Shown here: positions 1-64,000 of the stretch, one piece after another | Layout of the letters: each line of letters opens with the position of its first letter | How positions within the stretch are numbered: position 1 is the first letter of the stretch | Position numbers and translations under genes: made by a program | Source: Fodinibius roseus | Lineage (GTDB): Bacteria > Bacteroidota > Rhodothermia > Balneolales > Balneolaceae | Assembly (NCBI RefSeq): GCF_900129315.1 | Contig: NZ_FQUS01000002.1 | Span: 248,001-312,000, forward strand | Direction of reading: 5' to 3' | Length of the DNA stretch: 64,000 bases | The notes under the pieces: generated by a model | What the model saw: only the letters and a program-made list of their open reading frames with translations | The model's database searches: none | What the model was told of the DNA's origin: nothing

Positions 1-1
1 C

Positions 2-3000
2 TATGGCAAATACCGAATCGAAGCGATGCCTCATCGTATATCGTTCACAGCAAAAAAAAGATCGGTTGCCGATATATTACGCATTATTTCACGGGAAACA
101 GGATTACTGTTTAGACAAATCAACAGCACCGTAACGGTCAAAACAGATGATATTCGACCTGTAAAAAGAGAAGAACCATCAGATGAAATGATCGAAGGAA
201 CCGTATATGATGCGGCAACTAATGAAACCCTGCCCGGTGTAAACATTCTGGTGAAAGGGACTACCATGGGGACATCGACAGACAGAAATGGGGCATTTGA
301 ATTTACCGTTCCCTCTCTGCAAGATACGTTGGTGGCCTCGTTTGTGGGGTATCAGACAAAAGAAGTACCCATCAATGGCAGAACTGAACTAAACATATCG
401 TTGAGTTCACAGGCCATTGTAGGTGATGAAATGGTTGTCGTGGGATATGGAGAACAGGAAAGAAGCAGTTTAACCAGTGCGGTCTCCGATATTGATGGTG
501 ATGTTATTTCTAAAAAACATGTGTTCGACAGTCGAAGAGCATTGCAGGGACTGGCGCCGGGGGTGACTGTTATAGACCGTGGAGGCGATCCTGCAGCGGC
601 AAATAATATCCAGATCAGAATTCGGGGAAATACCACGATCGGAAATAACGAGCCTCTTGTTTTGGTCGATGGCGTAGAAGAAACTGATGGGTTCGGCGAT
701 ATGAATCCCAATGATATTGCATCCATCACCGTATTGAAAGATGCTTCTGCTACCGCTATCTATGGATCGAGAGGAGCTAACGGGGTCGTTTTAGTAACCA
801 CTAAGGACGCTGAGGAAGGAGTGTTGGAAGTAGAATATAACGGCTATTATGGAGTTCAGGAGCTCAATTACAAGCCGGAACACTTGGGATTGGAAAAATA
901 TATGAGACTGCAAAATGAAGCTTATTCCAACCGTCCCGGTGGACAACCTTTTTATACAGAGGAAGAGATTCAGGAGTATATCAACGCTGATGACCGGTTG
1001 CAATATCCACTACCCAATACCATGTGGGATGCGACCTTCAGCCCCGCCCCGCAACAGAATCACAGCTTGCAATTCAGTGGAGGATCTGAAAGCATAAATT
1101 CTCTCTTGTCACTCAGCTATTCGAATCAGGATGGCGTTATTCCGAACTTTTCATCGGATAAATATAACGTCCGGTTAAATACGAACTTTAAAGTAAACGA
1201 CCGTATTCAGCTGAGCAGCAAGATAACCTATAGGAAAAATGATTCGGTCCGTCCCTTTGAAGACGGGGGGGTTTACTGGCGTCTGTGGCACAGCTCTCAG
1301 TGGACGGTTCCCCAATATCCGGATGGGACATACGGGGTAAGCAATCAGGGTCATAATCCTTATATGTATGCCAAGGAATCAGGAACGCTAAAATATTACC
1401 AGGATTATTTGTTAGGAAATGCAACGGCTGATGTGGAGCTGTTGGACAATCTTACCTATAGCTTACAAGTAAGTGGCCAGATTGATTTGCGAAGTCACCG
1501 AAATTTTAAAAGAGCCTATGACGTCCATGATTATTATGATCCGAGCGTCATCGTTAAGACCGTTTCTCCCAATCAATTAACGGAATTTCGGGATCAAACC
1601 GATCGACTTACGTTGCGAAATTTATTAAACTATAAGCTGGAGCTGGAAAATCACTCAATTAGCATCCTGGGGGGATACGAGCAGATACAACAAAACCACG
1701 AACGGCTAACCGCAAACAGGGAAGGCTTTTACAATAACGAGTTACGAAACCTGGATGCAGGATCCCAGGAAAACTGGTCTAACTCAGGGTACGATACCGA
1801 TACGCGGTTAAGATCTGTTTTTGGGCGACTGAACTACTCTTATGAAGATCGATATCTCTTGGAAGCCAATGCCCGGTACGATGGTTCTTCCAAGTTCTAT
1901 GGAGCCAACAATCAATACAGTTTCTTCCCGTCATTTTCAGCGGCATGGCGAATCTCCAATGAGCAGTTTTGGGAACCATTTGAGTCGGTTATCAGCAATC
2001 TGAAACTTCGGGGATCCTGGGGCCGTACCGGCAATAATTCAGTTGATCTATATACCTTTTTCCCGGGCTTAAACAACGGAACATACAGTTTCGGCGGGGG
2101 GCTTGTGGAGACTTATTACCAGGGCTCATTAACTAATCAGGACTTGACTTGGGAGACGACCACTCAAACAGATGTGGGTATCGACATAGCTTTTTGGGAA
2201 GGTATGCTGGGGATGACTTTTGATTACTACGAGAAAAGAACCGACGGCATTTTATTAACGTTGCCTATTCCCGGAACGGTGGGGTTGGGAGCGGCTCCCC
2301 AAAATGCGGGTATTGTCGATAACAAGGGCTGGGAGCTGACGCTCAGCCATAGGAATATTTTATCCGAGGATTTCAATTATAGCATTTCGGCCAACCTATC
2401 TGATGTACGAAACGAGGTTATTGACTTAGCCGGAACAGGGCCTTACCTGGGTGGGAGAGAAAATGTGTTGGTTACAAAAGAAGGAGAAGAAATAAATGCA
2501 TTATACGGATATAAAGCGCTTGGATATTTTGAATCCGAACAAGAGATTCAGAATCATCCGACAATTGTAGATAAGGACGCCACCTATCCCGGTGACTTGA
2601 AGTATGCTGATCTTAACGAAGATGGTGTCATAAACGGCGAGGATCGTACTGTCATCGGTTCTACGCTACCCAAATATACGTTTGGCATAACGACCAACCT
2701 GAACTATAGAAATTTTGATCTGGGATTTTTTATCCAGGGTGTAGGTCAGGCTGATGCGATACCGATTGGCGCAGCCCGTGAAGGCGGAAATTGGGAGGGT
2801 TTTACCTTGGAAATTGCCGGAGATTACTGGACGCCGGAAAATACCGACGCCCGTTTCCCTCGCAGGGAAAAAAGATCGCGAAAAAATCAAAGTTACCACA
2901 GCTCATGGTGGGTGGTCGATGCATCGTATGTAAAGCTTAAAAATTTAGATGTCGGATACACCGTTCCGGCCGACGTTTTGCAAAAGATGGGTATTGACAT

Positions 3001-3151
3001 ACGCTCACTGCGAATATTTGCAAGCGGGACCAATCTTTTTACGCTTTCTGAAGCCACGGACTGGGGACTGGATCCCGAATTTCCGTCAGGCCGGTTGAAC
3101 TATTACCCCCAGACCAAGCTATACTCCGTTGGGATCAATCTGGAATTCTAA
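2..3151 (+). CDS. SusC/RagA-type TonB-dependent receptor, 5' end cut by window
   Basis: Outer-membrane TonB-dependent transporter of the SusC/RagA family, which with its SusD partner imports oligosaccharides or other polymers. The reading frame is already open at base 2, and the residues before and after the first ATG (base 26) look like the middle of an STN domain (ISFTAKKRSVADIL), so the signal peptide and start lie outside the window. A carboxypeptidase-regulatory-like repeat follows (GTVYDAATNETLPGVNILVK), then the SusC signature around VLKDASATAIYGSRGANGV, a plug and a long beta-barrel ending in an aromatic-rich strand (YSVGINLEF). An STN domain usually means signalling to a FecR anti-sigma factor, so a sigma/anti-sigma pair probably lies just upstream. 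The SusD gene begins 5 bases after the stop. This is one of three SusC genes in the window and is AT-richer than the 12-19 kb block. Family certain; substrate unknown. Confidence 0.95.
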   Translation, partial: YGKYRIEAMPHRISFTAKKRSVADILRIISRETGLLFRQINSTVTVKTDDIRPVKREEPSDEMIEGTVYDAATNETLPGVNILVKGTTMGTSTDRNGAFEFTVPSLQDTLVASFVGYQTKEVPINGRTELNISLSSQAIVGDEMVVVGYGEQERSSLTSAVSDIDGDVISKKHVFDSRRALQGLAPGVTVIDRGGDPAAANNIQIRIRGNTTIGNNEPLVLVDGVEETDGFGDMNPNDIASITVLKDASATAIYGSRGANGVVLVTTKDAEEGVLEVEYNGYYGVQELNYKPEHLGLEKYMRLQNEAYSNRPGGQPFYTEEEIQEYINADDRLQYPLPNTMWDATFSPAPQQNHSLQFSGGSESINSLLSLSYSNQDGVIPNFSSDKYNVRLNTNFKVNDRIQLSSKITYRKNDSVRPFEDGGVYWRLWHSSQWTVPQYPDGTYGVSNQGHNPYMYAKESGTLKYYQDYLLGNATADVELLDNLTYSLQVSGQIDLRSHRNFKRAYDVHDYYDPSVIVKTVSPNQLTEFRDQTDRLTLRNLLNYKLELENHSISILGGYEQIQQNHERLTANREGFYNNELRNLDAGSQENWSNSGYDTDTRLRSVFGRLNYSYEDRYLLEANARYDGSSKFYGANNQYSFFPSFSAAWRISNEQFWEPFESVISNLKLRGSWGRTGNNSVDLYTFFPGLNNGTYSFGGGLVETYYQGSLTNQDLTWETTTQTDVGIDIAFWEGMLGMTFDYYEKRTDGILLTLPIPGTVGLGAAPQNAGIVDNKGWELTLSHRNILSEDFNYSISANLSDVRNEVIDLAGTGPYLGGRENVLVTKEGEEINALYGYKALGYFESEQEIQNHPTIVDKDATYPGDLKYADLNEDGVINGEDRTVIGSTLPKYTFGITTNLNYRNFDLGFFIQGVGQADAIPIGAAREGGNWEGFTLEIAGDYWTPENTDARFPRREKRSRKNQSYHSSWWVVDASYVKLKNLDVGYTVPADVLQKMGIDIRSLRIFASGTNLFTLSEATDWGLDPEFPSGRLNYYPQTKLYSVGINLEF

Positions 3152-3155
3152 AACT

Positions 3156-5168
3156 ATGATTAATATTATGATGAATCGAATCATTTTTTTCTCCCTGGTA
3201 GCACTGCTGCTAATTACAACAGCGTGCAGCGATAACTTCTTACAAACAGAACCTAATGACCGACTTTCGGACGGCTCTTTTTGGAATACCGAAGAGGATG
3301 CTGAGCTGGCTGCCAACGCTCTCTATGATCATCTTAAAACAGCCATCTTCAGATGGGATTCGATATCAGATATTGGCAAACCAAATACTCCTTCCAGTAG
3401 TGCCTCTCAAAATGTACAGGGATTACAGAGCTCAACCTCCGGCTATGGTCGGGGTATATGGGGCAATAGCTATGAGGCGATAAGGGCTGTTAATGATTAC
3501 CTGGTAAAAATCGATCGTGTTGAGAGTGATAATACAGCATTGTTAGACCGGTACCGGGCAGAAGCTCGTTTTATCAGAGCTTATCAATATTCGTATCTGT
3601 TGATGTTTTACGGGGATGTTCCGTTCATCACAGAACCGATTTCTATTAGCGAAGCCAAAGAATTGACCCGAACGGATAAAGCGGAGATCTGGGATTTTGT
3701 CAGTTCAGAATTGCAGGAAATTTCAGAAGTCCTGCCCGAAAGCTACAGCGATAATGACCAAGGCAGAATTACAAGAGGCGCGGCCCTGGCATGGAAGGCA
3801 CGGGCAATGCTCTGGGCCGGGCGTTATGAAGAAGCCGCTGCGGCCGCCCAGGCGGTGATGGATTCAGGAGTCTATGAACTGTATCCCAGCTATCAAGATC
3901 TGTTCAGCTATGAGGCCGAGCATAATAGCGGAGTCATTTTGAATAAGGAGTATATCAAAAACGAGGATTCCAATTCTCTGTTTGATATCTTAGCTCCTTT
4001 TTCTCAGAAATCTTCGGGTTCCACTTTTGTGCCTACCAAAAGTTTGGTAGACGCGTATGAGATGGCAAATGGTATGAAGATCGACGACCCTGGAAGCGGA
4101 TATGATCCCGCCAGTCCCTATGAAAACAGGGACCCGAGATTACGCTATTCCATGTTCGTATATGGAGACGTACTGCCGGATGGACAAATCTATGATCCGC
4201 GGCCCGGATTGGGAGGTCCGGATGACATCATGAGATCGTTTACAACCACAAGTACCGGGTTTAACATCAAAAAATATGTCAACGATCAGGATCTGGAAGA
4301 TCCGTCCAATGGCGGCATCAATATTATCCTGCAGCGTTATGCTGAAATACTACTGACCTACGCAGAGGCCAAGATAGAACTCGGAGAGATCGACCAGAGC
4401 GTGTATGATGCAATTAACGAAGTTCGCCAGCGACCGGATGTGGAGATGCCTGCTATACAATCCCCGAAAAGCCAGGAAGAGCTGCGGCAAATTGTCCGCC
4501 ACGAGCGTAAAGTAGAACTGGCATTTGAAGGGTTGCGCTATTTCGATATCCGCCGCTGGGAGATCGCCCCGGAGGTGATGAATGGACCGATCAGGGGTAT
4601 AACATCTGTGCAGAATACCTATGCCGACCGTTCGGATTGGGAGGTAATCGACTTTTCTTCAGATAATGAGCCTCGTGGAAATGTGGCATCGAATATAATT
4701 GATGATGATGTATCCACCATTTGGCATACGGCATGGGTAAATTCTAATCCTCCTCATCCTCATTATATAACCATCGATATGGGAGACCGGCAGGAAATCA
4801 TCGGATTCAGAATTCGAGGTCGCCAGGGATATAACGATGGCAATCCGCAGGATATTTATATTGAAGTAAGCAGTAATGGAAATACTTGGGAGCACAGGGA
4901 AGACTTTACATTAAATAATGTTGGGTCGAATACGGTATATACATCATCTGCTCGTCAAGCCCAATATTTCAGAATGACAGTTGAGTCCAGTTTTGGAGGA
5001 ACGACTCATACCCATGTGGCAGAAATAGAAGTGATTACCGCTCAGGCTACGGAAACCTGGGTGTATCCGGAATATGAGCGCAGCTTTGGTGAAAAAGATT
5101 ATTTCTTGCCCATTCCCGATGAGGAGCTGACGTTAAATCCGAATTTAGAACAAAATCCAGGGTATTAA
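3156..5168 (+). CDS. SusD/RagB-type lipoprotein with inserted F5/8C (discoidin) domain
   Basis: Surface glycan-binding lipoprotein that caps the SusC channel encoded directly upstream. The start at 3156 avoids overlap with SusC; ATGs at 3168 and 3171 are also possible and all give a signal peptide ending LLLITTAC with a lipidated Cys. The SusD fold is recognisable from the N-terminal helix region (RLSDGSFWNTEEDAELAANA), the TPR-like core (AEARFIRAYQYSYLL) and the C-terminal end (DYFLPIPDEELTLNPN). The protein is about 670 residues, against 513 and 529 for the other two SusDs here. The extra length is a block at about bases 4620-5050 with discoidin features (IIDDDVSTIWHTAW, HYITIDMGDRQEIIGF, DIYIEVSSNGNTW, AQYFRMTVES). 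It sits where the other two SusDs have a short loop before the final LPIP motif. The block probably adds a carbohydrate-binding site; that role is inferred. Confidence 0.93.
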   Translation: MINIMMNRIIFFSLVALLLITTACSDNFLQTEPNDRLSDGSFWNTEEDAELAANALYDHLKTAIFRWDSISDIGKPNTPSSSASQNVQGLQSSTSGYGRGIWGNSYEAIRAVNDYLVKIDRVESDNTALLDRYRAEARFIRAYQYSYLLMFYGDVPFITEPISISEAKELTRTDKAEIWDFVSSELQEISEVLPESYSDNDQGRITRGAALAWKARAMLWAGRYEEAAAAAQAVMDSGVYELYPSYQDLFSYEAEHNSGVILNKEYIKNEDSNSLFDILAPFSQKSSGSTFVPTKSLVDAYEMANGMKIDDPGSGYDPASPYENRDPRLRYSMFVYGDVLPDGQIYDPRPGLGGPDDIMRSFTTTSTGFNIKKYVNDQDLEDPSNGGINIILQRYAEILLTYAEAKIELGEIDQSVYDAINEVRQRPDVEMPAIQSPKSQEELRQIVRHERKVELAFEGLRYFDIRRWEIAPEVMNGPIRGITSVQNTYADRSDWEVIDFSSDNEPRGNVASNIIDDDVSTIWHTAWVNSNPPHPHYITIDMGDRQEIIGFRIRGRQGYNDGNPQDIYIEVSSNGNTWEHREDFTLNNVGSNTVYTSSARQAQYFRMTVESSFGGTTHTHVAEIEVITAQATETWVYPEYERSFGEKDYFLPIPDEELTLNPNLEQNPGY

Positions 5169-5220
5169 TCCGGATGGTTGACAGCCCCTTAAATGTCAAA
5201 AATAAAAAAGGTTTATCATA

Positions 5221-6864
5221 ATGGGTGAGGAGAACAAACCGGAAGAATCAGCGGCACATGAAACCACGCTTGACCGCTTGACGAATGAAACGATGGACCG
5301 GCGCAGCTTTCTGCAAAAGACAGGAAAGATTGCAGAGGTATTGGCTGCCGCCGGTCTGTTGGGAACCCTCCCTGCTATCGCCGGGTGTGGCAGTAATGGG
5401 GGGGAGGGGCCCTCAACTCCAACCCCGCCTAAAACGATCGGTTATCCATTTGAATTGGGTGTTGCCTCGGGAGATCCGTTGCCTGACGGAGTCGTACTAT
5501 GGACCCGCTTGGCGCCCCGGGGGGGATCCATGCCCTCCGAGCCGGTGGATGTAACGTGGGAGGTAGCTGAGGACGAATCTTTCACGAGCATCGTACAACA
5601 AGGCACCTATGCGGCAGAGCCCGAATACGCCCATTCCGTGCATGCCGAAATAGAGGGACTGGAACCGGACCAGTGGTATTATTACCGGTTTAAAATGAAT
5701 GACGAAGTGAGTCCGACCGGACGCACCAAAACAATACCGGCGGACGGCGCGCCAGTGGATCAGCTGAATATCGCATTCGCCTCTTGCCAGAATTATCCTG
5801 CAGGCTATTATACGGCCTACGATCATCTGGTTAATGAGGATTTGGATGTGGTCTTTTTTCTGGGAGATTATATCTATGAAGGAGCGGCCCAGGGGAGTCT
5901 GGGCAGGGGACATCTGCCGCGAAATGAAGTCCGCACATTACATGAATACCGCATTCGCTACGGACAGTATAAAAGCGATCCTTCCCTGCAGGCGGCCCAT
6001 GCGGCCTTTCCCTGGATAGTGACCCTTGACGATCATGAAGTCAAAAACAACTGGGGAGGCGAAGGGCCTCCTTATGATAATACAGCTCAGTTTTTGAGTC
6101 GGCGGGCAGCGGCCTTTAAGGCGTATTACGAGCATATGCCGATTCGAAGATCCTCCCTGCCCGGTGATGTCAATATGCAGCTGTTCCGTCGGTTTAAATA
6201 TGGTAATTTAGTGGATTTTAATGTGCTGGATACCCGGCAATACCGCACTGGTTTTGCCTGCGGGGGAGGTATCCAGTCGGATTGTTCGGAGCGGCTGGAT
6301 CCAGCCCGTACGATGCTGGGAGAGGACCAGGAAGACTGGCTGTTCGACGGACTTCGTTCCTCTTCGGCCCGGTGGAAGGTACTCGCCCAGCAGGTCATGA
6401 TGGCGCAGGATGATCGACAAGAGGGCCCGGGAACCGCATTCGGCATGGATAAGTGGGACGGCTATGCCGCAACCCGTAATCGATTATTTGATGTTGTAAA
6501 AGAAAATGATATCGATAATATGGTGGTATTGACGGGCGACTCGCACAAAAATTGGGTGAACGATCTGAAAGACGATTTTAGTAATCCGGATTCTCGTACG
6601 CTGGGTACCGAATTTATGGGAACCAGCATTACTTCCGGCGGCAACGGCACCGATTTTCCAGGTTACGCAAGTACAATTTTGGCAGAAAATCCGCATATTA
6701 AGTTTTATAACGCTCAACGGGGATATGTGCGATGCAGCATAACACCCGAGCGGTGGCAAACGGATTTTCGGGTGGTACCGTATGTCGAAACCAAGGGAGC
6801 AGATATCCGGACACGAGCTTCGTTTGTTGTTGAAAACGGACAGCCCGGCGCGGTACAGATGTAG
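5221..6864 (+). CDS. phoD: PhoD-family alkaline phosphatase/phosphodiesterase, Tat-exported
   Basis: Metal-dependent phosphomonoesterase or phosphodiesterase of the PhoD family, acting in the periplasm or at the cell surface. The N terminus has a twin-arginine signal (DRRSFLQKTGK followed by a hydrophobic stretch ending AIAGC, possibly lipidated). An Ig/fibronectin-like N domain (SGDPLPDGVVLWTRL) precedes the calcineurin-like catalytic domain with metal-binding motifs FLGDYIYE, TLDDHEVKNNW and VLTGDSHKNW. At 547 residues the length is normal for the family. It lies 52 bases after the SusD gene on the same strand and may be co-transcribed with the SusCD pair, which would suit a phosphorylated glycan or phosphate scavenging from the substrate. 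No Pho-box-like regulator site was recognised. Family assignment firm; exact substrate unknown. Confidence 0.92.
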   Translation: MGEENKPEESAAHETTLDRLTNETMDRRSFLQKTGKIAEVLAAAGLLGTLPAIAGCGSNGGEGPSTPTPPKTIGYPFELGVASGDPLPDGVVLWTRLAPRGGSMPSEPVDVTWEVAEDESFTSIVQQGTYAAEPEYAHSVHAEIEGLEPDQWYYYRFKMNDEVSPTGRTKTIPADGAPVDQLNIAFASCQNYPAGYYTAYDHLVNEDLDVVFFLGDYIYEGAAQGSLGRGHLPRNEVRTLHEYRIRYGQYKSDPSLQAAHAAFPWIVTLDDHEVKNNWGGEGPPYDNTAQFLSRRAAAFKAYYEHMPIRRSSLPGDVNMQLFRRFKYGNLVDFNVLDTRQYRTGFACGGGIQSDCSERLDPARTMLGEDQEDWLFDGLRSSSARWKVLAQQVMMAQDDRQEGPGTAFGMDKWDGYAATRNRLFDVVKENDIDNMVVLTGDSHKNWVNDLKDDFSNPDSRTLGTEFMGTSITSGGNGTDFPGYASTILAENPHIKFYNAQRGYVRCSITPERWQTDFRVVPYVETKGADIRTRASFVVENGQPGAVQM

Positions 6865-6929
6865 CCGATACACGTATCCGTTAACCTGGATATGCGATCT
6901 AACATACAGGCAGATAGATTTGATTTAAC

Positions 6930-7478
6930 ATGATAAATGGAGCCACTGTGTTCAATTAGTTGTTAGGGTCAGTATTAGTAGTTGGATTTATCCTGTCGTT
7001 TCGGGCCAGCTCAACGACTCAGGTAACATCTCATCGGTTCGGCCCACCGGATGGGGAGGTAGCAACAGAAATTACAGCTGTAGACAGTTCTGCTTATGAG
7101 TTCCAATACAAAAAAGTGGATTCTGTAGCGCTCGATTTGACCGTTTTTCCCTCCGCCCGCAGCCAATCGAAAGCCCCGGCGATTGTCTTCTTCTTTGGCG
7201 GGGGATGGAAAGAGGGGAAAATGGATCAATTTAAACCTCACGCCGAGTACTTTGCCCAACGGGGAATGACCGGCATTCTGGTGGATTATCGTGTTGCCTC
7301 CCGGCATGGCACTACGCCTTTTGATGCCGTGGATGACGCCCGTGAGGCTGTTGCATTTATTGGCCGGAATGCCGACTATTTTATACAGACGGTTCTTGAA
7401 GCGGTTCGGTTTTTAATTGAACAACAGTTACTAAAAGGAACTCCTGAAATTAAGGAATGGATACAACACAGAAATTAA
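6930..7478 (+). pseudogene. Decayed alpha/beta-hydrolase (acetylesterase-like) with internal deletion
   Basis: Remnant of a secreted carbohydrate esterase-type alpha/beta hydrolase. An ATG at 6930 opens the frame, but an in-frame TAG at 6957-6959 interrupts it; translation could only resume at TTG 6960, which leads into a hydrophobic signal-like segment (GSVLVVGFILSF). The first half keeps the oxyanion-hole region (VFFFGGGWKEGKMDQF) and the strand/helix ending FDAVDDAREAV. It then jumps, near base 7350-7385, to what looks like the C-terminal tail of the same family (FIQTVLEAVRFLIEQQ). The nucleophile GxSxG, catalytic Asp and His regions are absent; the product would be 172 residues where relatives are usually about 270-320. 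The nonsense codon and the deletion together make a functional enzyme unlikely. It sits between phoD and a sulfatase, consistent with a former deacetylation step for the same substrate. Confidence 0.8.
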
Positions 7479-7504
7479 ATATGTCGATCATATATATAAC
7501 TGAT

Positions 7505-9577
7505 ATGAAGAAATCAATCCGTTTTGTTAGCTTTTTTGGTCTTTTTTTTCTCAGTTTGATAGGCTGCAGGGAACCTCAACAACAGCCAGCTAAAGGGTCC
7601 GGGGCCCCGCCCAATATCATCTTTATTCTGACCGATGATCTCGGCTATGGAGATATCGGAGCATTCTATCAAAATGAGCGAGTCGACGAAGGCGAGCCTT
7701 TCCATAAGACGCCCAACCTGGACCGGATGGTCGCTGAGGGAATACGCCTGGACCGCCATTATGTAGGGGCCCCTGTTTGCGCGCCCTCTCGAGCTTCGCT
7801 GTTGCAGGGCGTCCACCAGGGTCACGCCCAGATTCGCGATAACCAGTTTGATAAAGCCCTGTCTGATAATCATAACCTTGCTACAGTGCTGAAAGAGGCC
7901 GGCTATGCGACCGGTCTTGTAGGTAAATACGGACTGCAGGGCCGCGAGGGCGATAGCCCGCAGACGTGGGAAGCCTACCCGACCAAACGCGGATTCGATC
8001 ATTTTTTCGGCTACGTGCGTCACCGGGATGGCCATAATCACTACCCGGCCCATGAAGTGCGCCAGCGGCCGCCTGTAGAGTTGTATTCCGGAACTGAGGA
8101 AATCTCTGATCAGCTAAAAGGCGCTTATACCACCGACTTGTTTACAGCCGCCGCCAAAAAGTGGATTACCGAACAGAAAGATACGGGCCACCCTTTTTTC
8201 CTGTACCTGCCCTATGATACGCCCCATGCCGGATTGGAGATAGCGCCCGCTCCCTATCCCAAAGGCGGTGGATTAAAAGGTGGAGTGCAGTGGAAAGGCG
8301 AAAAGGGCCATATCATCAACACCGCGGATAGCACAATTGAGGACTATATCCATCACGATTATGCCGGCAGGGACTGGCCGGAGCCGCAGAAGCGGTTTGC
8401 CAGCATGGTCAGACGGATAGATAATGGCGTAGGAGATATTCTTCAGCTACTCAACGATCTGGATATTGACGACAATACCCTGGTTGTGTTTACTTCCGAT
8501 AACGGACCACACCGCGAATCCTACGGCTACGGGGCTTACGATCCTACCTTTTTTGATAGTTTTGGTCCGTTAGACGGGATAAAACGGGATACGTGGGAGG
8601 GGGGCATTCGCGTCCCCACTATCGTGCGCTGGCCGGGACAGATTCCCGCGGGGTCAACCAGTGATGCGCCCGGCGGCTTCCACGACTGGCTGCCGACGTT
8701 TGCTGACCTGGCCGGGCTGCCGGCACCGGCCCGCACTGATGGGGTATCGCTGCTTCCCCTACTCTCCGGAGAAGGTACGCCCAACGAAAGTGAGGTATAT
8801 ATCGAATACAGTCAGGGTGGGGCAACCCCTGATTATTCCGAATTTGAGGCCTCCCGTCAGGGCCAGCGTCGCGGGCAGATGCAGGTAATTTATTTGGATG
8901 GCTACAAAGGAATACGATATAACGTAGAATCCGCAGATGATGATTTTCGTATATATGATACCCGGAAAGATCCGGGCGAAACGAAGGATTTAGCCGGTAG
9001 TAGCGGTAAATTCGAAAAACTGCAAGGGCTCATGAAAGACCGGGTACTGCGGCTGCGTCGCCCCGATTCAACAGCGGCTCGGCCCTATGATGAGGTCCCG
9101 GTACCTGCAGTAGAGGCACCTCAGAATCTGAAGCTTGGCCTCCGCTACCGCGTTTTTGAGACTCCGACCCCGTGGACCCCGGATGTAAGCACGCTCGGGC
9201 TGGATTCCGAAAGCGCGTCCGGGGTGGCCAAAGGTTTTGATCTGAGCGTTCGAACCCGGGATGAGGATATTGTAATAGCTTACAGCGGTCTACTCGATGT
9301 ACCCCAAACCGGAACCTATACGTTTTCTTTGCAGACCGACGGTGGTGCGGTCCTGCATCTCCACGCGGCTACGGTGATCGATGCAGACCGGGGCTATACG
9401 GGTGGCACCGAAGTTTCAGGGGACATTCATCTGGAGGAAGGGTATCACCCAATACAACTCACATATGCTCGTGGTGAGAAAGGCACGCACGCTCTTCAGG
9501 TACGGTGGAGGGGTCCGGGCTTTACCCGGCAACCCATTGGACCTGAGCAGTTGAACCACAAGGTTTATTCAGAATAA
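7505..9577 (+). CDS. Formylglycine-dependent sulfatase with C-terminal PA14 domain (lipoprotein)
   Basis: Arylsulfatase-family hydrolase removing sulfate esters, predicted to be anchored by a lipid. The start at 7505 (MKKSIRFVSFFGL) gives a clean lipoprotein signal with lipobox SLIGC; an upstream in-frame ATG at 7457 would overlap the preceding pseudogene and push the signal inside. The sulfatase domain begins PNIIFILTDDLGYGDIG and carries the maturation motif CAPSR, whose Cys codon is at 7778-7780; this Cys is converted to formylglycine by a maturase not encoded here. A second metal site is visible at VVFTSDNGPH. A PA14-like beta-barrel occupies roughly bases 9120-9560 (DVPQTGTYTFSLQTDGGAVLHLH), a module often linked to carbohydrate binding. 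Part of the 0-11.6 kb glycan locus. Substrate unknown. Confidence 0.93.
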   Translation: MKKSIRFVSFFGLFFLSLIGCREPQQQPAKGSGAPPNIIFILTDDLGYGDIGAFYQNERVDEGEPFHKTPNLDRMVAEGIRLDRHYVGAPVCAPSRASLLQGVHQGHAQIRDNQFDKALSDNHNLATVLKEAGYATGLVGKYGLQGREGDSPQTWEAYPTKRGFDHFFGYVRHRDGHNHYPAHEVRQRPPVELYSGTEEISDQLKGAYTTDLFTAAAKKWITEQKDTGHPFFLYLPYDTPHAGLEIAPAPYPKGGGLKGGVQWKGEKGHIINTADSTIEDYIHHDYAGRDWPEPQKRFASMVRRIDNGVGDILQLLNDLDIDDNTLVVFTSDNGPHRESYGYGAYDPTFFDSFGPLDGIKRDTWEGGIRVPTIVRWPGQIPAGSTSDAPGGFHDWLPTFADLAGLPAPARTDGVSLLPLLSGEGTPNESEVYIEYSQGGATPDYSEFEASRQGQRRGQMQVIYLDGYKGIRYNVESADDDFRIYDTRKDPGETKDLAGSSGKFEKLQGLMKDRVLRLRRPDSTAARPYDEVPVPAVEAPQNLKLGLRYRVFETPTPWTPDVSTLGLDSESASGVAKGFDLSVRTRDEDIVIAYSGLLDVPQTGTYTFSLQTDGGAVLHLHAATVIDADRGYTGGTEVSGDIHLEEGYHPIQLTYARGEKGTHALQVRWRGPGFTRQPIGPEQLNHKVYSE

Positions 9578-9735
9578 TTTTGTGTCTTCTTTAAATATAA
9601 GCTGTGTTCAAGTAACAAGTGCAACAGCGCGGTAAGTTAATAAGTCTCTAACCGCTAAACGCATTATAATAAATATACCGTATATTAGAGTGAAATGGAG
9701 AATCAGTTTCTTGCACTAATAGCGAAAGCTTACAA
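9578..9735. other. AT-rich intergenic DNA before the family 1 element
   Basis: Together with the following element and relic this fills the 539-base space between the two sulfatase genes. I see no open frame of interest and no clear terminator; a TATA-rich stretch near 9665-9685 could be promoter DNA but matches no consensus well. The last five bases, TACAA (9731-9735), are the left target duplication of the element at 9736-9875. Confidence 0.5.
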
Positions 9736-9875
9736 GAACTCTTTGCAAAACCGTTCTTTTGGCCAATGTCGGCGTTATCGGGTGGTTGAAATTCTTACAT
9801 ATGGGCTATATACTGCGATTCCAACCTCCCTCTGGCCTTGACCTTGAACAAAACTCCTGGTTTTTCAAAGGCCTC
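9736..9875 (+). repeat. Family 1 interspersed palindromic element, copy A
   Basis: A 140-base element beginning GAACTCTTTGCAAAACC and ending GGTTTTTCAAAGGCCTC, so its ends are imperfect inverted repeats. It is flanked by a perfect 5-base direct repeat TACAA (9731-9735 and 9876-9880). The same core is found at 42739, 44037, 48198, 51691 and, inverted, 58685. A frame of 68 codons crosses the element, but it is built from repeat sequence and is not a gene. Probably a miniature non-autonomous transposable element. Confidence 0.8.
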
Positions 9876-9903
9876 TACAATGAATACCATACCTGCTTAT
9901 TCT

Positions 9904-10095
9904 ATGGAAAAAAGAAGATTAACGATTTGTTGTATTTATATTGTATTGACCATATTGGGATGTAATGGGAGTCCCAGGGAACATCCTGATCCCTGTTACT
10001 GAAGCGGGGAAACTTCCTTTCATATCTAAATAATAAAGCCCGGCGATCCGGATATTGATGAACCCACTGTATTAGGGTTTAAGAAAACCGAGTAA
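9904..10095 (+). pseudogene. Relic of a small lipoprotein gene with in-frame stops
   Basis: An ATG at 9904 begins MEKRRLTICC and continues into a hydrophobic stretch with a typical lipobox (LTILGC), a convincing lipoprotein signal peptide. The frame is stopped by TGA at 10000-10002 and again by TAA at 10027-10029, then runs in the same frame as GDPDIDEPTVLGFKKTE to a final TAA at 10093-10095. Either this is a very short secreted peptide of 32 residues or, more likely, the beginning and end of a once larger lipoprotein that has decayed. I cannot name its original function. It lies just upstream of the second sulfatase. Confidence 0.45.
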
Positions 10096-10116
10096 ATTTT
10101 GAAAAGAATTGTGCCC

Positions 10117-11577
10117 ATGAAATATCTATCCATATCCATCTTTACCTGTCTATTCATAGCATTATCACTAAATGCTCCCGCCCAGCAACCGGAAAAACCC
10201 AATGTGCTGTTTATCATTTCCGATGACCTGACGGCCACCGCGGTCTCCTCCTATAAGAATAAGCTGGATATCACCCCCAATATCGACCGGCTGGCCTCCG
10301 AGGGAGTACGCTTTACGCGGGCCTACTCGCAGTACCCGGTCTGTGGCCCGTCCCGCGCTTCGCTGATGTTCGGCTATTACCCGAGCGCGACCACCACCTA
10401 CGGCTACGTCAGCGGCCGCCGGAACGTGGGTCCCGACCGGAGATCCTGGTCTCAGCTGTTCAAAGACAACGGCTATTATACCGCGCGCGTCAGCAAGATT
10501 TATCATATGGGCGTGCCGGGCGATATCGAGGAGGGATCAAACGGAACCGACGATCCGGCCTCCTGGACCGAGCGCTATAACAGTCCCGGTCCGGAGTGGA
10601 AAGCCGAGGGCGAAGCGGAGCTGGTGCAGAATAACCCGTATGGGGAGAAACCCCGGCAGGGAGGCAACGTAATGACCATCGTCAAGGCGGATAAAGGCGA
10701 TGCCGCCCATTCGGATGGCAAAACCGCTGAAAAGGCCTCTGATTTAATCCGCAAGCATAAGGACGAACCGTTTTTCCTCGGGGTGGGATTTGTTCGCCCG
10801 CACGTACCCTTTGTGGCGCCCGGGGAATACTTTGAGCCCTATCCCTACCGGGAGATGGTGCTGCCGCCCAAAGTGGCCGGCGACTGGGATGATATTCCGG
10901 CCCGCGGAATCAACTATGTGACCAGCGTGAATGCACGCATGTCGGAGGAGCAGGAAAAAAAGGCGGTGGCGGGCTATTACGCTTCGGTGTCCTATATGGA
11001 CGCGCAGGTGGGAAAAGTGCTGCAGACGCTCGAAGAGGAGGGACTGGAAGATGAAACCATTGTCATCTTTACCTCCGATCACGGCTTTCACCTGGGCGAG
11101 CACCGGTTCTGGATGAAGGTGGGCCTGCATGAGGAATCGGTGCGGGTGCCGCTGATCATCAAAGCCCCGGGGAAAGAGCCGGCGGTCAGCCATTCGCTGG
11201 TGGAGCTGCTGGACCTGTATCCCACGGTCGCGGAAATGGCGGGACTGGAGTACTCGGAGCACCTGCAGGGCAAGAGCCTGGTACAAACGCTGGAGGATCC
11301 GAACCACGAGGTCCGGGAGGCCGCCTTTTCGATGCACCGGTGGGGGGGAGGATTGGCGTACCTGCTTCGCTCCGAGAAGTGGGCCTATATCCAGTATGAT
11401 GAAGACGCGGGATCGGGTATGGAGCTGTACGATATGGAGCGGGACCCGCAGCAGTATAACAACCTGGCCGGAAACCCGCAGTACGAGGATATTGTGGCTT
11501 CATTCCGGGAGCGGCTGCGGCAGAAGCTAAAAGAGGTGCGGGAAAATGACCTGGATATTGACTATCATATTAATTAA
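10117..11577 (+). CDS. Formylglycine-dependent sulfatase, iduronate-2-sulfatase-like
   Basis: Secreted sulfatase of the iduronate-2-sulfatase-like group. The start at ATG 10117 gives MKYLSISIFTCLF with a cleavable signal ending NAPAQ; a TTG at 10099 in the same frame is less likely. The catalytic motif is CGPSR (Cys codon 10342-10344). Features of the I2S-like group include FLGVGFVRPHVPFVAPGEYF and the C-terminal metal/substrate loop FTSDHGFHLGEHRFWMK. Length (about 486 residues) is normal. It is noticeably GC-richer than the SusC gene at the left edge. With the PA14 sulfatase it indicates a multiply sulfated glycan as substrate of the upstream SusCD system; which glycan cannot be told from sequence alone. 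Confidence 0.93.
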   Translation: MKYLSISIFTCLFIALSLNAPAQQPEKPNVLFIISDDLTATAVSSYKNKLDITPNIDRLASEGVRFTRAYSQYPVCGPSRASLMFGYYPSATTTYGYVSGRRNVGPDRRSWSQLFKDNGYYTARVSKIYHMGVPGDIEEGSNGTDDPASWTERYNSPGPEWKAEGEAELVQNNPYGEKPRQGGNVMTIVKADKGDAAHSDGKTAEKASDLIRKHKDEPFFLGVGFVRPHVPFVAPGEYFEPYPYREMVLPPKVAGDWDDIPARGINYVTSVNARMSEEQEKKAVAGYYASVSYMDAQVGKVLQTLEEEGLEDETIVIFTSDHGFHLGEHRFWMKVGLHEESVRVPLIIKAPGKEPAVSHSLVELLDLYPTVAEMAGLEYSEHLQGKSLVQTLEDPNHEVREAAFSMHRWGGGLAYLLRSEKWAYIQYDEDAGSGMELYDMERDPQQYNNLAGNPQYEDIVASFRERLRQKLKEVRENDLDIDYHIN

Positions 11578-12034
11578 TGGTGATGGATAAATAGGATAAC
11601 AGCATGTTTAGCAGTTTTAAAAAAAGCAAATAGTTTCTTTTGTCTGGTTATAAGAATGGGCGGGTTTAAAAAAACTTCCCTGTTGAAAACAGATGATTTC
11701 GGTCCCGGGTTGATACAATCCGTTCCTCTTCTCTGATCATCGCCAGGAGAGAACTATAGTAATCGTTCTCTTAACCAGTGCCTCTCGCGCCTTTATTTTT
11801 GCAGGAAAAAAGCGAGAAGAATATAAAACAATTGTTGTATTCCTTCGGTTTCTTGCAATATCTGATAAATGACTGTTGTGGGATGATTGCAAAATAAACA
11901 AGGGAAAAAAGAAAAGAATTACGAAAGAATCATCCGGTCAATACGAAATGATATGAAAGAATTTGATTCTTATTGATATATTAATTAAATCATGATAAAG
12001 GTTTTTTTAATGAAATGAATGGATATATATTATT
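11578..12034. other. Intergenic region with small dyads, no gene seen
   Basis: There is no convincing ORF in these 457 bases. A perfect 7-bp inverted repeat AGAGAAC/GTTCTCT sits at 11748-11754 and 11765-11771 with a 10-base loop, and a second, TCTCGC/GCGAGA, at 11783-11788 and 11812-11817. Neither is followed by a clean T-run. The arms AGAGAAC and GTTCTCT resemble the tips of the family 1 element, so the first dyad could be a fossil end pair, but this is speculative. The last 100 bases are AT-rich and probably hold the promoter of the next gene; no consensus was certain. Confidence 0.4.
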
Positions 12035-13255
12035 ATGCTAAGTAGAAGAGCACTCTTAAAACGGCTGTCAACCCTATCCCTGTTTGGCCTGTTCGGAAGC
12101 GGCGCCGTCTCGATGCAGTCCTGTGACCGGGCCCCCGGCACTACAGGAGAGCGCGATATCGCCGATGAGCTGGGCATTCGAACGTTTATCAATGCGGCAG
12201 GGACCTATACCTCCATGACCGGCTGCCTGATGCCGGAGGAGGTTATGCAGGCTATCAACGCTTCTTCCAACGATTTTATGATGCTGGATGAGGCACAGGA
12301 CAAGGTCGGCGAGCGCATTGCTGAAATGTGTCACGCCGAATCCGCCATGGTGTCGGCGGGATGCTGGTCTGCCATGGTGCTGGGGACGGCAGGCATTATT
12401 GCCGGGACGGACCCGGAGAAAGCCGCCCGGCTTCCTCACCTGGAAGGGACGGACCTGAAGTCTGAGGTCATTGTACAGAAGAGCCATAACACCGGCTATG
12501 TGCATGCGGTTACGAATACCGGCGTGACGATTGTCCCCGTAGAATCGAAGGAGGAACTGGAAAACGCTATCAGTGAAGATACCGCGATGATGTGGTTTTT
12601 AAACAAAGCCGCCCCGGATGGGATGATTCAACATGAAGAGTGGGTGGAGGTCGGCCGGAAACACGATGTTCCGACCATGATCGATATCGCTGCGGATGTG
12701 CCGCCGGTTGAAAATCTGTGGAGGTTTAATGACATGGGATTTGACCTGGTGTGTATATCCGGGGGCAAGGCGCTGCGCGGCCCCCAGAGTGCGGGTATAC
12801 TGATGGGCAGGAAGGACCTGGTTGCCGCAGCCCGCTTTAACAGTCCCCCGCGCGGGGGCAACATCGGCCGCGGCATGAAGGTAAATAAAGAAGAGATCCT
12901 GGGCATGTATGCCGCCGTCAAACGATATGTTGAGATGGATCATGACGAGCAGTGGAAAAGGTGGGAAGACCGCATTGCACTGATTGAAGATAAGGCCCGG
13001 CAGGTTGATGGGGTAACGACCGAGGTTACCGTTCCGCCCATCGCAAATCACACGCCTTCGCTGGCGATAACGTGGGACAAAAATACCATAGGTCTCTCAC
13101 AAGAGGAGCTCAGGGAAAATCTAAGAGAGGGCGATCCTTCGATCGAAATGAGAGGCAGCGGGGAGCATACGATAAACCTCACGGTCTTTATGCTGCAGCC
13201 CGGGGAGGCAGAAATCGTAGGGGAGAGAATTCGGGAAGAACTCTCAATGGCCTAA
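12035..13255 (+). CDS. Exported SelA/DgaE-like PLP-dependent enzyme
   Basis: Fold-type I PLP enzyme of the SelA-like family, which includes D-glucosaminate-6-phosphate ammonia-lyase (DgaE) and selenocysteine synthase homologues. The PLP lysine is Lys245 in CISGGKALRGPQSAGILMG. True SelA acts on tRNA in the cytoplasm, but this protein starts with a Tat-like leader (SRRALLKRLSTLSLFGLFG, possible lipobox around MQSC), so it is predicted to be exported. That is unusual for a PLP enzyme, because the cofactor would have to be loaded before Tat export. Length (406 residues) suits the DgaE group. The next gene is a metal-dependent amidohydrolase of the type often paired with SelA-like proteins; further downstream are a PIG-L deacetylase and a TTT transporter. 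A role in elimination of ammonia from an amino acid or amino-sugar acid is an inference. Confidence 0.85.
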   Translation: MLSRRALLKRLSTLSLFGLFGSGAVSMQSCDRAPGTTGERDIADELGIRTFINAAGTYTSMTGCLMPEEVMQAINASSNDFMMLDEAQDKVGERIAEMCHAESAMVSAGCWSAMVLGTAGIIAGTDPEKAARLPHLEGTDLKSEVIVQKSHNTGYVHAVTNTGVTIVPVESKEELENAISEDTAMMWFLNKAAPDGMIQHEEWVEVGRKHDVPTMIDIAADVPPVENLWRFNDMGFDLVCISGGKALRGPQSAGILMGRKDLVAAARFNSPPRGGNIGRGMKVNKEEILGMYAAVKRYVEMDHDEQWKRWEDRIALIEDKARQVDGVTTEVTVPPIANHTPSLAITWDKNTIGLSQEELRENLREGDPSIEMRGSGEHTINLTVFMLQPGEAEIVGERIREELSMA

Positions 13256-13268
13256 CCTGAATTTCTTC

Positions 13269-13291
13269 CCGGGTGCGAAGCCCGGCTGTTT
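13269..13291 (+). terminator. Possible weak terminator hairpin
   Basis: Stem CCGGG (13269-13273) and CCCGG (13281-13285) with a 7-base loop, followed by a short T-run. It lies between the SelA-like gene and the amidohydrolase gene and could partly uncouple them; the stem is short, so this is tentative. Confidence 0.35.
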
Positions 13292-13336
13292 TAAACGCCA
13301 AGTAAAGTATCAATCAAATCAAGCAATGTAATAAAA

Positions 13337-14671
13337 ATGATGAATTCCCAGGTAACTATGTTGAAATTTAAATATAACCGTGCCCGTTTGCTGTTTTTTT
13401 TAAAAAAGGGTTTGCGTTACCCTGCTTTCTTTTTCCTGACTTTTTTGCTGTTGTCCCTGCCGGCTTTAAGTGTAGCCCAGTCCTACGATCTGCTGCTGAA
13501 AGGCGGACATGTGATCGACCCCAGGAACAACATCGACGAGCCGATGGACGTGGGCATCAGCGACGGGAAGATCGTGGAAGTGTCCGCTTCCCTGTCCCCG
13601 GCAGAAGCCGAAACCGTGGTTGACGCGTCCGGGCTGTACGTCACCCCGGGGCTGATCGACCTCCACGGGCACCATTACCACGGCACCGAGCCGGATGCGT
13701 ACCTGAGCAACAGCTTTACGGCCCTTCCCCCCGACGGCTTTACCTTCCGGGCCGGGGTCACGACCACCGTGGATGTGGGGGGCGCGGGCTGGCGGAACTT
13801 CGGCCATTTCAAAGAGCAGGTCATCGACCGCTCCCGGACCCGCGTGCTGGCGTTCCTGAATATTATCGGCAGCGGCATGAAAGGAGTAATACCTGAAGAA
13901 CAGAATAATAATGACATGGACCCGAAGATGACGGCCCTGGTGGCCCGGCAGCACCCGGAGGTGGTGGGGGTTAAAATTGCCCACTACCATGGTCATGAGT
14001 GGGGGCCCTACGAGCGGGCAGTGGAGGCCGGCGAGCGTGCCGGCGTGCCGGTGATGGTGGACTTCGGAGGAGCCTCACCGCCGCTTCCGCTGGAGAAGCT
14101 GCTGCTGGAGGTATTGCGTCCCGGCGATATTTATACCCACATGTACGGCGGCGGGGGCACTGTGCACGGGGGACGCCAGGCGGTGATTGACGAGGACAAG
14201 GAGCTCCGGGAGGGCATGCTGGAAGCCCGGGACCGGGGCATAGTGTTTGACGTGGGCCATGGCGGGGGCAGCTTTTTCTACCCCGTAGCCATTCCGGCCT
14301 TCGAGCAGGGACTGCATCCCACGACCATCAGCACGGACCTGCATACGGGGAGCATGAACGACGGGATGAAGAACATGCTGAATGTGGTCTCGAAGATGAT
14401 GGATATGGGCATGTCGCTGGGAGAAGTAATTGAGGCCTCCACGTGGACCCCGGCGCAGGTCATCGGCCGCGAGGATCTGGGTCACCTGAGCGAGGGGGCG
14501 GTGGCCGACGTGGCCGTCTTCGGTATGCGGGAGGGGGACTTTGGCTTTGTCGACTCGCGAGGCAACCTGAAGCCGGGGGCCGACAGAAAACTGGAGACGG
14601 AACTGACGATACGGGAGGGGGAAGTCGTCTACGACCTCAACGGGCTGGCGGCTTCGCCCTGGGATGAGTAG
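13337..14671 (+). CDS. Exported metal-dependent amidohydrolase/deacetylase
   Basis: Amidohydrolase-superfamily enzyme of the dihydroorotase-like group COG3964, whose studied members cleave acetyl groups from small acids or N-acetyl amino acids. Metal ligands are visible in order: HGHHYHG, the likely carbamylated Lys in VVGVKIAHYHGHEW, His in IYTHMYGG, His in FDVGHGGG and Asp in TISTDLHTG. An N-terminal hydrophobic segment ending ALSVAQS is a signal peptide, so it is exported like its SelA-like neighbour. ATGs at 13337, 13340 and 13358 are possible starts. In other bacteria this family is commonly found next to SelA-like enzymes, supporting a two-step pathway (deacylation, then ammonia elimination). 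Base composition is strikingly GC-rich: the 60 bases from 13801 contain 38 G or C by hand count. Confidence 0.88.
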   Translation: MMNSQVTMLKFKYNRARLLFFLKKGLRYPAFFFLTFLLLSLPALSVAQSYDLLLKGGHVIDPRNNIDEPMDVGISDGKIVEVSASLSPAEAETVVDASGLYVTPGLIDLHGHHYHGTEPDAYLSNSFTALPPDGFTFRAGVTTTVDVGGAGWRNFGHFKEQVIDRSRTRVLAFLNIIGSGMKGVIPEEQNNNDMDPKMTALVARQHPEVVGVKIAHYHGHEWGPYERAVEAGERAGVPVMVDFGGASPPLPLEKLLLEVLRPGDIYTHMYGGGGTVHGGRQAVIDEDKELREGMLEARDRGIVFDVGHGGGSFFYPVAIPAFEQGLHPTTISTDLHTGSMNDGMKNMLNVVSKMMDMGMSLGEVIEASTWTPAQVIGREDLGHLSEGAVADVAVFGMREGDFGFVDSRGNLKPGADRKLETELTIREGEVVYDLNGLAASPWDE

Positions 14672-14895
14672 TGAAGCACGCTACGCAAATGGCAAAGGTT
14701 AATCTTTCCCGTTCCAGTCGTTGTAAGGCTGGTTTTTCGGGAGCTCTTTTTAACCGAGACAGCTGTTCCTTCGGAAGAGTATGAAGTATGGAATCCGGTG
14801 TAGCTGACTCAACGGCACTTGTATTTTAGCGGACCCGGATCTGATAAAATTTGAGCGTTTTTGTTTACAGGCTAAGGTTAAATAAAAAGGCAACT

Positions 14896-15930
14896 ATGAA
14901 ACGAAAAGATTTTCTGCAGACGGGGTTAACAACCGGAGCATTGTTGGGTTCTCCCGTTTACCTGTCGTCACTGGGGGATAACAAAATAAAGCCGGAAGAT
15001 GAGGATCCCGATCTCTTCGGGAATGAGCTTGTCGTCGAAAAGATGCAAAAGGGCCAGCCCCATAAAGGCAAGGTGTTAGCGGTGATACAGCCTCATTCCG
15101 ATGACATATCACTATTCGCGGGGGGGACGGTAGCCAAACTGATAAAAGAAGGATATACCGGCTATCTTATCCGCACCTCCAACGACGAAAAGGCGGGGAG
15201 GGGTAGTACCAGAGGAGAGGTTATTGTGAATAATGAAAAATCCAATGAAGCTGTTGCAGAAGTGCTGGGACTGGAAAAAACGTATGATTTCTATAACCGG
15301 AACCATCAGATGGATGAAGTCAATATCCAGGATCTGAAAGGTCGTTTGATATTTCTTTTTCGAATGCTGAAAGTCGATACGGTGGTTTCTTACGATCCAT
15401 GGGCCCATTATGAAGAAAATCCGGATCACTATATAACAGCACGGGCCGTCGAAGCAGCACGCTGGATGGCCGGGAGCAGCCGGAATTATCCCGAACATTT
15501 TGATGCGGGGGTTGAGCCCAACAGCGTCAGTGAGATGTACTACTTTGCGCGCTATCAAAATAAAAGCAGACAATATATTAACCGGATTGTAGATATCAGT
15601 GAGGTAATTGATACCAAAGTAAGGGCCAATATGGTCAATACGACGCAGGGGCCCGGGGGCCACGCCGGTTCACGGCTGCGCAGGAGACTATCTGAAGAGG
15701 GGAAGAAATTACCGATTCTGGGTGAAGACGACGAGACGGCCAATTTTAACTATATCAAGCATATCATGCTGGATATGGATTCCATGCGATTACGCTGGGG
15801 GACGCCATCAGATAAGAAGGTTGGAGAAAAATATGGTCTTGAATGGGCTGAACGGATTCATTATGTGGGACCAGCCAGTCAGCCGACCAAGTTGGATCAG
15901 TATATCGAGGAGAACGCTGTTTCTGTTTGA
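14896..15930 (+). CDS. PIG-L family deacetylase, exported
   Basis: Zinc-dependent de-N-acetylase of the PIG-L/LmbE family, removing acetyl groups from N-acetylglucosamine-type substrates. The start at 14896 (MKRKDFLQTGLTTGALLG) gives a signal like those of Tat/Sec-exported enzymes in this phylum, although only a Lys-Arg pair replaces the twin arginine. The metal motif is PHSDDISLFAGG (instead of the common PHPDDE), followed by the conserved GxGSTR-type loop and NPDHYITARAVEAA. Length of about 344 residues is normal. It stands between the amidohydrolase and the TTT transporter on the same strand with a 224-base upstream gap, so it may have its own promoter. The role in amino-sugar trimming fits the neighbours but is inferred. 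Confidence 0.88.
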   Translation: MKRKDFLQTGLTTGALLGSPVYLSSLGDNKIKPEDEDPDLFGNELVVEKMQKGQPHKGKVLAVIQPHSDDISLFAGGTVAKLIKEGYTGYLIRTSNDEKAGRGSTRGEVIVNNEKSNEAVAEVLGLEKTYDFYNRNHQMDEVNIQDLKGRLIFLFRMLKVDTVVSYDPWAHYEENPDHYITARAVEAARWMAGSSRNYPEHFDAGVEPNSVSEMYYFARYQNKSRQYINRIVDISEVIDTKVRANMVNTTQGPGGHAGSRLRRRLSEEGKKLPILGEDDETANFNYIKHIMLDMDSMRLRWGTPSDKKVGEKYGLEWAERIHYVGPASQPTKLDQYIEENAVSV

Positions 15931-15969
15931 GTAGAGGAATACCGGGCACGGAGGGGAGAAGCTCAAACT

Positions 15970-16086
15970 ATGAAGGCCGATAACAACATACTGAACAACC
16001 ATGAGTATGGAAAGAAGGCAGCAATACTATTCAACATCGGAAAAAAATGGAATAAGAGGTTCAAATTTTTATCGGGAATGGTATGA
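15970..16086 (+). CDS. Possible 38-residue protein overlapping the TctC-TctB gene
   Basis: A short frame begins at ATG 15970 (MKADNNILNN) and ends with TGA at 16084-16086, sharing an ATGA overlap with the start of the next gene at 16083. It is preceded by a strongly Shine-Dalgarno-like GGAGGGGAGAAG about 7 bases upstream, stronger than anything ahead of the neighbouring genes. The product is basic (many Lys), with no membrane segment and no family I recognise. It could be a translational-coupling leader for the transporter or a small protein in its own right. Chance occurrence is not excluded. Confidence 0.4.
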   Translation: MKADNNILNNHEYGKKAAILFNIGKKWNKRFKFLSGMV

Positions 16087-17459
16087 GATTGTTACCATTT
16101 AAGGTCAGGGTTATAAAATACGTCTGCGTTGGCAGGGCTCTCGGAACTCCTGTGGCTATATTATTAGTGGCAGTCGTACTGCTGCTGGGCTGTACCCGGG
16201 AAGCATCCTATCCGAACCGGCCCATCTCGCTGATATGTCCGTGGTCCGCGGGCGGAGGAACTGACCGGGTGGCCCGGCAGATCGCTTCCCAGCTGGAACG
16301 GGAGATGGAGGTGCCCGTGAATGTGATCAATGCCACCGGCGGGGGCGGAGTGACGGGGCATACCCGGGGGGCCCTGGAGCGCCCTGACGGATACAGCATG
16401 ACCATGATAACGGCGGAAATTAATATGCTGCACTGGCGGGGGCTGACAAATATCACCTACCGGGATTACCGGCCGCTGATGAAGGTCAACCAGGATAATG
16501 CCGCTATATTTGTCCGTGAGGAGGCACCCTGGGAAAACCTGGATGATTTGGAGCAGGCTATCCGGGAATCACCGGGTTCCCTGCAGGCTTCCGGTACGGC
16601 TTTCGGAGGCGTATGGCACGTGAGCCTGGCGGGCTGGCTGTTGGAAGCGGACCTCCCGGCCGATGCGGTTACCTGGATCTCCATAAACGGATCGGCCCCT
16701 TCCCTGCAGGAGCTGATGGCGGGCGGCGTGGATATGGTCGTGTGCAGCTTCCCGGAGGCCAGGTCGCTGTACGATGCGGGCGAAATCCGGAGCCTGGGAG
16801 TGATGGCTGAGGAGCGACTGGCCGACCAGCCGGATATCCCGACCTTCCGGGAGCAGGGATACGACTGGACCAGCCAAACCTGGCGGGGTCTGGCCGTACC
16901 GAACGAGGTCCCGGATGAGCGCTACCAGACGTTGCTGGAATCGGTAGAGTCTGTAATCACCAGCGAGGAATACCATCGTTTTCTGAAGAACTCCGGCTTT
17001 GGCAGCAGTGGCCAGTCCCCGGAGGCTTTCCTTCAGTTCCTGGAAACGGAGAATCAAACCTATGGCGAGATCTTTAACAGCCAAGCGTTTGCAGAGGTGG
17101 TTTCGCAGCGGTATGGCCCGATGTTCTTCCCCTCTATCATTTTAGCTTTGATGGGGCTTATTATTCTGACCTTACTGGTTACCGGCAGCCTGGGCCGCAG
17201 GGCGGAGGCCGACGATCTTAAAGGGATCGACTATACTCATATCCTGCTGTTGGTTGGGGCTGTTATTTTTTACCTGCTGTTTGCCGAGTACCTTGGATTT
17301 ATCCTCACAGCGGCGTTCATCCTGTTGCTGCTCATGTGGCAATTCCACGTTCGATGGTCAACTGCTCTGGTGGTCGTACTTGTCATCGTACCCCTGACTT
17401 ATCAACTGTTCGCAATCTACCTGCGGGTCCCCCTGCCCTGGGGCCTGCTGGGATGGTAA
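16083..17459 (+). CDS. Fused TctC (solute-binding) and TctB (small membrane) TTT transporter protein
   Basis: Component of a tripartite tricarboxylate-type transporter. An N-terminal lipoprotein-like signal (LLVAVVLLLGC) leads into a TctC/Bug-type solute-binding domain, about bases 16200-17120, with the family's start YPNRPISLICPWSAGGGTDRVAR and the GVTGHTRGALERPDGY region. After SQRYGPMFFPS the protein does not stop but enters four hydrophobic segments (about 17120-17456; IILALMGLIILTLLV, ILLLVGAVIFYLLFAEYLGF, AAFILLLLM, ALVVVLVIVPLTYQLFAIYL), which matches the small subunit TctB. TctB is normally a separate gene. The binding protein is therefore tethered to its own permease. TctA begins 16 bases downstream. 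Relatives carry di- and tricarboxylates and other organic acids; the cargo here is unknown. Confidence 0.88.
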   Translation: MRLLPFKVRVIKYVCVGRALGTPVAILLVAVVLLLGCTREASYPNRPISLICPWSAGGGTDRVARQIASQLEREMEVPVNVINATGGGGVTGHTRGALERPDGYSMTMITAEINMLHWRGLTNITYRDYRPLMKVNQDNAAIFVREEAPWENLDDLEQAIRESPGSLQASGTAFGGVWHVSLAGWLLEADLPADAVTWISINGSAPSLQELMAGGVDMVVCSFPEARSLYDAGEIRSLGVMAEERLADQPDIPTFREQGYDWTSQTWRGLAVPNEVPDERYQTLLESVESVITSEEYHRFLKNSGFGSSGQSPEAFLQFLETENQTYGEIFNSQAFAEVVSQRYGPMFFPSIILALMGLIILTLLVTGSLGRRAEADDLKGIDYTHILLLVGAVIFYLLFAEYLGFILTAAFILLLLMWQFHVRWSTALVVVLVIVPLTYQLFAIYLRVPLPWGLLGW

Positions 17460-17475
17460 TATTCATGGTCACATT

Positions 17476-19053
17476 ATGATAGAAGCACTTTTGGAAGCCC
17501 TGCAACTGATTGTTTTCTCCCCGTCCATCTGGATGGTGATTATCCTGTCTGCCATATACGGGATCTTTTTAGGGGCCATCCCCGGCTTGACGGCTACGAT
17601 GGCGGTGGCCTTGTTTGTCCCTATTACCTACTGGATGGATCCTGTCCCGGCGCTGGCGGGTATTGCAACCATGACGGCCTGTGCTATTTTTGCCGGCGAT
17701 ATTCCCACGACGCTCCTGCGTATCCCGGGCACTCCGGCTTCGGCCGCCTATGTGGATGATGCCTACGCGTTCACCCGGAAGGGCCAGTCGGAGAAGCCGC
17801 TGGGGATGGCGCTGACGGGCAGTGTGATGGGGGGACTGTTCGGGGCGGTTATCCTTATTCTGCTGGGGGGACAGCTGGCCAGGGTGGCATCGATGTTCAG
17901 CGTGGCGGAATATTTCTGGTTGTACCTGCTGGGGCTGAGTTCGGCGGTCGTGGTGGCGCGCGGACCTGTTCTGAAGTCGCTGCTGGGCCTGCTTATCGGG
18001 CTGTTCCTTGCCTTGGTGGGACTGAGCGCCGTGCATACCGAAGCGCGGTTCACCTTTGGGCTGCCCCAGCTGTACCAGGGTATCAGTTTTATACCGGCCA
18101 TGATCGGCTTGTTCGGGCTTTCCGAGGTACTGCGGAACGTCATGAATATTCGAAAAGATAGATCCATCCCGGATCCGGCCGCAGATACGAGGGAGGAAAC
18201 GGGAGCAGGCGGCTGGTTGAAGCGGAATATATGGAGGCCTTTTGTGTCCGTCTTCCGGTCTCCTGTGAAGCTGATCAGCGGGCGGAAAGGTGATTTTTTG
18301 CGTTCCGGCTTAATCGGTTCTGTGACGGGCATGCTGCCCGGTGCGGGAGCGGATATGGGATCCTGGATTTCCCTGGCGGCCTCCAAACGATCCAGCAAGC
18401 ATCCGGAGGAGTATGGCAAAGGATCGCTGGAAGGGATTGCCGACGCTACGACAGCCAACAGTTCGGCCCTGGCCGGCACATGGATCCCGGCGCTGGTTTT
18501 CGGGATACCGGGGGATTCAATAACCGCGATTGTGATCGGGGTGTTGCTCATGAAAAACCTAAACCCGGGTCCGGAGATCTTTGCAAGCCAGCCGGTGCTG
18601 GTATACAGCATCTACCTGTCCTTCATCATCGCTAATCTGGCCCTGCTGGTCGTGGGCTATGTCGCCATCAAAACAGGCCGCTTTGTCATTAAGATCCCGC
18701 AAAAAATATTGCTCCCTGTAATTCTGTTGTTTTGTATTATCGGTTCTTTTGCGATCCAGGGGAGTTACTTTGATGTCGGTATCATGCTTGGGATGGGACT
18801 GCTTGGTTTTGTCCTGGAACGCCGGAAAATCCCGCTGGGCCCGGTCGTGCTGGGTATTATTTTAGGGGGACCGCTGGAAGAGCGGTTCATACAGACCGTT
18901 ACCGGATCGGAGGGAATCCTCTGGCCGTTCTTCAACCGTCCGATTGCCGCCCTGCTGGGTGTCGGCTTTCTGCTGCTTTGGGGATGGACGATATGGCGAA
19001 ATAGGAAAGACAAGTCCGAAGCTACGGATGAAGATGTTTCAATGCAGTCATAG
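17476..19053 (+). CDS. tctA: TctA large membrane subunit of TTT transporter
   Basis: Inner-membrane channel-forming subunit of a tripartite tricarboxylate transporter. About 525 residues with roughly 10-12 hydrophobic segments and the family signatures GAIPGLTATMAVALFVPITY near the N terminus and MLPGAGADMGSWISLA in the second half, the pseudo-repeat characteristic of TctA. FAGDIPTTLLRIPGTPASAA is also typical. It follows the fused TctC-TctB gene by 16 bases, so the three functional parts are encoded by two genes. The cluster also contains exported deacetylases and a SelA-like lyase, so the cargo may be a carboxylate released by them; that link is inferred. Confidence 0.95.
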   Translation: MIEALLEALQLIVFSPSIWMVIILSAIYGIFLGAIPGLTATMAVALFVPITYWMDPVPALAGIATMTACAIFAGDIPTTLLRIPGTPASAAYVDDAYAFTRKGQSEKPLGMALTGSVMGGLFGAVILILLGGQLARVASMFSVAEYFWLYLLGLSSAVVVARGPVLKSLLGLLIGLFLALVGLSAVHTEARFTFGLPQLYQGISFIPAMIGLFGLSEVLRNVMNIRKDRSIPDPAADTREETGAGGWLKRNIWRPFVSVFRSPVKLISGRKGDFLRSGLIGSVTGMLPGAGADMGSWISLAASKRSSKHPEEYGKGSLEGIADATTANSSALAGTWIPALVFGIPGDSITAIVIGVLLMKNLNPGPEIFASQPVLVYSIYLSFIIANLALLVVGYVAIKTGRFVIKIPQKILLPVILLFCIIGSFAIQGSYFDVGIMLGMGLLGFVLERRKIPLGPVVLGIILGGPLEERFIQTVTGSEGILWPFFNRPIAALLGVGFLLLWGWTIWRNRKDKSEATDEDVSMQS

Positions 19054-19600
19054 TGCCAAAAGATCCCTGCTTATAGTGTCAGCGCTAAAGATGCAGCAAG
19101 CCTTCTAAGCATGAAGACAAGGATGAATTTCGGGTCCGGCAGCTACTTGACGGTAGCGGGCAAAGATCTGAGGCAGGGGTAATTCATGATCTGCCGCATG
19201 CGGCCGGAAGGGTAGGGAGGGAGTTCTACAGGGGGGGTATATGATGTCGACTGGAAGTATTTCGGGAAAAAATGATGACCAAAAATGGTTGTCAGGGATG
19301 CTATTAATAAACGATGTTCAAATAAATCAGCTGCGAGGCTTTAAAAGGGAAACATAATGACAGTGTTTAAACAGACAGCAAAAATAAAATGAATTATTAC
19401 TTTTGATTGGTAAAATAAAAACTTTATTTAATATTTTCTAAGGGCTGAAAAATTGCTTGAAAGAAATGACAAGGATAAGCGGTGCGGTAGATAGCTTGTT
19501 GATGGGATAACAATGATCGGCTCATCGTGATCTGTCCTGAAAGGGATGTTTCAAGCTTTGACTGCTACATAATTGACGGATATTAAGTTATGAACCAGGA
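19054..19600. other. Intergenic region, no gene recognised
   Basis: This stretch of 547 bases separates the GC-rich TTT block from the sigma factor gene. The first 200 bases are GC-rich like the preceding genes and contain a 23-codon frame at 19111-19182 with no recognisable product, possibly gene debris. The remaining part turns AT-rich (19370-19450) and probably contains the sigma factor promoter, but no consensus is clear. Confidence 0.4.
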
Positions 19601-20140
19601 ATGAAAAGAAGATCAGCGGGGTCTATGCTTACACGGGAACAGTTCGACCGGTTGTTTAACAAATATGTGGATGATGTTGTCTCCTTTCTGTATACCTATA
19701 CCTCCGACAGTGCGCGGGTAAAAGACTGGACCCAGGAAGTTTTTATTAAAATGTGGAGGAAAAGAGAAAGAATTGATTTTGATCACCCTGCCTTTAAAAG
19801 TTACCTTCTGAAAACTGCACGAAATCACGCGCTTAAAAAACTAAAAAGAGCCAAAAGATACGACCGGTGGCTCGAAGAAAACCTGGAAAAACTTACCCAA
19901 GTGGAACCCCAAAGCGAGTCTGCGGCCAGATCCACCGAGGTACGGGAGGCGTACAGTGTGGCACTTTCTAAAATTTCCAATCGGGCGCGCCGGGCCTACC
20001 TGTTAAGCCGGGAGGAAGGATTGACCTATACCGAGATTGCCGAGGTAATGGATATCTCGCTTAAGACGGTGGAAACCCATATTAGCAAAGCACTGAATGT
20101 TCTGAGAGAAGAACTGGGAGATTTTTCCCGAAATAATTAA
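19601..20140 (+). CDS. ECF sigma factor of RNA polymerase (Bacteroidota-type sigma-70)
   Basis: Extracytoplasmic-function sigma factor, expected to transcribe the downstream SusCD unit on receipt of a signal through FecR. Region 2 is seen at FDRLFNKYVDDVVSFLYTYTS and DWTQEVFIKMWRKRE, and region 4 at SREEGLTYTEIAEVMDISLKTVETHISKALNVLREEL, a helix-turn-helix. Of 179 residues, normal length. ATG 19601 is used; ATG 19625 (MLTREQFDRLF) is an alternative. The cognate FecR gene follows on the same strand but only after 640 bases, unusually far for this pair. Confidence 0.93.
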   Translation: MKRRSAGSMLTREQFDRLFNKYVDDVVSFLYTYTSDSARVKDWTQEVFIKMWRKRERIDFDHPAFKSYLLKTARNHALKKLKRAKRYDRWLEENLEKLTQVEPQSESAARSTEVREAYSVALSKISNRARRAYLLSREEGLTYTEIAEVMDISLKTVETHISKALNVLREELGDFSRNN

Positions 20141-20662
20141 GAGGATATAGCGTGGGGGTGTAAACTGAATTCTGTCCGGGTTGTTAATGCAGAGCTTCGG
20201 GCGAAATCCTGCAAAAGGCTATCCAGCGTACAACTTCTAATATTCGGCTTCCCGCGACTACCTTTCTAATTCCATCCTGCCCTCCTATTAATCCCCGGCC
20301 ATGACAAGTTATACTTCACACTTCCTGCTTAAAGCCTGAATCTCTGCTTGCTCTGAATACCATATTTTGCAACGATTACTGACCTGCCTGTCACAATATA
20401 CGCGCAACGCTCGCACATTTTCCGGAGGTCATTACTCTATATTTTTCGTTTTATGCCTTCACGACGTGTGAAGCAGGAAAAATATATATTTTTTCCCTCA
20501 GGGTACCGGGCTTTGAAAAGGATTATATAAGTAGCCGTATTTTCCACAAGGATTTCTGGCGTATAGTTGTAACCACATGACAAGGATAAAGTTATATTTA
20601 TTTATGAGGCCAACAAACTATAACAGCGTGTAACATACTGCGAACGTTGCCCCCTCAGCGTC
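20141..20662. other. Long spacer between sigma and anti-sigma genes, no gene seen
   Basis: The sigma/FecR spacer of 640 bases holds no convincing ORF. No family 1 or family 2 element can be recognised in this first part. The final 120 bases contain the hairpin described in the next entry. Because sigma and FecR genes are usually a few tens of bases apart, the spacer may be an insertion remnant. Confidence 0.4.
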
Positions 20663-20755
20663 GGTGAAGAAAAAAATAGCGTGGGGGCGCAGGGGGCTGC
20701 GCTGTTATTTTTTCTTCGCCTTGCGGACATACAAATTTCTTGGTGAGAAATCCGG
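20663..20755. repeat. Large hairpin and possible family 2-like element end
   Basis: Long imperfect inverted repeat: GGTGAAGAAAAAAATAGCG (20663-20681) pairs with CGCTGTTATTTTTTCTTCGCC (20700-20720), and inside it GCGCAG pairs with CTGCGC. Immediately after, bases 20727-20752 read AATTTCTTGGTGAGAAATCCGGGG, very close to the right end of the family 2 element at 48440 (TTTCCTGGTGAATAATCCGGG). This suggests a remnant of a transposon-derived element directly upstream of fecR. It could also act as a terminator or attenuator. Confidence 0.5.
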
Positions 20756-20780
20756 GGTAGAATTTTAGGAAAAAACTGAT

Positions 20781-21866
20781 ATGGACGATTTTCCGAAACG
20801 ACAACTATTGATTAACTATCTGTTGGGCCTTTGTACGCCCGAAGAAGTGAAAGAGGTAGAGTACTGGCTGGATAAAGAGCCGGGCAATATTTCTTTATTG
20901 CAGGAAGTATCCAGAGAAATCGGCCACCAGGGTTCATTGTCCTTTACAGAGAAAGATGAAATCAGAGATCGTCTTTTTTCTGAAATAGAAAAGGAAGAGG
21001 GTACTCATTCTGGCCGTGAAAGGCGGGATTCAGATATAAAATCATCCTATTTTCAGCGCTCTCACCGTATCAGGGGAGGACTTTGGATGAAAGTGGCTGC
21101 CATGGCATTGATTATCGTGATGGCCGGAGGGATCGGTTTGTATTACAGTTATAATGACTTCCCTTCATCTCAAACCCAGTCAGAAATCAAGTTCGAACAG
21201 CGTACGTTGTCAAATGGACAAACAGCGACCCTGCGTTTTGGAGACGGATCAGTGATAAGGCTAAATGCCGGAAGCACGCTGCGGTATCCGGAAAAATTTG
21301 GTAGTGACAAGCGAGAAGTTTATTTGGAAGGTGAGGGCTTTTTCTCGGTTAATCGGGATGAATCCCGCCCTTTTATTGTTCATGCCGGGCCTACCACTAC
21401 GCGGGTATTGGGGACCTCATTTAATATCAGAGCGTACGATGATGATGTGCAGGTTGCTGTCGCAGAGGGTAAGGTGGCTGTTTCCAGGGAGGATGAGGAT
21501 GAAGAAATCGATTCCGAAGGAGAAAGCAGGGAAACGGAAACTATCTATCTGACCAAAAATCAATGGGTTACGTACCGGTCAGCCGGACAGCTTATCGAAA
21601 AGGGGGAAGGAAATATTGACGAACTGATCGCCTGGAAAGACAAGAGACTGGTATTCACAGATAAATCCCTGGATCACATAGCAGAACGGTTAGAGCGGTG
21701 GTATAATATCGATATCGTATTGTCGGATTCTTCTTTTGAAGAACGTCGCATGTCGGCCTCCTTTGAGGATGAACCTTTGACAGAAGTGCTGGCTGTCATC
21801 GCACTCTCCCTCGATTTGGACTATAAAAGAGAAGGTCGTAGAGTAACATTTCATAACAATGAATAA
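20781..21866 (+). CDS. FecR-type anti-sigma factor
   Basis: Inner-membrane anti-sigma factor that holds the ECF sigma factor and receives the signal from the STN domain of the next-encoded SusC. The cytoplasmic N-terminal part (FPKRQLLINYLLGLCTPEEV) is followed by one membrane segment (KVAAMALIIVMAGGIGLYYSY), then the periplasmic FecR domain (TLSNGQTATLRFGDGSVIRLNAGS through VLGTSFNIRAY) and a C-terminal DUF4974-type domain (DKSLDHIAERLERWYNIDIVL). At 361 residues the length is typical of the Bacteroidota form. An acidic stretch (EDEDEEIDSEGES) sits between the two periplasmic domains. The SusC gene follows within about 50 bases. Confidence 0.93.
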   Translation: MDDFPKRQLLINYLLGLCTPEEVKEVEYWLDKEPGNISLLQEVSREIGHQGSLSFTEKDEIRDRLFSEIEKEEGTHSGRERRDSDIKSSYFQRSHRIRGGLWMKVAAMALIIVMAGGIGLYYSYNDFPSSQTQSEIKFEQRTLSNGQTATLRFGDGSVIRLNAGSTLRYPEKFGSDKREVYLEGEGFFSVNRDESRPFIVHAGPTTTRVLGTSFNIRAYDDDVQVAVAEGKVAVSREDEDEEIDSEGESRETETIYLTKNQWVTYRSAGQLIEKGEGNIDELIAWKDKRLVFTDKSLDHIAERLERWYNIDIVLSDSSFEERRMSASFEDEPLTEVLAVIALSLDLDYKREGRRVTFHNNE

Positions 21867-21916
21867 CGATAACATTTACACATATGTCGGTTAATATTAA
21901 CAGAGGAAGCTTAATT

Positions 21917-24900
21917 ATGATAAACAGGGACAGATATATCGATCTATATGAACGGATAGCTAAACTCGTCTCCATGGTTGTTCTGTTTGGAGTATTGGCA
22001 TTGCCGCTGATGGGACAGGATAGCCAGCAGGCAAACGAACAGGTGGCGTCAGTCGGAACACTGGAACAGCTTCTTAATACAGAAGTCAGGCAGGATATTG
22101 ACGAATCTTCCGTATTAAATAAGAGCATCACACTACGGGTCGAGCAAACTACCTTGCTTGACGCTTTAAAATCCATTGCCTCCAAAGGCCATTTAAAACT
22201 TTCGTATGACACTCAATTGCCTGTTCTGGGAAATCACTTAAGCCTTGACCTTGAGGAGATAAGCATACAGGATGCCCTCTGGAAAGTATTGGAGAATACC
22301 GGCTTGCGGTTTGCTGTTTCGCCCAGCGGACAACTGATATTGATGAATAAGAATGAAAAACTTACTATCCAACGCGTTCAGGAAACGATTACAGGGACCG
22401 TGACCGATGCCCGGACAGGGGAAACACTCCCGGGCGTGAATATTCTGTTGAAGGGGACCTCAACCGGGGCATCGACTGACGGTGAGGGTTATTATGAGGT
22501 AACCGTGCCTTCCCTGCAGGATACCCTCGTGTTTACCTATATTGGCTATCAGCGGCAGGAGGTGGCCATTAGCGGACGAACGGAAATTGATATTACCCTG
22601 CAGCCACAGGCTATTTCTGGTGAAGAGCTGGTAGTCGTGGGATATGGCACGCAGGAGCGCCAGGATGTAACAGGTTCTGTAAGTACGATCAGCAGTGAAG
22701 GACTGGAATCCCGTCCCGCCACCAATATGACTTCCCTGCTGCAGGGTAAAAGCCCCGGTGTGACAATTACACAGTCTTCGGGACAACCGGGACAGGAAGA
22801 TCACAGTATTTTGATCCGTGGGGTAGGGACGATGAACAACTCTTCGCCGATGGTCCTGATCGACGGTGTTGAGGCTTCAATGGACGATGTCAATCCCAAT
22901 GACGTGGAGAGCGTGAGTGTACTGAAGGATGCGGCTTCTGCTGCTATCTATGGCTCTCGCGCTGCAAACGGGGTCGTGTTGATAACAACCAAACGGGGCA
23001 ACAGGGAGAGCATGAATGTTTCGTATAAAACACATATCGGCTGGCAGCAGGCCACCCGTCTTCCGGAATATGTTTCGTCCGCTGAATATGGACGGTTGTT
23101 AAATGAGGCAAACATAAATGAAGGACTTGATCCCCGGTACACACAGGAAGAAATAACAAAATTTGAAACCGGATCGGACCCTTATAATTACCCGAATACG
23201 CAGTGGCTTGATCTGTTGCTGCAGGGTTCGGGCTTTACACAAAATCATGATCTCAGTTTTGCCGGAGGCAGTGATGTGAACCGGTATAGAGTATCGCTGG
23301 GTTACAATGAGCAATATGGCCTAATGGAAAAGGCAAATAGTGATCGCTACAATTTGCGGATCAACTTCGACAGTGACGTGACCGATTGGTTCGATCTGGG
23401 CGTCAATGCTTCCCTGACACGCAGGGAAACGACCAATCCCGCTAATCCGTTCAACAGCGGAGGGTCCGTTTACCAGTTTTTCCGGCAGGCGAACCGCATT
23501 CCGCCCATCGTTGCCAATAAATACGAGGATGGGGCGTGGGACCGCCATGACGATGGCAATCCCATTGCCTGGATTGAAGAAGGAGGGAAGTATCAGGAAA
23601 AGAATTCACGGGTCGTGGGGAGCCTGACCGGCGAAGCTCACTTAATGGAGGGCTTGTCGCTGCAGGGGACGGCCAGCGCGAATTATGAGCTCAGCGACGG
23701 CAAGGATCATGACCGGACGATTGCATATGGTGATGGGTCCGTACAGGGACCAAATTCGGTGGAGGACCAGGTGTATCGGAGCTCTGTTACGGTACTGGAA
23801 GCCATGCTGGAGTACGACCGGAGGCACGGAGATCACGGAATAAATGGCCTGCTGGGAGTCTACAGAAAAAGAGAGCTCGGCAACTCCCTAAGCGCCTATC
23901 GCCAGGAGTTTCCCTCTAATGACATATCGGAGCTGACGGCGGGTTCGCAAGAGGGCTGGTCGAATGACGGTTCGGCAGTTGAATCCAAGCTGGGTTCCTA
24001 TTTCGGAAGGATAAATTATGATTTTAGAAGCCGGTATCTTGTCCAGGCCAATTTGAGATATGACGGATCCTCCAAATTTGCCCGGGAGCAGCGCTGGGGA
24101 TGGTTTCCTTCCTTTTCCGCCGGATGGCGAATCGCCGAGGAGTCTTTCATGGACGATATCAGCTGGATTAATGAACTGAAGTTAAGAGGATCCTGGGGTA
24201 AGCTGGGGAATAACAGAATCGGCAACTATCAATATATACCGCTTATATCGCTTGGGCAGAACTATAATTTCGGGGGATCAGCATCGAGCGGAGCCGCACA
24301 AACCAGTCCGACCAACCCGGATATCACATGGGAGACGACCACAGAGATGGATATCGGTTTTGATGCGGGTCTGTTTGAAAACCAGCTCTCCCTGACCTTC
24401 GATTACTATAATCGGTATACCGACGATATTCTTACCTCTGTTCCTGTTTCCGACATATACGGGTTGCCCGCACCTACGGTGAATGCCGGGGCTATGAGGA
24501 ACAGGGGAATAGAGTTTGAGGTTGCTCACAACAATAATATCCGTGATTTCCAGTATGATGTGTCCCTTTACGGAGCCTATAATATCAACAAGGTGGAGCG
24601 GTACGAGAATCCTGATATCGGGACCAGCATTCGAAAAGAGGGCATTGCATGGAATTCGTACTATGGTTATGAGGCGATCGGCGTTTTCCAAAATGAAGCA
24701 GATGTCGATGCAAGTCCCCACATACCGGGGAATACTCCTGCCGTGGGCGATCAGAAATACCAAGACCAAAATGGTGACGGGGTTATCAACGGCGATGACC
24801 GGATTGTGCTTGGGAATACGATCCCGGAAATTACCTTTGGTTTTAACCTGGGGCTCAATTACAAGGGATTTGACCTTTCCACCTTTTTCCAGGGCGCGGA

Positions 24901-25312
24901 CAGAGTCTACCGGACCATTCATCCGGAAGCCATGTGGCCTTTCCAGAACGGGGCGAAAGTTCAGCAAATGCATATGGATCGCACGATCGTTGAGAATAAC
25001 GAAGTGGTCCGGGAAGGCCGCTATCCGAGAGTGGTAACGACGGCCTTGACGGGGCATACCACCAGCTATTATCAGTTTAGCTCCTTTAGTGTGCTTGATG
25101 CGGCTTATATACGACTGAAAAATATTCAGCTTGGCTATACCGTGCCGGTCACATGGTCGGGCGATTATTTATCCAATGTGAGGGTGTTTTTCAGCGGTGA
25201 GAATTTGCTGACCATAACCGGATTTCCGGGGAACTATGACCCCGAAACGCCCAATGGGGTTGGTTATCCTCAAGTTAAAACGTATACGCTTGGATTAAAT
25301 ATTACATTTTAA
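21917..25312 (+). CDS. SusC/RagA-type TonB-dependent receptor with STN signalling domain
   Basis: Outer-membrane importer with its own transcription-signalling domain. The start at ATG 21917 is preferred because AGAGGAAG lies about 9 bases upstream and the product begins directly with a signal peptide (LVSMVVLFGVLALPLMGQ); ATG 21884 in the same frame would add 11 residues. The STN domain follows (SITLRVEQTTLLDALKSIAS), then the carboxypeptidase-like repeat (TGTVTDARTGETLPGVNILL), a TonB-box-like segment (EELVVVGYGTQ), plug with VLKDAASAAIYGSRAANGV, and beta-barrel. It is the fourth part of a sigma/FecR/SusC/SusD unit, so binding of substrate should induce the operon. Substrate unknown. Confidence 0.95.
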   Translation: MINRDRYIDLYERIAKLVSMVVLFGVLALPLMGQDSQQANEQVASVGTLEQLLNTEVRQDIDESSVLNKSITLRVEQTTLLDALKSIASKGHLKLSYDTQLPVLGNHLSLDLEEISIQDALWKVLENTGLRFAVSPSGQLILMNKNEKLTIQRVQETITGTVTDARTGETLPGVNILLKGTSTGASTDGEGYYEVTVPSLQDTLVFTYIGYQRQEVAISGRTEIDITLQPQAISGEELVVVGYGTQERQDVTGSVSTISSEGLESRPATNMTSLLQGKSPGVTITQSSGQPGQEDHSILIRGVGTMNNSSPMVLIDGVEASMDDVNPNDVESVSVLKDAASAAIYGSRAANGVVLITTKRGNRESMNVSYKTHIGWQQATRLPEYVSSAEYGRLLNEANINEGLDPRYTQEEITKFETGSDPYNYPNTQWLDLLLQGSGFTQNHDLSFAGGSDVNRYRVSLGYNEQYGLMEKANSDRYNLRINFDSDVTDWFDLGVNASLTRRETTNPANPFNSGGSVYQFFRQANRIPPIVANKYEDGAWDRHDDGNPIAWIEEGGKYQEKNSRVVGSLTGEAHLMEGLSLQGTASANYELSDGKDHDRTIAYGDGSVQGPNSVEDQVYRSSVTVLEAMLEYDRRHGDHGINGLLGVYRKRELGNSLSAYRQEFPSNDISELTAGSQEGWSNDGSAVESKLGSYFGRINYDFRSRYLVQANLRYDGSSKFAREQRWGWFPSFSAGWRIAEESFMDDISWINELKLRGSWGKLGNNRIGNYQYIPLISLGQNYNFGGSASSGAAQTSPTNPDITWETTTEMDIGFDAGLFENQLSLTFDYYNRYTDDILTSVPVSDIYGLPAPTVNAGAMRNRGIEFEVAHNNNIRDFQYDVSLYGAYNINKVERYENPDIGTSIRKEGIAWNSYYGYEAIGVFQNEADVDASPHIPGNTPAVGDQKYQDQNGDGVINGDDRIVLGNTIPEITFGFNLGLNYKGFDLSTFFQGADRVYRTIHPEAMWPFQNGAKVQQMHMDRTIVENNEVVREGRYPRVVTTALTGHTTSYYQFSSFSVLDAAYIRLKNIQLGYTVPVTWSGDYLSNVRVFFSGENLLTITGFPGNYDPETPNGVGYPQVKTYTLGLNITF

Positions 25313-25333
25313 AATAATTTAAAGAGATATACT

Positions 25334-26923
25334 ATGAAAAAGCTAATATACTTTTTGACCATAACAACGTTTGGGCTGGGAGTTACCTCGTGTGGCGATG
25401 GTTTTTTGGATGTGACGCCCAAAAATTCGTTGTCTGACAATACTTTTTGGCAAACGGAGCAAGATGCCGAGCTGGCCCTTGCAGGCCTGTACGAAAACTG
25501 GGAAACCTGGTCAAATATCATCTACTTTGACGGGATGAGCGATAACGCCTATTATCCGGGCTGGAGCCATAAAATAGACGGATCCGCCTCTCCCACAAAT
25601 CTTGCTGAATCCTACTGGGGAGACCCGTACAGCGGCGACTGGTTTGAATACGGTCGAATCCGGAAGTACAATAATTTCCTTGAAAAGATCGAAAATGTTT
25701 CCATGGACGAGGCCACGAAAGAGCGTTATAAGGCCGAGGCTCGATTTTTAAGGGCCTATAATTATTTTTACAAGGTGATGATGTTCGGCGATATGCCGCT
25801 GGTTACCGAAACACTCGGGCCGGATGCGGTCATGGCGAGAACGCCCGCTGAGGAAGTCAAAAGTTTTATCCTTCAGGAGCTGGATGAGATCAGTGACAAG
25901 CTTCCCGTTCAAAACATGGTTCAGTCAGAGGGACATATTACCAGCGGTGCCGCGCGCGCCCTGAAAGCAAGGCTGGAGCTCTATATGGGGAATTATGCCA
26001 CCGCGATGGAGGATGCCCAAGCGGTTATCGAGATGGGTGTGTATGAGCTGTACCCGGATTACCGGCAGCTGTTTTTAAGCGAATCGGATAACGAAGAGGC
26101 GATATTGAGCATCAAGTTTACCCAGGATATCTATCCGAGCAGGCATCCCCAGTTCATGCTTCCGGGCATGGGGGGAGGCTATGCGAATGTATCGGGTACC
26201 TATGATATGGTCGAGGCCTACGAAACCATGAACGGACTCCCCATTTCTGAAGATCCAACCTACGACCCGGACAATCCTTTCGAAAACAGGGATCCCCGTC
26301 TGGAGAAGTCATTGCTTTACCCGGGACAAGAGTGGGATGGAAGGTATTATAATCCGTTGGACCAGCAGATTCCCAACGAGGAAGGTGATATGGTAAGCAA
26401 CCCGGATTACTATGAGAACTCCGTGGGATCTCCGGCGGGATTGATTATCAAGAAATACGTGGAGCCGATGCCCGAGGCGGTCATGCAGAACAGCGGACAG
26501 GACCTCATGGTCATTCGGCTGCCTGAAATGTACCTGACCTATGCCGAGGCCGCGTTTGAAACCGGGCAGAATATGGCACAGGGACTTGAATATCTCAACA
26601 GGGTACGAAAACGGGCCGGACTGCCGGAAGCGACCGCACTGACGGAAGCGCTGGTGCGGCGGGAGCGACGGGTGGAATTCGCCTTTGAAAACCTGCGGTA
26701 TTTTGATATTGTCCGATGGGATCTCGGCGAGGAGTCCATCGACGGGACGGTATACGGGGTCCGGAAGGGTTCTGTGAACAATGAGACCGGTGAGGTCACC
26801 TGGGAATCGGAACATATCATTCTGGAAGAAAGAAATTTCGTGGCGGAAAGAAACTATCTGCTGCCGATCCCCCAGCGTGAGATGGACAACAATCCTGAAA
26901 TGACCCAAAACCCGGGATATTGA
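25334..26923 (+). CDS. SusD/RagB-type lipoprotein
   Basis: Surface substrate-binding lipoprotein paired with the SusC gene 21 bases upstream. Signal MKKLIYFLTITTFGLG ends at a lipidated Cys (VTSC). SusD hallmarks: SLSDNTFWQTEQDAELALAGLY, AEARFLRAYNYFYKVMMFGDMPLV, LRYFDIVRWDLG and the terminal NYLLPIPQREMDNNPEMTQN. Length 529 residues. Unlike the first SusD in this window it has only a short loop before the LPIP motif, with no discoidin insertion. Confidence 0.95.
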   Translation: MKKLIYFLTITTFGLGVTSCGDGFLDVTPKNSLSDNTFWQTEQDAELALAGLYENWETWSNIIYFDGMSDNAYYPGWSHKIDGSASPTNLAESYWGDPYSGDWFEYGRIRKYNNFLEKIENVSMDEATKERYKAEARFLRAYNYFYKVMMFGDMPLVTETLGPDAVMARTPAEEVKSFILQELDEISDKLPVQNMVQSEGHITSGAARALKARLELYMGNYATAMEDAQAVIEMGVYELYPDYRQLFLSESDNEEAILSIKFTQDIYPSRHPQFMLPGMGGGYANVSGTYDMVEAYETMNGLPISEDPTYDPDNPFENRDPRLEKSLLYPGQEWDGRYYNPLDQQIPNEEGDMVSNPDYYENSVGSPAGLIIKKYVEPMPEAVMQNSGQDLMVIRLPEMYLTYAEAAFETGQNMAQGLEYLNRVRKRAGLPEATALTEALVRRERRVEFAFENLRYFDIVRWDLGEESIDGTVYGVRKGSVNNETGEVTWESEHIILEERNFVAERNYLLPIPQREMDNNPEMTQNPGY

Positions 26924-27058
26924 TTTGTAATACTAATATATTACCTGACTTCTTAGATGCGAGCGTTGTGATCATTATTTTTGTCCTGCATTAATCAATG
27001 ATACACACATATCAGAAGGCGATTATACGTCATAATTTAAATATAATGGTGTACAAAC

Positions 27059-28405
27059 ATGGCTTTACCCCGCTGGAACAAAAAAATTAATTGGATTTCT
27101 ATTGGATTGTGCTGCCTGGCTTTCTGTGTTCTGAGTCCCTCGGGGACCTACGCGCAACAGAATACCTGCTGTGACGACCGGCCGCTACTGGAAGTTAATC
27201 CCCCGCCTGTCCCAGCTGATGGTGCCCCCGTAGCGATCGTTGGCTGCCGGCTGATCGACGGCCTGGGCGGTGAACCGGTTGAGGATGCGGTAGTGGTCGT
27301 GGAACGCAACAGAATCGTTGATGCGGGTCCGCGCGCGGAGGTTGAGATACCCGATCATGCAGATCGTCTGGACGCAGCCGGAAAAACCCTGATGCCCGGC
27401 CTGATTGACGCCCATTTTCATTCGCTTATGGACAACGACCGGATTAACAGGTACCTCCACAAGGGAATAACCACCATGCGGGATCCGGGACATCCCCTGC
27501 GGTTTTACCAGTCTCTCCATTTCGCGGAAAAGCCGGTCCCGAGAATGTTCTTAACCGGTGGACATCTGGAAGGGTTTCCCCCGGTCTGGGAGAGCCAGGC
27601 GGTGGTTGTCAGAAACCATGCGCACGCCCGGCAGGCGGTGTATGATCATGTGGAGAACGGGGCGACGGGGATTAAACTCTATTTTAAGCTGCCCCTTGAC
27701 TACTACGAAGTAATCATGGATGCCGCCTCAAAACGAAACGTTCCCGTGATGGCACACCTCGAACTCGTGGATGCCGATGATGCCATCCGGGCGGGACTCG
27801 AGGGCGTGGAGCACGTTACTTCCTTCGGCACGGCCCTGGCCGGACCGAAGGAATCCAGAACGTTCAAGAAACGGGTGAATGCCGAATATGGTGCCCGGAG
27901 AGAGGAGCGCTTCAGGCTTTGGTCGACCATCGACGTGGAATCGGATCGGGTGCAGGAGGTGATTGAGCTGGCTGTTGAAAACGATGTTATTATGACGCCC
28001 ACGCTGAGTGTTTTTGAACGGTATCAGGGAGATGAGGGAGTGAAGGATTTTCACGTCAAAGGATACCGGAACATGGTTCGGTTCGTGGAGAAAGCCTACC
28101 GGTCCGGCATGCGCATTGCCCTCGGGTCACACGCGAGCGTACCCCATGCAGATTCCGGGTGGGATTACCAGCATGAAATGGAACTTCTGGTTAATGAAGT
28201 AGGAATGGATCCGATGGACGTCATAACCAGCAGCACTATGGGGAATGCCCGGTATTTTCGCACCGAACAGCGACTGGGCAGCATAGAAGCCGGTAAGCTG
28301 GCCGACCTGCTGCTGATTGAGGGACGCCCGGATGAAGACATTGCCGCGATGAAAAACATAGGGCGGGTCATGCTCAATGGAACGTGGATTGAAGCCGGCG
28401 ACTGA
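27059..28405 (+). CDS. Exported amidohydrolase with altered metal-site Asp
   Basis: Amidohydrolase-superfamily protein of the imidazolonepropionase/prolidase-like group, with signal peptide (ISIGLCCLAFCVLSPSGTYAQ). Expected metal ligands can be followed: HFHS for HxH after LMPGLIDA, Lys in GIKLYF, His in MAHLELVD and His in VEHVTSF. The final ligand is normally Asp in a GTDA-type motif, but the corresponding segment reads ALGSHASVPHADSG, so Asp is replaced by His. The enzyme may use a different metal set or may be inactive. It lies 135 bases after the SusD gene on the same strand and probably processes the imported compound (a cyclic amide, dipeptide or lactone). Substrate unknown. Confidence 0.85.
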   Translation: MALPRWNKKINWISIGLCCLAFCVLSPSGTYAQQNTCCDDRPLLEVNPPPVPADGAPVAIVGCRLIDGLGGEPVEDAVVVVERNRIVDAGPRAEVEIPDHADRLDAAGKTLMPGLIDAHFHSLMDNDRINRYLHKGITTMRDPGHPLRFYQSLHFAEKPVPRMFLTGGHLEGFPPVWESQAVVVRNHAHARQAVYDHVENGATGIKLYFKLPLDYYEVIMDAASKRNVPVMAHLELVDADDAIRAGLEGVEHVTSFGTALAGPKESRTFKKRVNAEYGARREERFRLWSTIDVESDRVQEVIELAVENDVIMTPTLSVFERYQGDEGVKDFHVKGYRNMVRFVEKAYRSGMRIALGSHASVPHADSGWDYQHEMELLVNEVGMDPMDVITSSTMGNARYFRTEQRLGSIEAGKLADLLLIEGRPDEDIAAMKNIGRVMLNGTWIEAGD

Positions 28406-29002
28406 AATATTATGTTACCGTTGAACCCTGAAGGCACCTCAATCTCAACAAGTTGAATTCAGGGTGAAGGGATGGTTTTCAGGACGTTGGATCGGGGCTA
28501 TTTCTGTTATATCAGTCAGCGCTGCATGAAGTCGTCTGTGCAGAACGTTTGAGGTTAATCTTGTGGAGAGAGATTCTATTAGGGCATCCTTTCGCTGCCG
28601 GACATAATTCGAGCCGAAACCGAAGCCTCGGCTTTTCGTTTAGAATTATTAACGGATTTCCCAGAAAAACATTACTTTTTTAAAAAATACGGGATCAAAA
28701 AGTTATCAGGTTAGTAGTAAAAAGAGTATAACGTAATACTCCGTGATAAAAGGGATATATTCAATGCTGTCATCGTTCTGATTCTTTATGTCTGAGTTGG
28801 CCAATCTTTAATGGTTTCTTTACATAAAGGTGATTAGAGAATAACAGCTTTTTAGCAAGTTGTACCGTTTATTTAAACTGCTTGCTTGATAAACGCTCCA
28901 AAGCGGAAATCCTCTCGGGGAAAATACAGCGGGAAGGTCGGTTCCAAGCTGGAAACATGACGATAAAAGTACGCTCTTAAACTAAACTTTTAAAAAAGGT
29001 CG
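28406..29002. other. Intergenic region with two hairpins, no gene seen
   Basis: In these 597 bases a hairpin with arms ACCCTGAA (28425-28432) and TTCAGGGT (28458-28465) follows the amidohydrolase stop by 20 bases and may end its transcript, although no T-run follows. A second possible terminator, AGCCGA (28612-28617) and TCGGCT (28628-28633), is followed by TTT. The rest is AT-rich and should hold the promoter of the third SusC gene; I cannot fix it. No ORF of interest. Confidence 0.45.
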
Positions 29003-32000
29003 ATGATGAAAAAAAAGGATACACGTACATGTACATATCTATATAAGTGGATGACCAGACTTGCCTTGGCAGGTATGTTATTTGGTTTGCCGGCGTTGCC
29101 GGTGAAGGGACAAAATACAGGGGAAACGGTGACGGGGACCGTAGTGGATGCCGAGAATAATGAAACCCTTCCGGGGGTCAATATTTTGGTCAAGGGAACG
29201 ACCACCGGAACGTCGACGGGAGGGGACGGTACTTTTGAGCTTTCGGTTCCCTCCTTGGAGGATACCCTTGTTGCCTCGTTCATCGGCTATCAGACGCAGG
29301 AAATTCCCATAAACGGCCGGACCGAAATAGATATAGCACTGGTCGGTCAGGCGATTATGGGTGAAGAAATGGTGGTTGTAGGCTTCGGTACTCAGCGAAG
29401 GGAAGACGTAACGGGCGCTGTCAGTTCGGTTTCAGCCCGTGATTTCGAGGAGCGTCCGATGACCAACACCGAACTGGGAATGCAGGGATTGAGTCCCGGC
29501 TTAAGCATACAGTACGAGGGGGGACAACCCGGGGAAGAAAATGCCGTGGCGCGGATCCGTGGGACCGGTACGCTGAATAACCCGAACCCGCTGGTGCTTG
29601 TGGACGGGGTGGAACAGTCGCTTTCTACGGTGGAATCTTCTAATATTGAATCGATCAGTGTATTGAAAGATGCGGCTTCTGCCGCTATTTATGGATCGCG
29701 GGCGGCAAACGGAGTCATATTGGTTACCACCAAACGAGGTGCCGAATCAGGGGTTACCGTAAGTTACAACGCCCACGTCGGCGTGCAGGATCTGCTTTTT
29801 TTTCCGCCGGGGGCCTCTAAGGAAGATTGGATGATGCTGAGGAACGAAGCAGATGCAGCAACAGGAGCAGATCCGATTTTTACCGAGGAATATCAGAAAA
29901 ATGTTCTTGCGGGAACGAACCCGCTGGAGTATCCTTTTGCCGACTTTGAGGGTGGCGTTTTCCGCGACTATTCATTGGAGCATAGTAATGCTCTCTCTGT
30001 ATCCACGGGGGGCGAGACGGGAAGATTATATGCGGCTGTCAGTCATGATGATACGGATGGAATCATGCGAAATTTTAACAGCAAAAAAACGTCACTGCGG
30101 TTGAACAGCGATCTGTTTGTGACGGATGATTTAACGGTTAAAGCTAATATGCTTTACAGGAACCGGGATGTCAGTGGTCCGGGATTCAGGCCCCAGCGGA
30201 TTATGCAGGCCCTTTTGCATATGAATCGCGATATGATTATGAGTTATCCGGACGGCCGGGAGGCAACCGGTGATCTGATCGGGGGCACATGGAATCCGTT
30301 TGTCATGGGAAATTCCGGTGAGACAAACAGGGCGAGCAACGATATCGTTGCTACAGCCGGAGTTGAATACGAGATCAATGAGATGTTTTCACTTGAAGGA
30401 GATCTTACGCTGAACCGGACCAGTACTGAAGAGAATATTTTCCGGGATGATAAAAGCAACATGATCCATCCCCTCACTGGTGAAACAGTCGCTGCCAGCA
30501 GCTGGTTTTCCACAAACACCTTGAATGAAGGTCGGTATAATCGCAATGAACTGAGTCAGAGGGCATTGCTGCGGTATACGGATGATTTCGGGGATCACAG
30601 TTTGAATGGGATGGTTGGGTATGAAGAAATTTATACCCAGGCTACACAGGCATCTGCAGCGCGTTCCGATTTTTTCAATGATGATCTTCGATCCCTGAAT
30701 GCAGGTGATTCCGGTACGGAACTGACGTGTGGACAATTTAATGATCCGGGCGAATTTACCAATGGTTGTTTTAATGACGAGTGGAGAATACGATCTTTCT
30801 TTGGACGTATGAACTATTCATATGAGGACCGCTATTCGTTCCAGGCTAATGTGCGATACGACGGATCATCGAGATTTGCGGAGGGCAACAGGTGGGGCTT
30901 CTTTCCATCGTTCTCCGGCGGCTGGAGAATCTCCAGCGAAGAGTTTATGCAGGATGTGGATTGGTTAAGCAACCTGAGAATTCGAGCTTCATGGGGACAA
31001 TTAGGTAACGAGCGGCAGGGTTCCAATGAGAGAACCGGCCTTTATTCCTATTTGAATACGTATAACCTGGGACTTTCCTACCAGTTCGACGACGAGGTCG
31101 TACCGGCTGCTGCCGTCACTTCGGCCGGTAACACGGATATCGCCTGGGAAACCACGACGATGACGAATATTGGTCTGGACTTGGGGTTGATGGATGACAG
31201 AATAGAGGTCATAGGCGAGTATTTCTGGAACTATACCAGCGATATTCTGCTGCAGCTGCCCATTCCTGCTACGGTGGGTAAAAGTGCTCCCTACCAGAAT
31301 GCAGCGGATGTTTCCAATAACGGGTGGGAGCTGGCGGTTAATTACAACAGCGCTGCCGGCTCCGGGGAGCTGGAGTATTCCGTCGGCATAAATTTCTCGG
31401 ATGTCGTTAATACGATCGAGGATCTTAATGATCAGGGTCCTTTCTACCCCGATGGATTTACTGTTTGGACTGAAGGCGAGTCCATTAATTCATTGCGTGG
31501 ATATGCTTCCCCGGGAATTTACCGCACGCAGGAAGATCTTGACAATTATCCCACTACCTACAGCCCGGAAGTGACTATCGGAGATGTTATTTATGAAGAT
31601 CTGGATGGAGACGGTGCGCTCAGTACCGCATTATATCCTGACGGCGACCATATTATTATAGCCAATGAAGACCCAAGGTATGAGTTTGGTGTGAATTTCG
31701 ACGCTTCGTATCGCGGGTTCGATTTCAAAATGTTCTGGCAGGGGGTCTTACAGCAGTACCATATGCTGGACGGTGCCATCATCGAAGGTCCGAACAATCA
31801 AAATTATATTGCCCAAAAGTACGTCGAGGAACGATACCATCCTGAAAAGAATCCCGGTGGTAAGTGGCCGAGAGTAATGACAGGTTCGCAAAACTGGAAC
31901 AGGCGGGGATCTGAATTCTGGCTGGAGGATACCAAATATGCACGATTAAAAAATATTCAGCTCGGCTATTCCATCCCCCAGCAATTCATACAGCGATTCC

Positions 32001-32134
32001 GGATTTATGTCTCGGGGACAAACCTGGTTACCATAACTCCCACCGACCTTATGGACCCGGAAGTCCCGAGGGGACGAAATCAGTTTTATCCTCATACGAA
32101 ATCAGTCTCGCTGGGTGTCAATGTCACGTTTTAA
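29003..32134 (+). CDS. SusC/RagA-type TonB-dependent receptor without STN domain
   Basis: Outer-membrane importer, 1043 residues. Signal peptide (MTRLALAGMLFGLPALPVKGQ) is followed at once by the carboxypeptidase-like repeat (TGTVVDAENNETLPGVNILV), so this receptor lacks the STN domain seen in the other two and is not expected to signal to a FecR protein. Plug signature VLKDAASAAIYGSRAANGV; last strand VSLGVNVTF. ATG 29003 and 29006 are adjacent; AAAAAAGG lies upstream. The partner SusD gene follows. The CarboxypepD region is very similar to that of the first SusC (GTVxDAxxNETLPGVNILVKGTT), showing descent from a common ancestor. Confidence 0.95.
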   Translation: MMKKKDTRTCTYLYKWMTRLALAGMLFGLPALPVKGQNTGETVTGTVVDAENNETLPGVNILVKGTTTGTSTGGDGTFELSVPSLEDTLVASFIGYQTQEIPINGRTEIDIALVGQAIMGEEMVVVGFGTQRREDVTGAVSSVSARDFEERPMTNTELGMQGLSPGLSIQYEGGQPGEENAVARIRGTGTLNNPNPLVLVDGVEQSLSTVESSNIESISVLKDAASAAIYGSRAANGVILVTTKRGAESGVTVSYNAHVGVQDLLFFPPGASKEDWMMLRNEADAATGADPIFTEEYQKNVLAGTNPLEYPFADFEGGVFRDYSLEHSNALSVSTGGETGRLYAAVSHDDTDGIMRNFNSKKTSLRLNSDLFVTDDLTVKANMLYRNRDVSGPGFRPQRIMQALLHMNRDMIMSYPDGREATGDLIGGTWNPFVMGNSGETNRASNDIVATAGVEYEINEMFSLEGDLTLNRTSTEENIFRDDKSNMIHPLTGETVAASSWFSTNTLNEGRYNRNELSQRALLRYTDDFGDHSLNGMVGYEEIYTQATQASAARSDFFNDDLRSLNAGDSGTELTCGQFNDPGEFTNGCFNDEWRIRSFFGRMNYSYEDRYSFQANVRYDGSSRFAEGNRWGFFPSFSGGWRISSEEFMQDVDWLSNLRIRASWGQLGNERQGSNERTGLYSYLNTYNLGLSYQFDDEVVPAAAVTSAGNTDIAWETTTMTNIGLDLGLMDDRIEVIGEYFWNYTSDILLQLPIPATVGKSAPYQNAADVSNNGWELAVNYNSAAGSGELEYSVGINFSDVVNTIEDLNDQGPFYPDGFTVWTEGESINSLRGYASPGIYRTQEDLDNYPTTYSPEVTIGDVIYEDLDGDGALSTALYPDGDHIIIANEDPRYEFGVNFDASYRGFDFKMFWQGVLQQYHMLDGAIIEGPNNQNYIAQKYVEERYHPEKNPGGKWPRVMTGSQNWNRRGSEFWLEDTKYARLKNIQLGYSIPQQFIQRFRIYVSGTNLVTITPTDLMDPEVPRGRNQFYPHTKSVSLGVNVTF

Positions 32135-32167
32135 TTTTTTAATGTTTAAATGTAAATGGAAATTGTT

Positions 32168-33697
32168 ATGAAAAAGCTTATAATATTAAGTATAATGATG
32201 GTTGCCGTTATTCTCACTGGATGTGATGGCCTGGATGTCACTCCGGCCGATACGGTAACAGAAGGTTCGTACTGGCAGCGGGCCAGTGATGCGGAGATTG
32301 CCGTCAATGCTGTTTATGCAGAGATGGACGGCCGCACCTTTGGTCTGGATAACCGGACCGATATAGCCTATTCTCAACTTACTCCGCTTGTCCCGTCAAA
32401 CGGTACGGTGGAAGGCTATTGGAACAGGTATTACAGGGGTATTTTCAAAGCCAATGATGTGATTACCAACATCGGGGAGGTCGAGTTTGGTAATACGGAT
32501 CTGCTGGAGAGGGTGGAGGCGGAGGCGCGGTTTCTCCGGGCCTATTACTATACCCAGCTTACCAGTTTATGGGGAGCGGTCCCTTTAATTTTGGAACCCA
32601 TTGACATCAATGATCACGTAGCCCGGACCGATCGTGATGAGATTGTTGATTTTATTATTGACGAGTTGGATGCGATCATCACCACGGAGGCTCTGCCCGT
32701 GAGTTACGGCAGCGGGAATGTCGGCCGGGCAACCCATGGCGCTGCCGAGTCGCTGAAGGCGAGAGCTGCGTTGCGCAACGAACGGTGGGAGATCGCCCGC
32801 GATGCGGCGCAATCGGTCATAGAAAGTGGTGTTTATGACCTCTATCCCAACTATGAAGAGCTGTTCCATTATGAAGGTCAGAACTCTTCAGAGGTAATTT
32901 TTGACAGGCAGTATACTTCTACCGGGGACAGCTATGATGCTTTTGGGATCTCTGCCGCATCCATTGGAGGCGGCTCGGGCATAGAGCCTGCCCATGGCCT
33001 CTATCGGAAGTACCGGCTTGATGAAGGGGAATATGATATCAGTGAATTTAACAGCCGTGAAGAGGCCTATGAAAACATGGATCCCCGCTGGAATTATTCG
33101 GTTTATTATACCGGACAGCCCATCGGTAACAGCACCTACGACTCCAGTCCCGACAGTCCGACTCCTGATCGTGTTAATGTCACAGAGAGAGCCACCGAAC
33201 TTGGGTACAATATGAAGAAGTATATTGACTATGAAGATGATATAGACAGCCCTTCGACGGGATCCATTAACATGATTCACATCCGGTATGCCGATATCCT
33301 GCTGATGTATGCTGAAGCAAAAGTTCAGCTCGGCGAGATTGATCAATCAGTTTACGATGCAATTAATGAAGTGCGTGAACGTCCCACAGTTGAACTGGAC
33401 CCCATCAATGCAACAACACATCCGGATGCAGAGAGCCTGATGGAGTACCTGATGGATGAGCGCGCCCGGGAATTTGCACTGGAAGGATTGCGACTCTTTG
33501 ACATCATGCGATGGGGAATCGGTGAACAGGTAGCCGGGCCCGTTCGCGGTGCTCATTTTGAAAATTCGGAAGGAGAGGTTTATTTACAGGACGTCGGGTA
33601 TTCGAGAAACTTCAGCGAACATCACCATCTGTGGCCCATACCGCAGGCCGAAATTAATTCCAATGATTCTATTTCTGAAAATAATCCCGGATACTAA
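32168..33697 (+). CDS. SusD/RagB-type lipoprotein
   Basis: Surface binding lipoprotein for the SusC gene just upstream. Start at 32168 (MKKLIILSIMMVAVILTGC) gives an ideal lipoprotein signal; an in-frame ATG at 32156 would add four residues. SusD hallmarks: ADTVTEGSYWQRASDAEIAVNAVY, AEARFLRAYYYTQLTSLWGAVPLI, LEGLRLFDIMRWG and final HHLWPIPQAEINSND. The conserved ending NNPGY is present. About 509 residues. A strong hairpin follows at 33745. Confidence 0.95.
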   Translation: MKKLIILSIMMVAVILTGCDGLDVTPADTVTEGSYWQRASDAEIAVNAVYAEMDGRTFGLDNRTDIAYSQLTPLVPSNGTVEGYWNRYYRGIFKANDVITNIGEVEFGNTDLLERVEAEARFLRAYYYTQLTSLWGAVPLILEPIDINDHVARTDRDEIVDFIIDELDAIITTEALPVSYGSGNVGRATHGAAESLKARAALRNERWEIARDAAQSVIESGVYDLYPNYEELFHYEGQNSSEVIFDRQYTSTGDSYDAFGISAASIGGGSGIEPAHGLYRKYRLDEGEYDISEFNSREEAYENMDPRWNYSVYYTGQPIGNSTYDSSPDSPTPDRVNVTERATELGYNMKKYIDYEDDIDSPSTGSINMIHIRYADILLMYAEAKVQLGEIDQSVYDAINEVRERPTVELDPINATTHPDAESLMEYLMDERAREFALEGLRLFDIMRWGIGEQVAGPVRGAHFENSEGEVYLQDVGYSRNFSEHHHLWPIPQAEINSNDSISENNPGY

Positions 33698-33744
33698 CTG
33701 CAACGTTGCCGTTAACGCGTTTCACAGAGAACTTATAAACAATA

Positions 33745-33776
33745 TTTCAGGTCCCGCCGAAAACCGGGGCCTGAAA
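33745..33776 (+). terminator. Hairpin after third SusCD pair
   Basis: Twelve-base stem TTTCAGGTCCCG (33745-33756) and CGGGGCCTGAAA (33765-33776) with one G-T pair and an 8-base loop, 48 bases after the SusD stop. The stem is strong, but the following bases are not a T-run, so it may be a terminator or a transcript-stabilising 3' hairpin. Confidence 0.55.
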
Positions 33777-33916
33777 TTGCTGTACTCATAACAAGACGCT
33801 GAAAAAAGCTATCGGTTGTTGCTGCCCGTAAACGCGTGAGATCAACTTGTATTTTAACCGCTCAACGCGTTATTTATACATGATAAGGGACAATTTGGAA
33901 CACTTTATTTTTTGCT

Positions 33917-34243
33917 ATGAAAACAAGCCGACGAGCATTTCCGGAAAAAACTATGTTGGGAGCAGCAGGTGGAATGGCTGCTCCTTTTTTAAATGCTAAC
34001 AGGGAAAGTAAAAGGCAGAAAAAGGAGGGGACCAGAAACAAGATCGGGGTATCTTTCGATTCTTTTTGGCAGTTTAACGGGCCCAAGGAGGAGACCTTCA
34101 TCGAGTATGAACGGGTGGCTGAAATATTCAGGGCGGTCGATTACCGGGGATATATTTCCCTGGAATTTGAAGGACAGCAAAACCCGCAGGTGGCGGTGCC
34201 CAAAAGCCTGGACCTGCTCCGTGAAGCGTTTACATGGACCTGA
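33917..34243 (+). pseudogene. Internally deleted sugar phosphate isomerase/epimerase relic (Tat leader kept)
   Basis: A 108-codon frame whose first part is a twin-arginine leader (KTSRRAFPEKTMLGAAGGMA) followed by the first strand of a xylose-isomerase-like TIM barrel (NKIGVSFDSFWQFNGPK), and whose second part is the typical C terminus of the same family (EYERVAEIFRAVDYRGYISL through AVPKSLDLLREAF). Family members have about 300 residues, so roughly two thirds of the barrel, including all metal ligands, is missing without loss of frame. The result cannot be an active isomerase. It directly precedes a Gfo/Idh/MocA gene and DUF1080 genes, the usual company of this family. Whether the short product is still made is unknown. 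Confidence 0.8.
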
Positions 34244-34651
34244 GCCGAGAAGTAGGTTCCCTGCCATTTTTGATTCGTCATCCCAGCTGGAGTGCAGGAC
34301 CAGCGGAGCTGATGCATAAACAACACGCATGGTATCACCTCCGACATAGATCAAGCAAATCAGCAAAGCTGATGGGTGAAAAACGACCGGCGACGTTTTT
34401 GGGTTCCGTTTTTGCGTTGCTTCAAAAATGGAACATAAAACATGAGTAATTTGATCACTAATTATTTAGGAGTGGCTGTAACAGAAACCGGCATAAGTAA
34501 TTGAAGAAAAAGTAAGTTTTATGTTTCATTATCGAAACAAAAATATTATATAGTGCTTTTGTTATGAAGTCTTAGTGGGGCATCCCTGAGACTCATTACA
34601 TTGTAAAACTTCTTAATCAACAAATGGATGGCAACCATGGGAGAAAAAGGT
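34244..34651. other. Intergenic region after the relic, no gene seen
   Basis: These 408 bases hold no recognisable gene. The part at 34500-34560 is AT-rich and could contain the promoter of the oxidoreductase gene. ACGCGT-containing stretches occur upstream of the relic (33715, 33833, 33868), not here. No repeat of family 1 or 2 was found. Confidence 0.4.
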
Positions 34652-35905
34652 ATGAACAGGAAAAAATTTATAAAAGGTGCGCTTGGCACACTTGGTGCTC
34701 TTACTATTGTGCCGCGACACGTGTTGGGCGGCAGAGGCTATACGGCACCGAGTGACCAGCTTACCAAAGCGGTTATCGGGGTCGGTATGATGGGCAAAGG
34801 GCACCTGAATTATCCGGGAGCCCGGCTTGTGGCGGTCTGTGACGTGGATGAGAATCATCTGCAGGAGGCCCTGAATCTGACGGACTCAAATGTCAGGGGC
34901 TATTCCGATTACCGGGAAGTCCTGCAGCAGGATGATATAGATATCGTGCATATCGCCACGCCACCGCACTGGCACGGCATTATGGCGGCGGATGCGGCGG
35001 AAGCGGGCAAGGATGTCTGGTGCGAAAAGCCGATGACACGAACAATCGGCGAAGGTGAAAAGGTAGTGGAAGCGGTGCAGCGGAACGGCAGTATCTTTCG
35101 GCTGAATACCTGGTTCCGGTTTGAAGATGTTTTCTATGGCATGGGGACGCCGGTCAAGCCGATCAAGAAGCTGGTAGAGAACGGTGTCTTCGGGTGGCCG
35201 CTCAAGGTGACCATCAGCGAGACGACCGGCTTCAACTGGAAGTTTAACTGGAGCGGGCTGACGAACCTGGAGCCGCAGTGGATTCCCGAGGCACTGGATT
35301 ATGACATGTGGCTGGGTCCGGCGCCCCGAAAACCGTATAACGAACACCGCACGCATGTGACCTTCCGGGGCTACTGGGATTACGACGGCGGGGGACTGGG
35401 CGACATGGGCCAGCACTACCTTGACCCGGTTCAGTATATTTTAAGCAAGGATCATACCAGTCCCATTAGCGTAGAGGCGGACGCCCCCCAACAGCACCCC
35501 GATGCCGTCAGCTCCTGGCGAAGAATTGAGATGAAGTATGAGGACGGCTGCCGGATTATCCTCGATGGCGAGAACAAGGATACCGATGCCGCCTTCATCG
35601 AGGGACCGGAGGGCAAGCTGTACCGGGGATTTCAATCCGATATACCCAATATCCGTAAACTGGCGGACAGCCTGCCCGATCCGGATCCACAGGTGACGGA
35701 CTTTAGCAAGGCGGTCAGAAACAGGCAGACGTTTGCTTTGAATGAAGCCAATGGCCACCGTTCCTGCACACTGGTAAACCTGGGGAAAGCTGCATTGCGA
35801 CTGGGAAGAAAACTGGAATTTGACCCTGAAACCCAGCGTTTTATCGGCGACGAGGCCGCTAATCGCTTGATTAACCAGCCGATGCGCGGGCAGTGGCATA
35901 TATAG
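34652..35905 (+). CDS. Exported Gfo/Idh/MocA-type oxidoreductase
   Basis: NAD(P)-dependent sugar oxidoreductase of the Gfo/Idh/MocA family. The start at 34652 (MNRKKFIKGALGTLGALTIV) gives a Tat-like leader; ATGs at 34628 and 34637 are in frame and possible. Rossmann motif AVIGVGMMGKGHL, acidic residue in AVCDVDENH, the family's EKP catalytic signature in DVWCEKPMTRTIGE, and the C-terminal substrate-side region GGGLGDMGQHYLDPVQYIL. Exported members of this family use a tightly bound cofactor. Next to DUF1080 proteins they are believed to oxidise a sugar at C3 so that the glycosidic bond can be broken by elimination. Of 417 residues, normal. Confidence 0.9.
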   Translation: MNRKKFIKGALGTLGALTIVPRHVLGGRGYTAPSDQLTKAVIGVGMMGKGHLNYPGARLVAVCDVDENHLQEALNLTDSNVRGYSDYREVLQQDDIDIVHIATPPHWHGIMAADAAEAGKDVWCEKPMTRTIGEGEKVVEAVQRNGSIFRLNTWFRFEDVFYGMGTPVKPIKKLVENGVFGWPLKVTISETTGFNWKFNWSGLTNLEPQWIPEALDYDMWLGPAPRKPYNEHRTHVTFRGYWDYDGGGLGDMGQHYLDPVQYILSKDHTSPISVEADAPQQHPDAVSSWRRIEMKYEDGCRIILDGENKDTDAAFIEGPEGKLYRGFQSDIPNIRKLADSLPDPDPQVTDFSKAVRNRQTFALNEANGHRSCTLVNLGKAALRLGRKLEFDPETQRFIGDEAANRLINQPMRGQWHI

Positions 35906-36035
35906 CTTGCGTTCGCCAGTCCGCTCACCGGCCTTCGGCTCACCAGGGCAAAATCTTGAATTACACAGCACAAAAAAAGTAGCAGTAATGGAAGATGGAG
36001 TTACAGGCTCCCGTTTTTCATCTGAACACAACTTA

Positions 36036-39000
36036 ATGAGTAATTTTATGCGTTTTAGACACTTTACATTGGTCGCCTTTGCTTTGGTTCTCGTTTCCTG
36101 CTCTTCCACCAGGGAAATGCCTCAGCAACAACAAACCTATGAACCCGCATCTTCTACAGCTAAAGTAACGAGCCGCATTACTGATCTCCCGGCCGTTGAT
36201 CAGGCTGAAAGGGAATGGATTTTCAGCGAGCTGGTGGCGGCAGGACCTTCGGGAATAAATGCACTGACGGAAATGCTGGTAGCCCCGGGCAGCGGTGACG
36301 ATACGCAGGCCCGATTCGCCGTCAACGGAATATCAAAATATGTTTCTCGCGCCGGTGCGGAATCCGAACGGGCCATGGTTGAGAAAGTCCTCATTGATGA
36401 GTTACAGTCCCATCGCCATCCCCTGGTAAAGGTTTTTTTGATGGAGCAGCTGGAGCTGATCGGAAGTAACGAGTCCATCCCGGCGTTGCAGTCATTCATC
36501 GGAGACGACCGCCTGAACGAATCGGCCGTGCATGCGCTCCGGGCGATCAATACAAACCGTGCCCGCCAGGTACTGGCGGAGGGAATATCGGCTACGGAGG
36601 GAGAGAAGCGTATTGCCGTGATCAAAGCACTGGGGGACATGAAGGCGTCGGATGTTACGGGATCCCTGCTACCCCTGGCTACTTCCGATGACCCGATGAC
36701 CCGGAAGGTGGTCCTGTACGCATTAGCCCGGAGTGGGGAGCCGGAAGCCGGGGAGGTGCTGTCTTCGGCACTGGATACCGGTGAAGGATACCAGCAAGAA
36801 GCGGCCCGAAGGTATTATCTGTTGTATGCAGGGCGACTGGCGGAAGAGGGGAATACAAGCCAGAGTGCCGACATCAGCCGCAATATTCTATCCGGTGATT
36901 TTTCATCGGAAGCCCGAAGCTCGGCCTTATCGATACTGGTCGGCCACGAAGGTGAAGAAGCGCTCGATGATCTGGTTGAAGCCGCCGAAAGTTCAGATGC
37001 ACGGCTTCGTTCAACGGCTCTTAGCCTGCTCGGGCAACATGCGGGCTGGCAAGTACCGGAGCGCTGGACTACAGCTTCGGCATTGGATGAGCTGTCCCCC
37101 GCTGTACAGGCAGATATTATTGATATGTTGGGGCGCAGCGGGCGGGCTTCCGTTTCGACGCTGCGGCCTTTTCTGGAAAGCAATGAGCTTTCGGTTCGGA
37201 TAGCTGCTGCTCGGGCAACGGCCGCTGCCGGGGGAGAAGAAGCGCTGCCTGTTTTACTGGAGGCATTAACCGAAGCTGAGCAGCCTGAAGAAATAGCCGC
37301 CCTGAAAAATGCCCTGCTGCGGCTTCCCACGGAGTCCCTCGTTTCAGAAGCAGCAGATCTGCTGCCGTCGCCCTCGGGATCCGCAAGGATCGCTCTTATC
37401 GAAATATTGGCGGAACGGCGGGCGGACCAGCATCTTGATACCGTGCTGGATCAGCTTGACGGTTCGGATGCACCGGTGCGATTGGCCGTATTTCAGTCCC
37501 TCAGGGGGTTGGCCGATCCCGACGACCTGCCTCAATTGGCCCGCCTGTTGTCGGAAGCTCAAAATGAAAATGAGCGCTCGGCTCTGCAGGAAGCGGTATT
37601 AGCGGTTTCGGAGGAAATCCCGGAACCGGAAAAACGTGCCCGGGCGGTCCTGCAGGCTCTGGAGGAAGCCCCGAATCGCCAGAAACCGTATCTGCTGGAA
37701 CTCCTTCCCGAGATGGGGGGTGAGAAAGCCCTTGAGGCGGTGGTTGCAGCGTCCCGAAGCTCTAACGATTCTATTCAACAGGCGGCCTTGCGGGCCCTCT
37801 CCGACTGGCCGGATGCTTTGGCACTGTCCCCGTTGGCAGAGGCTTTCCAAAACGCACCGGAATCCGGACGAAGTGACATTCTGGAAGGCTATATCCGCCT
37901 GGTACAGCAGTCAAAATACAGCGCAGCAGACAAAGTTCAGTTTCTGAAGGATATGTTAGATGAGTCCACCTCCGGTGAAGAAAAGCTGCGGGTGCTGAGC
38001 GGATTTGCGGCGCTGGAGTCCCCGGAAGCGCTGAGAGCGGTTGCGGCTCATTTTAATGACGAAAATGTGGCTGTGCGGGAACGCTCACTCCGATCGGTAG
38101 CGCAAATACTTTCGGCCTCGACTGAAGATACCGGCCGGGAACTTGCACTGATAGCAGCGACTACAAGCCCGGAACATAAAGAGAAAATCGAACAGTATAT
38201 ACAGGAGCTGGAATCCGCCGGTGATGAAACGGACATTTTTACCACGTTATTTAACGGGGAGGATCTGACCGGCTGGGTTGGTGATATGGAATCGTATGCC
38301 GTCAGCAATGGACAGATTATCAGTAAGGATGGGGCTACAGGCAATCTGTTTACCGAGGATGAATACAGTAACTTTATTCTGAAGTTCGATTTTAAACTGA
38401 CCGCCGGAGCCAATAACGGGCTGGCCATACGTGCACCGCTGGACAGCCACCCGGCGTATGAGGCCATGGAGCTTCAGATCATTGACAACACGGCTGAAAA
38501 ATATAAGGATCTGGAACCCTACCAGTTCCACGGGTCGATCTACGGGGTAGCGCCTGCCCAGCGGGGTCATTTGAACCCGGTCGGAGAGTGGAACACCCAG
38601 GAAGTGATTGCCGACGGCTCCCACATTACGGTCAGGGTAAATGGTCAAACCATCACCGATGTGGATCTTGCCGATATTGATACGTCCAACACCATGGATG
38701 GACGAGATCATCCCGGCTTGCTTAATGAAAGCGGTCATATCGGCTTTTTGGGACACGGCGACGAGGTTGCCTTCAGGGACATCAGAATACAGGATCTCGA
38801 CGTCTACTACCCGGACTACAGCTCGGATTCCGGGAACGGAGACGGGATGAACGAGCCGCCGGAAGGTTTTAAGGCTCTCTTCAACGGCGAGAATCTGGAA
38901 GGCTGGAAAGGAGTGGTAGGCAATCCCAAAACGCGGGCGGAAATGACAGAAGAAGAACTGGCTCAGAAGCAGAAAGAGGCAAATACCGAGATGCGAGAGC

Positions 39001-40013
39001 ACTGGTCAGTGCGGGATGGCGTGCTCTCTTTCGACGGCGAAGGCCACAGTGTGGCAACGGACAAGAAGTACAGGGATTTTGAGATGATGCTCGACTGGAA
39101 AATTGAGCCGGGCGGCGACAGCGGCGTATATCTCCGGGAAACGCCCCAGGTTCAGATTTGGGATATTACCGAATGGCCCCAGGGATCCGGCGGATTGTAT
39201 AATAACAAGGAACATCCCAGTAAGCCTTTGGTCCCGGCCGACAACGCCATTGGTGAGTGGAATAACATGCACATTCGGATGGTGGGTGAGAAAGTGACCG
39301 TTCACCTGAATAGCGAACTGGTTGTGGATAATGTAGTATTGGAGAATTTCTGGGACCGGGATGAGCCGGTTTATTCGGAGGGCGCTATTGATTTGCAGGC
39401 GCATAATACGCCCCTCTATTTCAAAAATATTTTTATCCGTGAAATACCACGCAAAGTATCTCTTTTTAACGGCGAGAATCTTTCCGGCTGGGAACGCGTG
39501 GGTGAGGATACCGGGCAATGGCATGCCGATGACGGGCTCCTTTATACGGAAGGCGGCGGGGGATGGCTGTCAACGACTGAAACCTACGACAATTTTAAGT
39601 TGGAATTTGAGTATCGCCTCCCGGAAGGGGGCAACAGCGGAGTGTTTCTGCGCGCCCCCCGCGAGGGCAATCCCGCCTATGAAGGAATGGAAATACAGCT
39701 GCTGGACGACAATGCCGAGCAGTATGCGGACCTGCAGCCGTGGCAATATACCGGCAGTATCTATGATGTCAAGGCGCCCTCCGGGGAAGCAAGTAAAAAA
39801 GCCGGAGAGTGGCAGAAAATGGAAATTACAGCGGATGGTTCTGAAGTGAAGGTGCGGCTGAATGGTGAGACGGTTGTAAGTACCGACCTGGTTAATTATA
39901 TGGATCGGGTGGAGGAGCATCCCGGTCTGAAACGCAGGTCAGGATATATCGGCCTCCAAAACCATAACTCGCGGGTTGAATTTCGAAATATTAATATTAC
40001 AGAGATCAAGTAA
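36036..40013 (+). CDS. Giant lipoprotein: HEAT-repeat domain plus three DUF1080 (3-keto-disaccharide hydrolase) domains
   Basis: About 1325 residues. ATG 36036 (or 36048, MRFRHFTLVAFALVLVSC) gives a lipoprotein signal with lipobox VLVSC; the frame extends upstream to 35907, but that part has no signal. After the lipid Cys come some 700 residues of alpha-helical HEAT-like repeats (for example HPLVKVFLMEQLELIGSNES and AVHALRAINTNRARQVL). Then follow three DUF1080 domains: bases about 38231-38805 (TLFNGEDLTGWVG), 38865-39450 (ALFNGENLEGWKG) and 39453-40010 (SLFNGENLSGWER). Each repeats the family pattern NSGVFLR / GEW / RNI. DUF1080 proteins act on 3-keto-glycosides or bind sugars. Domains 1 and 3 are more alike than either is to 2, which has an extra insertion (about KTRAEMTEEELAQKQKEAN). 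The downstream gene encodes a fourth, single DUF1080 domain. Confidence 0.9.
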   Translation: MSNFMRFRHFTLVAFALVLVSCSSTREMPQQQQTYEPASSTAKVTSRITDLPAVDQAEREWIFSELVAAGPSGINALTEMLVAPGSGDDTQARFAVNGISKYVSRAGAESERAMVEKVLIDELQSHRHPLVKVFLMEQLELIGSNESIPALQSFIGDDRLNESAVHALRAINTNRARQVLAEGISATEGEKRIAVIKALGDMKASDVTGSLLPLATSDDPMTRKVVLYALARSGEPEAGEVLSSALDTGEGYQQEAARRYYLLYAGRLAEEGNTSQSADISRNILSGDFSSEARSSALSILVGHEGEEALDDLVEAAESSDARLRSTALSLLGQHAGWQVPERWTTASALDELSPAVQADIIDMLGRSGRASVSTLRPFLESNELSVRIAAARATAAAGGEEALPVLLEALTEAEQPEEIAALKNALLRLPTESLVSEAADLLPSPSGSARIALIEILAERRADQHLDTVLDQLDGSDAPVRLAVFQSLRGLADPDDLPQLARLLSEAQNENERSALQEAVLAVSEEIPEPEKRARAVLQALEEAPNRQKPYLLELLPEMGGEKALEAVVAASRSSNDSIQQAALRALSDWPDALALSPLAEAFQNAPESGRSDILEGYIRLVQQSKYSAADKVQFLKDMLDESTSGEEKLRVLSGFAALESPEALRAVAAHFNDENVAVRERSLRSVAQILSASTEDTGRELALIAATTSPEHKEKIEQYIQELESAGDETDIFTTLFNGEDLTGWVGDMESYAVSNGQIISKDGATGNLFTEDEYSNFILKFDFKLTAGANNGLAIRAPLDSHPAYEAMELQIIDNTAEKYKDLEPYQFHGSIYGVAPAQRGHLNPVGEWNTQEVIADGSHITVRVNGQTITDVDLADIDTSNTMDGRDHPGLLNESGHIGFLGHGDEVAFRDIRIQDLDVYYPDYSSDSGNGDGMNEPPEGFKALFNGENLEGWKGVVGNPKTRAEMTEEELAQKQKEANTEMREHWSVRDGVLSFDGEGHSVATDKKYRDFEMMLDWKIEPGGDSGVYLRETPQVQIWDITEWPQGSGGLYNNKEHPSKPLVPADNAIGEWNNMHIRMVGEKVTVHLNSELVVDNVVLENFWDRDEPVYSEGAIDLQAHNTPLYFKNIFIREIPRKVSLFNGENLSGWERVGEDTGQWHADDGLLYTEGGGGWLSTTETYDNFKLEFEYRLPEGGNSGVFLRAPREGNPAYEGMEIQLLDDNAEQYADLQPWQYTGSIYDVKAPSGEASKKAGEWQKMEITADGSEVKVRLNGETVVSTDLVNYMDRVEEHPGLKRRSGYIGLQNHNSRVEFRNINITEIK

Positions 40014-40032
40014 TTCGGAGGTAGCTGTTATC

Positions 40033-40977
40033 ATGTTATCACTTAAAAAGCTGAGTTTTATATCGTTTGTGTTATTTGTAACAGCTGGCGTAACAGCCCT
40101 GCAGGCTCAGATTCCGGGGAGTGAGGCCGCGGGTCGGTGGGATATTACCATTGCGACAGCCAGCGGCGAACAACCCGCATGGCTGGAGATCGAAACCTCG
40201 GGCGTCAGTGCCCTGGTCGGCCGGTACGTGGGCCCCTCGGGAAGTGCACGTCCCATTTCGCAAATTACCTATTCCGGGGACGAGGAAACCTATGAGTTCA
40301 GTATTCCCCCGCAGTGGAGCAAGGGAGCGGATCTGCATGTTGAATTCACCCTTGAGGGGGAACAACTAAAGGGCCGGACTACGGGTTCGGGAGGCAATAC
40401 CCTGGAATGGACCGGCGTGCGGGCCCCCGCCTTGGAAGGCGAAGAGGAGCCGGAATGGGGGGAGCCAGTACCGCTGCTGGATAAGGAGCTGTCGAAATGG
40501 ATGATCCCGGAAAACAGCCAGTTTGAGATGGAAAATGGCGTTATGGTCAATCAAAAATCAGGGGGCAACCTGATTACCAAAGACGCGTTCGATGATTTTA
40601 AACTTCACGTGGAGTTCCGTTATCCGGAAGGAAGCAACAGCGGTATTTACCTGAGGGGACGTTATGAAGTACAGATTATTGACAGTTACGGCATGGAGCC
40701 CGATAGTCATCTGCTGGGGGGCATCTATGGCTTTATTGACCCCAGCGTGAATGCGGCGAAAGAAGCGGGTGAGTGGCAGAGCTATGATATCACACTGACC
40801 GGACGAATGGTTACGGTTGAGCTGAATGGGAGAGAAGTGATCTGTGACCGTCCCATTCCCGGTATTACGGGCGGCGCGCTCGATAGCAGGGAGGGAACGC
40901 CGGGACCCCTTATGATTCAGGGCGACCACGGGCCGGTGGAGTTTCGCAATATCACTATCACTCCGGCCGTAGACTGA
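40033..40977 (+). CDS. Secreted single DUF1080 (3-keto-disaccharide hydrolase-like) protein
   Basis: Start at ATG 40033 (MLSLKKLSFISFVLFVTAG) with CGGAGG about 12 bases upstream and a signal peptide ending LQAQ. An upstream frame from 39976 overlaps the giant gene and lacks a signal. The N-terminal part (about bases 40120-40430) is a small beta domain (RWDITIATASGEQPAWLEIE) of unknown role; the DUF1080 domain occupies about 40470-40970 (LDKELSKWMI, EGSNSGIYLRGRYEVQIID, PVEFRNITI). It follows the giant lipoprotein by 19 bases and is probably co-transcribed and co-acting on the same 3-keto glycosides with the Gfo/Idh/MocA enzyme. Family clear; catalytic versus binding role not determined. Confidence 0.9.
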   Translation: MLSLKKLSFISFVLFVTAGVTALQAQIPGSEAAGRWDITIATASGEQPAWLEIETSGVSALVGRYVGPSGSARPISQITYSGDEETYEFSIPPQWSKGADLHVEFTLEGEQLKGRTTGSGGNTLEWTGVRAPALEGEEEPEWGEPVPLLDKELSKWMIPENSQFEMENGVMVNQKSGGNLITKDAFDDFKLHVEFRYPEGSNSGIYLRGRYEVQIIDSYGMEPDSHLLGGIYGFIDPSVNAAKEAGEWQSYDITLTGRMVTVELNGREVICDRPIPGITGGALDSREGTPGPLMIQGDHGPVEFRNITITPAVD

Positions 40978-41130
40978 GGTTAAGATTAAGGTTAAGGCTG
41001 GGGAAAGCGCAACCCTGCATAACGGCAGCTCCCAGTCACCAATAACCAATAATTCTGCACAAAATTGGATCTTTGACGGGAAATTTCGAGATCCAAATCT
41101 TCTATCCCAACTCCTCATTCCTAATCCCCC

Positions 41131-41895
41131 TTACCATCCTCCGCTGGCTCCGCCCCCGCCGGAGCCAAAGCCGCCCCCGCCGCTGAAGCCTCCAAAACCG
41201 CCGCCTCCGCCGGAACCGCCTCCGAAGCCGCCCCCGCCGAGCCAGATAAAACCCCCGGGTCCCAGGGTTCTGCGTCGTCCCTTACCTTTACCGCCGCCCC
41301 CGCGACGAGAGGAATAGATGACAAAAACCAGAAATAGCACAAAGATGATAAACGAAATAGTGTCATCCTCCTGCCGGGAAGAACGCTCCCCGGTCAGCTG
41401 ACCGGTATACTCGCCGCTGGCGAGTTGAATCATGGCCGAGGTCGCCCGATCCAATCCGGCATAATAGTCTCCTTTTCTAAAACTCGGGGAAAGAATATCC
41501 CGGATAATGCGATTGGCCATGACATCAGGTATGGCCCCTTCCAGGCCGTAGCCCACTTCGATGCGTATTTTCCGATCATTAGGTGCGATGAGGATAAGAA
41601 CCCCGTTATCCCGATCGTCTTCCCACATCTTCCATTCGTTAAACAGGGTGGTCGCGGTCTCTTCAATGGAAATGCCGTTAAGACTCTCGAGGGTTGCAAT
41701 AGCAATAACAGTCGTCGTGGTATCCCGGTAATTTCGCAGCTTGGTCTCCAGCTGCTGCCGTTCACTGCTGCCCAGCATCCCGGCAAAATCGTTCACATGT
41801 CCCACCGGCTCGGAAGGAAGGTCCTGTGCTATGGCGGGGACGGTCAACCCGATGATAAAAAGTAGAGGGAGTAACAAATGGTTTAAGCGATGCAT
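41131..41895 (-). CDS. TPM-domain (YgcG-type) membrane protein with Gly-rich tail
   Basis: Start at ATG 41895 (MHRLNHLLLPLLFIIG) rather than the TTG at 41901, giving a signal peptide ending PAIAQ. A TPM domain follows (VNDFAGMLGSSERQQLETKLRN, GVLILIAPNDRKIRIEVGYGLEGAI), then one membrane segment (ISFIIFVLFLVFVIYSS) and a tail of almost only Gly, Phe and Ser ending GGASGGW. This layout is classic for the YgcG family, thought to act in envelope or membrane-protein quality control. It is the last gene of a minus-strand group with a NIPSNAP gene, a small TPM gene and lemA. Confidence 0.92.
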   Translation of the reverse strand: MHRLNHLLLPLLFIIGLTVPAIAQDLPSEPVGHVNDFAGMLGSSERQQLETKLRNYRDTTTTVIAIATLESLNGISIEETATTLFNEWKMWEDDRDNGVLILIAPNDRKIRIEVGYGLEGAIPDVMANRIIRDILSPSFRKGDYYAGLDRATSAMIQLASGEYTGQLTGERSSRQEDDTISFIIFVLFLVFVIYSSRRGGGGKGKGRRRTLGPGGFIWLGGGGFGGGSGGGGGFGGFSGGGGFGSGGGGASGGW

Positions 41896-41922
41896 GAACA
41901 AAGGAACTGTTAGGTAAGAAAA

Positions 41923-42717
41923 TTAAAGATCGGAATAGGATGCTGCCCGTAAAAAGTAAATATCGCTGTTAGATACATTATCCTGGTATTTCTCCATGGC
42001 TGAGAGCTCTTCCCACCGGGCGTCATTTCGAAAGGCATCCCAGTGGGCGTTGCGGCTTTCCATATTCTCAAACGTAGTCATGTACATCAGGTTGGGCATT
42101 TTATTACCGGAGATGACATTCCCATAAAAGATAGCGTTGAAATCCAACCGGTCAAATATTTCCACCTCACCGCCCGCATTGAACATATCGACTTTATTTC
42201 GGTTCAACAATTCAGTCGCACTCTCATAGCTTCGTAATTCATAGACCCGCTCAGTTTTGGGGTTATCCAGGTCGGCGGCCATAAGTGTCGGGGCATATTC
42301 AAATGCCCGTAGTAACGTAGAGGTTATCTTGTGGTAGGGCGGTTCATCGTGAGGAGCCTCAAGATAGTCTTCGCCCTCAGCGAGATACTGCGAGTCGCCG
42401 TTGAGCCGGCCGGGGAGGGAGGCAAACTCATCCAGGCTTTTAAAAGGGATCAGCAGGTACGTTTTCAAAGCAGCAGCGGTATCCGTTTTGTGCGGTTTAA
42501 AAACGCCTACCGGATCAATGTCCAGGCGGTGCAAGGCCGGCAGGTATGCCTGTTCTAAAAAGCGGTCTGTTTTCTGTTGTTGCTCCGCGCTGTCAAAATG
42601 ATACGTCATTATCTGGAAAAACTGTTGCGATTCGTAGTTCTGCTGGCTATAGACGGTCGCAGGAACAAGCTGAAAACAAAAGATTAGTAACAGAAGATAA
42701 AAAGTATGTTTTTTCAT
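41923..42717 (-). CDS. Secreted NIPSNAP-family protein
   Basis: Signal peptide (MKKHTFYLLLLIFCFQLVPATVYS) followed by two NIPSNAP-type ferredoxin-like units: FQIMTYHFDSAEQQQKTDRF in the first and VYELRSYESATELLNRNKVDMF in the second, each ending with a conserved Trp/aromatic segment. Length 264 residues. The family's biochemical role is poorly known. It sits 21 bases before the YgcG-type gene but is separated from the LemA/TPM genes by a family 1 repeat, so it may have been inserted into, or brought next to, the lemA-TPM group. Confidence 0.85.
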   Translation of the reverse strand: MKKHTFYLLLLIFCFQLVPATVYSQQNYESQQFFQIMTYHFDSAEQQQKTDRFLEQAYLPALHRLDIDPVGVFKPHKTDTAAALKTYLLIPFKSLDEFASLPGRLNGDSQYLAEGEDYLEAPHDEPPYHKITSTLLRAFEYAPTLMAADLDNPKTERVYELRSYESATELLNRNKVDMFNAGGEVEIFDRLDFNAIFYGNVISGNKMPNLMYMTTFENMESRNAHWDAFRNDARWEELSAMEKYQDNVSNSDIYFLRAASYSDL

Positions 42718-42738
42718 AGGAAATAAAATAGTGTTAGC

Positions 42739-42878
42739 GAAGCCTTTGCAAAACCGTTCTTTTGCCCAATATCGGCGTTATCGGTCGGTTGAGATTCTCA
42801 CATATAGGCTATATGCTGCGATTCCAACCTCCCTCTGGTCTTGACCTTGAACAAAATTACTTGTTTTTCAAAAGCTTC
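42739..42878 (+). repeat. Family 1 interspersed palindromic element, copy B
   Basis: Runs from GAAGCCTTTGCAAAACCG to TTTTTCAAAAGCTTC and is almost identical to copy A in its interior (GCGATTCCAACCTCCCTCTGG is shared). Flanking bases TTAGC and TTGGT match only partly, so any target duplication has decayed. It lies between the NIPSNAP gene and the small TPM gene. Confidence 0.75.
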
Positions 42879-42916
42879 TTGGTATAATTCTCAACAAAAG
42901 AAATGAAGAGCATAGA

Positions 42917-43360
42917 TTAATTTTTATTATAGCTGATTTCGTCCGATAGTTCATTGAGGTCGCCCTTCTGGCGGTAGGGAAATTGCTCGGTAAGCTTTTC
43001 GCCTACTTTATGGACGGCTTCTTCGATTCCCTGTTCGTAGGCATCTTTCTTGAAATGTTGAATAATGAATGCCAGCACATCATCCCAAAAGCCCTCTTCC
43101 ACTTGCCTGTGAATACCTTTTCCCGCATATACAGCCACCTTGTGATCTTCTGTGGCCACATATATGAGTACGCCGTTTTGGTACTTTGTCTGGTCCATTC
43201 CCAGCTCGTGGAAAATTTCACTGGCACGCTCGAGCGGGTCCCCCTCGCAGCGGTGTTCCATATGAATTCGAATTTCACCGGAAGTTTTTTCCTCCGCCCT
43301 GGCAATGGCATTGATAATCTGCTGCTCTTCTTTCTCGGTAAGGAACGATCTGGCAGGCAT
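42917..43360 (-). CDS. Small cytoplasmic TPM-domain protein
   Basis: A 147-residue TPM-domain protein without signal peptide or membrane segment. Typical features are SGEIRIHMEHRCEGDPLERA, ELGMDQTKYQNGVLIYVATE and KVAVYAGKGIHRQV. Such short TPM proteins are regularly encoded between lemA and ygcG-like genes. Lipid- or membrane-associated quality control is suggested for the group; nothing more specific can be read here. Confidence 0.88.
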   Translation of the reverse strand: MPARSFLTEKEEQQIINAIARAEEKTSGEIRIHMEHRCEGDPLERASEIFHELGMDQTKYQNGVLIYVATEDHKVAVYAGKGIHRQVEEGFWDDVLAFIIQHFKKDAYEQGIEEAVHKVGEKLTEQFPYRQKGDLNELSDEISYNKN

Positions 43361-43411
43361 ATTGGTGAGATTTAACTATCAGGTTAGTGTTTATTCCAAA
43401 ACAGGCTGTCA

Positions 43412-43999
43412 TTAATCAAAATTCACCTCGGGAACCTCTTCAGCCCCTTCATCCGCTTCAAAATAGGCTTTTTCATCAAAGCCCAGCATCCCGGCAAAGA
43501 GATTGGTGGGAAATCTTCGAATGTCGGTGTTATAGGACTGTACGGTCTCATTATAACGCTGTCGTTCTGTTGCAATACGGTTTTCTGTTCCCTCCAGTTG
43601 AGCCTGAAGGTCCTGGAAATTCTGATTGGCTTTCAGTTCCGGGTACCGCTCTACGGTGAGCATCAACCGGGACAGGGCCCCCGAAAGCTGCTGTTGTGCC
43701 TTTTGAAACTGCTCGATCATCTGGGGATTGTCCAGATCCCCGGCATTAAGCTGAATAGAGGTGGCATTGCTGCGCGCATCAATGACATCGGTGAGTGTTT
43801 CCTGTTCGAAATCAGCAGCCCCTTTAACGGTATTCACCAGGTTTGGTACCAGGTCAGCTCTCCGCTGGTATTGATTTTCAACCTGAGCCCATGCCTGATT
43901 AACCGATTCCTGCTTCTCTACCAGGCCATTGTTGATATTTATACCATAAACCACCAATAGAGCAACAGCGCCAATTCCGATGAGAGTCTTAATATTCAT
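43412..43999 (-). CDS. lemA: LemA family membrane protein
   Basis: Start at the ATG at 43999 (MNIKTLIGIGAVALLVVYG), giving one N-terminal membrane helix and then the coiled-coil-rich LemA domain (QAWAQVENQYQRRADLVPNLVNTVKG and LTVERYPELKANQNFQDLQAQLEGTENRI). The frame stays open upstream through a TTG at 44068 into a repeat element, which is not coding. First gene of the minus-strand lemA-TPM-NIPSNAP-TPM group. LemA and TPM proteins commonly occur together, and a partnership at the membrane is inferred. About 195 residues, normal. Confidence 0.93.
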   Translation of the reverse strand: MNIKTLIGIGAVALLVVYGININNGLVEKQESVNQAWAQVENQYQRRADLVPNLVNTVKGAADFEQETLTDVIDARSNATSIQLNAGDLDNPQMIEQFQKAQQQLSGALSRLMLTVERYPELKANQNFQDLQAQLEGTENRIATERQRYNETVQSYNTDIRRFPTNLFAGMLGFDEKAYFEADEGAEEVPEVNFD

Positions 44000-44036
44000 T
44001 TTATCTGTCGTTAGTTTCAGGTTTATCAACGTAATA

Positions 44037-44177
44037 AAGAGCTCTGCAAAAATCGTTCTTTCGGCCAATCACTGCGTTTTCGCGCATTCAACATCCTTCA
44101 CATATGCTTTATATGCTGTGGCTTTGCATTCGCTCAGGCTTTGATATTGACCAAAATTCCCGATTTTCACAGCCCTT
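44037..44177 (+). repeat. Family 1 interspersed palindromic element, copy C
   Basis: Begins AAGAGCTCTGCAAAAATCG and ends CGATTTTCACAGCCCTT, clear inverted repeats. It is bounded by a perfect 5-base direct repeat TAATA (44032-44036 and 44178-44182). It lies upstream of both lemA and purL, in the divergent space between them. Confidence 0.8.
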
Positions 44178-44293
44178 TAATATACGAAAGCTCAGCAAAA
44201 TAGATACATCTATAAAATTTCAGGTTTTCAACAGGCACAAAGTATCAGATCATTTTTAATTTTTCATTTTTTAATTCTTAACATTCAAATTCC

Positions 44294-44301
44294 TATCTTT
44301 G
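44294..44301 (+). promoter_or_regulatory. Bacteroidota-type -7 promoter element for purL
   Basis: TATCTTTG at 44294-44301 fits the Bacteroidota -7 consensus TAnnTTTG and lies about 95 bases before the purL start in an AT-rich setting. No good -33 TTTG was found at the expected spacing, so this is tentative. Confidence 0.4.
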
Positions 44302-44395
44302 GGTGAACTGAAATCAACTACGAAATCAGTGCTTCTTGTCGCATAATTTCATTTCATTTACCCTGTAACTTTTCAACTTTCCAAAAAAGTAGCTG

Positions 44396-46642
44396 ATGTC
44401 TGCAAATACTACGATAACAGAACCCGAAGTAACACTGGAACTGGCAAAGGATCACGGACTCGATGAACATGAGTATGAAATGATCAGGGAATATTTGGGT
44501 CGCACGCCCACCTTTACGGAGCTGGGGGTATATTCGGTGATGTGGAGCGAACACTGTTCATACAAAAACTCCATCCTCGAAATTAAAAAATTACCGAGTG
44601 AAGGTCCCCAGTTGCTGGTCGGGGCGGGTGAAGAAAATGCCGGTCTTGTTGATATCGGGGACGGACTGGGGTGTGTATTTAAAGTGGAAAGTCATAATCA
44701 TCCCTCTGCCATTGTACCCTATGAGGGGGCGGCTACCGGCGTGGGGGGTATTCACCGGGATATCTTTACGATGGGTGCTCGCCCGGTGGCAAGCCTTAAC
44801 TCTCTTCGATTCGGGGACCTGGACAGCGCCCGCGTACGCTTTTTACTGGACGGCGTGGTTCGCGGTATCGCTGATTACGGGAATTCGTTTGGGGTCCCGA
44901 TGGTAGGCGGGGAAATTTATTTCGATGACAGCTATGAAGGCAATCCGCTGGTCAATGCCATGAGTGTGGGTATCGTAAAAGCCGGCCGGACGGCCTCCGC
45001 CATTGCCGAAGGAGCCGGTAACCCGGTTATTATTGTAGGGTCGGAGACGGGGCGGGACGGTATTCACGGGGCAACGTTCGCTTCGGAAGAGATCAGCGAG
45101 GAAAGCGAAGAAAAACGTCCCAGCGTGCAAGTGGGCGATCCTTTTGCCGAAAAACTGTTGCTGGAAGCAACCCTGGAAGTGATTAAAAACGGTGGGATCG
45201 TTGGTATACAGGATATGGGTGCGGCCGGCATCAGCTGTTCATCCTCGGAGATGAGTGCCAAGGGAAAAAGCGGCATGCGGATCGACCTGGACAAGGTACC
45301 CGCCCGCGAAGAGGGCATGACAGCCTATGAATTGCTGCTCTCTGAAAGCCAGGAGCGAATGCTGGTGGTCGCTGAAAAAGGTCGCGAGCAGGAAATTATC
45401 GATATTTATGAGAAATGGGATCTGAATGCCGTAGTGATCGGGGAAGTGACAGACGGCGAAAACGTGACATATTATAAGGAGGGCGAAGTAAAGGCCGATA
45501 TCCCCGCCGACAGTCTCGTGCTGGGCGGTGGAGCTCCTCAGTATGTTCGCGAGGCTGAGAAGCCGGAATACCTGGAAGAGACACAGTCGTTCAATACCGA
45601 TAGTCTGGATCACCCGTCCGATCACAAAGAGATGCTGAAAACGCTGTTGCAGGCGCCTAACATTGCTTCCAAACGATGGGTTTACGAGCAGTATGATACG
45701 ATGGTACGTACGAATACGGTCAATGGGCCGGGTCCCTCAGATTCGGGCGTGGTGCGCATTAAGGGAACCAACAAAGCCCTGGCCGTGAAAACGGATTGCA
45801 ACGGCCGGTATGTGTACCTGAACCCGCGGCGCGGGGGACAAATTGCGGTTGCGGAAGCGGCCCGTAACGTGGTATGCAGCGGGGCAAAACCGATGGCCAT
45901 CACCAACTGTCTCAATTTTGGAAATCCCTATAAACCGGAAGTCTACTGGACGTTCAAAGAGGCTCTGGCGGGCATGGGCGAGGCATGCCGCAGGTTTAAT
46001 ACGCCGGTCACGGGAGGAAATGTCAGCTTTTATAACGAAAACCCGGATATGGCGGTGTTCCCGACGCCGGTTATCGGGATGCTGGGACTTATTGAAGATT
46101 TGGAAAAGCATCGCATGACCCCGGCATTTAAGCAGGAATCAGATGTCATTTATTTCATTGGCGCGGATCGCAGGGGACTGGGAGGCAGCGAGTATCTGCA
46201 TACCATTCATGGATTGACGACCGGGGATGCCCCGGAGATGGATCTTGATTTTGAAGGACGCCTGCAGGTCGCCCTGTTGGACGCTATCCAGCAGCAAAAA
46301 GTGAATGCCGTGCATGATATCTCTGATGGAGGATTGTCTGTAACACTGGCTGAGATGGCGATATTCAGCGGCAGAGGAGCGGAGGTGTCGGTTGATGAGC
46401 TCGGTGATAATATGCATGAGGTCCTGTACAGTGAAGCTCAATCCGGGGTTGTGGTGACCTGCGGGGCCGGCCGGGAAGATACGTTGGAGAACCATTTTTC
46501 AGAGCAGAATATTCCGTTTTACAGGCTGGGGACGGTGGGAGTCGAACAGGATGCTTTGGAGATCAGCGGTTTGCTGAAGGTCGCCTTGGATGAAATCACT
46601 GCTCTCTATGGGGGGGTGATCGAAGGAGCCATGAAGCAGTGA
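44396..46642 (+). CDS. purL: Phosphoribosylformylglycinamidine synthase subunit PurL
   Basis: Purine biosynthesis: ATP-dependent conversion of FGAR to FGAM, with glutamine-derived ammonia supplied by PurQ and PurS, not encoded here. The small-type PurL of 748 residues has the expected motifs: [38 protein letters not shown]-like [26 protein letters not shown]-type [19 protein letters not shown], and the second-half [15 protein letters not shown] and [16 protein letters not shown]. It stands alone on the plus strand, divergent from lemA. Confidence 0.97.
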
Positions 46643-46822
46643 TAGTGGAAGGTGTAAGGTAGAACGTAGAAGGTGTCCGGTTATAAATATTAAGCTGATA
46701 GCAGAGGGTAAAATCCCCCCTAAAACCCCCCCCTAAACCCTTTTATTGTTAAAAAGAGGGGATCATCTGGTTGGACCTTGGGCAAATTATATAACTGCAG
46801 CTAAAAAAATATTTAATTGACC

Positions 46823-47542
46823 ATGAAAGATAAGATTGTTCTGATTGTAGGGGGATCCGGTGGAATTGGCAGCGCCTGCGCCCATATGTTTGCAAAAGGA
46901 GGGGCCAGGGTCGTGCTTGCCGCCCGGGATCAACAAAAAGCCGAAGCAGTTGCCAGAGAGATCAATGAGAGCGGGGGAGAGGCTTACGTCATAGGCGTTG
47001 AGGTGACAGAGCTGGCCTCGGTATCGAATATGGTGCGTGAGGTGACCGAAGACCTGGGAGCTATTGATGTACTGGTGAATGCTTTTGGTACGGCCGTCAT
47101 CCAGCCGTTGTTGGATATCAAGCCCGATGACGCCAAAGAGATGCTGGAGGTGAATGTGTATGGGACCTTTCTGGTGACCCAGACGGTGGTGCGATATATG
47201 GCAACAGAGAAAAAGGGACGGGTGATCATGCTGCCGGGGAGCCTGGGGAAATACCCGATGAAGAATTCGTCCGTCTATTCAGCCTCTAAATTTGCCGTTA
47301 CCGGCTTTACGAAATCCCTGATCGAGGAACATAAGCGCAGCGGGGTCAAATTTACGCTCCTGCATATTGGCGGTGTCGCTACTTCGCTGTGGGACAGTCC
47401 CACGGTGGACATGCGGGTACGCAAAGATAAAATGTTGACGCCCCGGGAAGTGGGAAAGGCCGTTTATTATGCGGCCAACCAGCCCGAGGGCTCGGTACTC
47501 AACGAGATAGTACTCCAGCCCGAATCGCACCAGATGGTGTGA
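46823..47542 (+). CDS. Short-chain dehydrogenase/reductase
   Basis: NAD(P)-dependent oxidoreductase of the classical SDR family, 239 residues. ATG 46823 is preferred over the in-frame TTG 46817. Nucleotide-binding motif VGGSGGIGSA (a variant of TGxxxGIG), NAG-type NAFG, and the catalytic YSASK with an upstream Ser region (LPGSLGKY). Gene lies 180 bases after purL. No specific substrate can be inferred. Confidence 0.92.
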   Translation: MKDKIVLIVGGSGGIGSACAHMFAKGGARVVLAARDQQKAEAVAREINESGGEAYVIGVEVTELASVSNMVREVTEDLGAIDVLVNAFGTAVIQPLLDIKPDDAKEMLEVNVYGTFLVTQTVVRYMATEKKGRVIMLPGSLGKYPMKNSSVYSASKFAVTGFTKSLIEEHKRSGVKFTLLHIGGVATSLWDSPTVDMRVRKDKMLTPREVGKAVYYAANQPEGSVLNEIVLQPESHQMV

Positions 47543-47598
47543 CCGTCATTAGGTTTAGGTCGAAAGTAGAAGGTAAAAGGTGAAAGTTGGGCTGCGGG

Positions 47599-48150
47599 TT
47601 AATCCAGTCCGGGGCGGTCGCGCATATAACCTTCCTGAGCCATCATTTTTCCCATTTCGTCATAGGCTTCATTATCTTCCGGAGCCCAGGTGCCTAATCC
47701 GTCCACATACCTGTTATACATACAAAATGCAGCTGCAATAAGCACCGTGTCATGAATCTCACGGTCGTTTGCGCCGGCTTTTTTAGCCTTGCGAAGATCT
47801 TCCTCCCCAACGTCCCGACCGCTTTTTTGTACTTTTTTGGCTATATCCAGGAGCGCACGGAGTTTGAGAGAAATATCGGTCTGCTCAAAATCCCTTTTGA
47901 TATCATCGATCAGTGAAAGATCGCCGTCAAAGTGATGAGCGGCGGATGCTCCGTGGGAAGTATGGCAAAAATGACAGTTATTCTGATATGAGACATAAGA
48001 TGCGATCATTTCCCGTTCTCCGCTGGAGAGAGGAGATGGACCCCGGAGCAGGGTTTCTGCCAGTTCACAAAGTGGTTTTGCCGTATCCGGTCTGAAGTGG
48101 AAAAGTCCCACGATGCCGGGCTTGTCGTTATTTAAGTCAATATGTGCCAT
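47599..48150 (-). CDS. AhpD/carboxymuconolactone decarboxylase-like peroxidase-related protein
   Basis: AhpD-like helical protein with the redox motif CHFC in YQNNCHFCHTSHGASAAHHF, characteristic of the peroxidase-related branch of the carboxymuconolactone decarboxylase family. Length 183 residues. Likely a cytoplasmic thiol peroxidase or disulfide reductase. It converges with the SDR gene (56 bases apart) and is followed upstream by repeat DNA. Confidence 0.9.
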   Translation of the reverse strand: MAHIDLNNDKPGIVGLFHFRPDTAKPLCELAETLLRGPSPLSSGEREMIASYVSYQNNCHFCHTSHGASAAHHFDGDLSLIDDIKRDFEQTDISLKLRALLDIAKKVQKSGRDVGEEDLRKAKKAGANDREIHDTVLIAAAFCMYNRYVDGLGTWAPEDNEAYDEMGKMMAQEGYMRDRPGLD

Positions 48151-48197
48151 AGGTAAATACCTGCATTAGGAATGTTATTGGTTTATGAACTATATAT

Positions 48198-48508
48198 AGA
48201 GGACTTTGTAAAATCGTTTTTTGTCCAATCTCCTCATTTTCGCGAATTCAACGTCCTCACATATGCCTAACGCGGATTATTCACGAAATAGTAACAAGTA
48301 AAGAGTACCTCAATGATATTGTTTGAGATATCAAAAAATAAATATAACTCAAATTTGAGTGCAGTCACAATAGGTTGCGAAATTGAGCCGTACACTTGGT
48401 CTCGTTCATGACCAAATTTCCTGGTGAATAATCCGGGTCATTATGCTGTGGTTTTGAATTCGCTCAGGGGTTGACAATGATCAAAACTCCTGGTTTTTCA
48501 AAGCCCTT
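48198..48508 (+). repeat. Family 1 interspersed element, copy D, split by another element
   Basis: Left half 48198-48267 (AGAGGACTTTGTAAAATCG, TTTTCGCGAATTCAACGTCC) and right half 48441-48508 (TTATGCTGTGGTTTTGAATT to GGTTTTTCAAAGCCCTT) together make one family 1 copy. The 173 bases between them are a family 2 element. Flanking TATAT and TATAA agree in four of five bases. Confidence 0.75.
48268..48440 (+). mobile_element. Family 2 miniature element inserted in a family 1 copy
   Basis: Ends are TAACGCGGATTATTCAC on the left and GTGAATAATCCGGGTCA on the right, inverted repeats of about 17 bases. It has no coding capacity; the interior holds a perfect palindrome ACTCAAATTTGAGT. A second copy with different interior is at 59931-60158, and a similar end is at about 20752. 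Interruption of a family 1 copy proves that family 2 moved later at this site. Confidence 0.75.
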
Positions 48509-48608
48509 GTATAATATCGCTCAGCGGCTTCAAGGGTGCAACCTGAATTTGTTAAAAATATAAAATGAGCACTCCTTTTTAAAAAGGAGAGGACAGGTAC
48601 GGGATATT

Positions 48609-49937
48609 TCATTTCAGGACAGATTGTATAGCATTCCCGATAATATGAATAGCTTCATCGATATGTTGTTTTGTAACGGTTAGCGGGGGACGAAATCGCA
48701 TGGTTTTGGTACCGCAGGAGAGAATCATCAATTTCTTTTTAAAGCACTCCTTGATCACGGCATCCCGTATTTCAGTATTGGGAAAATCAATGGCGCAAAA
48801 GAGCCCTTTGCCCCGAGCGTTGGCCACCTGTTCATACTGCTCAGCAAGTCCCTGTATGTTCTTCAGCAGATAACGGCCCATTTGGGCGGCGTTTTCAACC
48901 AGGTTTTCTTCCTCAATCACTTCCAGGATACGTCCGAACCGAACCATATCCACCAGGTTGCCGCCCCAGGTAGAATTGATTCGTGAAGGGACCTGGAAGC
49001 AATTTGTTTCTATCTCATCCACTCGCTTGCCGGCCAGGATGCCGCACACCTGTGTCTTTTTACCGAAGGCCAGGATATCGGGCTTAACGTAATGCTCGTG
49101 GGCCCAGAATTTGCCGGTCAGCCCCACGCCCGTCTGTACCTCATCGTAAATGAGCAGGGCTTCATGCTCATCCGCTAATTCACGAAGGGACTGGTGAAAC
49201 GTTTTGCGAAAGTGATTGTCACCGCCTTCGCCCTGGATAGGCTCAATAATAATACAGGCAATTTCATCTTTATATAGTTCAAAATAGCGTTCGGCCTGTG
49301 CTATAGCTCGCTCTTCCCGGGCGATCGTTTGCTGGAGATGCTCCTCCGTTTCGGGATAGGCCATGGCCGGGGAAATGACCCGGGGCCAGTCGAATTTAGG
49401 AAAATATTTTACCTTGGTCGGATCCGTGTTCGTCAGCGACATGGTGTAACCCGTCCGCCCGTGGAACGCCTGTTCGAAGTGGAGCACCCTCTGTCCTTTT
49501 TCCTGCCGGTACCCTTTCTCAAAGTTCTTCTGCACCTTCCAGTCAAAAGCAACTTTCAGGGCATTCTCCACAGCCAGGGCACCTCCCGAAATAAAAAAAG
49601 AATAAGGCAGGTAATCCGGTATACCTATCCGGTCAAAATTATCAACAAAGGCAGCCAGCTCCTCGGTATAAATATCTGAATTGGACGGTTTATTAATCGC
49701 GATCTGGCCGATTTTATCCTGAAATTCCCTGTTAGCCAGCCGGGGGTGGTTCATGCCCAGCGGATTGGAGGCAAAGAAGGTGAAAAAGTCCAGGTAACGG
49801 TCCCCGTTTCTGGCATCGCAAAGATAGCCGTCCTCGCTTTTCTTGAGATCCAAAACAATATCATAGCCGTCGGTGAGCATATGCCTGTCTAAAATTTGGT
49901 GAACTTGTGTTGCTGTAACGTTTTCAGTGATAGCCAT
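48609..49937 (-). CDS. lat: L-lysine 6-transaminase
   Basis: PLP-dependent class III aminotransferase transferring the epsilon-amino group of lysine to 2-oxoglutarate, giving 2-aminoadipate semialdehyde, the first step of lysine breakdown or of protective pathways. The LAT-specific motif FFTFFASNPLGMNHPRL is present, together with the PLP lysine in ILAFGKKTQVCGILAG and the Asp in LLIYDEVQTGVG. Length 442 residues, normal for LAT. The gene is divergent from the initiator tRNA gene. Confidence 0.93.
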   Translation of the reverse strand: MAITENVTATQVHQILDRHMLTDGYDIVLDLKKSEDGYLCDARNGDRYLDFFTFFASNPLGMNHPRLANREFQDKIGQIAINKPSNSDIYTEELAAFVDNFDRIGIPDYLPYSFFISGGALAVENALKVAFDWKVQKNFEKGYRQEKGQRVLHFEQAFHGRTGYTMSLTNTDPTKVKYFPKFDWPRVISPAMAYPETEEHLQQTIAREERAIAQAERYFELYKDEIACIIIEPIQGEGGDNHFRKTFHQSLRELADEHEALLIYDEVQTGVGLTGKFWAHEHYVKPDILAFGKKTQVCGILAGKRVDEIETNCFQVPSRINSTWGGNLVDMVRFGRILEVIEEENLVENAAQMGRYLLKNIQGLAEQYEQVANARGKGLFCAIDFPNTEIRDAVIKECFKKKLMILSCGTKTMRFRPPLTVTKQHIDEAIHIIGNAIQSVLK

Positions 49938-50019
49938 AAACCTCGTATGCGGGTTTCTGTTTATAAATATTGCATATTAATTAAAGAAAAGAAGAGTGGT
50001 AAAAAAAATAAATTTATTA

Positions 50020-50049
50020 TTGACAAGTACCCATGTCAAGCCTTATTAT
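50020..50049 (+). promoter_or_regulatory. Promoter of tRNA-fMet gene
   Basis: TTGACA (50020-50025) and TATTAT (50044-50049) with an 18-base spacer match the general sigma-70 consensus, placing transcription start about 6 bases before the tRNA. This fits a strong stable-RNA promoter. Confidence 0.6.
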
Positions 50050-50061
50050 AGGCACTCACAT

Positions 50062-50134
<73 letters not shown>

Positions 50135-50139
50135 CTATC

Positions 50140-50176
50140 AAAAAGCGGCTTTCTGATTTCGGAAGGCCGCTTTTTT
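50140..50176 (+). terminator. Rho-independent terminator after tRNA-fMet
   Basis: Stem AAAAAGCGGC (50140-50149) and GCCGCTTTTT (50166-50175) with further pairing inside and a T-run, 5 bases after the tRNA. A clear intrinsic terminator. Confidence 0.9.
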
Positions 50177-50329
50177 CATTTTATTGGGCTTGGAAAGCAG
50201 TGGGAAGGCCTCCATCTCTCACTCAACTTTCCCGATATTTTTATCCTATTACCCCCTCAGTCCCGGGAACAGTTCATCCTCTCGCACAAGAAGTTCGGGG
50301 CCGGTATAAAATAATCGCATCGATTACCT

Positions 50330-51565
50330 TTAAACCTTTACGCTTTCATATTCCCTGATTGTACGGCTGATGATAGCGATACAATCCCGCAGCTGTTTTT
50401 CCGTCATCACCAGGGGCGGGGCAAAACGGATGATATTACCATGGGTGGGTTTTGCCAGGAGTCCGTTCTCTTTCAGCTTCAGGCAAATATTCCAGGCCGT
50501 ATCACTCTCCTCGGAATCGTTGATGACAATAGCATTCAGCAATCCTTTGCCGCGGACGAGCTTCACCAGTTCCGTTTGATCGATAAGTTTTTCCATTTCC
50601 TCCCGGAAGATCTTCCCCAGGCGTGTGGCGCTGCCAGCCAGGTCTTCGTCCCGCACCACCTCAAGGGCTTCCATCGTGACGGCACAGGCCAGCGGGTTGC
50701 CTCCATAGGTCGAACCATGCTCACCGGGACGAAGGCATCCCATGATCTCATTGTCGGCTAATACGGCAGACACCGGGTATGCACCTCCTGAGAGAGCCTT
50801 GCCCAGGATCACAATATCGGGACGAACCCCTTCATGGTCCACACACAGCATCTCACCGGTGCGCGCAATACCGGTTTGGATTTCGTCGGCAATAAAGAGC
50901 GCATCATACTTCTCGCAGAGTGCCGATACCTCGGTGAGATATCCTTCCGAGGGCACCTTGACCCCCGCTTCTCCCTGGATCGGTTCCACCAGAAATCCCG
51001 CTACATCTTCCTTCTGAAGCGCCATTTCAAGGGTTTCCGGATCGTCGTAAGGGATAGACAGAAAGCCCGGGGTATAGGGCCCAAAATTTTTGCGGGCAGC
51101 CGGATCATTTGAAAAGGAAATAATACTGGTTGTCCGCCCGTGAAAATTACCTTTGGCTACAATGATGGTCGCTTTTTCCGGCGTCAGGTTCTTCTTTTCG
51201 TAAGCCCACTTGCGGCAGAGTTTTATAGCGGTTTCCACCCCTTCAGCGCCGGTGTTCATGGGTAAAAGTTTGTCATAACCGAAAAGATCATGCATATATT
51301 TCTCATATGCTCCCAGCTGATCACTGTAAAAAGCGCGGGAAACGAGGGTCAGCTTTTCGGCCTGCTCCTTCAGGGTGGTGATGATCCGCGGGTGGCAATG
51401 TCCCTGGTTGACGGCAGAGTATGCCGACAGAAAATCATAATAACGGTTACCTTCCGGGTCCCATACATGTACTCCTTCTCCTTTGGAAAGCACCACCGGC
51501 AGGGGGTGATAGTTATGAGCTCCAAACTGTTCTTCGAGCGAAATAGCTTGTTCCGTAGTAGTCAT
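50330..51565 (-). CDS. rocD: Ornithine--oxo-acid transaminase
   Basis: Class III PLP aminotransferase converting ornithine plus 2-oxoglutarate to glutamate semialdehyde and glutamate. Features: [51 protein letters not shown] and the PLP lysine in [15 protein letters not shown], all typical of RocD. 411 residues. It forms with lat and the racemase cluster nearby an amino-acid metabolism neighbourhood. An inverted repeat lies just upstream. Confidence 0.95.
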
Positions 51566-51585
51566 GTATGGTTTAATTATGGTTA

Positions 51586-51611
51586 ATCCTATTGAGCCTA
51601 CAAGATAGGAT
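51586..51611 (-). promoter_or_regulatory. Inverted repeat upstream of rocD
   Basis: ATCCTAT (51586-51592) and ATAGGAT (51605-51611) with 12 bases between, centred about 33 bases before the rocD start. Could be an operator for a dimeric regulator or a leader hairpin; no family assigned. Confidence 0.35.
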
Positions 51612-51690
51612 CTTAAAAAGAGAAGAAAAATATACTTTCTGAAGGTTTTTTAAAATCCTCATTTCAGTTAAATGGATTTTTTTAATTTGG

Positions 51691-51827
51691 GGACGCTTTG
51701 CAAAACCGTTCTTTTAGCTACTCTCTTCATTCTTATGCATCCAAATCCTTCCTTATGCCTTATACACTACAGTTTTGAATACGCTCAGCGGTCGATATTG
51801 ACCAATATCCCCTGTTTTAAAAGGTAT
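51691..51827 (+). repeat. Family 1 interspersed palindromic element, copy E
   Basis: Recognisable from GCTTTGCAAAACCGTTCTTTT at the left and GATATTGACCAATATCCCCTG at the right; the interior (TTTTGAATACGCTCAG) matches copies C, D and F. More diverged than the others, and no target duplication can be made out. Confidence 0.7.
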
Positions 51828-52160
51828 TATAAAAAAGAGGGCGCCCTGAATTTAGCAGATTTAAGTCTCATAAACTTATAGCTAACTCCTGAGGCATCCT
51901 CTTTTGAACAATTATAAGCAAGTATACATAGGGATTGACTCTTAGATAATGAGCAAATAGCCTATTGCGGAAAGTAAAGGCCATTGAGTTAAGTTTTTCT
52001 TGTAATGAGCGGTTTTAGTCAAAAGTCAGGGGGGACTGCAGATCCCCTCACCTTAACCTTCTCCCCGATGGGAACGGAGAGGGATTCGAAGAGAGACTGA
52101 AAGGTAGAAATTGGAAATTCCGCTTCGTAAAGGATATATTATGCCGTCGATTAATATTGA
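51828..52160. other. Intergenic region, no gene seen
   Basis: No convincing frame. A GC-rich dyad GGGGGACTGCAGATCCCC is seen near 52030-52048, and a stretch rich in CCTT/CTCC follows. Together with the terminator at 52161 this might belong to a short untranslated or non-coding transcript, but no family is recognisable. Confidence 0.35.
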
Positions 52161-52190
52161 ACCCTTGAGTATATTGCTCGAGGGTTTTTT
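52161..52190 (+). terminator. Intrinsic terminator upstream of symporter gene
   Basis: Stem ACCCTTGAG (52161-52169) and CTCGAGGGT (52177-52185) followed by seven T. It points along the plus strand, yet no plus-strand gene lies upstream for over 2 kb except the tRNA, which has its own terminator. It lies 39 bases before the symporter start. Confidence 0.75.
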
Positions 52191-52228
52191 TATTAGGTAG
52201 AAATCCAACTTTATGGATTATATAAAAT

Positions 52229-53755
52229 ATGCATTGGATTGACCTGACGATTTTCGCCTGCTACATGATAGGCATGTTGGGTTTTGGCGTCTTTTTCCTG
52301 CAAAGAAACAAAGGGGCAGACGACTATTACGTGGGCGGACGAAATATGAGCAGCCTGCATATCGGACTGTCGGTAGTGGCAACCGATGTGGGGGGCGGTT
52401 TTTCCATTGGGTTGGGGGGGCTCGGTTTTGTGATGGGGATATCCGGTTCCTGGATGCTCTTCACGGGTCTGGTGGGAGCATGGCTGGCGGCCGTACTATT
52501 GATACCGAAAGTTAAAGGCAATCCCGTTTTCGACAAGGCCTTCACTTTTCCCGAGATTTTCAAGCACTATTTTAATCCTGAAGTAGCCCTTGTAGCGGGG
52601 ATCATATCAGCCATAGGGTATGCCGGGTTTACCAGCTCCCAGATCCTGGCCGGTGCCAAGCTGGCCCAGGGAACCTTTGCCGATCTCGATCTGCAAACGG
52701 CGCTCATCATCATGGGATCTGTGGCCGTGATCTATACGGTGATGGGGGGACTCAAAGCCGTTATTTACACGGACACCGTACAGTGGACCATCCTGATGCT
52801 GGGCCTTATTTTTGTGGGAATTCCGATCTCGTACAATGCTATCGGCGGGTGGGAGGCCATCTCACAGACGGTTGATCCCGCACTGCTTTCGATGAGTAAC
52901 CTCACCTGGCAGCGTGTAGTATACTGGGGAGCAACGATCATTCCCATCTGGTTTGTAGGGATGACGCTCTACCAGCGTATTTATGCCTGTAACGACGAAA
53001 AGACGGCAAAGAAAGCATGGTTTCTGGCGGGACTTTTCGAATGGCCGGTTATGGCCTTTATGGGCGTGGCATTGGGACTGTTTGCCAAAGTGGCTGCCGC
53101 TCAGGGCATGTTTGACTACCTGGGGGCTGCAAATGTCAGCGATACCGACCCCGAGACCGGCCTGCCGATGCTATTGCGCACAGTACTTCCCGTGGGATTC
53201 ATGGGCATTATGATGAGCGCCTATTTTTCCGCTATCCTCTCAACGGCCGACAGCTGCCTGATGGCTTCGTCCGGTAATGTGGTTTCCGATATTATCGGCT
53301 ATTTCAGGGAAGTGGATCATGACAGCGATACGTTCCTTCGGTTTTCACAGATCATGACTCTTCTCATCGGCGCCGGCGCCTTGCTTGTTGCCAGCATGAT
53401 GACTAACGTGCTGGATCTGATGCTCTATTCCTATGCTTTTATGGTATCGGGACTGTTTGTACCGGTTGTGGGCGCGTTCTACTGGGATAAAAGCAGCAGT
53501 GTAGGCGCTATAGGAGCCATGATGCTGGGAGGTGGAACAACTTTTGTTTTGCAGTTACTACTTGAAAATATTGTCTTAAACGTTCAAAAGATCCCTTTTT
53601 TTGATTTTGATCAAATAGTATGGGGAATAGAAAAACTCCCCGCCGGACTGGATGCCAACGTATTTGGAATTTCAGTTTCGCTCTTAATGTTTGTAACATT
53701 ATCACTGCTTTTCCCGGACGAAAGCAGTGAATCCCCGGAAGTTATCCATAACTGA
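52229..53755 (+). CDS. Sodium:solute symporter (SSS family)
   Basis: Inner-membrane sodium-driven transporter, 508 residues with about 13 hydrophobic segments. SSS-family features: DDYYVGGRNMSSLHIGLSVVATDVGGG at the N terminus and the sodium-site region MSAYFSAILSTADSCLMASSGNVV. Relatives take up proline, pantothenate, sugars or other solutes. Being first in a tight cluster with an acetyltransferase, two racemases, an M23 domain and an M20 amidohydrolase, it may import an amino acid or peptide-like compound; inferred. A dyad AATCCA/TGGATT (52202-52219) lies just before the start. Confidence 0.93.
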   Translation: MHWIDLTIFACYMIGMLGFGVFFLQRNKGADDYYVGGRNMSSLHIGLSVVATDVGGGFSIGLGGLGFVMGISGSWMLFTGLVGAWLAAVLLIPKVKGNPVFDKAFTFPEIFKHYFNPEVALVAGIISAIGYAGFTSSQILAGAKLAQGTFADLDLQTALIIMGSVAVIYTVMGGLKAVIYTDTVQWTILMLGLIFVGIPISYNAIGGWEAISQTVDPALLSMSNLTWQRVVYWGATIIPIWFVGMTLYQRIYACNDEKTAKKAWFLAGLFEWPVMAFMGVALGLFAKVAAAQGMFDYLGAANVSDTDPETGLPMLLRTVLPVGFMGIMMSAYFSAILSTADSCLMASSGNVVSDIIGYFREVDHDSDTFLRFSQIMTLLIGAGALLVASMMTNVLDLMLYSYAFMVSGLFVPVVGAFYWDKSSSVGAIGAMMLGGGTTFVLQLLLENIVLNVQKIPFFDFDQIVWGIEKLPAGLDANVFGISVSLLMFVTLSLLFPDESSESPEVIHN

Positions 53756-53785
53756 TTATTTTTCTAATGACTTTAACCGACTACC

Positions 53786-54226
53786 ATGCAATTTGATATC
53801 ATATATTCTGATACGGAAAATCCGACGGTTTTTTCCCGCAAGGACATTGTTGATTTCCTGTATGAACACCTTGACGAGTATGGAGATGAAAAACGTCATA
53901 TATCAAGTTGTATAAGTTATGCCTATGGGGATGAAGCCGGTCAGGATGGCTTTATCCTCGTAGCCCACCGGGGTGAAGAGCTCCGGGGAGCCGTTATTAT
54001 TAACCACACGAATATGGGCGGGTATATACCGGAGCACATTTTAGTGTATATTGCTGTTCACGGGGAAGCCCGGGGAAAAGGAATAGGAAAGCAGCTGATG
54101 GAGCGGGTGATCGACGCCACCGAAGGCGATATTGCACTACATGTCGAGCCCGACAATCCGGCCAAATACCTGTATGAGAAATACGGCTTTACCAATAAGT
54201 ATTTAGAAATGCGACTTAAGAAATAG
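53786..54226 (+). CDS. GNAT family N-acetyltransferase
   Basis: Small acetyl-CoA-dependent acetyltransferase, 146 residues. Acetyl-CoA-binding motif A is seen in YIAVHGEARGKGIGKQLMERV, followed by the C-terminal NPAKYLYEKYGFTNKYLEM. The racemase gene begins three bases after its stop, so the two are almost certainly co-translated. Likely substrate an amino group of an amino acid; unproven. Confidence 0.92.
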   Translation: MQFDIIYSDTENPTVFSRKDIVDFLYEHLDEYGDEKRHISSCISYAYGDEAGQDGFILVAHRGEELRGAVIINHTNMGGYIPEHILVYIAVHGEARGKGIGKQLMERVIDATEGDIALHVEPDNPAKYLYEKYGFTNKYLEMRLKK

Positions 54227-54229
54227 GGC

Positions 54230-55300
54230 ATGGCCTATTTAAAACTATATCGCGATAAGTTACGTGAGAATTACCATTTCCTTGATGATCTGTTCAAGAG
54301 AAATGACATCAAGTGGGGTATTACAACCAAGCTGTTATGCGGACATGAAGCCTATCTGAAAGAGGTGGCCGATCTGGGAATCGGCGAGATGCACGACTCG
54401 CGCATCAGCAATCTTCGGAAGATCAAGGAGATCGATCCGGATACGATGACGACCTATATCAAGCCGCCGCCCAGGGATATTATCGAATCGGTGGTGAAAT
54501 ATGCCGATGCCAGCCTGAATACCGAGCTTTCGACCCTGCACGCACTCTCAGAGGAGGCCCAGAAGCAGGAAAAGGTGCACAAGGTTATCATTATGATCGA
54601 GATGGGGGATCTGCGGGAAGGCGTGATCCGGGAAAACCTGATCGATTTCTATGAGAAGGTGTTTCAGCTGTCTCATATCGAGGTGCTGGGGATCGGTACC
54701 AACCTGAACTGTATGCACGGGGTCATGCCCGATGAGGACAAGCTGATTCAGCTGTCGCTGTACAAACAGATTATTGAGTTGCGGTTTAACAAAACGATCC
54801 CGCTCGTATCGGGTGGTACCACGGTCACGATTCCGCTGTTGTTGCGGAATCAGCTGCCCAGCGGTATCAACCATTTCAGGGTAGGCGAAGCCCTGTTTTT
54901 TGGCAAAGACCTGTTTACGGACGGAACGATCGAGGGCATGCATAATGATGTGCTGGAGCTGTATACCCAGGTTATTGAAATTGCTGAAAAGCCGAAGGTA
55001 CCGACCGGCGAGCTGGGCAAGGACCCACAGGGAAGAACGGCGGATATCGATGAAGAAGAATACGGCGAAACGTCCTACCGCGCCATCCTGGATATCGGAT
55101 ACCTGGATATCAATCCCGATCACCTGATCAATGTGGAAGAGGATGTTAAGATCGTAGACGCCAGCTCCGATATGCTTATCCTGGATGTCGGGGATAATAC
55201 GGCCGGCTATGAGGTGGGCGATTTTATCCGTTTTCGCATGAAATATATGGGAGCTTTGGGCATAATGAACTCCGACTATATTGATAAAATGGTGGAGTGA
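54230..55300 (+). CDS. Ornithine/alanine racemase-family PLP enzyme
   Basis: Fold-type III PLP protein with alanine racemase N-terminal barrel. The PLP lysine is Lys34 in WGITTKLLCG; GTNLNCMHGVMPDEDKL and PLVSGGTTVTIPLL are typical of the ornithine racemase-like branch. 356 residues. It is preceded three bases upstream by a GNAT acetyltransferase gene. In known relatives this enzyme interconverts L- and D-ornithine or lysine; with rocD and lat near, a role in dibasic amino acids is attractive but inferred. Confidence 0.88.
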   Translation: MAYLKLYRDKLRENYHFLDDLFKRNDIKWGITTKLLCGHEAYLKEVADLGIGEMHDSRISNLRKIKEIDPDTMTTYIKPPPRDIIESVVKYADASLNTELSTLHALSEEAQKQEKVHKVIIMIEMGDLREGVIRENLIDFYEKVFQLSHIEVLGIGTNLNCMHGVMPDEDKLIQLSLYKQIIELRFNKTIPLVSGGTTVTIPLLLRNQLPSGINHFRVGEALFFGKDLFTDGTIEGMHNDVLELYTQVIEIAEKPKVPTGELGKDPQGRTADIDEEEYGETSYRAILDIGYLDINPDHLINVEEDVKIVDASSDMLILDVGDNTAGYEVGDFIRFRMKYMGALGIMNSDYIDKMVE

Positions 55301-55437
55301 ATTACTTTAAATAGTTTTGGGACTCCCATGAGGATCGAAAAACGTTTCCGTCTTATTTCTAATAGGAAAGGGAAACAGACAACAGTAAATAAGATTTATA
55401 TCTGTAACTAAAACGGGATACCTGTAATAATAAGAAT

Positions 55438-56028
55438 TTGACCTTATTTTCAGAAGCATACGATTTTGCCAGGGTTATGGATTACCCCGCTGAAATGTAT
55501 ATTTTTGATTTTACGAGGGACTACGACCCGGATTTCATCAACACCAAGGAGTGGGGGATCGGCCGTTATAATGAGAAGCGGAACAACATGTATGTGGCTC
55601 CGCAGTACGATAATCGCCGCAACATCCACATGGGTATTGATATATGGACAGCGGCCGGGTCCCCGGTATTTTCTTTTTACGGGGGTACGATCTCTTATCT
55701 GCGTGATAATAATGAAAAGGGTAATTATGGTCCCACCCTTGTTATTGAATATGATCTGAAGAACAGAAATCTTTTTGCACTTTACGGGCACTTGTCCCGC
55801 CCCTCCCTGAAAAGCTGGTTGCCGGGCGATGCCGTCGGCCGCGGCGAGCAGATCGGTACCCTGGGCACGGCGAAAGTTAACGGCGGATGGGCACCACATC
55901 TGCACTTCCAGCTGTCGGTCGAAGATCCCGGGGAAGCCGATATGCCGGGGGTCGTTGCGGATGAGGAACATGACCGGGCGCTCCGGGTCTATCCTGACCC
56001 GCGCAAGGTGCTGGGCGATCTTTATTAG
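55438..56028 (+). CDS. Stand-alone M23 (LytM-like) peptidase domain, no signal peptide
   Basis: Zinc metallopeptidase-type domain with the ligands HMGID and HLHF, plus YGHLSRPSLKSW, NGGWAPHLHFQL. The frame has no ATG before 55477; a TTG at 55438 is the longest start. There is no signal peptide, so it may be cytoplasmic, unlike most M23 enzymes that cut peptidoglycan. The segment GRYNEKRNNMYVAPQYDNRRNIHMGID closely resembles M23 domains that, in other bacteria, are fused between a phosphotransferase and an aminotransferase. Here it is free, among amino-acid enzymes. Role unknown. Confidence 0.85.
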   Translation: MTLFSEAYDFARVMDYPAEMYIFDFTRDYDPDFINTKEWGIGRYNEKRNNMYVAPQYDNRRNIHMGIDIWTAAGSPVFSFYGGTISYLRDNNEKGNYGPTLVIEYDLKNRNLFALYGHLSRPSLKSWLPGDAVGRGEQIGTLGTAKVNGGWAPHLHFQLSVEDPGEADMPGVVADEEHDRALRVYPDPRKVLGDLY

Positions 56029-56111
56029 CATCCTGATATATTGGCAATTCTGCTCTAAAATCCACTAATTAAACCCCTTCACATATAATTTTACTAAAGA
56101 GTGTACTTTGA

Positions 56112-57269
56112 ATGTCTTTTAACATACAGCCATACCTGCAGGAGCTGACCGAATTGCGTCATCAGCTGCACAGGCGGGCGGAACTTTCGGGGGCAGAATC
56201 CGAAACCGCCCGACTTATTCATGATTTTTTAAAGGAAACTGATCCGGATGAAATTCAGAAAGGGATTGGAGGACACGGGATACTGGCTACTTACCAGGGA
56301 GGAGATGAAGGTCCGCACATATTGCTGCGGTGCGAGCTGGATGCATTGCCCATTCGGGATGAGATTGAAAACGATTATCGCTCGGAGTCGGAAGAAGTGG
56401 GACACAAGTGCGGGCACGACGGACACATGAGTATTATTTGCGGGGTCGCAAGGCTGCTGGCAGAAGAGCGACCGGCAGCGGGTGCGGTTACCCTGCTCTT
56501 TCAGCCGGCCGAAGAGACCGGACAGGGCGCCCGCCAGGTGCTCCGGGATGAAGCATTTCAGGCCCTGAGTCCGGATTTCTGTTTTGCCCTGCACAACCTG
56601 CCGGGATATGAAAACCATCAGGTTATTATCCGGGATGGTATATTTGCTGCAGCGTCTGTGGGACTGGAAGCACGTTTCGAGGGAAAAACAGCACACTCGG
56701 CCCATCCCGAAGAGGGCAGGAGTCCCGCTATGGCGATGGCACAGCTGATAGAAGCGCTTTCATCGGTACCTCAATTTTACAGTTCGCTTGATGAGCCCAC
56801 CAAAGTGACGGTCATCAATGCCGTGCTCGGAGAATATGCTTTCGGCACTTCTCCGGCCAGGGCTACGGTTCGTGCTACCCTGCGTACGTATGATGATGAT
56901 GTCTTAGATTCCCTGCGGGAGCGATGCCTTGCGGCAGCAGAAGGACTGGCCGGGACCTATGGGCTTGCCATCGACCATACCTGGGCAGAGCCCTTTGCAG
57001 CAACAGTCAATGATGGCGGGGCGGCTGATATCGTCCGAAAGGCCGCAAGGCAACAGGGGTTTGATATCCTTGAGAAAAACACTCCTTTTGGCTGGTCAGA
57101 GGATTTTGGCCTTTTTACGAAAGAAATACCCGGGGCGATCTTTGGCCTGGGCATTGGCAGAGAGCATCCCGCGCTGCATTCCGAACTCTACGATTTTCCC
57201 GACGAGTTGATCGCCACCGGCACTCTTATGTTCATGCAAATCATTAACGAGATACTATTCCAAGGATGA
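56112..57269 (+). CDS. M20-family amidohydrolase (aminoacylase/hippurate hydrolase type)
   Basis: Zinc-dependent amidohydrolase cleaving N-acyl amino acids. Motifs include CGHDGHMSIICGVA (metal ligands), the catalytic Glu pair in FQPAEETGQGARQVL and the dimerisation-domain KTAHSAHPEEGRSPAMAM. 385 residues with no signal peptide, hence cytoplasmic. Its stop overlaps the start of the alanine racemase gene (ATGA at 57266), so the two are coupled. Possible action on the product of the GNAT enzyme or on imported N-acyl amino acids. Confidence 0.92.
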   Translation: MSFNIQPYLQELTELRHQLHRRAELSGAESETARLIHDFLKETDPDEIQKGIGGHGILATYQGGDEGPHILLRCELDALPIRDEIENDYRSESEEVGHKCGHDGHMSIICGVARLLAEERPAAGAVTLLFQPAEETGQGARQVLRDEAFQALSPDFCFALHNLPGYENHQVIIRDGIFAAASVGLEARFEGKTAHSAHPEEGRSPAMAMAQLIEALSSVPQFYSSLDEPTKVTVINAVLGEYAFGTSPARATVRATLRTYDDDVLDSLRERCLAAAEGLAGTYGLAIDHTWAEPFAATVNDGGAADIVRKAARQQGFDILEKNTPFGWSEDFGLFTKEIPGAIFGLGIGREHPALHSELYDFPDELIATGTLMFMQIINEILFQG

Positions 57270-58444
57270 AAGACCCGTTTTACCCTTCTTATGTCGAGCT
57301 TAGCAAATCTGCCTTTCAACAAAATATCTCCTTTCTGAAGAATTACATCGGTGAGGAGGTGTTATTCAGTTCGGTTATCAAGGGCAATGCATACGGACAC
57401 GGTATCAAATATTTTGTGCCTTTGGCTGAAGAATGCGGTATCCGACATTTTTCGGTCTTCAGTTCCGATGAAGCCCGTGAGGCCAGTCGCGCTTCAACCT
57501 GCGAGGATACCCACATCATGATTGTAGGCATGATAAGCAATGAGGTCATCGCCTGGGCCATTGAACGGGATGTCTCCTTTTTTATCTTTGAACTGGACCG
57601 CATGCACGCCGCAATCAGGGAAGCCAAACGAATTGGCAAGCCGGCGCGCATCCACCTGCATCTGGAAACCGGCATGAACCGGTTGGGACTTGATCCTGAC
57701 AATTTTGAGGATATTACGCACCTGCTTAAGAAACATCGGGAGCTTCTCAGGCTTGAGGGCATCTGCACGCACTACGCCGGTGCGGAGAGTGTGGGTAATT
57801 ACGTGCGTATCCAGGAACAGATTGAAAAGTTCAGGGAGTATACCTCCTGGTTTGAAGATCAGGACATCGAAGCGCGTTACTATCATACGGCTTGCTCCGC
57901 TGCGGCCCTGAACTACCCCGAAACCATTATGGATATGGTGCGTATCGGTATCGCCCAGTATGGATTCTGGCCCAACCGGGAAACCTACATGAATTTTGTA
58001 AAACGATATCCAAATATACAGGCGGAACACAAGGATCCGCTTAAGCGGGTAATCAGCTGGAAAAGTAAAGTTATGAGCACAAAAAATGTGCCGGCGGGTG
58101 AATTTATCGGTTACGGCAATACCTATCTTACCAGCCGCGACGAACAGATTGCTACCGTTCCCATAGGGTATGCTCACGGGTTCGGCCGGAATCTGACCAA
58201 TGTGGGCATCGTATTGATAAACGGGGAGCGGGCGCCGGTGGCGGGACTGGTGAATATGAACCTGCTGACCGTAGACATTACCGATATTCCTGATGTGACC
58301 AAGGGAGATGAAGTGGTGATCATCGGCACCCAGGGCGAACAGGAGATGACGGTAGCCTCTTTTAGTGAAATGCGGAATTTTATGAACTATGAGGTACTGG
58401 TACAGATTCCCTCGACCCTGCCGCGATATATTGTTGAGGATTGA
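57266..58444 (+). CDS. alr: Alanine racemase-family enzyme
   Basis: PLP-dependent racemase, 392 residues. PLP lysine is Lys39 in SSVIKGNAYGHGIKYF, as in alanine racemases, with GMNRLGLDP and the C-terminal beta domain (IGYGNTYLTSRDEQIATVPIGYAHGF). Begins inside the stop of the M20 gene. With the other racemase in the same cluster this makes two racemases of related fold within 3 kb, so one may be catabolic or of broad specificity and one the D-Ala supplier for peptidoglycan. Confidence 0.9.
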   Translation: MKDPFYPSYVELSKSAFQQNISFLKNYIGEEVLFSSVIKGNAYGHGIKYFVPLAEECGIRHFSVFSSDEAREASRASTCEDTHIMIVGMISNEVIAWAIERDVSFFIFELDRMHAAIREAKRIGKPARIHLHLETGMNRLGLDPDNFEDITHLLKKHRELLRLEGICTHYAGAESVGNYVRIQEQIEKFREYTSWFEDQDIEARYYHTACSAAALNYPETIMDMVRIGIAQYGFWPNRETYMNFVKRYPNIQAEHKDPLKRVISWKSKVMSTKNVPAGEFIGYGNTYLTSRDEQIATVPIGYAHGFGRNLTNVGIVLINGERAPVAGLVNMNLLTVDITDIPDVTKGDEVVIIGTQGEQEMTVASFSEMRNFMNYEVLVQIPSTLPRYIVED

Positions 58445-58684
58445 GATTAACCGGTTTAGAACGCAGTTGGAAGCGAATTGGTTTGGAAAGCTAAAAGAAC
58501 GGCAAGTCGAGCGCAGAACACAGAGGATCTGAGGTTAAGCTAAGACTGAAGGTCGAGGTGGCAGATTTGCATGGATTGGAACGGCCTGCACCTGAGGTAA
58601 TCTTTTTTCCAGCACGTAAAAGGCGGGGGGTGCGTAGCTGGTGTAACATATTTCTCGATTCCCGATTTTTAAAATATACTAAGA

Positions 58685-58826
58685 GAGAACTTTTGAAAAA
58701 CCAGGAATTTTGATCAATATCAAAGCCTGAGCGAATTCAAAACCAAAGCATATGAAGATATATGTGAGGATTTTGAATTCGCGAAAATGCTGATATTGGC
58801 CCAAAGAACGGTTTTGCAAAGTTCTC
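58685..58826 (-). repeat. Family 1 interspersed palindromic element, copy F (inverted)
   Basis: Reads GAGAACTTTTGAAAAACC on the left and GGTTTTGCAAAGTTCTC on the right; the inner arms (GCGAATTCAAAA with TTTTGAATTCGC; GATCAATATC with GATATTGGCC) also pair, so the whole is a long palindrome. Perfect 5-base duplication TAAGA at 58680-58684 and 58827-58831. The right edge lies within the pyrD stop codon. Confidence 0.85.
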
Positions 58827-59908
58827 TAAGACGCACTCATCAGCTGGTAAATAGAATCAACATTCAGTTCCTTTAGTTCTTTAACAAACTGCCGGTTAAT
58901 GGATTTGACGAGGCCCGGCCCCTCATAAACCAGCCCGGTGTACAGCTGTAAAAGGTCAGCCCCGGCCAGCATCATCTGAAGAGCCGTGGAAAATGAATCC
59001 ACGCCGCCAACCCCGATGATAGGTTTTTGTCTTCTGGTGGCTTCGCTGATCCATCGAATGATGCGCACGCTTTTTGAAGCAATCGGATGGCCGCTCAATC
59101 CGCCGTGGCCGATTTTTTTAAGCTCCGATTCGGGCGTCTCCAGATTATCCCGGGCGGAAGAGGTATTACAGGCTACATATCCGGGAATTTGATGGGCTTC
59201 ACAAACCTGCAGAAGCTGCATGAGCTGATCTTTTGTCAGGTCGGACGAGAATTTAATAAGTGTCGGAACCACGCGCGCGTCATCTCGAATGGCAAGGGCC
59301 GAAAGAAGCTCTCCGAGGGCTGCCGGATCTTCAAAGGTCTTGCCGTCGGTGGTATTGGGGCAGGATATATTGACGGTAATATAATCGGCTATTTTTTGAG
59401 CTTCCTTAAAGCTGTGCACGTAATCGCGGATAGCCAGGTCTCCCATCAATTTCGGGTCGTGTGTCTTGGCAATATTGATACCGAGTGGGATGGATATCTT
59501 CTTGTTCTTAAGTCGCTTAACGATGGTCTTGGCCCCGTCGTTGTTGAGCCCCATCCGATTGATGAGCGCACGGTCGCGGGGCAGGCGGAAAAGACGGGGT
59601 TTGGGATTGCCGGTGCTTGGGTTTCCGGTGATACTGCCGATTTCAATGAATCCGAGTCCCGCCGCCTCCATGATTTCCGGTATATGGCCGTTTTTATCAA
59701 ATCCGGCGGCCAGGCCGAGAGGATTTTTAAATGTCAGCCCCCATATATTCTGGGTGAGTCCAGGCGCCTGATAATCATAGATTGTTTTCGCCAGAGCCCG
59801 CAAAAAATTGCTTCCAGAGGCTTTTCGTGCAAAATGGTGCATCAAATCGTGAGCCCGTTCAGCGTCCAGCTGAAATAATAAGGGTTTCACCAATGAATTA
59901 TATATCAT
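58826..59908 (-). CDS. pyrD: Dihydroorotate dehydrogenase (quinone), class 2
   Basis: Fourth step of pyrimidine synthesis, linked to the membrane quinone pool. Class 2 features: N-terminal RAHDLMHHFARKASG and FMN-binding FKNPLGLAAGFDKNGHIPEIM, active-site loop TVNISCPNTTDGKTF and IGVGGVDSFSTALQMMLAGADLLQLYTG. 360 residues. The stop TAG is formed at the junction with a family 1 repeat. Confidence 0.96.
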   Translation of the reverse strand: MIYNSLVKPLLFQLDAERAHDLMHHFARKASGSNFLRALAKTIYDYQAPGLTQNIWGLTFKNPLGLAAGFDKNGHIPEIMEAAGLGFIEIGSITGNPSTGNPKPRLFRLPRDRALINRMGLNNDGAKTIVKRLKNKKISIPLGINIAKTHDPKLMGDLAIRDYVHSFKEAQKIADYITVNISCPNTTDGKTFEDPAALGELLSALAIRDDARVVPTLIKFSSDLTKDQLMQLLQVCEAHQIPGYVACNTSSARDNLETPESELKKIGHGGLSGHPIASKSVRIIRWISEATRRQKPIIGVGGVDSFSTALQMMLAGADLLQLYTGLVYEGPGLVKSINRQFVKELKELNVDSIYQLMSAS

Positions 59909-59930
59909 AACATAAGAGACGAACTTTTTT

Positions 59931-60158
59931 TAACCAGGATTATTCATGAATACTATGGATTAATAGTTATCCTGCTTATTTTTTAAAAGCCTTGGTATGT
60001 ATTAAAGCTTTTTTGAACCATTAGATGATAACTTCGAAATTTTACTCCTGTGCTGCATTGGAGTGGAAATGGATGTTCAAGGTACAAAGGTACCTCTCCA
60101 CCTTCATTTCCACTCCGCCTTGCCCACAATCATATTTTGTTGTGAATAATCCAGGTCA
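59931..60158 (+). mobile_element. Family 2 miniature element, second copy
   Basis: Bounded by TAACCAGGATTATTCATGAA (59931) and TTGTGAATAATCCAGGTCA (to 60158), the same ends as the element at 48268. Interior differs, and includes a strong hairpin GGAGTGGAAATG (60060-60071) with CATTTCCACTCC (60105-60116) enclosing AGGTAC/GTACCT. No ORF of substance. It fills most of the gap between the divergent pyrD and folC genes. Confidence 0.7.
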
Positions 60159-60222
60159 AGCTCCCGTCAAAGTAATGAGCTTTATACTAAGAACGAAATT
60201 TAAACTTTGGGTATAGTTATCG

Positions 60223-61491
60223 ATGCCATTTTTATCCATTGAAGATGTTGAGCAGTATCTTGCTGCCATCCCGAAATTCCAGTCTGATCATACGAAGGCT
60301 ACGGATTTTAACCTGTCGAAGTTCGAGGTTTTTTGCAAGGAGCTCGGGAATCCACAAAATCGTTTCTCTTCCATACATGTGGCCGGTACCAATGGTAAAG
60401 GCAGTACCTGCAGAATATTGGCAGGGGTCTACCGACAAGCCGGGTACAGCGTGGGGTGCTATACATCGCCGCATATGATACAATACAACGAGCGATTTGT
60501 CATCAATGGTCGTCCCATCCCGGATAAAGCTCTGCTTTTGTTTTTCCGGCAGTATCATGCATTGATTGAAGTGCACAAACTTACCTATTTTGAGATCAGT
60601 ACTGCCATTGCTTTCTGGTGGTTTTCAAAGAGAGAGGTCGACCTGGGCATTATAGAAACAGGATTGGGCGGACGTCTTGATGCCACGAATATCATTCGTC
60701 CGCTGGTAAGCGTCATTACCAGCATCTCGCTGGATCATACGGATATTTTGGGAGACAGCCTCCGGGAGATCGCACAGGAAAAGGGGGGCATCATCAAATC
60801 CGGCCGACCGGTGGTCCTGGGAAATCTGCCTGAAGAGGCGGAATCGACTGTGCGCCGGATAGCGGAAGGAAAGGAGAGTGCGGTGATAACCATTGAACCC
60901 CTCCGGCCGGTAATGATGAAGGCGGGAGACATAACGCTCCGGGTGGGGGGGAGGAACATCCGCCTGAAAACTACGCTGCAAGCGCCCGTACAGGCCCGTA
61001 ATGTAGCTGTGGCCTGGCAGGTCATTAAGGCGGTCAACAGTCATTTCAGGGTGTCTGAGGAGGAATTCAGAAGCGGGATACAACATACAGCCGCCGGCCG
61101 CGGCCGATTTGAGAAGCTCCTTGAAAAAAAGCGGTGGTATTTTGACGGCGCGCACAATATTGAGGCCGTTCAGGGAGTTAAGCAGTCTGTATCAACCGTG
61201 GGAGAGGTTGATAAGGCGATTCTCGTTTTATCACTGATGCGTGATAAAATATCCTCCGAAGTGATGAATGAATTTTCAGAATTCAAAAATATCTATTATT
61301 ATTCACTAAACACTGAACGGGCGGCACCGTTTAAGGAGATCAGAAGATGGTGGCCGCAAGTGATGGCTTTTCCAACCCAGCCGGATCAACAGAAGCAATT
61401 GTTTAAAGAGTTTGATTCGGAATTAGTAATTTTTGCAGGAAGTTTTTACTTTTACACCACGGTTCGGGATTGGATAAAAACACTTGTTTAA
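60223..61491 (+). CDS. folC: Bifunctional folylpolyglutamate synthase/dihydrofolate synthase
   Basis: Adds glutamate to dihydropteroate or folates. P-loop HVAGTNGKGSTCRIL, omega-loop/metal segment ETGLGGRLDATN, ISLDHTDILGDSLREIAQEKGGIIK and the C-terminal YFDGAHNIEAVQGV are all typical of FolC. 422 residues. ATG 60223; the family 2 element lies just upstream. Confidence 0.95.
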   Translation: MPFLSIEDVEQYLAAIPKFQSDHTKATDFNLSKFEVFCKELGNPQNRFSSIHVAGTNGKGSTCRILAGVYRQAGYSVGCYTSPHMIQYNERFVINGRPIPDKALLLFFRQYHALIEVHKLTYFEISTAIAFWWFSKREVDLGIIETGLGGRLDATNIIRPLVSVITSISLDHTDILGDSLREIAQEKGGIIKSGRPVVLGNLPEEAESTVRRIAEGKESAVITIEPLRPVMMKAGDITLRVGGRNIRLKTTLQAPVQARNVAVAWQVIKAVNSHFRVSEEEFRSGIQHTAAGRGRFEKLLEKKRWYFDGAHNIEAVQGVKQSVSTVGEVDKAILVLSLMRDKISSEVMNEFSEFKNIYYYSLNTERAAPFKEIRRWWPQVMAFPTQPDQQKQLFKEFDSELVIFAGSFYFYTTVRDWIKTLV

Positions 61492-61627
61492 ACCGTTAAT
61501 ATCATATCTACCTGAGAGTTCTCCCTTTTTCCACAGCGTAGATCAATTCTCTTTTACAGCTTAGTATTAAGATTGTAGAACCTTTTTATTCATCGCAACG
61601 CATACCAAATTATAGAACAAGATTATT

Positions 61628-63100
61628 ATGTCGGACTATCAGACCGATGGAGTCACCTTAGAGCAAATTGATACTTTGCCGAACAAAACGGTCAAAGAAC
61701 TAAGAGAATTAGCTCGCGAACAGGGACTCTCATCAATTTCCGGGCTGCGCAAACAGCAGCTCATCGATCGAATTACCCAGTCAGTACGGGATAAAGCACG
61801 TGCGCAGAGAAATGGAAACGATAATACGGGCGGCGGTCAGGATGAAGCCTCCACGGATACCAAGCAAGGCCGCCGGAAGTCAGGTGGACGCAAGAAGAAA
61901 AAGAAGAAGAGCGTGCACGATATTTTGCCGGAGTCAGATGCGCCCACGCTTTCAGAGCGCCTGGAGGAGATTCAGCCCCAGCTGGGCCCTTACCTTATCC
62001 AGGAGGGTACGCTGGAGATTCTGCCGGACGGCTACGGGTTTCTGCGCTCGGTCAACTATAATTACAAGGCGAGTCCCGATGATATCTATGTATCGCCTTC
62101 GCAGATAAAGCGGTTTCGCCTGAAACAGGGCGACTGCGTGATCGGCATCATTCGTCCCCCCAAAGTCGGAGAGCGTTATTTTGCCCTGCTTCGCGTCGAC
62201 GGTGTGAACGGCAAGATCCCAACCGATATGGATAACCGGGAGGATTTTGAAGATCTGTTGCCGATCTATCCCGAAGAACGGTTGAAGCTGGAGTATAAGC
62301 CTACCGAATACACCACACGCGTGGTTGATCTGTTTGCCCCTATCGGAAAGGGACAGCGGGGCTTGATTGTGGCTCAGCCCAAGACGGGGAAGACAACTAT
62401 TCTGCGCAATGTTGCCAATGCGGTAAACAAGAATAACCCGGAGACCAAGGTAATTATTCTGCTCATTGATGAGCGTCCCGAAGAAGTCACCGAGATGGAA
62501 CGCAGTGTGGAAGATGCGGAAGTCGTCGCTTCTACCTTTGATGAGCGTCCTGAAAACCATGTGGGACTTTCCGAGATTGTATTTGAAAAATCAAAGCGAT
62601 TGGTGGAGAGCGGCCATGATGTGCTTATCCTTATGGATTCCATCACGCGGCTGGCCCGTGCCTATAATATTTGTCAGCCTTCGTCCGGACGTACCATGTC
62701 GGGTGGGGTGGATTCAGAGGCGTTGAAGGCACCGCGGCAGCTGTTCAGTTCCGCTCGTAATATCGAAGACGGGGGCAGCCTTACGATTCTTGCTACGGCC
62801 CTGGTGCAGACCGGCTCACGTATGGATGATCTTATTTTTGAAGAGTTCAAGGGTACGGGTAATATGGAGCTTGTCCTTGATCGCAACCTGTCAGAACGCA
62901 GAATATTTCCCGCTATTGATGTGTTCAAGAGCGGTACCCGCCGCGAGGAGCTTATCGTCCCGGAGACCGAGAAAGAGAAAGTGGTCCTGTTGCGGCGTTA
63001 CCTGAACCGCATGAACTCGTTCGAGGCGATGGAGTTTGTGCTGGATAAGATGAAGGGCACGGAAGATAATGAAGAGTTCCTGATCTCCATGAATAAGTAG
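61628..63100 (+). CDS. rho: Transcription termination factor Rho
   Basis: Hexameric RNA/DNA helicase that ends transcription. After an N-terminal SAP-like part ([20 protein letters not shown]) comes a Lys/Arg-rich stretch ([13 protein letters not shown]), the RNA-binding cold-shock fold ([34 protein letters not shown]), Walker [14 protein letters not shown], Walker [15 protein letters not shown], and the Q/R loops ([24 protein letters not shown]). 490 residues. The basic insertion is common in this phylum. Confidence 0.97.
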
Positions 63101-63236
63101 GGGTTCCAGTACGGATCCTGAACCCTGAAATCAGAACCCGGAACCCTGGTGGGGGGGCTTTTAACCCGGATCCCGGTCCGGGGTCGGTCTGCACGCAGAA
63201 GTTAAGCCCCGGTATTCCCTTATACGGGTATCCTTC
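63101..63236. other. Degenerate short repeats between rho and the peptidase gene
   Basis: Bases 63118-63150 read like imperfect repeats of CTGAACCC / CAGAACCC / CGGAACCC units, followed by GGGGGGG. No terminator with a clean T-run was found in this convergent space. Confidence 0.4.
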
Positions 63237-64000
63237 TTATTTCTCCCAGCTGTTATTGGTGCGATTGGCATCCGGAAATTTCCGCTCCGGATCCACCACT
63301 ACATTCGTCACTTCGCCTGTATGATCAATCGAAAGGGTTGCCCTGGTAGCACCCTTCAGCCAGGTTTCCACCGGAATCTTGCGCGTGAGTGTCGTGCCGT
63401 CGGACAGCGTGATTTCCACCGTCGCCGGCATGGGAGCCTGACCGCGATCTTCAATAACAATTTCGGTACCTTCTTCGGCGGGCCGGACGTTGCCTACCGC
63501 CTGGTCGAGTGTCCATGTCTCGTAATACCAGCTTCTCCAGAACCAATCCAGTTCCCGTCCGCTCACATCTTCAAATGCGTTGAACATATCCCAGGGATAC
63601 GGGTGTTTGTACTGCCACCGGCTGAGAAAGGTTCGATAAGCCTCACGGAAGGTCTCCTCGCCCAGCAGGCCGCGCAGGGCCACCAGCATGGAAGCCGGTT
63701 TGGGATAAGAGGCGATGCCATAGGCAAAACCGTTATAATGATAGTCCGACCATCGCATAATGGGCCCCTCCAGGCCCGTACCGGTTATTTGCAGGTAGCT
63801 TTGATAATTCGACTGTTCAAAGGTGCCCGCGCTCTCCGGATAGTAATCCTTTTTGGATTGAGACTCGTTAAAGGTGGTCGTGCCCTCATCCATCCAGGCG
63901 TAGCGGCGTTCATTCGTACTGACCTGCATCGGTACCCACATATGGGCCAGCTCGTGAGCAATGACCGCGTAGAGCGACCGGGCGGGCCGGCCGTTGTAAT
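63237..64000 (-). CDS. M1-family metallopeptidase, N-terminal part beyond the window
   Basis: C-terminal part of a gluzincin aminopeptidase. Reading in from the right edge, the frame gives RSLYAVIAHELAHMWVPM, that is the zinc motif HExxH, and after 18 residues the third ligand Glu in AWMDEGTTTFNE. The following helical domain (YPKPASMLVALRGLLGEETF, FWRSWYYETWTLD) and a C-terminal beta domain (MPATVEITLSDGTTLTRKIP) are normal. The frame has no stop up to base 64000, so the gene continues outside. Confidence 0.92.
   Translation of the reverse strand, partial: YNGRPARSLYAVIAHELAHMWVPMQVSTNERRYAWMDEGTTTFNESQSKKDYYPESAGTFEQSNYQSYLQITGTGLEGPIMRWSDYHYNGFAYGIASYPKPASMLVALRGLLGEETFREAYRTFLSRWQYKHPYPWDMFNAFEDVSGRELDWFWRSWYYETWTLDQAVGNVRPAEEGTEIVIEDRGQAPMPATVEITLSDGTTLTRKIPVETWLKGATRATLSIDHTGEVTNVVVDPERKFPDANRTNNSWEK

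Follow-up and report, generated by a model that had tools for sequence, protein, structure and literature searches.

The cleavage of 3-keto-glycosides has only recently been recognised as a way in which glycans are broken down, and the enzymes involved are, to our knowledge, known as separate proteins. The described systems closest to the locus considered here pair a Gfo-type oxidoreductase with enzymes acting on 3-keto sugars. In B. thetaiotaomicron, BT2156-58 is a set of an epimerase-type, a DUF1080 and a Gfo gene (PMC10434189), 3-keto chemistry is reported for the DUF1080 member (PMC9007349, PMC10434189), and BT2157 and THTE_1561 are described as PF06439 enzymes (PMC9007349). The OGE/HYD/Gfo system of A. 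tumefaciens performs β-elimination of C3-oxidised glycosides, with the hydration and Gfo-enzyme reduction that follow elimination both called preliminary (PMC10628242); its OGE is a Mn2+ TIM-barrel enzyme with a fold unrelated to that of DUF1080. An endo-glucanase is also reported in the DUF1080 family (PMC10881899), for which three putative active-site positions have been presented (PMC9765024).

Several DUF1080 relatives have solved structures. Two, 8rr2 and 9fbe, carry the title 3-keto-glycoside eliminase/hydratase, and two others, 8tda and 8v31, that of 3-keto-2-hydroxy-glucal hydratase. These structures belong to the same PF06439 fold family as the protein described below (Foldseek E values of 1e-12 to 1e-13 to the model of its three DUF1080 domains, ~25% identity), but they are one-domain chains of 243-256 residues with no HEAT repeats. 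The best Foldseek match of the three-domain model, 4jqt (BT3469), has two DUF1080 stretches in one chain but, unlike the window protein, is only 431 residues long and has no HEAT solenoid.

The window, a stretch of 64,000 nucleotides from Fodinibius roseus, encodes a HEAT solenoid fused to three DUF1080 domains, directly downstream of a Gfo/Idh/MocA oxidoreductase gene that was passed over in the preliminary description of this DNA (Table 1). As in BT2156-BT2158, an oxidoreductase of this type lies beside a DUF1080 protein. The DUF1080 protein of BT2156-BT2158, however, stands alone and is accompanied by an epimerase-type gene, whereas in the HEAT family zero to three DUF1080 copies are fused to the solenoid; a Pfam scan of part of the window's open reading frames matched no epimerase-type gene. 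The fourth DUF1080 domain that had been placed immediately downstream is indeed encoded there, as a separate gene. This domain, D4, belongs to a clade other than those of the three fused domains; the ~140 residues ahead of it match no Pfam family, and a D4-type gene is also found downstream in a same-genus relative. The SusC and SusD genes upstream are not beside the pair in that relative, where sulfatase-like open reading frames, named from sequence only, are present.

Table 1. Features of the locus, in positions of the window
Feature	Coordinates	Strand	Basis or remark
SusC-type receptor	29003-32134	+	upstream
SusD	32156-33697	+	upstream
Gfo/Idh/MocA oxidoreductase, Tat-like N-terminus MNRKKFIK	34652..35905	+	Pfam PF01408 + PF19051; usual partner gene
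HEAT-DUF1080(A)-DUF1080(B)-DUF1080(C) protein, 1325 aa	36036..40013	+	start perhaps 36048
Signal peptide + lipobox LVSC, Cys22	36036..36101	+	sequence
HEAT alpha-solenoid, residues 43-701	36162..38138	+	Pfam, family HMM, AF2 (modelled: residues 31-734)
DUF1080 domain 1 (type A), residues about 731-922	38226..38801	+	
DUF1080 domain 2 (type B), residues about 941-1138	38856..39449	+	D/Q for N/E
Domain 2 insertion helix, residues 972-989	38949..39002	+	structure model
DUF1080 domain 3 (type C), residues 1141-1325	39456..40010	+	
Separate DUF1080 protein, domain D4	ATG 40033, stop 40977 (40033..40977)	+	one PF06439 domain

The reading frame of the HEAT-DUF1080 gene is open from 35907 to its stop, and the length of 1325 residues holds if ATG 36036 is the start; alignment with a 69%-identical relative favours ATG 36048. 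The N-terminal signal ends in a lipobox, the mark of a bacterial lipoprotein, as the preliminary description had it. A strict lipobox is seen in 11 of the 36 listed proteins, including that of the window, and three further N termini are lipobox-like by eye; judged from these sequences, membrane anchoring varies among the HEAT proteins of the pair and is not constant.

The ~700 residues of HEAT-like helices noted earlier are borne out as an α-solenoid of ~660 residues by Pfam, the family HMM, and AlphaFold2. Six stretches match HEAT_2 (153.5 bits; cut-off 27.7; far above chance), and the AlphaFold2 model, run on a two-row alignment, contains 42 helices and no strands (mean pLDDT 86.1, pTM 0.58). 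The profile and the predicted helices together describe the antiparallel helix pairs of a HEAT-repeat solenoid. Foldseek pairs this model with HEAT proteins, karyopherins and the PP2A scaffold among them, indicating the generic HEAT fold only. Solenoids of relatives diverge down to 17% identity; their conserved polar positions are few and mark no clear docking surface in the aligned solenoids.

The C-terminal part contains three PF06439 (DUF1080; 3-keto-disaccharide hydrolase) stretches in one chain, just as previously described, with 447.2 bits in all (Pfam cut-off 26.8; far above chance) and 152.4, 145.6, and 173.2 bits singly in a genome search. Their non-identical character is reflected in the tree, in which domains 1, 2, and 3 fall into three separate clades, A, B, and C. 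The idea that domain 1 is a copy of domain 3 came from a first tree that placed it beside the domain 3 clade (94/86); it was dropped when a larger tree grouped domain 1 with the last modules of HEAT-B-A proteins that occur in other classes of the phylum (SH-aLRT 99), this being a quick tree without bootstrap in which long branches make fine placement unsure. The model of the three domains (pLDDT 64.7, pTM 0.48) is too low in confidence for domain packing to be read from it.

At the conserved polar columns of the family, equivalent to N1200, E1219 and the QxH region with H1310, type A modules have N, E, and LxH, type B modules D, Q, and QxH, and type C modules N, E, and QxH. The family signature is thus kept in A and C, except for Leu in place of Gln1308 in A, and is exchanged rather than erased in B, where D/Q replaces N/E in 24 of 24 modules. 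The same D/Q pair occurs in 7 of 58 other rows, two of them close kin of B and five less surely aligned. The histidine of QxH, which may correspond to H275 described in a B. thetaiotaomicron lyase (PMC13273386), is replaced by Tyr in 2 of 22 type C modules. The insertion noticed in domain 2 is real: the structure model, whose confidence is low overall, shows it as a helix, and a KSB1 relative (L049) has it too, while two loops of A and C are missing from type B. By these sequence comparisons, the insertion is a feature of the clade that accompanies the acid/amide exchange, not a sign of plain loss. Loss of the putative active-site residues in all three domains, which had been named as pointing to a purely structural protein, is not found, as judged from the conserved columns.

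The best NCBIfam match of the oxidoreductase is by far glycoside 3-dehydrogenase BT_2158 (NF058561), but its 162.7 bits against an equivalog cut-off of 750 make it a relative and not a member, and its clade is distant from BT_2158. Its relatives of solved structure include the glycoside 3-dehydrogenase DgpA. The enzyme thus resembles glycoside 3-dehydrogenases, though distantly. An R[RK]x[FL] motif lies within the first 100 residues of all 37 tabulated oxidoreductases, and the EKP lysine and GDMGQH, residues typical of Gfo enzymes, are invariant in the 11 aligned. With membership set at E <= 1e-100, this tight clade is present in 15 of the 395 genomes from the window's phylum, in 20 of 82 from that of the KSB1 relative, and in 39 of 68 from that of the Hydrogenedentes relative (two of the 39 are fragments). 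The window genome contains one member (855 bits); its next oxidoreductase scores 236 bits.

Across 55 loci of this oxidoreductase clade in the three phyla, a HEAT gene is clearly adjacent in 48, weakly in 2, and absent in 5; by phylum, in the same order, adjacency is seen in 12 of 15 (plus the 2 weak cases), 19 of 20, and 17 of 20. A reverse search of 20 stretches around type C profile matches gave a HEAT protein in 13, two of them weak, each directly preceded by the oxidoreductase gene; the other 7 had neither. Of the 35 same-strand gaps measured between the two genes, 31 fall between -86 and 162 bp and 4 between 443 and 1042 bp. The survey suggested in the preliminary description therefore does recover the HEAT-DUF1080 fusion in other genomes, usually as HEAT-C, HEAT-B-A, or HEAT-B-C. 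The A-B-C order is confined to the window and one genus mate among the proteins surveyed, and no fuller version was seen than the one in the window. The spread is patchy, with a long HEAT homologue in 4 of 57 other genomes, among them 1 of the 11 same-genus genomes. In the Hydrogenedentes phylum, 12 of 17 HEAT partners are free of DUF1080 within the stretch retrieved, and a contig end truncates another, whereas in the other two phyla every adjacent HEAT gene uncut by a contig end has DUF1080 (weakly in L174). Because of the 48 clear adjacencies and these 12 HEAT genes, the constant unit is read as dehydrogenase plus solenoid, with DUF1080 as variable cargo; because of the latter, cleavage is not obligatory to the pair. 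No description of the gene pair was found in the open-licence literature searched, and it is apparently undescribed so far.

The window protein is best read as the scaffold partner in an envelope unit of two genes that recurs across genomes and would serve 3-keto-glycoside chemistry (probability about 0.5). The oxidoreductase, with its Tat-type N terminus, would be exported folded with its nicotinamide cofactor and would oxidise C3 of a glycoside; the same enzyme may reduce the 3-keto sugar back, closing a redox-neutral cycle. More speculatively, the solenoid would dock the oxidoreductase and keep the DUF1080 modules close, so that labile 3-keto intermediates are handed on locally, and different module types might let the unit deal with more kinds of bond or aglycone. 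The 3-keto-glycoside role is the more probable part of this reading and likelier than not; the solenoid as docking scaffold is plausible at slightly under even odds. Scaffolded oxidation, elimination, and hydration is a likely role, which we infer from the titles of the DUF1080 structures and the distant likeness of the oxidoreductase to glycoside 3-dehydrogenases. The multi-step machine of the preliminary description is likewise something we infer, and three domains would not be needed for several steps, since relatives with a single domain already bear the title eliminase/hydratase. A division of labour, with one module type eliminating and another hydrating, was rejected in view of these titles and of the HEAT-C and HEAT-A proteins that occur without B.

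Type B could instead be a specialised partner of catalytic A and C modules, either non-catalytic or of different specificity. In each of the 20 clear HEAT proteins with two modules, and in L104 with its weak HEAT region, B is followed by A or C, and the helical insertion, the missing loops, and the uniform D/Q point the same way. Nevertheless, a carboxylate and an amide are both still present in B at the two columns, the pair recurs outside B, and HEAT-B occurs alone with an intact stop once (L161), making this assignment somewhat unlikely. It is less likely still that the DUF1080 modules are mainly lectin-like and tether the oxidoreductase to a glycan that other enzymes cleave. The fold, which Foldseek finds to resemble the binding module CBM66, is shared with lectin-type domains, L191 carries an F5/8 type C module between HEAT and DUF1080, several different tandem modules are common in binding proteins, and many Hydrogenedentes partners lack DUF1080. 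Yet the PF06439 proteins characterised or titled are enzymes (BT2157 and THTE_1561, PMC9007349; 8rr2, 9fbe, 8tda, 8v31), and the conserved polar columns are largely retained in all three types.

The Hydrogenedentes genes without DUF1080 would also suit a solenoid that serves the redox cycle or folding of the oxidoreductase, as a chaperone or electron-transfer partner with DUF1080 as an incidental passenger. This is quite improbable given the presence of DUF1080 throughout the uncut genes of the other two phyla and the company of DUF1080 and Gfo genes in BT2156-58. It is highly improbable that the protein is a conventional glycosidase of several domains, with repeats as decoration and the oxidoreductase beside it by chance: such neighbours are generally not rare in a genome with 31 PF06439 and 30 Gfo-type matches, but a single clade is adjacent in 50 of 55 loci across the three phyla (48 clear, 2 weak) and is separated by a sharp score gap from the remaining Gfo proteins that the window genome encodes.

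Within the preferred reading of a two-gene envelope unit, a more tentative possibility is an envelope metabolon in which the HEAT solenoid would be the dedicated, scaffoldin-like docking partner of a Tat-exported glycoside 3-dehydrogenase, bearing C-terminal eliminase/hydratase modules A, B, and C that are interchangeable by lineage. The dehydrogenase-solenoid pair, found in three phyla, would offer a concrete case for the handling of labile 3-keto intermediates in the cell envelope, with three natural DUF1080 module types available for comparison.

Translated from the ATG at 36036, the open reading frame that stops at 40013 yields a 1325-residue secreted protein; judged by alignment, the ATG at 36048 is the likelier start. 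An LVSC lipobox, a HEAT region (residues 43-701 by the family HMM) and three PF06439 (DUF1080) domains were found in this protein, and the preliminary description of a lipoprotein joining HEAT repeats to three DUF1080 domains was correct. An N-terminal part similar in length to that of the downstream DUF1080 protein is seen in four stand-alone relatives (loci L021, L025, L029 and L051) of the same clade as the fourth DUF1080 domain.

Features of the window, with their neighbors and domain content
Feature	Position	Context	Content
Gfo/Idh/MocA oxidoreductase	34652-35905 (+)	gene before HEAT-DUF1080	PF01408 + PF19051
HEAT-DUF1080 protein	36036-40013 (+)		
Further DUF1080 protein	40033-40977 (+)	gene after HEAT-DUF1080	fourth DUF1080 domain
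N-terminal part of further DUF1080 protein	40033-40452 (+)	ahead of fourth DUF1080 domain	about 140 residues, no Pfam match
Apparent TctC-TctB fusion	16083-17459	adjoins TctA	single ORF matching TctC and TctB (tripartite tricarboxylate transporter)
TctA	17476-19053	adjoins TctC-TctB ORF	
SusD	3129-5168	flanked by SusC-type receptor and PhoD phosphatase, then two sulfatases	C-terminal F5/8 type C domain

The AlphaFold2 model of the HEAT part (residues 31-734, a single homologue aligned) contains 42 helices and no strands at a pLDDT of 86.1, and its Foldseek matches are HEAT proteins. The three DUF1080 domains were modeled from a three-row alignment with a pLDDT of 64.7, at which the insertion of domain 2 is predicted to form a helix (residues 972-989). 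The best Foldseek matches of this model are solved DUF1080 structures, among them 8rr2 and 9fbe, titled 3-keto-glycoside eliminase/hydratase, and 8tda and 8v31, titled 3-keto-2-hydroxy-glucal hydratase.

The claim that the three domains are non-identical is borne out and sharpened by a 74-domain tree, built by a quick method with SH-aLRT as the only support measure. Domain 1 joins the modules at the C-terminus of HEAT-B-A proteins as type A (support 99). Type B (97) unites domain 2, the leading modules of proteins with two modules and two free-standing kin, and domain 3 falls in type C (95). Three type HMMs, built partly from the same domains and hence not independent in their calls on training members, were used to class 37 listed proteins: the order is B-C in 13, B-A in seven, with one more behind a weak HEAT match (L104), and A-B-C only in the window protein and its genus mate. 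A single C is present in seven (one missing its 5′ end), a single B in two (one ending at a contig edge) and an A behind a weak HEAT match in one (L109); one is poor (L174) and three end before any module. Across the HEAT region, 29 of 30 relatives can be aligned at 669-693 positions and the truncated L042 at 536, with identity falling to 17%. In a quick HEAT tree, the window protein and its genus mate cluster with the six HEAT-C proteins of the same order (support 100), and we infer that, from a HEAT-B-C ancestor, A was likely gained in the window lineage and B lost in its relatives.

Two family-conserved columns hold N and E in all 33 type A and C rows and D and Q in all 24 type B rows. At the same columns, 58 other rows, some identical to one another, read N/E (45), D/Q (7), N/Q (3), D/E (2) and R/N (1); the acid and the amide thus tend to swap jointly. 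The type B rows are related by descent, two of the seven D/Q rows belong to close relatives of B, and the other five are less surely aligned, so the independent events are few. The otherwise conserved Gln1308 is Leu in type A (11/11), and the His two residues past it is retained in A (11/11), B (24/24) and C (20/22). All of these columns are taken as proxies for an active site, with a putative catalytic role.

With 31 PF06439 matches, the DUF1080 family is abundant in the window genome. A 204-residue DUF1080 protein has the same match score on two contigs of this genome (C30:57331-57870 and C50:15623-16162), either because it was duplicated recently or because the assembly is redundant. Near relatives rarely have the full architecture: across 57 other genomes, 11 of them same-genus, one same-genus genome carries a full-length copy (69% identity) with the same two neighbors, and three more carry HEAT with one DUF1080, one ending at a contig edge. 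Type-A DUF1080 is fused to amidohydrolase domains at L108:5809-9582, which also has PD40 propeller repeats, and at L100:4442-6259; at L050:7230-8621 (Hydrogenedentes), type C follows an N-terminal part that resembles an SGNH/GDSL hydrolase, judged by sequence alone.

An 11-row oxidoreductase profile (E <= 1e-100) has matches in 15 of the 395 genomes from the window's phylum, in 20 of 82 from the phylum of the KSB1 relative and in 39 of 68 from that of the Hydrogenedentes relative, two of these 39 being fragments. Where surroundings were read (15/15, 20/20 and 20/39, respectively), a HEAT gene adjoins the oxidoreductase in 12 (plus two weak), 19 and 17 cases, several of these genes being short or ending at contig edges; no HEAT neighbor was found at five loci (G170, G463, L194, L195 and L198). 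Starting instead from module-profile matches, 13 of the 20 surrounding stretches encode a HEAT protein (two weak), always with this oxidoreductase directly ahead, and the remaining seven have neither. In the window and KSB1 phyla, the HEAT partner carries DUF1080 unless ended by a contig edge (L174 is poor). In the Hydrogenedentes phylum, four of 17 partners carry a type-A module, and in one of these (L191:1656-4922) HEAT and DUF1080 are separated by an F5/8 type C domain; one more ends early at a contig edge, and 12 show no DUF1080 across all frames of the retrieved stretch. HEAT was confirmed by Pfam in all five DUF1080-free partners tested, narrowly so in L207 (32.2 bits versus a cut-off of 27.7). 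Within its first 100 residues, each of the 37 tabulated oxidoreductases bears the motif R[RK]x[FL], with RR in 30 and RK in the window's. Of 36 listed proteins, 11, among them the window's, have a strict lipobox, and the membrane anchor is therefore lineage-dependent. Upstream of the pair at L159, L165, L167 and L171 (KSB1 phylum) lies an ORF of about 400 residues, MFS transporter-like by eye.

By far the best NCBIfam match of the oxidoreductase is the glycoside 3-dehydrogenase BT_2158, at 162.7 well below the cut-off of 750, and its nearest solved chains are the dehydrogenases 8tdf and 8tdh, DgpA enzymes being more distant. According to a table in PMC10434189, BT2156-58 of B. thetaiotaomicron comprises an epimerase-type protein, a DUF1080 protein and a Gfo protein, and PMC10628242 and PMC13273386 give, for other enzymes, a logic of oxidation, elimination, hydration and reduction. 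On these grounds, the pair is likely an envelope unit for 3-keto-glycoside cleavage in which the solenoid is constant and the DUF1080 modules vary. Plain hydrolysis is also possible, since PMC10881899 reports endo-glucanase activity for one DUF1080 protein. The multi-step machine proposed earlier is plausible, if unproven; from gene constancy alone, the oxidoreductase might dock on the HEAT solenoid. No description of the dehydrogenase-solenoid pair turned up in the open-licence library searched. This recurrent pair, with zero to three DUF1080 modules, is the more notable result.
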